From Xestospongia muta (taxonomy: Eukaryota; Porifera; Demospongiae; Haplosclerida; Petrosiidae), in contig OY848921.1 in assembly GCA_963693285.1 (NCBI GenBank), positions 6,151,229 through 6,215,228 of the forward strand: 64,000 nt of DNA. The letters run 5' to 3'. The position numbers and the translations under genes were made by a program. Each line of letters begins with the position of its first letter. The stretch's first letter is position 1. Positions 1 to 64,000 of the stretch are shown here, in pieces. The notes beneath the pieces are model-generated. The model did no database searches. It saw only the letters and a list, made by a program, of their open reading frames with translations, and was not told the origin of the DNA.

Positions 1-581
1 TAGGTTACATGATGTCTATAAACACATTGATAACATATATGGTATTGACTATTAATTACTATGGAATTGATAGTTCATATAGTTTATTAACAACTTCTAA
101 TGACGTATGTGAAGTTCACATTCTATAGTGACTCCCAACCCTATATTAATCATTATTTTGTAAATGGTTAAAGATAATCATCATGTGTCTGATAATTAAC
201 TACATGAATTGTCAATTTCAGAGTATATTATTATTTGTAACAATCAATGACAGTATGAAGTTCACTATTTTATATAATTAACTTTGATATCATCTAATTT
301 AAATGACTATGAGTTAGTTCTTTTAACCACTTAGTTTTACAGTGATATAGATTGTACTAATATCTAGCAACAAAGTGAAAACTAAATACAAAACATTAGA
401 ACCTAAATGTATTAATTTGGAATATGCACTTCATTTGATGTATGAAAAGATGCTACATAAATAATATGTGGTGGCCATTTTTTTGGCCCACCTTACAGAA
501 TAATTATAAGCAGTACCTAGCTTGTTAAATAATATTATATAGGTAAACTATATACACAAAAGTATTAGGTAACAGACTAAC
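1..581. other. AT-rich sequence without a recognisable exon
   Basis: I expected the next exon of the partial receptor here (minus strand, CCSGYG-type Cys motif) and did not find it. Nothing else is recognisable. Confidence 0.5.
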
Positions 582-796
582 CCATCTCGACAACGAAATA
601 ACCATTTACATTTCGTGTAAGTAGCATGATATACAACATATGTTGTTACAAAAGACACAGATACATTGTATGAGCAAGATGATACAGCATGACAACTGTA
701 TTTGATAAGACAGATTATAATAATACAATGTCACAATAAACCTTACCTATCCATCAAAACTGTATAACAAAACAAAAAAACGAAGAGCCTCATCAT
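582..796 (-). CDS. 5' end of an EMI-domain receptor, partial
   Basis: Two exons are readable on the minus strand. Exon 1 (747-796) begins with two ATGs and encodes a hydrophobic signal peptide (MMRLFVFLFCYTVLMD), ending in phase 2 at a GTAAGG donor. Exon 2 (582-695) has a matching acceptor and encodes a Cys-rich segment beginning SCHAVSSCS and ending before a GTTAGT donor; it matches the first half of the EMI domain of the receptor kinase gene at 8688-11182. The region around it (about 640-800) is clearly similar to 11035-11182, so the two are paralogues. The next expected exon (CCSGYG motif) is not visible in positions 1-581, although the equivalent intron in the paralogue is only 157 nt. 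It may lie outside the window, or this may be a truncated copy. Confidence 0.55.
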
Positions 797-1939
797 TTTA
801 GAGTTTGAACACTGACAGCAGCTTAAATATAATTTACTAAAATAACTGATCAGTTGATTTAATTAATACATGTAGCAATACTATTTGATACAATTATAAA
901 TATAATACTGTTTTGATTTTAAATATTCTATGGGATTGATTAATTAGCATGCATTTAAACTATTGTTATCAGCTATAATGAATAAAATGTTGTAGAAATT
1001 ATTTAGGCTTGTAGAAATATTACTGGAACAATAATGGATTATAGGTAACATAAACATTACTGGAATAATAGGAGAACTATTAACTAGATACTAACCTTTT
1101 AGACATATCCTAATTCTTTGTCACGATCCTCTTCTCTGTACGTATTTGTATATGTCAAGTAAGACTATATAACGTCATCTACTACTAGTATCCAGACAAC
1201 AGCTACTGTATATATAAGAATTGGCTTTGAATGACGACAATACGATCAGCTTTACTATAGTTAATTATTCTGTAAACGTAATTAGGCGTGTTATTAATTT
1301 TCATATCAGAGTTAACAAAGGAAAACTCTATACCATAAGACTGTTGCTTCAGTTTCATAAAAATATAACTAGAAATGGATCTATTCAGCTACGTCAGACT
1401 ATATACGTATGTTATATTCGTACACATACATTACATTATACATATGATTGATCAATAAAAAAAAATTAAAAATCACTCTCAGAATGTTATATTATATCAC
1501 TGATGTTATTCAAACGATTTAACGGTTGATGAATATCCTTAATTGGTCGTACTATCATGTAGTGATGATTTAATTGACATTAATATTATCTTGTTTGCAT
1601 TCTTTGTAATTGGACTGATACTGAACATTCCTACATTTACTACATTTTTCAAGAAAGTATATTCATTTACTTGTTTGTTTAATTTTTAAATATAAGCTTT
1701 TGATAGCCAATAAAACGCTATACAGGAAGGCAATGAAGTTTCATTTTCAACCATGTATAAGTTCATAACTTGTCCAGTAGGACATCACACCCTGGTATAC
1801 AATTTGTCTGACGTAGCCAGCCCATCCCCCTGCAGGAAGGGAGGGTCTGGTTAACTGTAATCTCGTTCAGAGAACTACCGGAGATCTGATAGTCGAAAAG
1901 TGATTTTAAGAGGGAGGAGGGCAAACAGTCACTTTAAAA
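797..1939. other. Intergenic AT-rich sequence
   Basis: No gene is supported here. The short plus-strand open frame at 1221-1451 has no recognisable motif. The GC-richer stretch around 1800-1930 directly abuts the Gypsy remnant. Confidence 0.4.
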
Positions 1940-3373
1940 ATGCTGACTCAACAGAAACACAATACCAAGCATACAGTACCATTTCTCATGTTTGCCTAGT
2001 AATCGACTGGCATACGCAATAACTTTCTCACTTCCGTCCTCTTGCATCTGAGATAGGACAGCACCAATCCCGGTATTACTAGCATCAGTGTCTAGAACGA
2101 AAGTTCAGTTGAAGTTAGGAAATGCCATTACAGGGATGAGGTCAGCTTTTCCTTTAGTTGTAAAAACGACTGTTCACATTCTCTTGTCCAATTGAAAGCA
2201 GCAGATTTCTCTGCTAACTTATGCAAAGGTTTGGTGATAGTTGCAAAATCTTTGATGAATTTTCGGTAATACCCAGCAAGACCTAAAAATTGTTGAACTT
2301 TCTTCTTAGAGGAAGGAGTTGGCCAATTTGTTACCTTCTCTGTTTTGATGAATCAGCAGCAATTCCATTTTTGGAGACTATGTGCCCAAGATACCGGACT
2401 TCTTGTTTGAAGAAGTCACATTTGGCTGGTTGTAGCTTCAATTCAGCTTTTCTTAACCTTTCTTGTACTGCTCGGGTTCGTTCCAGATGCTCCTCAAAGT
2501 CTCGACCCAAAATAATGATGTCATCCAGGTAGACTAAGCAACTAGACCACTGTAAACCAGCCAGTACCAAATTCATTAGTCTCTGGAATGTAGCTGGAGC
2601 ATTGCACAACCCAAATGGAATTACTTTAAACTCAAAAAGTCCCTCGTGAGTGCAAAAAGCTGTCTTTTCTCAGTCCTCATTGTTCACTTCTACCTGCCAA
2701 TATCCACTAATTAGATCCAATGTGCTAAACCACTTTGAAACTGACAAGGTATCCAACGTATCATCAATGCGAGGTAATGGATAGGCATCCTTTCGAGTGA
2801 CAGCATTGAGCTTCCTGTAGTCAACACACATTCGAATACTACCATCTTTCTTTCGGACCAGAAGTGATGTCCATGGGCTATTTGATGACTGTATGATGTC
2901 ATCTTGAAGCATTCCTTGTAACAATTTTTGTACCTCCTCTCTTCTATATACTGGCATACACCGTGGAGTTTGTCGGATTGGTGGAGGATTTCCAACAGAT
3001 ATGGAGTGGTTCAGTACTTTCGTTCGCCCAACATCTTGTTTAGACATAGCAAATACATCATTGCAGGCAATAAGTAGGAGATAAAAGGTCTTTTGTTCTT
3101 CACTCAGATCCTCTCCAGACCTTCCAACAATACCCCATAGCATTTGCTTTTAGTCTTCTGGGAGATCTTCTGATATGCAGTTTGAGCTCTCTTGGTTAGT
3201 CTGGCTCTCAGCCAGAGGAGCTTGGCTGCATCATCCCAAGCGTTGACTGCAGCAACATTCTCAAAATGAGCAATCCACTGATCCCAACTGCCTTCTCCTG
3301 TGAAAAGCTCTGGTAGGACTAATGAGATGTCATTGATTAAGTATCTGTGTGTGTGTGTTCCCCACTCTTTCAT
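1940..3373 (-). mobile_element. Decayed Ty3/Gypsy LTR-retrotransposon fragment
   Basis: Minus-strand remnants appear in order. A gag-like piece (3373 to about 3140) carries the WDQWIAHFENVAAVNAWDD motif. It is joined directly to a reverse transcriptase piece (about 3130-2670) with VRKKDGSIRMCVDYRKLN and LDLISGYWQ, then a second RT piece (2609-2331) with the catalytic YLDD box, and finally RNase H-like sequence down to about 1940 (DTDASNTGIGAVLSQ). The part normally between gag and RT (zinc knuckle, protease) is missing. A frameshift or stop separates the RT pieces near 2610-2670. No LTRs or integrase are visible, so the fragment is dead. Its gag end stops exactly where the 2.7 kb duplicated segment begins. 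Confidence 0.85.
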
Positions 3374-6025
3374 AAATTGTGTTCAGTATGGGTAATATTC
3401 AAATCAAAGGGTGTGGCACTTTATGAAATAGCTATTAAAAAGGTGTTAACCTCACATTTGTAATCAACTTATGTGCACAAATAATTAAGTAAGTGTCAAC
3501 ATCCTGCATCTGACAAGCCTTCTCAAATGTAAATTAATACATTTAAGTTTCAGGTTTTAAGATTGGTAATATTACTTGAAAACATTGATTTTCCTGCATG
3601 AGAATCTTGACATAGAATATATATTGATTACTAGACTACTCGGCTAAGATGCATATTAGCCAGTTTCCTTTGTACATTGTATAAAGCTGTTACGTCAAAT
3701 TTTATATACAAATGTGAGTATTCTGGGTATCAATGGATTGAATTGAGTTGACAATAACTATAACTTATATAATCCAAATTTACAGCAAAATAATCTGCAT
3801 TTTCATTATTGCTGTTTGCAATATATTTCACAGATGTTGTTCTACTGTCAAAGAATGAATTATCAGATAGAAACACATATTATAAATAATGAAGTAAAAG
3901 CCTTTCATACTGAGGTAAAGATTTCTCGGAGCAATTACAAAACTTGAATCATCATTTCAATGAAATTAAAAACGAAATCAATGTAGCTAACTAAGAAGAT
4001 GACACTACGTGATATACTATATCAGAAATTACAAATAAATTACTGTTCAATAATTAAAAAAACAATGACAATGACAGAGTGATGATAACTAATTAATTTG
4101 AACTGATAATGTAATTTTACTTAATTATAGATTTAATACATTAAATAGCAAAACATTATTTCTTCTAAGCTAACTCAAGACACGAGCACAATGATATCAC
4201 AACCAAAATTTCGAATTAGTTAATTTCATTCATCATTGAACATGTGTAATGTAAGGTCAAATTTTACAGTTGTAATACTCCTCCCCTCCATCATAGACAT
4301 GATTTTATTAATACATCTTAGTTACATCGTGATAATCAATAACAATACTATAACAACATTTAATTGGAATTGTTTTATCTATAAAATTCATGATGGGTTT
4401 TCTCCCAACCAAACTTTTAGAATCTTGAATGAAACCTGAGCACTAAGACTGATTTATGTCAAGGAAAACTGATACTTCTTATATGATTTTACATAGAGGT
4501 CTTTGCTTTTTAAATGACTAATCATATCTGATTTCCTTAAGTTGTAGACCATCTAATCATATATATCTTGCTAAGTAGTTCAACATTAACTTTTGGCATA
4601 TAATGTTTTCCTAGGAATTTAAAACATACATTACTTTCAACATAAAAAGATGTTTCTCTTTTGTAACGTTTCTGGTTCTTCTCAAACACAACATAATTTA
4701 GCATACTTTTCACTTCACAGTTACTGTTCTTCATTAAAGTTCATGTTTGTTATCTTAGTATAAGCACTTAAGAGTAGCATCAAAATATATTATCTTACTT
4801 ACAATAATGGCTATATAGAAGGGGATAAACTTTATTAAGGCAGACTGAATTTTGCATTGAATCTTTACTCTTGTCAATAATGTTAAGTGGTGTTACATCA
4901 GCTAAGTATGAGAAAGCACTAGATGAAAGATATATCTGATATTTTACATCATTACAGGTTTTTCACTGTATTTAACACTACTTAATAAAATGAAAGCCAG
5001 CCTTATTATATTCACAAGAAAGCCATCAATTGGTCATAGAGTTTACAGTTTTTCTTTTCACAATTCTTAGAGTGTATATATAATAAAATCATCAACTACT
5101 TTTAGCACAATAACCTCGTTTTGAAAGAACTAAAGGAGACCTTTGTTTTTGTGCAGTTACTCCTTTGGCATAACCATGATTGTATGCCATTTCAACATCT
5201 GTGGCCTATGTTTACAATAGTATATATGTACAGTGTATATCATCATTGTATATGACTAGTTTAAATGCTTTCTTATCATCAACCTATATATATATATATA
5301 TACCCATACATTCTAGACATGCAGTTACACCTTCTTTGTGTATCAGGACTGGCTGTAGTAGTAACCAGCCTATATTTACAATTATTGTTAGCAATATTAG
5401 TAGACATGATGATGATAAATTAATACAGTTAAAGTAGACTTAAGTTCTTATAAATGTGTGTGACTATAAATATAAAGATTATCACTATCAGTCTTTGAAT
5501 CTGTTCACTCTATAAATGTACTAGATACTTCAGACTGGCCAGTTCTTGTCTGCGTATATATGTTATATTGATCTTATTGATTTTGATAGTTAAATGAGAA
5601 TAAACGTGAACTCAAATGCCATTAACATCAACATTTATATAGAAACTCAACATTAAAAGTTTAATGAGCAGTAAATTCTCTGTAGGGTTATATATATACA
5701 CGTAATTTATACAATAATCTAGACATTTTATGTAGTTATACTATATTGACATTAATTAATAACACAAATTATAACATAATAATGACTACATAGTAAACTC
5801 TTATTGTCTTAATGAATTTACAGCTTTCTTCTCATAATTCCTATATAGGGTTTGTGATCAAATATGATATTGAATTTAGTCAACTGACTTCGTCAGGGAG
5901 AAACAGAAGACAGTCCTTGTATTCCAGCACACATTCTTTTGCCATAGCCAAAATTGTATTCCATTTTAAAATGGTCTTCATCTGAGGTTGCATGCACTCT
6001 ATATTGTATAAAGAACAAGAGTAAA
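3329..6025. repeat. 2.7 kb duplicated segment, copy 1
   Basis: Nearly the whole stretch reappears in the same orientation at 14725-17470, with scattered substitutions and small indels. Alignment starts at GTCATTGATTAAGT and ends at GAACAAGAGTAAA. Copy 1 has no convincing gene. At its right end, an open frame on the minus strand (5880-6022) matches the C-terminal 45 or so residues of the receptor at 17325-22846. I could not recognise terminal inverted repeats or a target-site duplication. Confidence 0.85.
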
Positions 6026-6835
6026 AAGAAAAACAAATATAAACTCCAAATTTAAAGCTCAATGATTGTCACATGTAGTTCATATAACACAAATAATTAC
6101 AAGCATTTACAGTTTAGAAACACATGGTAGTATACAACTCCTGAACTCTACAAAAATTGTTACTCATCAACTATTGTTTTAGCCATTTCACTAACAGTGG
6201 CTTTGACCAAATTATTAATATTGTCACAATCTTATCTGATGCTGTAAATATCATACATATTTACAGTGTATTAGCATTAATTTATACCAATGTAACAAAT
6301 AGAATATGTATATAATATTAATAATAATTGTAATTAGATATGTCTTGTCCATGCATTCTGTCATTGAAATTATAAGAGATAAAGCATAACTAATAATACC
6401 TGAAGCATTAATTGAAAGGTCATCAAAGACTAAATTAAAAAGTAATGGACTGATGGTAAAGAGAAAGAGGTACATGGATAGATGATTAAACATATCAATT
6501 TCTTTTTGATAGAAAGATTGATATATTGATAGATTGAAATACAGGATTATATAAATGAATAAATGAGTGATTGCATAGATGACAATAGATTTAATGGATG
6601 AGCAAACAGATGCTTCCACATTTTCTTAAGTAATTTGGAAATGAATGAACATATTTTTAGTATATTACATCATTAAGGTTTCCATGATAACATGCATTAC
6701 ATGCTAGAATGGCCTGTAATCAACGTAATTTCAATAGGTTCTGTGTAAAGAATGACCACACATAAGTTAATATTGTGTTACAATCATTGAACATGTTTAT
6801 CCAATAAATCATGTGTAACACCAAGTGTTTGAATT

Positions 6836-8180
6836 ATACCTAGACAACGAATCACATCAGCAACAAACACTTTTGATATATTTCACATATACTTTGTGAA
6901 TACACATTATAATGGCTAAATGTATTTAAGCAACATGAATTTAAAATACCAATAAACTTGTTATTACTATGCAATATAATTGTTTGGTGTATTACACTCA
7001 TTTTTGATGTCACAAGTGTGTAACTAATTCAATATACCAGTTAGACAATCATTACCAGTCTATCCAGTCCTACAAGTACAAGTGTTTGGAACTGTACATT
7101 CCATATTAGTGTCACATTGAGTATTACAAATTGCTGTGTTCGGATGAAACATCTAGTAAATAAAATAGTTGAATTAAATATAATTATTCATGTTAAACAG
7201 TCATTGCCTGTTCATCCACTGACACATGTACAAGTGTTAAGATCTGAATACTTTTGATTAGCAGCACATGATGAACTGCAATGAATTATAAAAAAGTTTT
7301 TTATCTTAGTTACTAATTGTTGAACCATACTTGAAAATCAGTCATTGTCCCTCCATCTTTCTACACATGTACAAGTATTGGGAACTAAGTACTCCATGAT
7401 AGTGCCACATTGAATATATATATATGTGCGTGTGTGTGTGGGTGTGTGTGATTCAGTCACGCTTAATTAGAAATGGAATTTAAACTTTAATGGGGTCACA
7501 ATAATTTGATACCCCTCCACCATTTCTGTAATAACAGGAAATATCTCAAGTTGTTTCTTCTCCAAGCATTTTAATACATGCTGTGAATTCTTTTTGGATT
7601 ATTTTGAACAACAACGTCCATTGCTCTCTTACTGTGAATTGTCATCTTTTCATGTTATTTACTAAAGGTTATTTAAATTCTCTGAGAGATTAAAGGCAGA
7701 ATTATCAATTAAACACTGTAAACACCGTATACCTGAGTGTTCCTAGTTAAGTAGAAAGTTCAACAGATTCAAGGCTTGAAGGAACTATTTTGTTATCAGT
7801 TATTCTTTTGTCAGTGATAGGCATCATGCCAAAAAATAACAGTTAGATTTGGTTGAAAATTACCGAATTTTGAACAAATGTTGTAAGAGCTATTCCTGTT
7901 ACTACACCTATTCTGTGGTAGCTTTGTTGTGTGCTGTGTGAATAGAATGTCATGATATTAATTCCTGTCAATACATCTATTCTCTGTTAGCTTTGATGTG
8001 TATCATGTGTAAATCTGACATCATCGTTACTCTTAAGTAAGTCCTGTGTAAAGAGACAAAAAGCAGGTTAATATATGCTGCACTGTTTGAACATGTTTCT
8101 CAAGTAAATTATGTGGGACATCAAGTGTTTAAATTATACCTAGACAATGTATTACATTAGACGACATTTAATGAGGTGCA
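6836..8180 (-). pseudogene. Fossil EGF and cbEGF exons of a lost receptor
   Basis: Minus-strand relics of EGF-like exons lie at about 7055-7130, 7200-7285 and 7335-7410. They keep the spacing of cysteines and the motif NTCTC(V/R)xGWTGNDC, but in the first two the conserved Trp codon is now a stop (TGG to TAG or TGA). Two shorter stretches (about 6836-6880 and 8136-8180) resemble the 3' part of the cbEGF exon at 19392-19514. They lie directly downstream of the intact receptor kinase, on the same strand, so they are probably leftovers of another tandem receptor copy. The cbEGF matches are short and less certain. Confidence 0.6.
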
Positions 8181-8687
8181 TTACAGTCTTTGTTAATGCC
8201 ACAAACAGTGTGTAGCTAAATTGTGATACCAAAATTTTCTGTACATCTATTATCATAACTATATTAGGTCTGTACAAATATTGATGGAAGCAGTGGCACT
8301 TTATTAAATGAAAATGTTGGTAATAGCTCTACATATTACCGCACATAGTAACAACAACAAGAACAACATTACCATAGAAACATCATCCACTATATTTCAC
8401 CATAGCAAGCATTGTCAAATAACAAATTCTCATTTTAGTATGAAAACAAATTAGATATTGCTCTATTACCTCTTACTCACTTAGATATATGATGCTGGTT
8501 AATTAATAGACACTAATAGTTTCAGTAACACTACTAGTGTCAATAACCATGTATCAAATTGTGGACTGGTTTCATCCTTTATAGTTCATATTGTACATAG
8601 TAGGCACATCAACAAGCTCCATGTGTCTCTTAGATATGTTGTTGCAAAAATGTTTAAAAAATTAAAGGTGATTAAAATTAGTCAGAA

Positions 8688-11182
8688 TTATTTAGAGAAG
8701 CTAGATACAGTGAAATCAATGTATTCAGCTAGTGGTTTTATCATGTCTTCTATAGACTGAACTAAATCAGAAAATGGTGGTCTCTCCTCTGGATTACTTT
8801 TCCAACAAGACATCATTAATTTGTATCTAAAGACAATAATTATAATTATAATGCTGAAATTAATATCTAGTTTCTTACATTTCCTCTGAACATGCTGCAT
8901 TATTTGGACTTAGGAGTCTACCTCCACTGTCCAGTAATTGAACCACACTCAAAGGATCTAGACCAGGATAGGGAATTTTACCAAGACTGAACACCTCCCA
9001 ACATAACACACCATATGACCACTGTGTAATTGGATAATAGTTAATAAAAATGTAATCTACTGACCACATCTGTCTTCTCAGAGAATAGACCATCATGAAG
9101 GCTTTCTAATGCCATCCACTTAACTGGTAATTTGATAACAGGTTTTTCAGATTTAGTATTATTCCATTGTCTGTAATAGCTACGCATATAAACATCTTTT
9201 GAGAGTCCAAAGTCACCAACTTTAATAATCCCATTATCATCAATCCTAAATGACAGAGTGATTTGAAGAGAGTGAGACACAACTTACATGCAGTTTCTAG
9301 CAGCAAGATCTCTATGTACAAATCTTTTTTCAGCTAGATATGACATTCCCATTGCAACTTGTAAACACATGGAAAGAAGCTGCTTTCTTGCATTGAGTAC
9401 AATATCATCATCACTGATTTCAGTAATAGTTAAATTTGGTCTCTCTTTTTTAAGATAAGATAACAGACTACCTCTGGTCATAAATGGCATTACAATGTAA
9501 GGTGCCTGACCAAGATCAAGACAGATTCCAATGAGAGAAAGTATATTTGGATGATCAAAAGAGGACATCTTCACACTCTCCTCAATAATAGAGTTCACAT
9601 CTTCGTTTGTGTAATGACCTAACTCAAATAGTTGAGGAATTTGAAATAAATTTAGTGTTAATGATATTACTAACCTTTAAGTGTTTTAACAGCAACAGGT
9701 ACTGGAACACTATTAATGATGTCACCATCAGGTGTTAGTAATCCTCGATAAACTATCCCAAATTCACCTTCATATCATTAAATATAGTACAAATTAAGTA
9801 TAACAATTAACGATACCTTGACCAATAGTCTCTTGTAATTGCAAAAATGATCCTGAAATAATTCTGCATTCTGATAACCATTTTGAATATGAAGATAAAA
9901 CATCATGTGTTTGAGTGTGATTTAGCATGTCAATGATATCTTTGTTGCTGTTGCTGTGTACAGTATAATTGTTGTCTACTGCAGTAACTAATGTTAAGTT
10001 ATTGGTACTTAGGGATTTGTCACTGTTAACACAAGATGTCATCTCCAATTCATTGCTACAAAATAAGAAATTATATTACCTATAATAACAATAATCACTA
10101 TATAGTAGATTACATTTAATCTTGTGTACATTTAAAACTCACTATCTTCATTACCTAGCTTGGATTCTCTTTTTTCTTTTTAAACAAACTATAATAACCA
10201 CTGATGATATAGACAGGAGTAGTATGACAATTACTACTGCAATAATTATAATCAAATAAATTGTCAAGCTTATTGAGGACTTTGCTGATGTAGATGAGGA
10301 CAATGGAACATATTGTGTAGTTAATATAGGTGAGAATGATTGAACATATGGCATAGTTGATGTAGATGAGGATGATGAAACATGGGGTAAGGACGATGAA
10401 ACATATTGTGTAGTCAACGTAGGGGAGGATAATTGAACATATGGCATAGTTGATGTAGATGAGGATGATGAAACATGGGGTAAGGACGATGGAAAATATT
10501 GTATAGTTAATGTAGGTGAGAATGATTGAACATGTGATATAGTTGATGTTGATGAGGATGATAAAACATGGGGTGTAATTGAATTTGTTAAACAGTCACT
10601 GCCTGTCCATCCACTGACACATGTACAATTGTTAGGAGCTGAGCATTCCATGTTAGTACCACACGAGGAATTACAAATTGCTATATAAATGTGATATTAT
10701 GTTATTTGTATATCAATAACAAGTATAACTTACGTAGACAGTTTGGTTTAGGACCATAACCTGAACAACATTGTAGTTGAAGACTATAAGTCAATACATA
10801 AACTGTCACACTGATAGATCTATATTATAATATAAACATGTATTTTTTATTGACAATATTACTATTAGTGTCATAATTAAAAATAATCTTTTAATTTTGG
10901 ATTATACAATGTCACATGTAGTATTATAAGCAAATTTTTATTATAAATACACAAAAATAAAACATATCATTCTAACCTTGTACAAACATTCCAACCACAT
11001 TGGGTATAAATAGGTAAATATATAACAACTGATGTTCTTGAAGACACAGATACATTGTTTGAGCAAGATTCTATAGCATGACAACTGTATATGATAAGAC
11101 AGATTACAATAATACAGTGTCACTATAAAGCATACCTGTCCATCAAAGCTGTATAACAAAATAAAACAATCAAGAGCCTCAT
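8688..11182 (-). CDS. EMI-EGF receptor tyrosine kinase, complete
   Basis: Ten exons on the minus strand: 11136-11182, 10977-11084, 10734-10819, 10155-10680, 9817-10055, 9675-9767, 9288-9618, 9065-9245, 8879-9021, 8688-8826. The spliced frame is 1893 nt, 630 aa. Order: signal peptide (MRLLIVLFCYTALM), EMI domain (residues about 17-80, ending CCSGYG), one EGF (about 82-112), a Ser/Thr-rich stalk (about 113-215), TM (about 218-245) followed by KRKKR, juxtamembrane region, then kinase (about 330-620). The kinase has GQGEFG, VAVK with Lys363, HRDLAARN with Asp470, DFG at 488-490, an activation-loop YY and a WMALES APE-type segment. All catalytic residues are present, so it should be an active membrane receptor. 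The ligand is unknown. A fourth exon fusing EGF, stalk and TM is unusual compared with the single-EGF exons of the neighbouring receptor. Confidence 0.9.
10265..10570 (-). repeat. Tandem repeats encoding the receptor stalk
   Basis: Within exon 4 of the receptor kinase, roughly 114-bp units are repeated about two and a half times. They encode variants of SSSSTSTMPYVQ followed by SPTLTTQYV and SSLPHV. The product is a Ser/Thr/Pro-rich extracellular stalk just outside the membrane, probably O-glycosylated (inference). Copies are similar enough that length variation between alleles is likely. Confidence 0.75.
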
Positions 11183-12823
11183 GATTTTATAGTTTAAACA
11201 CTGACTGTAACTAATTGTTTATATAGGATTTACTTCTTTGAAAATATTGTTGTTTTGTCTAAATAAAAATAAAATTATTAAAATTAATAAAAATAATTCC
11301 TGAAATGTAGGAAAAGGCTGGACACAAAATAAAATCATTACATTTTAGACATAACTGACAGCCTTACACCCTAAACTCTGAACTTACATGCTTACATTTA
11401 ATTCATAATAGAAGTTAAAAAATATGAGGTGTTTTTCAAAATGCAGCTTCTCAAATTTGGAAGATCTTTTGTCATCTAAGAGTTACTATTTTTCATTTGT
11501 TTATTTCATACTGTTTTGTTCATGTGAAACTGTTCTGGGTTAACTATAACTTACTTATCTGAGTAGACATTTCCTTAAACTACCACTATTGAAATACAAG
11601 TTTTACTTCTTTCTAAAAGTCTACAATTCATACTTCATGTCTGATATAATTAAATCCAATATGTGTTGGTCATATAACTAATACATGGTTATACAGTTCT
11701 ACATAGAATCAATGCAAATATAAGAGAGATACATAGTACACATAATATACTGGGTGTTGTAATGATATTGCTGAATTTAAGCAGGATTTAGAATACTTGA
11801 AAGAACAATAACTCTCTGTTAACTTGTTATAGGAATCATGCTAATATTAACAGATGATTAGGCTAAAATGTACTGAATGAGAGTTAGAGCAATGAAACTT
11901 ATCTTTGTAGTTGCACAGATGCTGTCAGGTGTGTGTCACTAATCTATTTCTGTTACTACAATCTATTCTGTGGTATCTTTGATGTGTATTATTTTGCAAG
12001 TACTGACACTATATGGCATTGTAACTTACTGCACATAGTAGCTTCCTGTGTGGTGTGTAAGAGTACTATGGAATTTATAATAAGACATGTGTTCATTTTA
12101 AGAAGTAGAAGTGTCCAAACACATTAGTAAACAAATTAGTATAATCAATCTAGTATTATTTTGTGTTGTTAATACTTTTATATGTATGTATTTAGTGTGT
12201 TGAGGTATATAGCAGCTTTCCTGTGTCACACTATATCAATTCCTATATATTTTATGGTAGCTTTCCAGTGTGTAAGAGCAGTGATTAAGGAAATAACAAC
12301 TGGAAATCTGCACAAATTACACATGTACTCATTTTGACAATTGAAAGTACACAAAATTAATAATAAAAACATTAATACTATAATGTTGTGTTGTTAATAT
12401 TTTTACATACATGTATTTGGTGGGGAATTAACAACCATCTCCATTAACAATGTAACATTGCCTATTACTTTTCTAAAAGACAAATAAATGCTATGTGATA
12501 CTCTCACATACAGAAACCATTATGTGCACAATATATATTAGATCATGGTTTTAAATGATGTAATGTACTAGTCACACTACACACACCAATTGGTTGACAA
12601 AAGTACTAACGATAGTGTTAGAATTATACTTACAGTTAGAGTTTAAAGAATGAAGAAACTGCGAAAAGGATATCTGTATAGACTGGACTAGACTATTGGT
12701 ACTGGACTAATCTCGTATTCAGATCTACGATGAGAAGGAAAACGTAGGTCTGACGAATCGAGTTGACGTCTCAGTTGACGTCTCAGTTCCAAGTCAGAAA
12801 TAATGTGCTGGAGCAAGCGTAAG

Positions 12824-13030
12824 TTATTCATCACGCCTATTTCCTGTGTATACTTGGACTAGTCTCTCTCGAGAGGAAAGGTCTGGTCTATCACTATTAT
12901 ATTTAGTGTGATATAATCTCTTAAACCAGTGAGTAGTTTGTTTATCTTGCTTGCTGTTGTGATGATGGACTATTGTCTTGGAGACTTTTAAAGGAGAACT
13001 ATCAACTTGTACTCTACCTTTATGGAGCAA
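12824..13030 (-). CDS. Possible short exon or small protein, unrecognised
   Basis: An open frame of 68 codons lies in a locally GC-richer patch and has a balanced, charged composition (VDSSPLKVSKTIVHHHN near its start, RPDLSSRERLVQVYTGN near its end). I do not recognise a domain and see no signal peptide or TM. It could be an exon of an undetected gene, or chance. Confidence 0.2.
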   Translation of the reverse strand: MLHKGRVQVDSSPLKVSKTIVHHHNSKQDKQTTHWFKRLYHTKYNSDRPDLSSRERLVQVYTGNRRDE

Positions 13031-13516
13031 TATAATCTCCAGAAAATTGGATAAACAGTTTCTTGAATTATCATCTATTCAATCTAGAAGCCACTACTTT
13101 TTTCGAAAGTGCACCAACTCCTACCTTTAATTCCAGACGTTACATCAGTCTCTTGTTGACAATGTTTCCATCACAATTCCACATGTACCAGTACTAGCTT
13201 CATCATTACTAGTACCAACACATCCACATGAATCAGAATGACACCTAAAAGTTATAAGAGAAGCTTTTCACACGAGAAAAATGATACTATAGTCCATCAG
13301 CAAAATGTCTCCTTGCTTTCATAATTTATGTTTGTGACATTATTACTTCAACGGACATAATTAGCTCAAACAATGACAGTCTATTACTTAACCATAAACA
13401 GATTAAATTGATCCAACTATAGGACTGCTACGCACTAAATCATTAACTACAGTTCTAGCAAGTGAAGAATGCCATCATGAACTTAAAGAAAACAATGTAA
13501 AAAGTTAAAGAGATGA

Positions 13517-13693
13517 AGTAAAGCAGCGAGGAAAGAAGAGCTGTTGAAGGAGGTTAATACGAGCTGTATTGGTAGAATGTGTCAGCATCTATGTGCATTG
13601 AAGTGTGTGGATTATCAAGTTTATGTTGACTTAAAACTAATAAATGAATCTACAATAGACTTTGTATATGAAAGATACCATCATTCACAATAA
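13517..13693 (+). other. Possible coding remnant, unrecognised family
   Basis: An open frame without an upstream ATG reads KAARKEELLKEVN, then CQHLCALKCVDYQVYVDL, and ends FVYERYHHSQ and stop. The Cys pattern and amphipathic start look more protein-like than the surrounding AT-rich DNA. It may be a transposon remnant or a terminal exon; I cannot assign it. Confidence 0.25.
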
Positions 13694-14724
13694 CTATTTT
13701 TAATTTTTCAGTTCATGCATGTGGGAAGTAGTGTTTTTCTTTATTTTAAGAATAACCTTTCAGTTTGAAAGTAACATTACGTTTGGTTATTGACTTCACA
13801 CTAAGTGTTGTTCAAGTAGCGTTAACTGACAACTTCATAATGAAATATTGAGTGTTTTGTTCTCATGAAAGTAAATTGGTAGGTCAATGTATCAGTCCTA
13901 TTATATTGCAACTGGTTACTCAAAGCTAAAGGACGCGATATGTATTCAAGAGAAATTGGACACTTTTAATTCTAGAACAAGCTGTAGACAGCTGAAAAAA
14001 TATTGTAGCTGTTCATGTACTGTTCATTCACCTACTAAAATTTAAAGTATCGTTTCGTCTACGAATAAAAATTATTATAAAATGATCAAACGCCATATGC
14101 ATAAGAAAAGGTACATATCATGTTTTCTTGTGGTTTTTAATACAAGTCAAAAACCACAAAACAAACTCTTTGTCTGTCATAAAGTTCTAGTGTATATAAC
14201 TTGTAAATAGTTAATCCATTTTTATCATTTCAAAAACAATATGTAGGTCCAGCGAAAACCTTTTGAAATAGTAACCTCAAGGCTAGGATTTCTCATCATG
14301 TAAAGTGATGTTCACTTCCTACCTGTTAACACTGACTATAATTGCTATTGTTTTTGCCACAATATACACTGGTATTAAGTGAATGACAATATTTAGCAGT
14401 CTATATATATTTGTGTGTGTGTGTGTGTATGCATTCAATAGACATATTATAACTTAGAAATAAAAATGGATTTCTTTTTTGAATTATGCTATTCAAATTT
14501 TTCAACAAGTGATGATATGTGAAGGATATTTGAAAGTACACTATATCTACATTCAGTTTCTGTGGATTTAATATGAGGATTCAAGAAAGTTGTTAATGAA
14601 ATAAAGAAGTTTTGCTCTATCCAACAGTTCTGACACTATAATATAGATTGTTTGTTTGATTCTCAGGTCACTTCATAGTATATTATTGTTGACTCAACTA
14701 GATCAGATGAACTAATGTATGAGA

Positions 14725-16708
14725 GTCATTGATTAAGTGTCTGTGTGTTTGTGTGTTCCCCACTCTTTCATAAATTGTGTTCAGTATGAATAATATTCAA
14801 ATCAAAGGGTGTGTCACTTTATGAAATAGCTATTAAAAAGGTGTTAACCTCACATTTGTAATCAACGTATGTGTACAAATAATTAAATAAGTGTCAACAT
14901 CCGGCATCTGACAGAAGCCTTACTCAAATGTAAATTAATATATTTAAGTTTCACGTTTTAAGATTGGTAATATTATTTGAAAACATTGATTTTCCTGCAT
15001 GAGAATCTTGACATAGAATATATATTGATTACTAGACTACTCGGCTAAGATGCATATTAGCCTGTCTCCTTTGTACAATGTATGTCAAATTTTATATAGA
15101 AATGTGAGTATTCTGGGTATCAATGGATTGAATTGAGTTGACAATAACTATAATTTATATAATCCAAATTTACAGGAAAATAATCTGCACTTTTTATTAT
15201 TGCTGTTTGCAATATGTTTCACAGATGTTGTTCTACTGTCAAAGAATGAAGTATCAGATGGAAACACATATTATATATAAATAATGAAATCAAAGCTTTT
15301 CATACTGAGATTAAGATTTCTCAGAGCAATTACAAAACTTGAATCATCATTTCAATGAAATTAAAACTGAAATCAATGTAGCTAACTAAGAAGATGACAC
15401 TACATGATATATTATATCAGAAATTACAAATAAATTACTGTTCAATAATTAAAGCAATGACAATGACAGAGTAATGATAACTAATTAATTTGAACTGATA
15501 GTGTAATTTCACTTAATTATAGATTTAATACATTAAATAGCAAATATTATTTCTTCTAAGCTAACTCAAGACACGAGCACAATGATATCATAACCAAAAG
15601 TTCGAATTAGTTAATTTCAATCACCATTGAACGTGTCTAATGTAAGGTCAAATTTTACAGTTGTAATACTCCTCCTCTCCCTCATAGACATGATTTTATA
15701 AATACATCTTAGTTACATCGTGATAATCAATAACAATACTATAACAACATTTAATTGGACTTGTTTTATCTATAAAATTCATGATGGGTTTTCTCCAAAC
15801 CAAACTTTTAGAATCTTGAATGAAACCTGAGCACTAAGACTGATTTATGTCAAGGAAAACTGATACTTCTTATAAGATTTTACATAGAGGTCTTTGCTTT
15901 TTAAATGACTAAAAGAGATACTAATCATATCTGATTTCCTTAAGTTGCAGACCCTCTAATCATATATATCTTGCTAAGTAGTTCTAACATTAACTTTTGG
16001 CATATAATGTTTTCCTAGGAGTTTAAAACATACATTACTTTCAACATAAAAAGATGTTTCTCTTTTGTAACGTTTCTGGTTCTTCTCAAACACAACATAA
16101 TTTAGCATACTTTTCACTTCACAGTTACTGTTCTTCATTTAAGTTTATGTTTGTTATCTTAGTATAGGTGCTTAAGAGTAACATCAAAATATATTATCTT
16201 ACTTACAATAATGGATATATAGAAGGGGATAAACTTTATTAAGGCAGACTGAATTTTGTGTTGAATCTATCTTTATTCTTGTCAATAATGTTGAGTGGTG
16301 TTACATCAGCTAAGTATGAGAAAGCACTAGATGAAAGATATACCTGATATCTTACATATTACAGGGTTTTTTTACTGCATTTAACACTACTTAATAAAAT
16401 GAAAGCCAGCCTTATTATATTCACAAGAAAGACATCAATGGTCATAGAGTTTACAGTTTTTCTTTTCACAATTCCTAGAGTGTATATATAACAACAGTAA
16501 AATCAGCAACTACTTTTAGCACATAAACCTTGTTTTGAAAGAACTAAAGGACACCCTTGTTTTTGTGCAGTTATTCCTTTGCCATAACCATGATTGTATG
16601 CCATTTCAAAATCTGTGGCCCCATGTTTATAATAGTATATATGTACAGTGTATATCATCATTGTATATGACTAGTTTAGATAAGTTTACAATGCTTTCTT
16701 GTCATCAA

Positions 16709-16756
<48 letters not shown>

Positions 16757-17470
16757 CCCATACATTCTAAACATGCAGATAGACTTTCTTTATGTATCAG
16801 GACTGACTGTAGTAGTAACCACCCTATATTTACAATTATTGTTTGCAATATTAGTAGACATGGTGATGAAAAATTAATACAGTTAAAGTAGACTTAAGTT
16901 GTTATAAATGTGTGTAACTATAAATATAAAGATTATCACTATCAGTCTTTGATTCTGTCCACTCTATAAATGTACTAGATACTTCAGAGTAACCAGTTCT
17001 TGTCTGCATATATATGTTATATTGATCTTAATAGTTAAATGAGAACAAATGTGAACTCAAATGCCATTAATATCAAAAATTATATAGAAACTCAACATTA
17101 AAAGTTTAATGAGCTGTAAATTCTCTGTAGGGTTATATATATACACATAATTTATACAATAATCTAGACATTTTATGTAGTTATACTATATTGACATTAA
17201 TTAATAACACAAATTATAACATAATAATGACTACTTAGTAGACCCTTAATGTCTTAATGAATTTACAGCTTTCTTCTCATAATTCCTATATAGGGTTTGT
17301 GATCAAATATGATATTGAATTTAGTCAACTGACTTTGTCAGGGAGAAACAGAAGATGGTCCTTGCTTTCCAGCACACATTCCTTTGCCATAGCCAAAATT
17401 GTATTCCATTTTAACATGGTCTTCATCTGAGGTTGCATGCACTCTATATTGTATAAAGAACAAGAGTAAA
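14725..17470. repeat. 2.7 kb duplicated segment, copy 2
   Basis: Second copy of 3329-6025, about 11.4 kb away in the same orientation. It contains a longer (TA)n tract at about 16711-16752. Its right end lies inside the last coding exon of the EMI-EGF-FN3 receptor and supplies that gene's C-terminus and stop codon. Confidence 0.85.
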
Positions 17471-19214
17471 TTTTTTGTGTACAGATTGCATAATACTTTG
17501 GTTTTTTAGGAGGAACAAGAGGTTTCTTGTGTGTAGGAAGGGAACCATAACTATTGTTGTCTACCATTTTTAAAGGCTGCATTTTTTCTTTACAATTTGA
17601 ATTAGAAATAGCAACCTCTCTATAAATATTAGATCAGTTATGCATAACTAAGGAAACACATAAATTTTTAATAATACCTAGCAGTAACTGTATGAGAATC
17701 ATACACACAATTAACTGCAATTGTACAACTGCTTTCCTCCACTTTCCCTTGACCTAGTTTTGTAGGTACTGGTGTCCTAGTAATAAAATGACAATATATA
17801 TGTCATATTATAATACTCATACTCATAACATTCGGCATCATCCATCACTTCATATATGTTCTCTGTCATATTTTGAATGGCATGTGTCCTAAAAAAGAGC
17901 CACTAAACAGTGATTACTTATAGTGGCTATAAGTTCCATACTTTGTTTCATTCAATGTCACACCAACTTCAATGTCATTTGAGCCAAGTACCTCAGCATA
18001 TGTACCTCTTTGAAAGCAGTTAATATTTAACATTAGTATGTGATACAAGATATACCTATTAGGAGAGATATCACTTTTGTGTTGTTTTTTGTCAAATTTT
18101 GTTTCAATTGTATAATGATGATCAGTATTATTTGGTGATACTCCTTGCATTTCAATCTCTCTGTATATAGTGGGAAAAAAATAGATAGCATATACTTAAT
18201 GTGCATAAATACTAACCTTGCTTTTAAGTTATTTCTTTTTGACCTTATATTCTTTAGAACAACAACTCCCATTATTATACTACAGATAGCACAAAGAACC
18301 AGCAAAATGACAGAAGCAGAACCAATAACACTAAACATAACTACTTTGTTTTTTGTACTTGTCTCATTTGATGTTTTGCCTGGATATAAAGTTGTGTCAT
18401 TTTAAAGAAAAAAAACAGTACTTCTATCTGTTATCATATTTGTCTAGCCATCTATTCAGATCCATCCATCCATTTATAACCTGGCTGCTTAGTTGAGTTG
18501 TAGACACCTGTTGTATTGTAAACATCTTGTGATAGAGGTCCCTCTCCTCCACCAGTTGTAGCTGAGATACTTATTCCCACTTCTTGATAAGGTGTCAGTT
18601 TCTCCAGGAGATATAGTGTGAACTGACTGTCTACAATTCTAGTAGATATCTCACTACCATTAGTATAGTTGATGTACAGAGTATAGTGAGTAATGATACC
18701 ATTAGGTATCAATGGAGGCTCCCATTGAATTAAAAGAGAGAAAGCATCAATAACAATGACAACAACATTAGAAGGTGGATCTTCAGGAGCTGTAGTAGGA
18801 AAAAAAATCTATTAATTTATTGTATTTATAGTTGGCTTGCCACTTACCTTCTTCTAATGTAACAACGTTCATGCATTTGCTTTTTCCTGTTCCATTAGTT
18901 GTCCATTGAGGTGTGATACAGCATACATAAGGAGTATATGGTTTTAGAGATATTAGGGAAAAATACAACTCTTGATAAATTGTGGCATTGGTGGTATTAC
19001 ATGTCACTATATAACCATCAAAACTTCCATACTCCATGTATTGAAATGGAGGAGTCCATTGTATTTTACAGTGGGTGCTTGAAAGTTCAGAAACAGTCAT
19101 ATTTTGAACAGTTCCTATATTATATAAAAAGCTGTGGTTATAATATTAGAAGAAATAAATAAATGATAATAAATAGATAATCTGAACCATTCCTATGAAG
19201 ACAATGCTACTGCC

Positions 19215-19258
<44 letters not shown>

Positions 19259-19264
19259 TGTGTG

Positions 19265-19330
<66 letters not shown>

Positions 19331-22300
19331 ATGTGTGTATATATATTTGTAAAAAGTGGTTGGGACAAGTGTTTAATATTATAAAATATACCTAGGCAGT
19401 GAATTCCATCAGTAGCAAGGACACTTGATGTATCACAGGAGCAGTAGTATGATCCATTAGTATTAGTACACTGAACTTGACATGAACTTAAATTATGCAA
19501 GCACTCGTCAATATCTAATAAAATTGTAAATATGTATATACTTGTAAATACAACACTGAGGTGTTTAGTTTGATACTAAATTTATCAAAATGAGTACCCA
19601 AGGGATTGCAAGTTTGATAAAGCATGCAGATTAAACCTTGTATACTGAGGTAATTAATTAGTCTTTACCACAAATACTAGCAGCTATTTGCACTGGCAAA
19701 TGATATAAAATATAGATTGTCATACTACAAATATTCTTTCACCATGCAGCTAAGGAACAATTGTAGTATGATAAACTCATCAACTAATATATACAAGTTG
19801 TCAAGTAGCATCTAACTACCCTTTTATTTTGAAATTTTATAAAAATTTTGATTAAGATAAATCTATTATAGTGACCATGTTATACTATGTTTGAAAGCTA
19901 CAGTCTGACTAAAAGCCTTTTTATTGGGTTTTGGCAGGTACATAATCACCTTCTATAGCAAATGCTACAGATTTTTCTACCTGGCATACTGTGCATTCCA
20001 GGTGGTCCTATAATTAGTTATTATGTTAATTTTGTATGTCTATTTACTTTGTTTATTCTATCATTGTATACAAAATTGATAGTAATGAATGAAAGTAAAC
20101 CACATCCTTTAACTGCCAACACATATAACAACTATTGAATTTAAATAACATTAACGCTAAGTGCTATGATGATGGGTGTTACTGATCATGTCTGAAGCTT
20201 CTCACTAGCTTGCTTATCTGCTTACATTTCTAGCATCCTGTAACTATTAATTATCCTTAGGCACTGTTGCTGATTTTCAATGTAGTTCTAGTCAGTATTT
20301 CATCGCAAAGTCAATGACTTTCTCAATAATAATTATGTTAGCTTATATATATATGATGCAATTGAGATTTTTTAAAAGTTAAAAAGGAAAAGACCTTAAT
20401 TGTCTCAAACTGTGCATGATCTTGAATGTTAAAACTTGTCTGGCAGCTTAATCATATCTGTGGCAACAGTAAACCATAATAAATATGGGATGGCTGTCAT
20501 ATCTTTGACAATTTTTAGAGGCTCAGTCCTACAAAGGCTACATATTTTGTAGACTTTAGATATATACATTGGTAGAGTATACATTCCTTGTTAGTGCCAC
20601 ACATAGGATTTCAAGTAACCTATTTGAAATATATATCTAATCCATTTATTGTCCCAAACAGATGTTTAAAGTAGTATATACTAGTGTCACAGTTAATACA
20701 ACAAAATAGTTCAATATTGATGGTATATAGTTTTGTATAATTGTTAACCTGTTAAGCAGTCGTTAGATGTCCACCCATTCTTACATGTACAAGTGTCAGG
20801 AACTAAGCACAGTTTGTTAATACCACATAAGGGACTGCAAATTGCTAAAAATGTCATACCATAAAGCTCAGTATATCAATAATAGATCTTACGTTGACAA
20901 TTTGGAAAAGGTCCATAACCATCAATACATACACACTTGTTAGGAGCTGAACACCTTTGGTTTGTACCACATGAGGGTCTGCAAATTGCTGTATTGAGTG
21001 AAACAATCTAATATCTTTAAATATTTAATCATACGTGTTAAACAGTCATTGCCTGTCCATCCACTGACACATGTACAAGTGTTAGGAGCTGAACACCTTT
21101 GGTTCATACCACATGAGGGACTGCAAATTGCTATGTTAAGAAAATACTGGACCATGTTCAAATGAGTATATTCATACGTGTTGAGCATTTATTGCCTGTC
21201 CATCCACTAACACATGGACAAGTGTTAGGAGCTGAACACCTTCGATTCATACCACATGAGGGACTGCAAATTGCTAAATTGTCATACCATAAAGCTCAGT
21301 ATATCAATAATACATCTTACGCTGACAATTTGGAAAAGGTCCATAATCATCAATACATACACACTTGTTAGGAGCTGAGCACCTTTGGTTTGTACCACAT
21401 GAGGGACTACAAAGTGCTGTATTGGGTGAAACAATTAACATTATTAAATATTTAATCGTACGTGTTAAACAGTCATTGCCTGTCCATCCATTGATACATG
21501 TACAAGTGTCAGGAGCTAAACACCTTTGGTTCATACCACATGAGGGACTACAAATTGCTATATTAAGAAAATATTGGGAAGATGTTCAAATGAATATATT
21601 CGTACGTGTTGAGCAGTTCTTGCCTGTCCATCCACTAACACATGGACAGGTATTAGGAGCTGAACACCTTCTGTTTGTACCACATGAGGGACTGCAAATT
21701 GCTAAATTGTCATACCACAAAGCTCAGTATATCAATAATAAATTGACATTACGTTGACAATTTGGAAAAGGTCCATAACCATCAATACATACACACTTGT
21801 TAGGAGCTAAACACCTTTGGTTTGTACCACATGAGGGACTACAAATTGCTATATTAAGAAAATATTTGGGAGATGTTCAAATGAATATATTCGTACGTGT
21901 TGAGCATTTCTTGCCTGTCCATCCACTAATACATGGACAGGTATTAGGAGCTGAACACCATCTGTTTGTACCACATGAGGGACTGCAAATTGCTAAATTG
22001 TCATACCACAAAGCTCAGTATATCAATAATAAATTGACATTACGTTGACAATTTGGAAAAGGTCCATAACCATCAATACATACACACTTGTTAGGAGCTG
22101 AACACCTTTGGTTTGTACCACATGAGGGACTACAAATTGCTATATTAAGAAAATATTTGGGAGATGTTCAAATGAATATATTCGTACGTGTTGAGCATTT
22201 CTTGCCTGTCCATCCACTAACACATGGACAGGTATTAGGAGCTGAACACCATCTGTTTGTACCACATGAGGGACTGCAAATTGCTAAATTGTCATACTAA

Positions 22301-22846
22301 TATGTCTCTCTGTATATAAATGTTAGATATCTTACGTGGACAATTAGGTAGAGGTCCATAACCTGAACAACATTGTTTCTGTTTTATATAAGTCAAATGA
22401 TACAGTGTATTATAGTGAACTCTATCAAAAGGAGTTAATGATATTTTGCATTATGAAGTTATGTGTTTGTAAACTTTTTTCTTCACGAGGATATTCTAAA
22501 TTTTCATGTTTGTGATGGGTTCTACAATACTACTTCTTGTTATGAGCTAGTTGTAAGTAACATTTAGTCTATTAGTATTTCCTTAAAACATTTTAATACA
22601 TATAAAATTCAAAATTGTTTCATTCTAACCCTGGTGCACAAGCAATATTGTTATTTGGGAGACATGTAGGAGGAGTAAAATGATATTCAATATAAGATGT
22701 CAATTTAGATACAGCCACATATTTGACACAACATGATGCCAGCAAACAACTACAAAAACAAGATTATATGATCAAACAAAATTATATAAATCTTACTTGT
22801 TCATAAAAACAGTAAAAAAGATCAAAACAATTATTAGTCTTACCAT
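17325..22846 (-). CDS. EMI-EGF-FN3 transmembrane receptor without a kinase
   Basis: Twenty-five exons on the minus strand: 22797-22846, 22630-22749, 22336-22421, eleven EGF exons between 20749 and 22283, 19392-19514, 18848-19114, 18508-18789, 18217-18379, 18056-18160, 17918-18007, 17823-17888, 17678-17776, 17325-17619. The spliced frame is 2802 nt, 933 aa. Order: signal peptide (MVRLIIVLIFFTVFMN), EMI (about 17-85, ending CCSGYG), eleven EGF (86-437), calcium-binding EGF starting DIDEC (438-478), two FN3 (479-661), TM (about 675-702), then a roughly 215-residue tail. The tail carries tyrosines in SH2-ligand-like settings (TYAEVLG, KYGTYSHYK, NIYEVMDD, ECYE) and an SH3-ligand-like KPLVPPKKPK, but no kinase motif. 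It probably signals as a phosphotyrosine scaffold (inference). The donor at 17823 has an alternative six bases away. The C-terminal 45 or so residues come from a duplicated segment. Confidence 0.82.
19219..19329. repeat. (TG)n microsatellite
   Basis: Roughly 110 bp of TG repeats with a few CG interruptions, in the intron between the cbEGF and first FN3 exons of the kinase-less receptor. Confidence 0.95.
20570..20640 (-). pseudogene. Degenerate EGF exon inside an intron
   Basis: The stretch with ATTCCTTGTTAGTGCCACA resembles the middle of the neighbouring 96-bp EGF exons (compare 7380-7420) but lacks intact cysteines and splice sites. It sits in the long intron between the last EGF exon and the cbEGF exon. 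Confidence 0.4.
20749..22283 (-). repeat. Array of eleven 96-bp EGF exons
   Basis: Exons: 22188-22283, 22044-22139, 21897-21992, 21753-21848, 21606-21701, 21462-21557, 21321-21416, 21178-21273, 21035-21130, 20893-20988, 20749-20844. Each is exactly 96 bp, phase 1 at both ends, encoding 32 residues starting ICSPSCG or similar. Two types alternate: W (SGWTGNDCLT) and Y (DGYGPFPNCQ), in the order W Y W Y W W Y W W Y W. Introns are 45-52 nt. The 5' part repeats as a W-intron-Y-intron unit of 291 bp and copies there are almost identical, showing recent tandem duplication. Any number of exons can be gained or skipped without shifting frame. Confidence 0.9.
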
Positions 22847-23102
22847 CTTGAACATAGTCCAAAACTACTGTTTTGACACCGAACTTGTTCAACTTATAAA
22901 ACATCATGATCCATTTAATGTCATGTGATTTCATACAATAACATTACTTAGTAAAGTCCTATACTATGGACAATATGCAAGATGCAGTATAATTATGTCT
23001 ACAGTTTTGTTGCTATGCATGGTCATTAATGTTTACGGTGAATATTTTAATGATGTTATTCTTTACAGTAATGCATGCACTATTCAAGCCATTAACAATC
23101 AT

Positions 23103-23341
23103 CAAAGACATTATTGACTGTTACTCTGTTATTAGCATACAACAATGTTGATAAAAATGATCAAAGTGCAGCATTAGTATATAATAGCATATAAATGTTA
23201 AAAGCATAAACTTATTATATCCAAATTAAGTTATTTTTACCTAAGTGCATGATCACGTTATATATAGTAATGATGTCATTATAATCCCTTTTATTATCTT
23301 GTTTGTGCTTTTTTTGATGAAACCATCATTAGGATTTTATC
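23103..23341. repeat. Diverged 240-bp direct repeat, copy 1
   Basis: Aligns by eye with 24070-24306 in the same orientation (shared GTGCAGCATTAGT, CCAAATTAAGTT and AATCCCTT blocks). Clearly diverged, noncoding, upstream of the EMI-EGF-FN3 receptor. Confidence 0.7.
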
Positions 23342-24069
23342 ATTGGAATATACACATTATAAGGTAACCATATTTAACAAAAAGGTCTTATTGTGTAAAA
23401 ATTACAAATATAAACCTACATATATTTGTTCAATTAGGTTAATGAACGCATTGTTGTTTCTTAATTATGTGGTTTTCACAACTTTATTATATTAAATCTT
23501 CAGAATTGGTTGTGCCTTTATTGTTATTAAACTACTGAATTTTATAGCCTTATTATTAACTTTTTTTATTAATTATTGGTTTGTGAACATGATAGTAGTT
23601 CCCATTAAATGAAAGTGATATCTTTATATGTATATATATATAGTTTTGTGGACCAGTTAAATAAATTTATGATATCTATAGAATGCACAGCTAGTATAAT
23701 AGAAGAATGATAAATACTTCATGCAGTATACAGTTAGTAACATGACTACTCTATTTTGACTGCTGTTAGTGTCTGAGCAACATGTACACCTGATCATTTA
23801 TTTTAGGAGTCATTATAAATTGCATTTAAGATAGCATTTCTTGCCTTCAATAGTATCTGCAAAAAGTGATAACAATGTTTTGACAATAATGTAGGTTAAT
23901 GGTCAATTTGTATAACACACATTTCCTTTCCATTATTTAAACAAACTTCATTGCTTGCTAAAGTAACAATTCTTAATTACTTCCTGTGATGATGCTAAAA
24001 GGTATATCCCATTAACAGTATTGTTGATAATATGTTTGTACTTTCCCAGTTTCTAAGTAAACAAGTCAA

Positions 24070-24306
24070 CAAAGACATCATTGACTGATAGTCTGTTAAT
24101 AACAAACAACAATGTTAATGGAAATGATGAAAGTGCAGCATTAGTGTATATTAGCATATAAATGCTAAATTATAAACTTGTTATAACCAAATTAAGTTTA
24201 CTTAAGTGCATGTTCATGTTATATCAATGATGCTATAATAATCCCTTCTATAATCTTGTTTGTGTTTCTTTTAATGAACTGAGATGGAACCATCACAAAG
24301 ATTTCA
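24070..24306. repeat. Diverged 240-bp direct repeat, copy 2
   Basis: Partner of 23103-23341; see that entry. It is followed at about 24490-24600 by a fossil FN3 exon. Confidence 0.7.
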
Positions 24307-24489
24307 TTAATATAATATGACAATAATAGGTTCTAAAAAAGCTATCTCAATTATTTAGAATTGATGGCTTGATAGATGGATACAGAGATGAATGGATTGA
24401 TGATAGATGGATATATTGATGAGCTCGTTGGTAAGTGACTAGTACCTATCTATAAAAATGATCTGTTCAGTTTTACTAGTATAAAACAT

Positions 24490-24600
24490 AGTATGACGGA
24501 AGTCCTTCTCCTCCACTAGATATAACTAAGATACATACTTCCACTTGTTGATAAGTTTCAGAGGATACATTAATATGTGTTATGATATCTTTGTATTCAA
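24490..24600 (-). pseudogene. Fossil FN3 exon
   Basis: On the minus strand this resembles part of the second FN3 exon of the receptor at 18508-18789 (shared CCTTCTCCTCCACTAG-like block and the following CTT(G/C)TTGATAAG). It has lost its open frame. It suggests another receptor copy once lay here. Confidence 0.5.
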
Positions 24601-25550
24601 TAGAGACAACTATATAAGTACATCTTCGTGATACAGGCTACACAGTATCTTATTTTAATGATGTTATGACTAAAGTCTAATCACTATACTAAATAAACAA
24701 ATTGAAGGTAACATAAATTTTATTATTATAATTATTACCAAATAACAATTATTAATATTAAATGGTACAGTCATATTAATAATGTATAATAACTATTAAC
24801 ATGTGACCAATATGAACAATCCTTAAAAAATTCTCTTGCAGCAATTAAAGTTATATGTTTTGTTACAGTTCTTATGCAAATGCACAAATGAAAAAACTCA
24901 TTGTATGTAGAGATGGTGGTACAAACATTTCAAAAAAGACTACATTCATATTAGAAATGAATGTATAAAAATCTCTACAGATAGTCATGGTTAAGGCCCA
25001 GACCAAGACATTGTTAGTGAGATTCTACAATGAGGTTACTATGTACGATTTTGATATTGCCATTCCTATATATACAGTGATCTTATTTGAGATGGTAATT
25101 CCACCCACAGGGTGGAATTATGATTATCTTTAATTCCTGATTTTTTTGGCTCATTTGTTTCCATTGCTTTTTAATGAAATAACTAATATTAGAACAATAA
25201 TATCATTATGTAACTATATCATTATGTGTGGATGTATGTAACTAAAATAATATCATTAACCATCCAAATCAGTAAATATGAACTGATTATCACTAAGTTA
25301 GGTTGATCCTGCGTTTTTTTTTCATATTAACTTGAAGGTTATCCCCTCCCTATAACAAAAAAATAGAAAGAAAAAAGAAAACACAAGAAACATTTTAATA
25401 AGATCAGGGCTTGTTGTCGGTAAGAATACTTCCTTCTGAACTGACCTCCATTTTACTTCTTAAGATGATTATAATTAATCTTGAAACGCTGGGAGAGATT
25501 TAGAGACTTAATAATTAAGTGGTTGTAATAAAACGGCGTCTCTCTATACA

Positions 25551-25735
25551 GGGTGCTTCTTGGTGTAACTTGACTGATGATGTAACAACTTCTCCTATGA
25601 TGACATCACATGTGTCATAGAGTTAATAATGTTAGGTTTATTAGTTTAGGGCTTAGGTGATGTCATAATATAAGATGACATCACAGTGTATTTCATTATG
25701 ATGTCGTCATAGACAAGTTACACCAAGAACCACCC
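25551..25735. mobile_element. Small inverted-repeat element (MITE)
   Basis: About 185 bp bounded by inverted ends GGGTGCTTCTTGGTGTAACT and the complement of AGTTACACCAAGAACCACCC. It is flanked by a perfect 9-bp direct repeat CTCTATACA (25542-25550 and 25736-25744). The size, the inverted ends and an 8-9 bp duplication fit a nonautonomous DNA transposon of hAT or Mutator type. It has no coding capacity. Confidence 0.85.
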
Positions 25736-25744
25736 CTCTATACA

Positions 25745-27180
25745 ATACTTCTAAAAAAGGATACCTTGTGCAAAGTCATTAATTCTATGCAAAAGGAATT
25801 CCTAATCTTAATGGTCTTCTATTTTTGAAGTTATTAATCAACAAGAATAGAGGAAGTGGCAAATTCAGAAAAATAATGACAGTCATAGTAATGATACATC
25901 ATGCCATCCCAGCTACATAGGCAGTATTAACACGCATAAAAAATGTAAAAAGAAGAAATGAAAAAACATCTTAAAAAGTGTTCCCTGAATCCACCTATGG
26001 TTATTTAATCAACTGACTCAAATTTAGAAAAAAATATTTCTTTTGCACAATTATTCCTTGTGTTTGTCCACTGATTCATTTTTTTCTATCTAAGATTGCA
26101 TGTACCATTTGCATAATCATACTATCACATCTTGACATTGTAGTGGTGTTAATTGCAAACTTCTATCAAATGTGTATGTTGTACACAAGTAGACCACAAG
26201 AAGAAAAGGTGCCATGATCAATAAACATTTAAGATTTTAAATCCATTCATCAACAAAAGCCAGAATGTAAAAAGATTACTCTTTAAAATAACTTTCAATA
26301 CATGTACTGACATCAATTTGGGTCATTGTTACTATGCATTTTGAAATTGGCCATTGTAGACAGATCACAGTTGAGCAACATATCTGTAATAGTTTTGAAA
26401 TACATTGAAGATATTATTTATATAAAGTACAAGTATTACAACACTTGCTCTAAAATATTTTTCTTCTAATTGATAAAATGCATAGTACTAAACAATAACT
26501 AATTCAGCAGAAACTTGTACAATATTAATATTGACAAAGTGTCTATTAATATATTAATATAATAAATGAATTAATTTTAAATTCCTTAATAAAATTATTT
26601 TAGTATCAGAAACTATCAAAGAATAACTATATAAAATGTCCAATGTTTGGTTATTGGGAATGAGAAGAGGATCAACAGTACATTCAGTATATCACAGAGG
26701 TAACTATGATAGTACTATGATCGTCCCCCTACCCTTCCACATACTAATTCTCAAAAAGGCCACGTCAAGACAATTCGTTGTTTCACAGACTATGTAAGGG
26801 CTTAAAATGAAACAATTGACCAGTTCCGTGTTCTGGTAAATTGTAGATATATACTCTCTCGTGAAACTGTTAACAAGAAGACCAAAGAGAACACTGACCA
26901 TTTCTACATTTTCCAGATGACTGAAGAGAAGACCAAACACAAACAAATTAAAAATTGAAAATCAGTGTCAGAACTTGAAATAAGAGTCAGTAAAATAAAT
27001 GCAAAAACAAACACTTGAAAGTCTTATATGCAGCAATTTAGCTAAAAAAATTGACAATAACATAAATGCAATTATAGAATTTTAAAACTTGGCTTGCTAG
27101 ATGGCAAAATAATAATGAAAAAAATAGATTTTTAAGACAGAGTCTAGGGGTTAACTACTATAACACAATCATATGGTAGA
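25745..27180. other. Intergenic AT-rich sequence
   Basis: No gene is supported. The 80-codon minus-strand open frame at 26704-26946 has no recognisable motif. Confidence 0.4.
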
Positions 27181-27249
27181 TATGAAGGAGTTATAATACA
27201 TGATAATTAAAAAGACACAAAATGATCAACAGACACTATACATAGGAGG

Positions 27250-27740
27250 TTAACACACATCATGATTAATATAACAAACATATTATGACTATTGTACAGA
27301 CATTGGGTTAAGTACACATCTGAAGATTACATACATTATGAAACAGACACAAAGAGTTAATACATTATGATTATCATACAGACATCGGGATTAAATGCTC
27401 ATCAGGAGATTATCACACACACATCATGATTAATATATATAACAGACACAAAAGGGTTAATACATTATGATTATTGTACAGACATTGGGGCTATATACAC
27501 ATCAAGAGATTAACACACACATCATGATTAACATAACAGACATGACAAGGTTAATATATTATGATTGTACAACAGACATTGGGGATTATACATAAAGAGG
27601 TTAACACAGACATCATGATTAATATAACAGACACAAAAGGGTTAATACATTATGATTATACAACAGAGATTGGGAATATACACACATAGGAGGTTAACAC
27701 AGATATCATAATTAATATAACAGATACAAGTGGTTTAATA
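27250..27740. repeat. Minisatellite, about 92-bp unit
   Basis: Degenerate tandem copies share CATCATGATTAATATAACAG and GGGTTAATACATTATGATTA. The first motif recurs near 27258, 27422, 27520, 27610 and 27704, so the late copies are 90-94 bp apart. Looser copies of the same words continue at about 28590-28900. Confidence 0.75.
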
Positions 27741-27790
27741 CATTAGCATCCCTGGTAGAGTTTTTATCAAGGTCTTGTGGGTTATTTTGT

Positions 27791-27821
27791 AAGATCACAG
27801 CAAGGATCTTGCTGTGATCTT
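27791..27821. repeat. Perfect hairpin, 14-bp arms
   Basis: AAGATCACAGCAAG, a GAT loop, then CTTGCTGTGATCTT. It lies within about 250 bp rich in ATCTTG/CAAGAT words on both strands. Confidence 0.9.
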
Positions 27822-28477
27822 GAAAGATTATTAAGGACTTTGAACAAAGATCTTATATGTAATCTTGTAATATCATATAAGCTCTTGCCTGGAGAATTTT
27901 TGTTGTATCTTGGTTGAACTCCCAAGATCCAAGCTAAAAATCTTACAAATGCAATAAGGATCTTGTTTAGCTTTTCCTGGGTTTCTTGAGATCTTACATG
28001 AACTTCAAAGACTCTCTGATAATTTTAATCAAAGCAATTAAAATAAATAATAGTAAATAAATAAGTTATATGTTAGTTACTTTTTAGGCTCTTTTGCATT
28101 GCAGGATTTTTGGTTTAGAGTTGCAACCATTTTCGTATGGCTGTTGGCTGTTGTATTCATAAGGTGATCCAAGACTGTATCAACTTTTTTTCAATAGAAA
28201 CAAGTAACTCCTATGAAGAGGACATTCAATATACAATTTCATTTTAACAAAAAACTTACACATTCATTCTGATCATTTACATGTAGGGATTGTCCTTTGC
28301 TATGGTCTGAAAGGAGGATGACAATTCATCTAGGAGAGCTTGAGTGCCTTCTATACATTCTACCTAAAGCATCAATAAAATATAAAATGATAGTATCAGT
28401 CTCAGTTAAATATATATCTTACATATATATAATTATATAAATACACACACACACATATCTTACATCTTATATCTTAT

Positions 28478-28577
28478 ATTATTAACCTTCTTCAGTTTGA
28501 CATGTCAGGTTATCTATTTGTAAAATATTTTACGACAGATATAACCTGACATGTCAGACTAAAGGAGGTTAATAATA
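28478..28577. mobile_element. 100-bp foldback element
   Basis: Arms 28478-28513 and 28540-28577 are inverted copies (core TTGACATGTCAGGTTAT and ATAACCTGACATGTCA, outer TATTATTAACC and GGTTAATAATA). The loop is about 26 nt. Probably a small palindromic MITE. No target duplication was identified. Confidence 0.75.
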
Positions 28578-28599
28578 CATTTCAGGATTACTACATTGG

Positions 28600-31500
28600 A
28601 TATGAGAGGGTTAAAACACACATCAGACTATTAATATATCAGACACAAGGGAATCAATACACATAGGATTATACAACAGATTACATGACATATCTGACAC
28701 AGGAGATTAATACACATACATCAGACAAAGTAAAGCACATGGTTTAATCAATATGATACACATGTATCAGACAAAGGATTAACATGACACAATTAGACAC
28801 AAAGGGTTAATACACATCAAGACTGACACAACAGACACAAGGGGTTAGTACATTAGAAACAAGGAGCTTAAATACACTTCACAGCTGCTACAACAGATTT
28901 AGGGGGTTATTAAAATAACAAAACATCAAAGACAGTACATTAATAATACACATCAGATTATACAAAAGACAGGAGATGAGCCACAGTTGGTCATACCAAT
29001 CATCAGCAAGCCTTTGTTGTCCATACTCAAACTACATCAAACTTAAGATTCACAAGACATGAAACATTGATGTCCACATCCAAGAACAAGTCATCACATA
29101 TCTATTAATGTCAGCACTAGTTGATAATAACCTATTAAATAGGAGAGAAATAGTAGATATACAGTACAAGTAATAGTATATTATAATACCATAATCTCCA
29201 ACAGTTGAAAGACACAACCAGAATATCAACAACAAAATTGAAATAGTCAAATTAATATTAATAAATACATAAATCATCAAACATACTATCTGTATAAACA
29301 TTAGAAAACTGCAGTAGATAATCTCCAGCTAGTTCAGTTATCAATTTCCAACTATAGAATTAAAGTAGATAGTTTCGTACAAGATTGTCCATATTAAATT
29401 GAGTTGAACTTACAATCTAAATTATCAGACAACATCATTGGATTTACTGCTATGTAGAGCTAGTAGATTAAAGTCCTATTATAATTTGAAGTAATACTTA
29501 GGACAAGACCACTGATTTTAACTTACAGTATGCAGTCAGCAGTTGGAATAAGTCAACATATGTAGGTCTTAATTAGATCACTTCCAGTAGTTAGTTAATA
29601 TCACATAAACGTATTCTACAAGTATTGTTAAAGACGATATCTTACAGTACTTGCAGCTAGTCATCAGATAACATCACCAAATTAGCACTGTATTCACAGC
29701 CTCACCATAGAATTAAAACATGATATTAATTAGATCCATATAGCAGGTAATGTTAAATGATAAATTTAACTTACAGTATCTCTATATATCAGAGAATATT
29801 AGTAAGTACTTATATCAACTTACTAGCAACAGAACACTAATGAGCAGTTAACATTATCTTCAATAGATCAATAAACAGTCCCACTACAAAACAAAAAATA
29901 AGTGTTATAAAGAAGACATAACATTGTTGATGGCAGGTCAAGCTTAAGACATCAGGAAATCCCCAAATGCCAAAAAACACAGGTATCAGTTAAGACATCA
30001 AAAACTGATTCCAGATCAAACACCAGATGCTAGATAAATTTTCTATCTACTAGTTGAAACTCTAGATGAAACCAAGATGGCAGGTGAATGTTTGTAAGCC
30101 AGATGAAGCACAAGTATGAGATCAATACTGCGACACTATAAAACACCAGAAAATCCACACACCAAAAATATGTAAAAACCCCAGTAAAGTAATTATTTGT
30201 CAAGTTGAGTCTCAGATGCCTAATAAACACCCTTAGATGCTAGATAAAATCTCAGACACTAAGTATGTACACATGTTAAACACCTTTACTAAATAAAAAC
30301 AACTACCAACTTAATACTTTCAGGTGTTAGTTAAAAGCCCGTGTTATGTGTGAAAAAACATAGACACCAAATGAAACCCCATTTACCAAATGTCAAATCA
30401 AACCCTATGCAGGAACTAGGAAAAAAGATGCATGGTAAAACCCAAGACACTAGATAATCTTAGATCCCAGATAAACCTCATACTCCAGATAAAACAGTGA
30501 TGCCAGCTCCAGATCCCATTAATACCCACAGATGAAGTCCTGATGCCAGCTGAAAGAATGTAGATTTCAATAACAGTTTGATGTCAGGTGACCCTCTATA
30601 GATGCCAGAAAAGCCAGATGAGCAAACATTGATACTAGGTACACCTTTTTCAAACTAGTTGCCACATCAACAAATAGATAACCAAGAAATATTGATGCAA
30701 AACCAATGCTATGTAAACTGGAACAGAACAAGACACCAGATAAGATTAATATATAGTGGTTATTAAAATAACAGTGCCAGTGTCATCATTACAATTGCAG
30801 AAGATGGTAGTATCAGAATATAAAATCTAAATACCAGAAAAAAGCTGAATAAACTCCATATGCCAGATTGGAGAAAGGTAATATAAATGCCATGTTAACA
30901 AAATTGATTAGTATCACCAGTAAGACAATGAAAACCATCTCTAAATGATAAATAGTTCAAAACCATCTCACTAGACTAGAAGCTAATTAGCACAGTATCA
31001 CAATTGTAGTAGTAGATGTCACATGTAATAGACATCACTACAAAACAACTATATAATTGTTTATAGTACAGTACAGTGGGTCATACACAGAAAGAGAGCA
31101 ATCATAGGAAGCATTAACACAGAATAGAACATGGAAAGAACTAGATTAAGGATAACAGAATAGAACTACAAGAAAATGGTAACACAATATAGAACATCGG
31201 GACATTTTGTTAATGGTGGCAGTATGTTCAGAAATATGAAACAGTACCAACAAATGTCATAACATTCACAGAACACTAACTATTACTTAATAATGCTTTA
31301 TTTAATAGAGTATTTTTAATAGGAATAGACATAGGAGTTATCATTAGAAAAAGTCTCTAGATGAGAGTAAGACAAGAAATGAGAACATAACATAACGTCA
31401 ATTATAAACAAAAAAGTCCAATAATATATAACAATAGATTATAAACATGTGTAATACGAGACATGCTAGAGCTCACAAAACGTTTTTGTATTACAAGAAT

Positions 31501-31640
31501 TACTGATACCAAATGAAGTATAAATTATAAACTATACCAACAAATTAATTTGAGAGATTTCTCAATAATAATACATTAGTGATGGGCTCAGGTCAAAGGA
31601 GGTCTGCACTGCTACATGTAACATAACAAAGTTGTGTTAT
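28600..31640. other. Noncoding, weakly repetitive interval
   Basis: No gene is supported. From about 29930 to 30900 the sequence repeats loose variants of CCAGATGCCAGATGAAAC at irregular 20-60 bp spacing, which looks like an old, decayed satellite. Confidence 0.5.
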
Positions 31641-31689
31641 ATAACATGTTATATGAATGGGTCACAGATATTTCTGTATGGACATGTTG

Positions 31690-32215
31690 TACAATTTACA
31701 AGTTATAATTATTGTGATTCTTCTATATTGTATGACTGAACATATATACATGGTATACAGTTCACAATATGTACATGTTATAGGACTGACAATATCTACT
31801 TGGTATAAGGTCATAATATGTAAATGCTATAGTAGTGACAATATGTATATGGAATAGGGTTCACAACGTGTACATCACATACGATGTATGTGCTATAGGA
31901 CTGTCAATTTGTGTATGCTATAGGCTTCACAATGAATGCATGTTATATAACTGCCAATAGAGTTCACAATATGTAAAAGTTATAGGACTGACAGTATGTA
32001 CTTGGTATATGCTATAGGATTCACAGTGAATGCATGTTATACAACAGACAATATGTACATGGTATAGGTTTCACAATATATACATGTTATCAGACTAACA
32101 ATTTTTTATATGTTATAGGGTTAACAATGAATTTGTTATATGAATGACAATGAATCTAGTATAGGGGTTCACAATATTAAAAGGTATAGGACTGACAATT
32201 TGTATATGTTAAAAT
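31690..32215. repeat. Minisatellite with TATAGGACTGACAATATGTA units
   Basis: Alternating blocks, roughly 50-65 bp each, of TATAGGACTGACAATATGTA and TATAGGGTTCACAATATGTA types, decayed to different degrees. Confidence 0.75.
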
Positions 32216-32369
32216 ATTCCGACGTGAAAGTTTCCCGATATACAGTATAAGGTTGGCTCACAATGAATACATATTACCAAGCAGCCTTACAATTGTATTG
32301 GACCATGTCCTATATGTGCATCCTTAACCACAAATGCTTATGGGAACCAATGGAATTGCTAGTTTCATT

Positions 32370-32530
32370 AACCCTAACTACAAGTGCTATGATGTTGGGT
32401 GTGACTGATCATGATTAAAAGCTTTGAAGCTTTTTGTTAGTGTGTTTCTTAAATGTTATATCTGTAGTCTTCCACAGACACTGGTACTAATTCTCAATTC
32501 ATTGTGAAGTCAGTATCTTACACACAACCA
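32370..32530. repeat. Dispersed repeat also present at 20150-20310
   Basis: Shares AAGTGCTATGATG, GGGTGTGACTGATCATG-like and TCTCAATTCATTGTGAAGTCA-like blocks with 20150-20310, in the same orientation. Identity unknown. Confidence 0.5.
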
Positions 32531-32775
32531 AAGAAGCTTTCCATCTTTATACATGTCATGGTACTATAGGCGTTCAAAGGCTCTCTAACAACCATTGTAA
32601 AAGATTTTGCTAGTATTAAAGTACAATAAGCTGCTTGCCATGAGATTTGTATACAAGATATTATGTTAATTTATACAGTACACATACATCCTAGATCGAA
32701 TCAGCCTCGTTGGGTCAAAGGCCCTTGTCAAAGAAAAGTTAAAGATTAGATGAACAGAGGACAGTTTTATGTAAA

Positions 32776-33015
32776 GTCAGACATAACCACCAGATATGCT
32801 CTTTTGTCCATCCTACTCCAGTGCTACATTATTCCTCCATATAGCAATAGAGATAGGATGCACCTTTCTTACCACCAACATTGTAATATCAATGCAGATA
32901 TAACCAGATATGCTCTTCTTGTCCATCCTACTCCAGTGCTACATTATTCTTTCATATAGCAAAAAGATAGGATGCACCTTTCTTACCACCAACATTGTAA
33001 TATCCATGCAGATAC
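32776..33015 (-). pseudogene. Tandemly duplicated fragment of the FReD-like gene
   Basis: Two direct copies of about 115-120 bp (32776-32890 and 32898-33013) contain the block CCAGATATGCTCTT, then GTCCATCCTACTCCAGTGCT. It corresponds to the GGGWTRIAYLDM-coding part of the gene at 33572-34808 (compare 34250-34320). Frames are broken, so these are noncoding relics. Confidence 0.65.
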
Positions 33016-33571
33016 AATATGAGGCTACTTGGTTTTAATTTTCTTACATCAAGTAGGGAGGGAAGAAAGTTCAGTGGGGTAATTATATGTTGAAATATAC
33101 TATGAGAACAACTGGTTTAACTATTTACTAGAAGAACATTAAAAATTCTTTAAAGAGATTGAGCTAAAGACAAACCTATAGAATCAGTTGTACCATTAAA
33201 ATCAATGGGGATAGAGTGACAGTCAATTCTTTAGCCAATTATTTTGACAGAGTAAATAAGTAATTTTCAACAATAACCTTTGAGTGCCAGAGTAATTGCT
33301 AAATTCTTTGCAATCAAGAGAGACTATAAAAGTATAATAATTCTATAACATAGTATGTCAATACGTTCCTGCTGTCAGTTGTCATGGAGTACTATATTAA
33401 TAGTTAACTATATCAATTATTACTGTTTTATGAGGAGAGTTCAATGATAACACAAGAACATGTGAATTTATTTTAGAGCAAAGCAACAACAAAGACAACC
33501 AAATGAAAACATTTCATCTAAAGAGTACCACATATCAAATACACACATAGTAAGTCATAATGTTACTATAC

Positions 33572-34808
33572 TTATTTGACATAGATCTCATAATAATTAA
33601 CCAGGACATCCTCATTGTCTGTACTTTCATCTTCACAATCTCTCATCTCAATATCATCAGTAGTGGTAGAGTTAAAGACCTTGTGGAACCACGGGAGACC
33701 TGGAGCTTGACAACAAGTTTGTTCAAGAGAGCCACAGCCTTTACCATCCCAGAGACGATCAACCATGTAGAACTTTGTTTCCCATTTACCACCATTCGTT
33801 GGATTACCAGATTCACAAAAATAGTCACTTCCAATAAATGAAGGAATAGTGGAATTTTGAAGACTGCCTTGAGAGCATGGACAATTGAAACGACCATCCA
33901 AATGAAGGCTAGCCTCATTAAGTCCAGCTACATATGTCCAGATATGTTGACGAGGAGAACCATGTGTCAGACTAATACCATCAACATAGTAGGAGTTAAT
34001 ATTGTTATGGTGGGTATCAATGACACTGCCATAAGGTTCACCTTGATATGGACCAGCATAAAGAGCATCAGGTGACCCATACTGATACCCCACTACTCTA
34101 CCACACACCTGAGAGTAACTTATACCATTAGAAGGGAACTTAACTGACTGACAACCAGCACTGCTTGAACTCTGTCTCCCACAAGCTCTAACACCTCCTG
34201 ACTGGTGAGTTTAAACCCAGAAGGACACTCATCTGTAGAGTCAGACATGTCCAGATATGCTATTCTTGTCCATCCTCCTCCAGAACTACACAACTCCTCC
34301 ATATGACAATAGACATGTTGTGTCTCTCCAACAGATGTTACTACCAGGTATACACCAGAAGGAGTGTTTGGGTGTTTGTTCTTGATATCTTGACATGATG
34401 TAGGAAGAGGAGAGAGAGAGAGGAGTCATTATGTAATTCCAGGAGGTCTTCCATTAGTAGAAGGACATCATTGATAGCTCCAGCATTAGTTGTAGTGATA
34501 TTTTTAAGATGAGAGAGTGTAGTGACAATGTTGTCCAATTTTTGTATGATATGTTGTATGAGTAGTGTGTTATTATTTGTAGTATTGATGAGTTTATTTA
34601 GTAGATGGGTAGTGTTATCTCCTGGAGTTGTTATTGGCTGTTGTGAATTAGTAATGTCCTTGTTAGTACAGGTAGTACAGGCTGCAGTACAGGTGTTGTT
34701 GTTAGCATCAAAGGTAAGAGCTAGGCTAGTAGTGGAGACATGATGGAACAAGGTACTAGTAAGAAGGAGGAGAACAAGGAGGTAGTATGTTGGTAATGAC
34801 ATCTTCAT
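33572..34808 (-). pseudogene. Secreted fibrinogen-like (FReD-like) protein, two frameshifts
   Basis: This intronless minus-strand gene starts at ATG 34808 with a signal peptide (MKMSLPTYYLLVLLLL). A polar, Thr/Asn-rich region predicted to be coiled-coil or stalk follows. The next part has the opening of a fibrinogen-related domain (SCQDIKNKHPNTPSGVYLVV, VYCHMEELC, GGGWTRIAYLDM). The C-terminal part (VCGRVVGYQYGSPDALY, DGISLTHG, QHIWTYVAGL, PSFIGSDYFCESGN, LWDGKGCG, TCCQ, TTDDIEMRDC) belongs to a large invertebrate family of unknown ligand. Reading the whole needs two frame changes. One lies in a short CT repeat at about 34410-34430, the other at about 34190-34205. No GT-AG intron fits either. 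It is a recent pseudogene, a variable allele or an assembly error; the rest of the frame is well preserved. Confidence 0.7.
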
Positions 34809-35809
34809 GATCAGTGATAGTAGAAGGTAGTAGTAATGTTAAGGTTATAGTGATGATGTTGTATATATACTTTTGAGGAAACATGACCACTGACGTCAGA
34901 ACTAACTAGAGAGACGTGACTAGTGACACAAGAAATATTCTTGACAAAATGAGAGGTATTTAATTGTTATTATATGGTTAAATTTTGTAGTAAACCAACC
35001 TATGTTTGTAGTACTATATTATTTTAAAAATGAACATTTATTTCAAGTTAACAAACTATTACAATTGATGATATTTAGTACATACAGCTGGTATTATCAA
35101 ATCAACATATGATATACATAAGTTACTACTTAAATTTGTTGTTATTTTGATGACTTTTAAGTCATTTTAATAGGATGATAAATCATACCAGTGTATATAC
35201 TTAATAATGGAGAATGTCCCTATGAAATAACCAACTAAAATGACATAAGAAGTGATAGTTTTGTCATTAATAATCTTATACTAATAACATCATATCAAAC
35301 ACTTGATGGTAATAAGATAATATAAGACAAGTGTTAATACAGACAGCCCTGTTTCCATGGTAACCAAATTTCCTTATTCTAAATATCGTTAGATGATATT
35401 AAGTGGGTGGTCATTACACGTTTATACTACTACATATGAGAGTAGTTGTATAACTAATAAATATCTCTTTATATTGTCAAACTAATTATAAAGCATGCAT
35501 TGGGTAAACGATGTTGCAATGAATTTTACTACAATACCATATTTAAGTGAACCCACATGTACTATTAATGTACAATCAACAACTCTAGACAACTAAATTT
35601 TGGATGAACTTAACTTCTTTTTAAATGACAGCATGTATAATAAATTGCTGCAAAGATTTACTTAACAAACAGTTCCTTAATAATTTATAAGACATAACAA
35701 AATTTAATAGTACATTCAATATTGCTTCTAAGGATCTTTCTATTATAGCAACTTGTATAACTCTGATGATTACCAGAGATATCCTTATTCCCTTGATATT
35801 GATCCACAG
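34809..35809. other. Intergenic sequence
   Basis: It includes the presumed promoter side of the FReD-like gene (a TATATATAC at 34861-34869 lies about 55 bp upstream of the ATG). Nothing else is recognisable. Confidence 0.35.
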
Positions 35810-36130
35810 ACACTTTCATTTTCATCAGAAGTGGTGAAGTTTAAAACTTTGTGGAACCATTGGAGACCAGGAGCTTGAAAACAAATTTGTTCAAGAGAAC
35901 CACAGCCTTATCATCCCATTAAGGATCTTCAGTGTGATAATTCGCACTACAATCATGATCCCTATACTCACAAAAGTAATCATTTCCTATAAATATCTGG
36001 AGATTTGACCATCAAGGTGAATGCTTGAATCAATAAATTCATACATAAACATCAAGATATGTTGGCCACAAGAATCATGTGTATGAGACTGATACCATCA
36101 ACATAGTGAGTATTGATATCATTATAATGA
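35810..36130 (-). pseudogene. Degraded second copy of the FReD-like gene
   Basis: The stretch around 35825-35915 matches 33650-33740 (AAGTTTAAAACTTTGTGGAACCA-like block and the following TTGTTCAAGAGAACCACAGCC). Further pieces to 36130 match the LTHG/QHIWTY-coding part. Frames are lost. Confidence 0.65.
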
Positions 36131-36548
36131 AGATTTAAGAATGTAAATAATATATAGGCTTTCATTCATAGATTGGGTAAGCAGAACCATAGCCAAGACA
36201 ACATTGATATGACATAATATACTTTGTAGCATATATTATTTAATATCATTACTGTGGAATGATATAGAAATCAGTAAAACATACTATATACATAATGACA
36301 GTTAATATGCATGCGTATATTAGTGTTGTTTTAGTTACATATTTTCATATTAGTTATAGTAAAGTTAGCCTATTGGTAGGAGTTTTAGTTTTAGTTTCAG
36401 TAAAGTTATTAAAATTAAACAAAAATTAGTTATAGTTAAAGTTAGGAGTTTTAGTTTTAGTTTCAGTAAAGTTATTAAAATTAAACAAAAATTAGTTATA
36501 GTTAAAGTTAGGTCTATTTTAGTTTTAGTTATAGTTTACATAAGTATT

Positions 36549-36848
36549 CTAAACATCAATATATTTCTTGTTTTTTGAAAACATAACTTCTCTTTCTAAG
36601 TTTGCATCTGCATGTCTGTTACACTGTCCACTGTAAGCATAACCTGCTGTTGAGAAAATGCGTTCTACAAAAGTGGTTGATGCTGGAATGTATAGCAAGT
36701 CCATTGCAACTAGAGCTAACTTGGGGTAATGTTTTTCTGACTCAATCCAATCTCCTTGAGGTAATTTTTGAAAATAATGCTTCACTTCATTGATAGCTGG
36801 TTGTTGAGCCTGACTTGTACTTCTCCTGATGTTTATCACTGAATATGC
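36549..36848 (-). pseudogene. hAT transposase C-terminal dimerisation domain
   Basis: The open frame shows the hAT dimerisation signature: YPKLALVAMDLLYIPAS, then ERIFSTAGYAYSGQCNRH and a final LEREVMFSKN. No ATG is needed: a TTTTTTAG acceptor sits just upstream at 36849, so this looks like the last exon of a transposase whose earlier exons (zinc finger, catalytic core) have been deleted. Confidence 0.85.
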
Positions 36849-36889
36849 CTAAAAAATAACAGAAGCATTTCAGTTGTGGTGATCATATA

Positions 36890-37006
36890 TGATGATATCA
36901 CCTAAACCCTAAACCAAACTTAACATTATTAACTCTATGACACATATAGTGATATCAACATAGGACAAGTTGTTACATCATTAGTCAAGTTAGACCAAGA
37001 AGCACC
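36890..37006. mobile_element. Degraded MITE nested in the hAT element
   Basis: Inverted relative of 25551-25640: shares TAACATTATTAACTCTATGA, GTTGTTACATCATTAGTCAA-like sequence and ends AGACCAAGAAGCACCCC. Only the end at 37006 is preserved. Confidence 0.7.
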
Positions 37007-37340
37007 CCAAAGTCACACAGCACTCTTACGGGGACGACCAACACTTCTGCAGCTTAGTGTATTGTCACAATAACTAGCCATCATCAATAGTTGATTCAAT
37101 TTCAGTTTCTTCCACTGTCTCAATTGGCAATGTGTTCGGTCATGTGCAGAACATGTGCAGAACATGTGCTTCTATAGTTACTATCTACAATAATCTTGCA
37201 AGTGCCATTGAAAGCTATGTAAACTCCATTATCACTTAGTACACCTATTATGCATCATTAATTAACAGTTAGCACACTATAGGTGCGGTAAGTGAAGTGA
37301 AGCATGGGTATAGGTGTGGCTACAAAACCTCTATGTTCCT

Positions 37341-37468
37341 GTCAAAAATTTTAGTTATAGTTTAGTTATAGTATACTTACCTGAAATAATTTTAGTTATA
37401 GTTATAACTATAACTAAAATTATTTCAGGTAAGCATACTATAACTAAACTATAACTAAAATTTTTGAC
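37341..37468. repeat. 128-bp near-perfect palindrome
   Basis: The two 64-bp halves are inverted copies with a single mismatch (AGTATAC against AGCATAC). It lies within the right end of the hAT element and is built of TTAGTTATAGTT words. Confidence 0.92.
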
Positions 37469-37599
37469 AATTTTTGTAATTTAGTTAACTAACTATAACT
37501 TATAATTAGTTAACTAAATTACAAAAGTGCTTACTAAAACAGTTTTAGTTATAGTTATAGTTAACTAAAACAACACTAGCATATATATATGTATATATA

Positions 37600-38340
37600 T
37601 ATATAGTAACCATATTCAATCTACTAAAATGCACATGGCAAGGAAACTAGCAAAGAAATCCATGTCACAACATGTTTTATTGATATAAAACACAGTTGTT
37701 GTTACAATAGCACTAGATACAGTAGTCTAAACACATCCCTTTGATGGACTAAAACTAAGAAAGGATTGCTTACATTGATCATGATCAGTGGAATTGCACA
37801 TACTTCAATGTCAATATAAACAAAAGTATGACACAAATAACCACTTCTCTAATTAAAATTTGCTATACTGGCTAGGGCGTGGCTCATTCTGCTGACATCA
37901 GCTGAGACAAATTTGACCTTTGATTACAATCATGGTTATCAAAATTGGACAGTATCTGGAAGTTATGACATACACTTTTATGGTTTAGGTGGTGGGGATC
38001 AGTTTAGAAGTGTGGACTTCCTACTGGGCAGAGGTGAAAGTAGCAGTTATTGTACAGTCAACCTGTCACGATGTATGAGCTCCAATATATTATAATATAA
38101 AACTAGAACGTTTCCAATATGTATGGAATATACATAGTCATTAGAGCTGCAATACCTCAATGTCAATAAAAACAAAAGTGGGACACTTTTGCAAAATTAT
38201 AGTTGCTATTCTAGGAAGGGCGTGGCTCATTCTATTATAATCAGTTCTGATCTTTTGATTATAATCATTATTACTATCAAACAATTGGAAGGAAATCATA
38301 GTATATATATATATAGAGGGTATTGAGGGTGGGATCAATT
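37600..38340. other. Noncoding, diverged direct repeat of about 150 bp
   Basis: About 37798-37960 resembles 38150-38300 in the same orientation (shared TCAATGTCAATA(A/T)AAACAAAAGT and AGGGCGTGGCTCATTCT). The open frame at 37913-38095 has no recognisable domain. Confidence 0.5.
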
Positions 38341-38410
38341 AAATACATAATGAAGTATTAATTTCCTGCCTGACCTATAGAACAAAAATAAAATTTACAC
38401 TATGTATACT

Positions 38411-39928
38411 TCATGTTGACACAGGAAGAAGAGGATCTTGTTCATCTAGGCTGCTATCAGTGTCCTTATTGTCATCTGATCTCTGAATAGTATAAGTTTT
38501 ATATGAACGTATTTTACGTTTACATCCATTACCAAAGGTATTGATTTTGTTAGTTTTTGTACCATGTGTACGAAAAACAACCAGTAATAGAAAAACAGCA
38601 CCAAAAGAGAGTATTATTATTAAAAAGACCTCCAAAACAAAGTAGCCGTTTCTATCAATAATAAGTCCAGAAATCAAATCAACCATGGCATAAGCAATGT
38701 TACAACACGATGACAACATCCCATATGCTGTACTCAGTTGATGATCATCAACCAACATGGCAATAGTTGGTTTTATTGCAGTGTCTATAATGCTATAAGA
38801 CATTCCATTCATTGAAGTAACTACGAAAGGAATAAAGGATGATCCAAGTGTAACCACAAGTAGCAAATGGGCTCCAATAGACAATACAAAACCACTTAGT
38901 CCCCAATATATGAGGAAACCGGACCAATCAACAATCAGGCCAAGTAATGGAGCAGTTATTGTAACTAAATAAGTCAGCATGTTTGCAACATTAGCCAAAC
39001 TCACAGTCAAACCAAATTTACTCAGATAATATACTTGTCCAACAGCTACAAAGGGAAAGAAAATTCCATAAAAACAAGTCATAGATAATGTTAGTAGCCA
39101 GAAGTTAATACCAAAGCTTTTAAAATGTTTCCAAGAGAACGGCTCCTCTGTTCCTTTTCGTCTGTTTAATATTTTCTCAGCTCTCTTGTCCAAAATGGCT
39201 GACAATATGGACATTATTAAGGAGAATATGCACAACCCAACACCTAATAAAAAAACAATACCAAGACGAAAGGATTTATTTTCTATATTATCTAATAACT
39301 CATACAGTGGCCTATTTAAAAGAAGTCCACATGCTCCTCCAAGGCGATTAAATGCTGCCTGCACTGCAAATACAAAGGACAACTCCTTTCCTTTAAACCA
39401 CAGTGCTGCAAGAGCATATGTTGCTAACAGTGATGCCTCATCACCTATACCTAAAACAAATCGACCCAATAATATCAACCAGTAAATGTGGAAGGAACAT
39501 CCAAACACAGTGATGATTTGACCAACAGTTGCAACAACTAAAAAGACTAATATTCCTATTCGTACACCTAAATATCGGTCAATGATGATTCCAGAAATTA
39601 AACAAGCTACAACATTTGGCCAGGAATAAACAGAAAACAGTAGAGTGTAGCGTGTTGAGTCTATCTTCAGGATTTGAATGATTGTTTCTTCAAGTCCAGA
39701 AGGTGTCTCATAGACAAAGTTCATGACAAATTTGACAACGCATATTGATGCCAAAATCATGTACCTGCAAGGCCACTTCCTGGGATTAGTTAAATAGTTA
39801 CACCATGTTCTTGAAACAACTCTTGTACTACTGTTATTTCTCACAGTTCGCTCTTTTTGAATCATGGATCTAGTAGAGGTCAATCCTCGCTGACTAATTA
39901 GAACAAAACCAAACCCCTCAGACATCAT
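38411..39928 (-). CDS. MFSD1-like: MFSD1-like lysosomal transporter
   Basis: Single-exon gene, 505 aa from ATG 39928. It is a major facilitator superfamily protein with about 12 TM helices. MFSD1-family motifs are visible: SGLEETIIQILKIDSTRYTL then YSWPNVV in the first helices, GGxxxDRxLG-like IDRYLGVRIG loop, GRFVLGIGDEA, and WFKGKELSFVFAVQAAFNRLG, which parallels the WFKGKELNLVFGLQ of MFSD1. The hydrophilic C-terminus ends DEQDPLLPVST and contains a (D/E)xxxL(L/I) dileucine signal, so lysosomal sorting is likely. In vertebrates MFSD1 exports dipeptides from lysosomes; the substrate here is inferred. This is the most divergent member of the local cluster, and the others lack the dileucine motif. 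Confidence 0.88.
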   Translation of the reverse strand: MMSEGFGFVLISQRGLTSTRSMIQKERTVRNNSSTRVVSRTWCNYLTNPRKWPCRYMILASICVVKFVMNFVYETPSGLEETIIQILKIDSTRYTLLFSVYSWPNVVACLISGIIIDRYLGVRIGILVFLVVATVGQIITVFGCSFHIYWLILLGRFVLGIGDEASLLATYALAALWFKGKELSFVFAVQAAFNRLGGACGLLLNRPLYELLDNIENKSFRLGIVFLLGVGLCIFSLIMSILSAILDKRAEKILNRRKGTEEPFSWKHFKSFGINFWLLTLSMTCFYGIFFPFVAVGQVYYLSKFGLTVSLANVANMLTYLVTITAPLLGLIVDWSGFLIYWGLSGFVLSIGAHLLLVVTLGSSFIPFVVTSMNGMSYSIIDTAIKPTIAMLVDDHQLSTAYGMLSSCCNIAYAMVDLISGLIIDRNGYFVLEVFLIIILSFGAVFLLLVVFRTHGTKTNKINTFGNGCKRKIRSYKTYTIQRSDDNKDTDSSLDEQDPLLPVST

Positions 39929-40119
39929 AGCAATCAATGAATATATTATTACATCTGATAAATGGTTGCATACCGATTATGGTGGCTATTGTATATTGCT
40001 GTAGTAAACCAAACATTACTGTAATTAATAACGTATAAATAATGAGATTGCCAATTAATAAATATAAACAACAGGTGTGTGTATATGCAAAATTATATGC
40101 ATGGTTGCAAGTTAATTAT

Positions 40120-40150
40120 GATTGGGCGGAGCTTCCTGGCGGCCATATTG
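40120..40150. promoter_or_regulatory. Possible promoter of the MFSD1-like gene
   Basis: GGGCGGAGCTTCCTGGCGGCCATATTG is a GC-rich island in AT-rich DNA about 200 bp upstream of the start at 39928. It contains an ETS-like TTCC core and a YY1-like GCGGCCAT. It could equally belong to the adjacent plus-strand open frame. Confidence 0.35.
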
Positions 40151-40307
40151 TGTGGCAAAAACACATGCGTACATATTGCTGATGGCAGTTGCACCGGTCA
40201 AGTCAGCATACTTTCTTAGCCTTTCAACAAATTCCAAGCGTTGGTATGAAGCTAAGTTGAGCAATGCTGGATTATCTGTGGACCCTGTGTGTGTGTGTGT
40301 GTGTTGA
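40122..40307 (+). other. Possible exon or transposon-derived open frame
   Basis: Open frame with a protein-like stretch (VKSAYFLSLSTNSKRWYEAK) that runs into a (TG)n tract and stops. I recall similar short motifs in repetitive uncharacterised invertebrate proteins but cannot name the family. Confidence 0.25.
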
Positions 40308-40560
40308 TTACAGTAATGTTTTTGTTTATTTTAGCGATATATATGTAATGTACTGAAAACTAACTCAAGTACTCATCTACTTGACATAGAAGTGTTGTAG
40401 TGCCAGTGATTATACCTTGAATATGCAAATATGCAAGGTGTAATCAGTCTAATCACATATTCTTTCAGATATAATTTCATAAATTTACACTAGTAGATGG
40501 TAATGCAGGTGACACATACTTGTTCCATGTACTACCTGCAAAGGCTACCGTAAGGCTACC

Positions 40561-40596
40561 GTAATTGCTGTAATCACTTGTGATTACAGCAATTAC
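40561..40596. repeat. Perfect palindrome, 17-bp arms, TT centre
   Basis: GTAATTGCTGTAATCAC, TT, GTGATTACAGCAATTAC. It sits in a 350-bp zone (40390-40740) dense in GATTAC/GTAATC words, probably the end of a DNA transposon. Confidence 0.9.
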
Positions 40597-41127
40597 TTTG
40601 TCTGATTATGATTAAGATTACTGATTACACTGTTTCTGGAAAGTTGATTACAATTGTGATTGCGATTATAGCAAAAATGTAATTGATTGCAATTGATTAC
40701 GATTACAATCAACCCCCAATCCTGTCCTATATATATACATATACTATAACTATATAGAATAATGGAGGGTGTTGAGGCTATTTTGTATTCTATTACTGAT
40801 TATATGTACATATGTGTGTCTTACAAATTAAAAAAAAACTTTATGCGAAAATTTTTGAAAAAGAAACAGCCTTAAAGGTTTTTAAGCAAGAGATGAACTC
40901 TATCAAGATATTTCCTTCTTGGTTAAAACGTTTTTTAAAGGTCATGACTAGTTGAATTTGTCTAACTAATATCAACAATAACTTCACAATTATCATTATA
41001 TCCAATGATATATTAATTAATTAATAATTAGAATTTTTCTGCAAACTGTACTTGGAAATTGCTAATGATTACTAATAAATTCAAATTACAACAAGCTTGT
41101 TACATTTTAATTAACGAATCTACGAAT

Positions 41128-41545
41128 TTATAATTTATTATATAAATGTCATCCTAAATCTTCATCTTCAGCTGTTGTTGTTGGCCTTGTCAAACAAAGT
41201 TGTAAAGAATTTACCAGCATCAAGTCTATTTGACATTAATCTATGTCCTAATCTTTCCTCTAGATCTTTTGCACCTCTTCCCTCATTGATGACAAAGTGT
41301 TGCTATGGAAACAGATTACCACAAAGACACAATTGATGCCAAAATCATGTATCTGCAAGGCCACTTCATGAAATTTGTTAAATAATTACACCATGGATGT
41401 TCTTGAAAATGCTGTAGTAGTAATAGTTATTTCTTATACATTTTGTTCTTTTGGAGTCATGAATCCAGTAGAGTGCAATACGCACTAGTACTGACTAATT
41501 AGAATTAAATCAAACACCTCATATGTAATTCTAGGCAATGAATAT
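41128..41545 (-). pseudogene. Chimeric relic: BCAS3 3' exon plus MFSD1-like 5' end
   Basis: About 41200-41320 matches part of the BCAS3 exon at 49353-49440 (TTTACCAGCATCAAG, CTCATTGATGACAAAG, TGGAAACAG). It runs straight into sequence (about 41330-41545) matching the 5' coding part of the transporter at 39740-39955. The leading piece (41128-41200) recurs at 43800-43870 and 48640-48715. Frames are broken. Confidence 0.65.
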
Positions 41546-42044
41546 AATATATAAATGCATACAGGGTAAAGTGCCTATTGTCTAATGACATGTTATACAA
41601 AATCGTATAACCCAGTTATTCAACTGAATAACTTGTTGCTAGTATTTTAGTAAAAAGAACAGAATTGTGTTTATTAAACTTCCCAAGTATATCATCATGA
41701 ATTATACACAACGAAAATCACTACAGATTGGTTAAGTCTATCAACCTACTTTTATAGTGTATAGTAATCTAAACATTATTGCAAACATTCATATTAAGTA
41801 CGGAGAGTGCAAATTAATGAATTAAGAAATAAAAAATAATGCAAATTTGAACTGAAAATACTCAAACATACATATTACATGAATTATATACATACATAAT
41901 ATATTCATAAATAGTGTTTCTAAATTCAATTTTACAAGAATTAATGTGATCAAAGTAAGTAAATGATGTAGTTCATGTGATATAACAGATCTGATAATCT
42001 TTTCATTATATTATGACTGTAGCACTGCATATATGCATGTCATG

Positions 42045-43388
42045 TCAATGATCAGAATCCTGAACAGAACAAGAAAATCTTTGTCCTTTTTTCAGTTTGT
42101 ATTTCCATATTTTTCCGGAGATATTAGCTTTATAATTTGTGAAATATATATGAAAGATTAGGAAAACAACACCTAAAGTGAGCAAACTTATCAAAAACAT
42201 CTCCAAAATGAAGTAACCAGATCTATCAATGATAGTTCCTGAGACAAAATCTACAATAGAATAGCCAATGTTAAAGCAAGCAATCAGAATTCCAAATGCT
42301 GTACTCAGTTGGTGATTTTCAACCAACATTGAAATAGTTACATTAACTGCTGTATTAAAAATACTGTACGACACTCCATTGATTACAGTGACAATAAAAG
42401 GAATATACACTGAAGAATCCGAAAGAACAACCAATATATGAGATCCAATATATAATATAAAACTAGCAAGTTTCCAATATGTACGGAATCCAATCCAATC
42501 AATCATTAAGCCAAAGATAGGTGAAGCTACAATTGGGATTACATATGACAGCATATTTGCTACATTAGCCAAGTTTATACTTAAATTAAATTTACTTAAG
42601 TAAAAGACTTGTCCAACAGCTACAAATGGAAAGAAAACACCAAGATAAGTTGTTGCTGATATTGTAATCAACCAATAGTTAATGCCAAAATTTTTACAAT
42701 CTTTGAAAGAACATTTCACACCTCTTTTCTTTGATCGGTTCAATAATGACTCAGCTCTTTTGTTCAAAATGGCAGCCATTATGGATGTCATAATGCATAA
42801 TACATATAGAGCAACTCCTACTAAAAAGACCATACCAAGACGAGATAATCCACTTTCTTTAATGTAACCAAAACTTTCATATAATGGTCCATTTAGAAGA
42901 AGTCCAGCTGCACCTCCAAGACGATTAAATGATGTTATTATTGCAAATACAAATGCTAGCCATTTCCCTTTAAACCACAGGGCAGCAAAAGCAGATGTTG
43001 CTAATACAGCTGCTTCAGCACCTATACCCAACACAAAACGACCCAATAACATCAACCAGTATGTATTAATAAAACATCCCAAAGCTATTATAATTTGACC
43101 AACAGTAGCCAAAACTACAACAATCACTATCCCTGTGCCTAGACCTAGAAATCGATCAATGATAACTCCAGAAAGTAAAGCTGATACAATAGCTGGCCAG
43201 GAATAAAGAGAGTACAGGAGAGTGTACTGTGTGGAATCTACCTTCATTACTTGAATGATGGTTTCTTCGAGACCTCCTGGTGTGTCATAGACAAAGTTGA
43301 TAACAAACTTGAGTACACATATTGATAACAAAATCATACATTTATGCCAGCGCTTGTTGGGATCAACACAGCAAGCTTTAAAAGGCAT
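42045..43388 (-). CDS. MFSD1-like: MFSD1-like transporter, tandem copy D
   Basis: Single-exon 447-aa MFS protein from ATG 43388, with about 12 TM helices. It shares the family signature with its neighbour (GGLEETIIQVMKVDSTQYTL, YSWPAIV, GRFVLGIGAEA, WFKGKWLAFVFAI, FNRLGGAAGLLLNGPLYES). The usual GKEL of the MFSD1 family is GKWL here. The protein begins almost immediately with the first helix (MPFKACC) and ends QDSDH, without the dileucine signal of the divergent copy, so it may reach a different membrane. It is almost identical to 45206-46582, and both flanks are also duplicated. Confidence 0.9.
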   Translation of the reverse strand: MPFKACCVDPNKRWHKCMILLSICVLKFVINFVYDTPGGLEETIIQVMKVDSTQYTLLYSLYSWPAIVSALLSGVIIDRFLGLGTGIVIVVVLATVGQIIIALGCFINTYWLMLLGRFVLGIGAEAAVLATSAFAALWFKGKWLAFVFAIITSFNRLGGAAGLLLNGPLYESFGYIKESGLSRLGMVFLVGVALYVLCIMTSIMAAILNKRAESLLNRSKKRGVKCSFKDCKNFGINYWLITISATTYLGVFFPFVAVGQVFYLSKFNLSINLANVANMLSYVIPIVASPIFGLMIDWIGFRTYWKLASFILYIGSHILVVLSDSSVYIPFIVTVINGVSYSIFNTAVNVTISMLVENHQLSTAFGILIACFNIGYSIVDFVSGTIIDRSGYFILEMFLISLLTLGVVFLIFHIYFTNYKANISGKIWKYKLKKGQRFSCSVQDSDH

Positions 43389-44188
43389 TCTTTCTTTAAA
43401 AAGGTAGTATCTGTTGATCCGGCCGGAATTTACACTTTGTTGTTGTTGTATTTAATATTTAGAGGGTGGGCGTCAGTCTACAAGCCACACCCCAATAATT
43501 AAGCACTTTTAACCGGAAATAATTAACAATAATCAACTTGTTCAACTCGATAATTGTACTCATTTGAACTTCATACAATATCTTAGTGGGAGCACACTAA
43601 TGCAGATAACTTAGTAATTTTAAAAGATTAATTCAACTAATTTTTTTGTTCTTGAGCTTTTATCCCCACCTATTATACACCTATGTATATATAGGTATAT
43701 AACTTCTTAAAATTGACAACTTGTTAAACAATAACATTTATGCCACGAATAACTTTCCTCTAATATGGTTCATCCATGTATTGATAATAAGAATTTGTAA
43801 TTCATTTTGAATTTCATCCTAAGTCTTCATCTTCAACAATTGTTGTTGGCCTCATCAAACAAAGTTAATTAGAGGCAATGTTCCCAAATAGTCATATAAG
43901 TCTGATCTCACAGGAAATTCTACATAATGTATTTAAATTATTACTATTAAATTTAATAATTAAACAAGACCACAAAGTTGACCTGTAATTTTTTTCAAGT
44001 ACTTATACTACAATAATCAAAGCTAACAACCTGTATATATATTTTTTCTCGCTCAAGCACAACAATTTGTATTAGAAAGAGTATAAATAGAATGTGAATT
44101 GTATTGAGATATATGTCATAATGTGAATTATATTGAGATATATGTCATATGAAAACAACTTAGGAGAGCGTGGCATGTACAACATTAC
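43389..44188. other. Duplicated intergenic sequence upstream of copy D
   Basis: The 43500-43600 part (CACTT(T/A)TAACCGGAAATAA and following) also occurs upstream of copy E (46735-46850) and of the pseudogene (48500-48600). The 43900-44070 part matches BCAS3 intron sequence at 49905-50060. Confidence 0.6.
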
Positions 44189-44342
44189 TTTAAAAGTCTC
44201 CAACATAATTTAGGGGTAATGTGTAGTTCAATAGGAGCATCTTCTCCATCAGTAGCTGTATTAATTCTCTGAGGCTCAAGTAAATATTCAGTTAACAGTC
44301 CATCTCCACCAAATATATATAATGAATAAGTAACCTTCTGAT
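44189..44342 (-). pseudogene. Detached copy of a BCAS3 exon (154 nt)
   Basis: Copy of the BCAS3 exon at 51001-51154, the same length, with an intact frame (VTYSLYIFGGDGLLTEYLLE) and intact splice sites, but 4.5 kb downstream of the BCAS3 stop. A few residues differ (HITPK for RHTPK). No start or further exons are nearby. Confidence 0.75.
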
Positions 44343-44605
44343 CTGTAAAATCTACAGAAAGTAATACAATTGGATAATAGCCATGTCAATAAAAGAAATC
44401 ACATATATAAGTAGAGTTCATTTATGTAACATTATTGCAATATCATATATCATTATTTGAAGGATTCATGATCGTATGTCATTACAGTGTAACTCCAAGG
44501 TACTTGTATATTATTAAAGTTAAATGTACTTATAATCTTCCTGATTGCAGATTACTACTATGGCATTTTGACATATTAATTAATATACTAATTTTAATTT
44601 TCTAC

Positions 44606-44728
44606 CTATTTTATTTCGAAGAGAGGTTAACTCAGAGGGTGTGGCAAAAATAGCTTGAACACATGTAAATATAATATCATTAGTATTATCTCCTGTAGTA
44701 GATAGTCCAGAACCTTTTGTTTGGTGGC
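44606..44728 (-). pseudogene. Detached copy of a BCAS3 exon (123 nt)
   Basis: Nearly identical to the BCAS3 exon at 51439-51561, same length and phase, splice sites kept (frame reads STTGDNTNDIIFTCVQAIFA). Together with the exon at 44189-44342 it shows that part of BCAS3 was duplicated with the transporter cluster. The BCAS3 exon that should follow (equivalent to 50442-50536) is deleted. Confidence 0.75.
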
Positions 44729-45205
44729 CTAAAATAGTAAATGATACAGACAATGAGATCTGATATGTTATGAGATCTGTACATGAATCTTATAGTTTTA
44801 TTATTCAACTAAATAACTTGTCATTAGTATTTTAATAAAAAGAACAGAATTGTATTTATTAAACTTCTCAGTATGTCATCATGAATTATACACAATGAAA
44901 ATCACTACAGATTTGTTATATCAACCAATTTATTTTCACAGTGGATAGTAAGCCAAACATTATTGCAAATGTTTATATTAAGTATGGAGAGTGCAAATTA
45001 ATAATGAATGAAAATATAATAACAAATATATATATACATATATATATATAGTGCAAATTTGAACTGAAATAGTCAGTCAACACATATATACACATTATAT
45101 GAATTATATACATAATACATTCATAAATAAAATGTTTCTAAATTCAATAATTTTACTATAATTAATGTGATCCAAGTAAGTAAATGTAATGTAGTTTATT
45201 TGATA

Positions 45206-46582
45206 TCACAAATCGAATAATCTGATTTCTTCATGTTCGTGATCAGAATTCTGAATAGAATAAGAAAATCTTTCTTGTCTTTTTTTCAGTTTGTATTTCC
45301 ATATCTTTCCAGAGATATTAGCTTTATAATTTGTGAAATATATATAAAAGATTAGGAAAACAACACCTAAAGTGAGCAAACTTATTAAAAAGATCTCCAA
45401 AATGAGGTATCCAGATCTATCAATGACAGCTCCTGAAACAAGAACTACAATAGAATAGCCAATGTTAAAGCAAGCAGTCAGAATTCCAAATGCTATACTC
45501 AGTTGGTGATTTTCAACCAACATTGAAATAGTTACATTAACTGCTGTATTAAAAATACTGTACGACACTCCATTGATTACAGTGACAATAAAAGGAATAT
45601 ACACTGAAGAATCCGAAAGAACAACCAATATATGAGATCCAATATATAATATAAAACTAGCAAGTTCCCAATGTTCATGGAATCCAATCCAATCAATCAT
45701 TAAGCCAAAGATAGGTGAAACTACAATTGGGATTACATATGATAGCATATTAGCTACATTAGCCAAGTTTGTACTTAAATTAAATTTACTTATGTAAAAG
45801 ACTTGTCCAACAGCTACAAATGGAAAGAAAACACCAAAATAAAATGTTGCTGATATTGCAATCAACCAATACTTTATGCCAAAGCTTTTGCAATCTTTGA
45901 AAAAACATTTCACACCTCTTTTCTTTGATCGATTCAATAATGACTCAGCTCTTTTCTCCAAAATGGCAGCCATTATGGATGTTATAACACATAATACACA
46001 TAGAGCAACTCCTACTAAAAAGACCATACCAAGACGAGATAATCCACTTTTTTTTATGTAACCAAAACTTTCATATAATGGTCCATTTAGAAGAAGTCCA
46101 GCTGCACCTCCAAGACGATTAAATGATGTTATTATTGCAAATACAAATGCCAGCCATTTCCCTTTAAACCACAGGGCAGTAAAAGCAGATGCTGCTAATA
46201 CAGCTGCTTCAGCACCTATACCTAACACAAAACGACCCAATAACATCAACCAGTATGTATTAATAAAACATCCCAAAGCTATTATAATTTGACCAACAGT
46301 AGCCAAAACTACAACAATCACTATCCCTGTGCCTAGACCTAGAAATCGATCAATGATAACTCCAGAAAGTAAAGCTGTTACAATAGCTGGCCAGGAATAA
46401 ACAGAGTACAGGAGAGTGTACTGTGTGGAATCTACCTTCATTACTTGAGTGATGGTTTCTTCGAGACCTCCTGGTGTATCATAGACAAAGTTGATAACAA
46501 ACTTGAGTACACATATAGATAACAAAATTATACATTTACGCCACCATTTGTTGGGATTAAAACAGCAAATTCTAAAAGGCAT
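45206..46582 (-). CDS. MFSD1-like: MFSD1-like transporter, tandem copy E
   Basis: Single-exon 458-aa MFS protein. I chose ATG 46582 (MPFRICC), which matches the start of copy D; the frame is open a little further upstream but without an ATG. It carries the same motifs as copy D (GGLEETITQVMKVDSTQYTL, GRFVLGIGAEA, WFKGKWLAFVFAI) with scattered substitutions, which are mostly conservative. The C-terminus is extended past QNSDH to EHEEIRLFDL, an acidic tail that copy D lacks. Flanking noncoding DNA is also conserved, so the duplication is recent and both copies are probably functional. Confidence 0.9.
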   Translation of the reverse strand: MPFRICCFNPNKWWRKCIILLSICVLKFVINFVYDTPGGLEETITQVMKVDSTQYTLLYSVYSWPAIVTALLSGVIIDRFLGLGTGIVIVVVLATVGQIIIALGCFINTYWLMLLGRFVLGIGAEAAVLAASAFTALWFKGKWLAFVFAIITSFNRLGGAAGLLLNGPLYESFGYIKKSGLSRLGMVFLVGVALCVLCVITSIMAAILEKRAESLLNRSKKRGVKCFFKDCKSFGIKYWLIAISATFYFGVFFPFVAVGQVFYISKFNLSTNLANVANMLSYVIPIVVSPIFGLMIDWIGFHEHWELASFILYIGSHILVVLSDSSVYIPFIVTVINGVSYSIFNTAVNVTISMLVENHQLSIAFGILTACFNIGYSIVVLVSGAVIDRSGYLILEIFLISLLTLGVVFLIFYIYFTNYKANISGKIWKYKLKKRQERFSYSIQNSDHEHEEIRLFDL

Positions 46583-46945
46583 TCTTTCATTAAACAAAGG
46601 TAGTATCTGTCGATCCAGCAGGAAGTCACACTTTGTTGTACATTGTTAACGTCTATTGTTTATGGCTGAGGTGTCAATTTATACACAGCAATGTATACAT
46701 TTCCTCTAGATCCAAACTCTAATAATTGTAATTAAGCACTTATAACCGGAAATAATAAACAATAATCAACTTGTTCAACTCGATATTTGTACTCAATTGA
46801 ACCACATACAATATCTTCGTTGGGAGCAGACCAACTTGGTTATTATTAAAAGATTAATTCAACTACACTCATAACAATTTCTATCTATCTAGCTTTCCTT
46901 CTTTCTTTCCTTCTTCAGCTTTTGCCCCCAGCCTGTAATGTTCCC

Positions 46946-46985
<40 letters not shown>

Positions 46986-47399
46986 TTACAAATTCTTATA
47001 ATAAAATGTTATACAGAATCTTATAATTCTGTTATTCAACTAAATAAATTGACATTATTATTTTAGTAAAAAGAACATAGTGTTTATTTTTACAGTGAAT
47101 TATAAACCAAGTATTATATATTGCTTTGTTTACATTAAGTATGGAGAGCACAAATTAATAAATAAAGATATAAATAACAAGTGTACACATATATAATGAA
47201 AAGTTAAACTAAAATTGTCAACACATACGTATAATATCAATTATATATATATATATATATATATGTATATAATATATTCATCCATAATGTTTCTAAATTC
47301 AATTTTACTATAAATAATATGATTCTAAGTAAATACATGCAATGTAGTTCACGTGAAATATCACAGATAAGATTATCTCATTATATATTATGACTGTAG
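46583..47399. other. Intergenic, duplicated flanks and (AT)n tracts
   Basis: It holds (TA)n runs at about 46950-46982 and 47246-47264. Its right part resembles 41580-42040 and 44780-45200, the 3' flanks of copies D and E. Confidence 0.6.
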
Positions 47400-48417
47400 T
47401 CACTGCATGGTTTCACGTCTGTGATCAGAATTCTGAATAGAATAAGAAACTCTTTCTCCCTTTTTCAGTTTGTATTTCCATATCTTTCCAGAGATATTAG
47501 CTTTATAATTTGTGAAATATATATGAAAGATTAGGAAAACAACACCTAAAGTGAGCAAACTTATCAAAAACATCTCCAAAATGAAGTAACCAGATCTATC
47601 AATGATAGTTCCTGAGACAAAATCTACAATAGAATAGCCAATGTTAAAGCAAGCAATCAGAATTCCAAATGCTGTACTCAGTTGGTGGTTTTCAACCAAC
47701 ATTGAAATAGTTACGCTAACTGCTGTATTAAAAATACTGTACGACACTCCATTGATTATAGTGACAATAAAAGGAATATACACTGAAGAATCCGAAAGAA
47801 CAACCAATATATGAGATCCAATATATAATATAAAACTAGCAAGTTTCCAATATGTACGGAATCCAATCCAATCAATCATTAAGCCAAAGATAGATGACTA
47901 CAATTGGGATTACATATGACAGCATATTTGCTACATTAGCCAAGTTTGTACATATACTTAAACCAAATTTACTAGATGTTGCTAATACAGCTGCTTCAGC
48001 ACCTATACCTAATACAAAACAACCCAATAACATCAACCAGTATGTATTAATAAAACATCCCAAATCTATTATAATTAGACCAACAGTAGCCAAAACTACA
48101 ACAATCACTATCTCTGTGCCTAGACCTAGAAATCGATCAATGATAACTCCAGAAAGTAAAGCTGTTACAATAGCTGGCCAGGAATAAAGAGAGTACAAGA
48201 GAGTGTACTGTGTGGAATCTACCTTCATTACTTGAATGATGGTTTCTTCAAGACCTCCTGGTGTATCATAGACAAAGTTGATAACAAACATGACTACACA
48301 TATTGATAACAAAATTATACATTTACACCACCATTTTGTTGGGATTAAAGTAGCATTTTTTAGAAGGCATCTTTCTTTAAACAAAGGCAGTATCTGTTGA
48401 CCTGGCAGGAAATCCAT
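47400..48417 (-). pseudogene. MFSD1-like pseudogene, copy F
   Basis: Third close copy of the transporter. Relative to copy D it lacks about 396 nt: sequence equivalent to 42597-42992 is gone, joining the helix-4 region (GAEAAVLATS) directly to SKFGLS. That removes about five helices but keeps frame. Just after VANMLSYVIPIVV a 2-nt deletion shifts the frame (GATGACTAC where copy D has GGTGAAGCTAC), and the rest (MIDWIGFRTYW to the end) is open in another frame. GRFVLG has become GCFVLG. The protein cannot be a working transporter. Confidence 0.88.
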
Positions 48418-48923
48418 CGTCTCTCCATTATTAATAATGTAGTTAGGGGTGGCCCTGGTGGTGATTAGTTTATACACAGCAAAGAATATCTTAATAATTT
48501 TAAGCAAGACTTGACCCAAAGTAATTAACAATAATCAACTTATTTAACAAAGACAACTTGTTTATATTCATTCAATATCTTAGTTGGGAGCAGATCAATG
48601 CAGATAACTTAAGTAATCTATGTAATGAATCTAAAAATTATAATTCATTATATAAATTTTATCCCAAATCTTCACCTTCAGGTGTTGTTGTTGACTCATC
48701 AAATAAAGTTGAAGAGCCAATGTTCCCAAATATCAGTCTGATCTATACACACATCAAGTCAGTGTGGTGGAGTATATGACATCATTTCAGGTTGTGGTTA
48801 TTTTGTCTCTTGTAAGTAATAATAATCATTTCTGAATAAAATATATCATAAATGAAACTTTATTTTATTTAATAAAATCTTCACTAAAGCAACTCTCATC
48901 TATCTATTAAAATAATTAGTTAT

Positions 48924-56093
<7,170 letters not shown>

Positions 56094-56290
56094 ACTCCGT
56101 CTTTAGCGCTAGTACAGATTATTAATGGTGGTTCGATGAATATGGAGTAGAGAGCGAGGTATAGAGGTAGTATCACAATGAAATTCCTCACTTGTTCTGT
56201 TTACTGGCGGTTCTTAAAGGGTTAAGTTATTTGCCAGTTTAATTAACTATTATTAATAAAGTTCAAGAAGGGTTAAAATTATTTGCAGGC
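56094..56290. promoter_or_regulatory. Bidirectional BCAS3/PIGS promoter interval
   Basis: Only 197 bp separate the divergent start codons, so both promoters must lie here or in 5' exons. There is no convincing TATA box. A TTATTTGCAG immediately before the PIGS ATG resembles a splice acceptor, so PIGS may have a short 5' leader intron or be trans-spliced. Confidence 0.6.
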
Positions 56291-58101
56291 ATGGCTGAGC
56301 ATTCAGACAATCCAACCACTACTACAGACCACACATCACAAGAAGACTCAAGATATGGTCAGAAATTAGCGTTGCTAAGCTATGTATTAGTTGCTGTATT
56401 CATTGGTGTACCATTATGGTGGAAAACTACGGAGGTATATAGATCACCTCTACCGTATACACAAATCAATGAATTAGCTAATAAACAAGTGAGTCATAAT
56501 TATAAGGGGCAGGAGTCTATTATGGTATAGTCAATGTATTTTAAATTACAGGGTTACAGGGTCAAAATTTTTAACTAACATTTTTTGTTGTAATAAAGAG
56601 TTCTTGCCATCTGGTTCCCTTTTTATATTTTTTCATATTTTTTACTTGATTGATTTAGCTTGAAAGTGACAGTAGTCACAGTACCTTTTCTCGTTAAGTG
56701 TTATTATTTATTTATGAAGAACTTGATGACACTTTAATTAATTATTTGGCAGTGTCTACAGGTCCGGTAGAAAAAAGCCCTACTTTAATGTGAAATTAAT
56801 ACTATACCCTGGACCCTACACCCTAAACACTAGACCCTAAATGTATTAATTTCACATTTAAGTATGGCTTTTTTCTACCGGACCTGTAGACACTTCGTAA
56901 GTATTTAGTCACGATGGTGATACTTTTGTAATTATGATAAAGAAATACAAATGGGAACAGGCATCTCTTTTTTGATAGATTACTGATCACAAAAATTAAA
57001 GAAAATGGCAGATCTGTTGTTGTGATGTAGTTTTTAAAGAAATAACTTCATTTTAATGAATAGTTCACAAGTATGAAACTTCAGATATGTACAATAGCAT
57101 GATCTGCTAAAAATTATGTATGCTTTTTCAGAGAAATGTGTAATGATTAAATTAGATGAATCAAAAGTTATGAGAGTTCAAAAATGCTTTAAAATCAATG
57201 AGGCACTGTTTCAGAAAATCCACATGTATTTTTTTGTATTTGGAAAAAATAAATGGATTTTTTAAAATTGCAAAAATGCTATAAAAATGATTTTATTACA
57301 TTACTAATCTTGGAGTATGCTACGATATTTTGTAGATTTCTGGTAAATAATTTGCTTAACATAAAAATCTTTTTAAAATAATTTTGAAAGTTTTTTTATA
57401 CAGGAGAACCAATTTTTAAATAAATTTAGAAAAAATCAAAATTAATGTTGTAACCCCTTAATTGTACATTATCAAGAGTAGATAAGAGAAATAACATACA
57501 ATCGTATGACGTTAAAATTGTAAATATATGAAAAGATTATGAACCAGAAATATATCATATATACGTCACATTACTTAATACATAGTGTTTGTATAGAACT
57601 GTGAGTGTCAACACACTCTTTGTATTTAGTATATGATCATAATATTAATAATATATTAGGTATAATAATTGATTTTATATTATAATGTTACATATAATAT
57701 CTTCTAGTTCCCATCAGTTGTCCCTTGTATTGTGGATGTAGTGAGTCTTGTTAATGGATTACAATTACCATCATTAGATCAACTTAATAAAACTGGTATG
57801 ATAACAACAATAATATTAACATATAAAACAATATGTTTGGTTTTAAACTTTTTTGCAATTTCAATTTTATATTCCATACTGGATCTATTATATCATTCCT
57901 CTATTTTAGTACCTATTAAAGACTCTACAATCACTATTACAAGTCAACTTAGACCAGTATATCCAGGTATATAGAGTACTACTATATTGTGTTAGTGTTG
58001 TATTTTTGTCTATAGATACATTAGAACAGAACAATATCTTGAATGACTTGAAAAGAGAAATTAATAGTAGTATGTTTAACCTTCTCTCGCTCACAATCAT
58101 C

Positions 58102-58163
<62 letters not shown>

Positions 58164-58204
58164 TCCCTCTCCCTCTCCCTCTCCCTCTCCCTCTCCCTCT
58201 CCCT

Positions 58205-58298
<94 letters not shown>

Positions 58299-61282
58299 CA
58301 CACACAGATAGCATCAATCAATCTATAGGTCATTATACAGTATATATAGTACCAAAGGATACTCTTAATAGTAGTAATATTATTTCCATTCAGAGATATG
58401 CAGTCATTGAATATAATGATAGTAGTAAGTTAGACACAAACTAAACTAACTGTTAGACTACATTTAACTTGTCTCTGTATATACATGTACATGTATACTG
58501 AGATATTATGACATAATCTCTAGAACAAAATATTTAACCTTATAGATGATAGTACATTTATGAAGACACTAAATGAAGTAGCTGGTACTCTATGTGGAAT
58601 AGATACTATCTCTTCCCTCCTCAGTGGTACTTTGAGCAGTCATAATGTCAAGGTACTTTAAAATAATTATAGTACATTAGTTATTTATAGCAGTATGTAG
58701 TATAGAAGGTATGAGAGTCATGATTTATATAAACTGTGTTCTTCTATTCTAGCCTGATCTACAAACTTTAAGAAGAGTAAAGGCATCTCCTGGTATGTGA
58801 CACCATGTCGTCTATAGAGTTGTCATTACTGTATTATAGGTTATCATATCAGTGTAGTTCTTATAAACTCTGACCCAGCATCAACTACTGTACATTGGAA
58901 TATAGAAGATGCTACAAATAGTAAGTCAAGAAGCATTAAATACAATAGCTATGTACTACTGGGCTAATAGTAGTATTTTGTACTGACTACAATTATTTTC
59001 TTTGTAGCATTTTTGTTACCATTCTTACATGATGAGGGTATTTCAAAGTTAAGTAACTACACAGTGAGTTCACAGGTAATATGATATTATTATGAGTAGT
59101 AGTAATTTATATTCAATTATTTTAATAGATATTTTACTATACTGATGTTCATTTAAAATCATCTTATTCTGATAAACACTCATCATATCAAGTACAAGTC
59201 AGTGAGCTCCCAACAATGATCAGTAGTGTGGAAGCTAAACTAGGTCAGTCATTATAGACAGCTTACAAACTGATATATGCCACTATGTTACTATATTATG
59301 CCAGTATATTACTATATTATTACTATATTATGACTATATTATTCCACTATATTAGGGTCTCATGTATCTCAATGGCCTAGTCTAAACTTTATCATTTATG
59401 TTCCAAAAACTAGTGAATATCCATTGTATATAGTGAATAATAAGAAAGGTTAAGTAGAGGAATGGATGAATGATGGATGGAAGAATGGATAAATGGATGA
59501 TTGCTTGATAGTAGAATGGATAGATGGACATATGAATATGTCAATGAATGGACAGACTGATAATTGAGTTGGTAGATCAATGGACAGATGGATTGTTGTT
59601 GGCCAGAAAAATGGACTTACAGATATAAGAGGATCATTATAATCTTCTCTAGGTACTAATCGTGGTGTAGATGCTTTCCTAGTTCCACAATGGGGAGGTG
59701 TTATATTCTATAACTCTCCAACATTATCTAATAATGATATTATAGAAGTAAAGATGGAGACAATACTACCAACTATTATTAGACAACTTAAACTATTACT
59801 AGGACTGCCAGAACATGATGTTAGTACATGTAATATAATGTGTTAATAAGACATCTCTCTCTTAATACAGATTGAAGATTGTCAGTTAACATCATCAACA
59901 CTACCATTTTGTATAGTACAGTGGGTATGAATATTATAATATACTAACTAGTGATATTATTATTAAACAAATGAATGGAGTATGGGATTATAATGTACAT
60001 AACTCTATTGTTAATGTTGAGGGTGTGTCTCTGTTTTATTTGTAGCAAGTTGATCATATCATCATAGCGCAAACTGTAGAAAGGGTTACCATGGCAACTG
60101 CATCTCTTGTTTCTCTTGTTGAACTATTGGATGATGTAAAGAACATGATTATCAGTGACCACATACAACAAGAGGTAATATATCAGTAATTGAGGAACAG
60201 TTATATTAGAGATATGTTTGGTTATTCGTATCATAGATTGTAGTCTAAGTCTATGCTCATATGAACCTTCTTAACATGGTTTCTTATGTCTGTTAGTAGC
60301 ACTCTTGGTTTATCTAATAATTTCAAATTAATGATTATATTTTTTAATAAAAGGAGTAAAGTAACTCACTTAATTTTGTTTTCTTTCTACTTAGGTCATT
60401 GCTTCATTAGAACAGATTAAAAAGGTACTAGCTATCCATCACTTCATCCATTAATCATTCTTTTATTATATCATAGTCTTTAGATGCTATACAGATTGGA
60501 CATTGGGATATTGCACAAAGTTCTGCTCATTTAGCTGTACATCATGCAGGTACATGATATATACATTTAACATATGAGTTGAATGTGTAAGCAGTAAAAT
60601 AAGTTTAATTCCTTTAATGATCAAGTTTAATAGACATCTTGTTTTACGTACTTATGTTTTTTATTTCACATAAAATTAATGTAGAGATAACAATCCTAAA
60701 AAGCTGAGAAACAAAGTAAGGATGATAACATAGTATTGATGACAATCACTATATAAGTAGAACTAGTTGGTACTTAAGAATAAAGAATATGAAGCATTAT
60801 CATAATACATATTGAAATAGTACATGTTAACTACTGATATAGTGATTCTCAATATATTATGCTATTGTCCTTATCTTGTATCCTTGTTTATTATATTATA
60901 TTAATTATTAATTATTATTATTATTTCATATTAGAATCAATTTAATTTCAATTTGTTAACTATGATCATGAATTTTACACATTTTTCTAATAATTTCACA
61001 TAGAAACTGCTTTCTTTGATCCTTCAATTCTAGCACTTCTTTATTTTCCTGATGATCAAAAGTAAGATGTTTCGTTATCATGCTGCTAAATGAATAAATT
61101 ATAATATATTATACATATTTTATTAGAAAGATGTATACTTTCTAATATAGTATAATTATTATATCTTCAACAGATATGCTATATACATACCATTGTTCTT
61201 GCCTATTGGTCTTCCAGTTTTAATGGCTGTTATCAAACTGATTAAATCTTACTTATCTACTAACAAGACTAAACAAGAATAA
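56291..61282 (+). CDS. PIGS: PIG-S, GPI transamidase subunit
   Basis: Eighteen exons: 56291-56488, 57708-57795, 57910-57966, 58016-58069, 58308-58424, 58546-58652, 58753-58792, 58840-58920, 59008-59075, 59129-59243, 59356-59448, 59653-59819, 59871-59924, 60046-60174, 60395-60424, 60477-60549, 61004-61061, 61174-61282. The frame is 1638 nt, 545 aa, close to the 555 aa of human PIGS. Visible family features: an N-terminal TM ending GVPLWWKTTEVYRSPLPY, the luminal motifs GYHISVVLINSDP and VPQWGGVIFYN, then AFFDPSILALLYFPDDQKYA, IYIPLFLP and a C-terminal TM. PIG-S is a structural subunit of the ER complex that attaches GPI anchors to proteins. The first intron (1.2 kb) contains a small MITE and the fourth a long CT repeat. 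Lys-rich C-terminus. Confidence 0.94.
56750..56895. mobile_element. Palindromic MITE in PIGS intron 1
   Basis: Roughly 50-bp inverted ends start AGTGTCTACAGGTCCGGTAG and surround a short centre with (T)ACCCTNNACCCT words. No clear target duplication. Confidence 0.85.
58101..58296. repeat. (CT)n with embedded (CCCTCT)n
   Basis: About 195 bp of pyrimidine repeats in PIGS intron 4, ending about 10 bp before the next acceptor, so it forms a giant polypyrimidine tract. Open frames on either strand here are spurious. Confidence 0.95.
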
Positions 61283-62215
61283 TGATCAAAATCTCAACTT
61301 CTTTAGAAATTGGTTTTCTATATAAGTGCTATTAGAATTTCACTGTTATTTTCCAAATAATTTTCTATCACAACACAACTCGACAATAACAATCTACCCA
61401 CTAACCCCACAGTTGGAAGGGGCTGGGCAAGGGGCTAGGCTAGTTACCAAGTTGTTTGCTGCTACCTGAAAGAGAGAAAGCCGTTCAAGAAAGGTATTGG
61501 TAAGAAGAAAAATGTATCACTGATTTTAGATGCTAACTAAAATACTGGTACTTATTTTAACATTAGGGGATATCAGATTAGGGGATTTCCTATAAAATAG
61601 GGAATTGTACCACTATGGCTAGCAACATCATAGTGTTTTATATATACTGGCAGTCCATGAATTAGTTAGCAAAGACTTGAGAACTAGCAACATGCAGTGT
61701 GTATGTGGAAGACTATAGAAAGCTAGAAATCAATCTTTCAATATAGGCAGAGAAGCAAGCTACAGTAAGAGTTGGAGTTTTGAGTTTGTGGCAATGACAT
61801 GGATTTAGAGGCCTTGATGACTAAGAAAAGAGAACACATTTACTGGAAAATGTATAATATTAGAATGTAATACATCCTAAAGATAATAAGCCAGTTCATG
61901 GAAAAATGTCATGGTCTCAGCATTGAGGTCTTCATAACACACACTTATATAATCTTGTCATAACTTGTAACAGTAGTCAGTCTTATCCTACACAGCTTGT
62001 TTTTATAGTTTTACTCATACTATGGAATATTAATATGAATTGTTATAGTAAGTTCTATCTAACTAGTCCATATAGTGCCATCATATATAATGTATATTAA
62101 TTTAATTAACTACAAATAGACAATTATGTATTGTGTATATTGTTAGTTAGCAACTTTCTTTTCCTAAATAGTTTGTCTTGCATTTGCACAATATTTTTCC
62201 AAGACTATTCAGATG
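61283..62215. other. Intergenic, downstream of PIGS
   Basis: No gene is supported. A possible exon (about 62171-62215, bounded by AATAG and GTAAGT) lies directly before the tandem array; it is listed as a finding. Confidence 0.4.
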
Positions 62216-64000
62216 GTAAGTGCACTTTAAATATGTCATTTATGATTATACATATAATTGTTTGTTTAAACTGTTGCTAATCATGATTTTATTGTCTTTT
62301 ATTAATCTTTTTCTTTAATTATTTTGGTCACCTACTCTTCTCAATTTATGTAATCATATATTATTTTATACCTCAATGGGAATGGTTTTCAGTTCAATTT
62401 TATTTTTTATTCACAGACTGTTCGTGTTTTATAACTTACTATATATTTCTATCTTTCTTCCATATTTTCTATTATAATGATGGCTACATGATGTCATTCT
62501 AATATTTCTAAAACTATTTATAGAATGTAAGTGTGTATCAAGTCAAATTATGCGATCATGTGTTATTGTTTACCTCAATGGGAATGGTTTGAGTTCAATT
62601 TTATTTATTATTTACATACTGTTCATGTTTTATAATTTAATATGTATTTCTATTTTTTTCCATAATTTCTATTATAACTACGGCTACATGATGTCATTCT
62701 AATAATTCGAAAACTTTTTTAGGTGGTAAGTGTGTATTATGTGATCATGTACTATTGTATACATCAATGTGAATGGTTTGAGTTCAATTTTATTTTTTAT
62801 TTACATACTGTTCATGTTTTATAACTTACTATATATTTCTATCACTCTTCCATATTTTCTATTATAACTATGGCTATATGATGTCATTCTAATATTTCTA
62901 AAACTATTTATAGCCGGTAAGTGTGTATTATGTCAATTTATGTGATCGTGTGTTGTTGTATACATCAATGGAAATTGTTTTGAGTTCAATTTTATTTATT
63001 ATTCACAGAGTGTTCATGTTTTATAACTTACTATATATTTCTAATCTTTCTTCCATATTTCTATTATAACTACGGCTACATGATGTCATTCTAATATTTT
63101 TAAAAATTTTTATAGCAGGTAAGTGTGTATTATGTTAATTTATGTGATCATGTACTATTGTATACATCAATGGAAATTGTTTTGAGTTCAATTTTATTTA
63201 TTATTCACAGACTGTTCATGTTTTATAACTTACTATATATTTCTAATCTTTCTTCCATATTTTCTATTATAACTACGGCTACATGATGTCATTCTAATAT
63301 TTTTAAAAAATTTTGTAGCAGGTAAGTGTGTATTATGTTAATTTATGTGATCATGTACTATTGTATACATCAATGGGAATATTTTTGAGTTCAACTTTAT
63401 TTTTTATTTACATACTGTTCATGTTTTATAACTTACTATATATTTCTAATCTTTCTTCCATATTTTCTATTATAACTACGGCTACATGATGTCATTCTAA
63501 TATTTTTAAAAATTTTTATAGCAGGTAAGTGTGTATTATGTTAATTTATGTGATCATGTACTATTGTATACATCAATGGAAATTGTTTTGAGTTCAATTT
63601 TATTTATTATTTACATACTGTTCATGTTTTATAACTTACTATATATTTCTATTTTTCTTCCATATTTATTATTATAACTATGGCTATATGATGTCATTCT
63701 AATATTTCTAAAACAATTATAGGATGTAAGTGTGTATTATGTCAATTTATGTGATTGTGTGTTGTTGTATACCTCAATGGGAATAGTTTTGAGTTCAACT
63801 TTATTTTTTATTCACAGACTGTTCATGTTTTATAACTTACTATATATTTCTATCTCTCTTCCATATTTTCTATTATAACTACGGCTATATGATGTCATTC
63901 TAATATTTCTAAAACTATTTATAGCTGGTAAGTGTGTGTTATGTCAATTTATGTGATGATGTACTAGTGTATACCTCAATGGGAATAGTTTTGAGTTCAA
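62216..64000. repeat. Tandem array, about 202-bp unit, with splice-like core
   Basis: The phrase GTAAGTGTGT recurs at 62527, 62726, 62917, 63119, 63322, 63525, 63726 and 63928 (GTAAGTGCAC at 62216), so units are 191-203 bp apart after the first. Each contains GGCTA(C/T)ATGATGTCATTCT, GAGTTCAATTTTATTT and TGTTCATGTTTTATAACTTA. Each core reads T-rich, TAG, three bases (AAT, GTG, CCG, CAG, CAG, CAG, GAT, CTG), GTAAGT. The array runs off the end of the window. Confidence 0.92.

Follow-up and report, generated by a model that had tools for sequence, protein, structure and literature searches.

What could be encoded by a tandem array in which each unit carries a splice acceptor and, only three bases later, a splice donor? 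This question is raised by the right-hand end of the window (the whole 64,000-nucleotide stretch of Xestospongia muta DNA analyzed here), which lies on contig C5 of a 158 Mb assembly in 28 contigs. A preliminary description had noted that the splice-like words are conserved while the bases between them vary, and had proposed microexons, a recursive splicing ratchet, or an ordinary satellite. We consider it probable that this array and others like it form the 5' part of plus-strand genes, in which one-codon exons would be spliced successively and would encode the variable N-terminus of immune-type proteins. At the level of sequence, the units are intron-like, the triplets are under coding constraint, and the arrays have an in-frame start and an in-frame exit.

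The Window Contains an Array of Candidate One-Codon Exons

TRF placed a tandem array with a period of 202 bp at 62341–64000 on the plus strand (8.3 copies in the window). Cores of the form TAG-NNN-GTAAGTGTGT number eight in the window, in agreement with the earlier report of at least eight tandem units, and 27 over the whole array, which ends at about C5:6219000. Units of the window array are spaced 191 to 203 bp apart, and one GT...AG intron per unit would lie between successive triplets. The candidate one-codon exons obtained by core extraction in the window are, in order, AAT (N, 62524–62526), GTG (V, 62723–62725), CCG (P, 62914–62916), CAG (Q, 63116–63118), CAG (Q, 63319–63321), CAG (Q, 63522–63524), GAT (D, 63723–63725), and CTG (L, 63925–63927), all on the plus strand. 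The proposed start codon, identified from the sequence, is an ATG at 62213–62215 (plus strand) with the donor GTAAGTGC directly after it, and the first intron (GT...AG) would extend from 62216 to 62523 on the same strand. The preliminary description had the repeat begin at 62216; a donor does stand at that position, but it is the one directly after the ATG and does not belong to a 202-bp unit. The ATG is preceded by TTTTTCCAAGACTATTCAG and may itself be a 3-nt exon, and a TATAG-ATG-GTAAG unit precedes the main run in most of the sister arrays described below.

The TAG and GTAAGTGTGT words are identical in all eight window units. Across these units, pi was 0.000 for AG plus GTAAGT, 0.091 for the rest of the unit, and 0.548 for the triplet (7 of 182 body columns were as variable as the triplet), which upholds the contrast between constant splice words and variable triplet that had been described, and also shows the lower divergence of the core when it is compared, as had been suggested, with the remainder of the unit. 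For 26 units of the window array, the corresponding values were 0.019 for AG plus GTAAGT, 0.084 for the body, and 0.282 for the triplet, and 23 of 182 body columns were as variable as the triplet. The contrast at the triplet is only moderate in the window array alone because CAG dominates there; it is strong in the sister arrays. Beyond the window, the AG is lost in one of the 27 units (66344, which is in effect AG/GT) and the donor is altered in four (66344, 67356, 67558, and 67761); over the whole array, the AG is kept in 26 of 27 units and the GT in all 27.

The upstream neighbor of the array gene is a separate gene with a PIG-S exon at 56243–56527 (plus strand, Pfam PIG-S), and the last exon of this gene appears to end near 61282. 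Elsewhere in the window, minus-strand frames at 2331–3149 resemble, by eye, a retroelement reverse transcriptase, and several similar minus-strand frames at 38411–48534 resemble tandem MFS-type transporters (also by eye).

Sister Arrays Are Most Variable at the Triplet

The 198 kb from C5:6213000 on also contain five further complete arrays and a remnant, every one of them on the plus strand. The sister arrays are built of 183-bp units with cores TTTATAG-NNN-GTAAGTATGT. The remnant, at about 6272 kb, comprises approximately five units upstream of a ROCO exon and is a possible decayed stage. When cores were extracted from five C5 arrays and the remnant by a core-independent procedure, AG-NNN-GT was present in 258 of 267; one of the nine failing cores lies inside an array, and the others lie at edges or in relics. 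We then aligned 224 units (220 from the five sister arrays), which were picked by a core seed that favors conserved splice words but not variable triplets. Pi in this alignment was 0.000 for AG/GT, 0.122 on average for the introns, and 0.734, 0.723, and 0.411 for the three triplet positions. The first two triplet bases are almost random and are the most variable columns of these mostly sister-array units.

The spacing of three bases is concentrated in the arrays and, within them, on one strand. In a 260 kb region, with array limits that we set ourselves, AG-NNN-GTAAGT occurred 248 times on the plus strand and never on the minus strand of the 68.9 kb of array DNA, and 11 times on the plus strand and 3 times on the minus strand of the other 191 kb. 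Among spacings of 0 to 12, enrichment besides that at 3 was seen only at 0 (73 sites) and 1 (41 sites), which we attribute to triplets that themselves contain AG. In three loci on contig C1, 114 of 123 cores have both AG and GT, and one or the other is missing in nine; because AG or GT is lost in some units, not every exon can be used and some would have to be skipped.

Read in Order, the Triplets Lack Stop Codons

Read as codons in order, the triplets of the window array give NVPQQQDLQQQLQQQQLQP... after its ATG, those of array 3 give MGVFDEEKPPVPPHDFFSFSNSFRHPPWEEVLPE, those of array 4 give MAWWDYTEGLSVTDPESPYYEDPEEKERKEREEREERWRERER..., and those of array 5 give GNPFPFRRPRREPQPEPFPQLEPFLRPRRRPPPRPIRPRPPPRPIPTNE after the ATG unit. 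A seventh array (C5:6453 kb) reads M and then GNRERWRNFRPPWWYWLLRWLQWLLQWLRW... over 95 triplets. The composition differs by array, being E/R-rich, P/R-rich, Q-rich, or W/L-rich. In the array at C5:6452001–6472000, TGG (W) accounts for 29 of the 95 triplets, and the predicted N-terminus, which starts MGN, is rich in W and L.

All seven C5 arrays are preceded by an ATG. The acceptor of the ATG unit is CAG in the window array and TTG instead of TAG in array 5, and in array 2 two triplets stand before the ATG. Between the ATG and the next triplet lie 0.3 kb in the window array and 1.0 to 3.6 kb in the other six.

Base composition predicts 11 to 12 stop codons in the 280 frame-0 triplets of six C5 arrays; none was found. 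Stop codons were likewise absent from the 95 triplets of the seventh C5 array, the 114 triplets of the three C1 loci (136–142-bp units), and the 36 triplets of a further C1 array. When five arrays were read in shifted frames, 8 of the 10 readings contained stops. As a minus-strand control, we looked for antisense stops and found none in 320 triplets, which makes the control uninformative for that set; the antisense-stop triplets TCA and TTA together made up approximately 19 of the first 100 TBR places listed (counted by eye), unlike sense stops. The last base of the triplet was G, T, or A in all 320 triplets examined, and a final C is rare (one triplet in the three C1 loci and a few places genome-wide).

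The Arrays Have a Predicted In-Frame Exit into Domain Exons

Arrays 2 to 6 are followed by a conserved 16-nt exon (e.g., ATGTATAG/AGGAAGCTTGAAAGAG/GTAAAG) that would lead from phase 0 to phase 1. The proposed adaptor exon of the window array is 31 nt long, has the same ending (GAAAGAG/GTAAA), and lies outside the window at approximately C5:6220978 on the plus strand, ahead of a proposed death-like exon at approximately C5:6221238 on the same strand. The adaptor length is 3n+1. A start in phase 1 is shared by the ROCO exon (GATAG/ATGCCTATAAG), the CARD exon that follows array 2, and the death-like exon that follows the window array. Two joined models, in which direct joining of array, adaptor, and domain exons is an assumption, contain no stop before their ends. 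The C5 adaptors are homologous and therefore count as one observation, not as independent ones. A terminal exon placed directly after the last unit (e.g., of array 4) was dropped as a candidate once the conserved 16-nt exon had been found. The predicted product of the window gene is MNVPQQQDLQQQLQQQQLQPQQQQLLE-LPKSTTKYER-G..., followed by the death-like domain.

Pfam Roc and COR-A models matched the ROCO exon above their cut-offs, and the CARD match in the exon after array 2 scored 20.3 bits, below the cut-off of 23.9. For the two death-like exons, no Pfam model matched at E <= 0.001; they are called death-like because, by eye, they resemble the end of the Amphimedon protein P0096, which one source apparently names as a death-domain-containing protein. 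Relatives of the ROCO exon include Amphimedon queenslandica proteins with 44–50% identity among the named matches listed, and ROCO matches in related assemblies reach 71–90%. No long N-terminus of the array kind was seen among the 120 matches listed of 614; by eye, the residues that some of them have before the P-loop resemble intron read-through, and the N-termini are short in the named gene models from Amphimedon among the matches. Database relatives of the death-like exons likewise showed no such long N-terminus. Residues 1–80 of the array 4 model gave no match among 7978 candidates scored, and a search of protein databases for spliced forms found none.

Other domain exons also occur beside arrays. 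A protein kinase exon (Pfam) is repeated in this position, at locus L015 (around 8306–9889) and in similar copies, and the exons after the L015 kinase exon resemble, by eye, domains of the USP-type DUSP and ubiquitin-like kinds.

Paralogous Arrays Keep the Same Residues over Their First 21 Units

Arrays 4 and 6, with 60 and 59 units, are paralogs. Pairing of units by best upstream intron gave 29 pairs, in which the introns differ by 3.5% and the triplets show three synonymous changes and four amino-acid changes. When units were aligned in order by both flanking introns, 48 pairs resulted, of which 34 are identical, 3 differ synonymously (GAA/GAG, CCG/CCA, and CCG/CCA), and 11 differ in the amino acid. 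All amino acids are kept in units 1–21, where the three synonymous changes are the only codon changes, and all 11 amino-acid changes fall among the 27 later pairs, with the cut at unit 21 chosen after the rows were viewed. The part after unit 21 is rich in E and R and has both gained and lost units; turnover of units and relaxed selection are indistinguishable there. The comparison thus supports coding constraint only over the first 21 units. Because triplets are retained in those paralogous units, a mutational hotspot at the triplet is disfavored.

These data also bear on the possibility that the triplets are coding exons of which only one or a few enter each transcript, by mutually exclusive or stochastic choice, so that the array would be a menu for splicing. 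We regard this as unlikely, even though stop avoidance and the phases of start and adaptor would fit it equally well. All triplets are frame-neutral, so any subset would stay open; the near-identical splice sites would ease skipping, NAG triplets supply a competing acceptor (the 73 sites with a spacing of 0), and the loss of AG or GT in some units points the same way. An array-specific composition, however, is expected if the codons are translated together, and so is a triplet order that is kept between paralogs over the first 21 units, although recent duplication alone could account for the latter.

Stop Codons Are Avoided at Array Sites Genome-wide

We collected exact matches to TAG-codon-GTAAGTRTG on both strands of the genome, each with a backward control. 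There were 1620 matches with VAR triplets (control 4), 2111 with TBR (control 8), 2054 with VBR (control 20), and 10 with TAR (control 6), where independence of the positions predicts approximately 1665. TGA triplets numbered 2 (control 3), so the counts for TAR and TGA are close to the chance controls. Triplets ending in C or T numbered 1352 (control 96). Sense sites in excess of the control come to approximately 7,000 genome-wide, which is probably a lower bound because donors such as GTAAGTCTG were not counted. A pattern derived from the C1 units (AGATGGTAAGTGTGATATAA, up to two mismatches) had 3489 matches against 3 in the control. The triplets of one array share descent and are partly duplicates, and these figures are therefore not independent trials; among the matches listed, many loci on several contigs are represented. 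A composite array of approximately 473 bp at C1:15535001–15545000 contains two kinds of triplet in alternation: GAT, followed by an odd donor (GTAATTTTGA), and a variable triplet, followed by the standard donor.

The deficit of TAG (9 sites, against 1006 for AAG, CAG, and GAG together) is informative, since a second donor overlapping the acceptor would arise with TAA and with TGA but not with TAG. It weighs heavily against a reading in which the sites are ratchet points for recursive splicing, or decoys, within a long intron and the triplets are not translated. An acceptor abutting a donor does look like a ratchet point, but re-creation of the donor is also a feature of successive one-codon splicing. 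Conflict between overlapping donors could explain why TAA and TGA are absent, but untranslated triplets would have no evident reason to avoid TAG, to follow an ATG, or to leave in frame, and we consider this reading very improbable. The ratchet of the preliminary description thus survives in part: its mechanics, with a donor re-created at each step, are likely, but the exons are not of zero length.

Array Sites Lie Upstream of ROCO Exons in a C1 Cluster

The Pfam COR-A model gave 150 scored matches among 261 candidates in this genome, and these (ROCO) matches form several same-strand tandem clusters on C1, C5, C6, C12, and other contigs; ROCO clusters also lie on C3, C10, and C15. The ROCO family is strongly expanded, whether or not arrays are attached to its members. 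The cluster at C1:8.19–9.05 Mb contains 15 COR matches, all on the plus strand. Among the array sites listed, those within 14 kb of COR exons lie upstream on the same strand in 15 of 15 cases and downstream in none of 15; random placement gave a mean of 4.3 of 15, and 15 was reached in 0 of 10,000 trials. Across the cluster, 88 of 90 listed array sites are upstream of a COR match. This test used the purine-ending sites among those listed (up to 100 per list), with the VBR list extending to 8.99 Mb, and the 15 ROCO genes are duplicates of one another.

One array of this cluster was read. It has strongly diverged introns of 146 bp, a 16-nt adaptor (AGAATGGAATTAAGAG), and a ROCO exon in phase 1. 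Comparison with shuffled alignments showed that the C1 units of 136, 142, and 146 bp are related (z 5.5 to 15.4; 5.5 and 6.9 for the 146-bp introns against the other C1 units), as are the C5 units of 183 and 202 bp (z 5.9). Similarity between C5 and C1 is weak (z 2.1 to 4.3; 3.3 and 2.1 for the 146-bp introns against C5), and the introns of the two contigs may have a distant common origin. Three independent intron families, which we had considered, were dropped in view of the z values among C1 and among C5 units. Arrays and ROCO exons do not always coincide: no gene was recognized in the listed reading frames at the C1 arrays at 7.40 Mb and 14.02 Mb, the arrays at C1:7.15–8.15 Mb have no scored COR match nearby, and the ROCO match at C1:456226 has no purine-ending array site nearby among the sites listed.

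The 3-nt microexon proposal of the preliminary description, in which each unit adds one codon without a frameshift, gains support from the genome-wide avoidance of in-frame stops, the ATG ahead of the arrays, the apparent in-frame junction to coding exons, and the position of arrays upstream of ROCO exons. An ordinary satellite with chance splice-like words, the other proposal, would be tandem, homogenized, AT-rich, and present in many copies, as the arrays are, and the window array alone has a triplet only moderately more variable than the rest, but the sister arrays, in which AG/GT is invariant (pi 0.000), the body reaches 0.122, and triplet positions 1 and 2 exceed 0.72 (224 seed-selected units), together with the stop avoidance and the placement upstream of ROCO exons, leave it with almost no probability.

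Proposed Splicing and Evolution of the Arrays

We propose that every 202-bp unit represents a single intron, bounded by a strong donor (GTAAGTGTGT) and an acceptor that is mostly TTTATAG, and that the three bases between an acceptor and the next donor form a 3-nt exon in phase 0. The introns would be recognized and removed one at a time: splicing of one intron would add a codon to the upstream exon and put the next GTAAGT beside it, and the step would repeat. The pairing of a donor with U1 RNA falls mainly within the intron, which in the arrays would free the triplet to code, except for its last base. The splicing of 26 to 95 successive 3-nt exons is mechanically demanding, which counts against this proposal. 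Larger exons, formed by use of an upstream acceptor inside the unit, were set aside, as the 3-base spacing, the stop avoidance, and the phase account for the data. Insertion of a transposon with a 3-bp target duplication was also considered as a possible origin of the triplets.

Introns make up 98% of a unit, so crossing-over would fall mostly within them and whole codons would be gained, lost, and shuffled. We infer that unequal crossing-over in the introns makes the arrays grow and shuffle; the repeated blocks within arrays 2, 5, and 7 agree with this. The N-terminus would evolve codon by codon, and skipping of any exon would preserve the frame. A wider proposal is more tentative, and we rate it somewhat below an even chance: that throughout the genome the N-termini of large, immune-type families of ROCO, CARD, and death-like proteins are encoded at one codon per exon, are altered residue by residue through unequal crossing-over, and vary between transcripts according to the subset of exons used.

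If the arrays are spliced as read here, ordinary spliceosomes can link many single-codon exons in series, well beyond the range of exon sizes normally regarded as feasible, and standard annotation would have difficulty in detecting thousands of this genome's coding exons. The arrays would offer a natural test system for intron-by-intron splicing, for the limits that splice sites set on codon choice, and for recombination between near-identical introns that edits a protein one residue at a time. Spliced in this way, they would be an extreme means of building a protein; under the wider proposal, they would also represent a splicing-based system for generating a peptide repertoire in an early-branching animal. 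Because the predicted proteins are ROCO, CARD, and death-like, the arrays are relevant to ways in which cell-death or immune signaling could be diversified in a sponge.

Relation to Known Systems

In the open-licence literature on tiny exons, microexons, and ROCO proteins of sponges and on schistosome genes, we found no description of tandem one-codon exons. Schistosome micro-exon genes (MEGs) have a coding region made largely of very short, frame-neutral exons of 6–36 bp, which are thought to yield protein variants, and products that are almost all secreted or membrane-anchored (PMC5825161). The array genes would resemble them in the series of very short, frame-neutral exons and would differ in leading into ROCO, CARD, or death-like exons. 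The array exons are exactly 3 bp long, which places them below the 6–36 bp of symmetric MEG exons, and they lie dozens in a row between near-identical tandem introns.

Single 3-bp microexons have been described in Drosophila homothorax and troponin T and in rodent NCAM, and the internal homothorax exons have CAG and GTGAGT or GTAAGT as their boundaries (PMC7392893). In these genes, as predicted for the arrays, one 3-bp exon spliced in adds one codon (PMC7392893). Such microexons occur singly in otherwise normal genes, whereas the sponge arrays hold approximately 26 to 95 each and thousands per genome. An exon of a single base is reported for placozoan mitochondria (PMC5436844).

The sponge arrays share with Dscam-type arrays the tandem duplication of exons that would give protein diversity. 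Dscam-type arrays contain tandem alternative exons the size of part of a domain and provide diversity in recognition proteins. In the sponge, by contrast, the exons are one codon long, and it is the introns that are conserved and the exons that have diverged. Recursive splice sites consist of an acceptor next to a donor; they allow a long region to be removed stepwise and leave no residue in the mRNA. Unlike such ratchet points, with their zero-length exons, the sponge units would leave three bases, which avoid stop codons, and the spacing between acceptor and donor was 3 at 248 array sites and 0 at 73.
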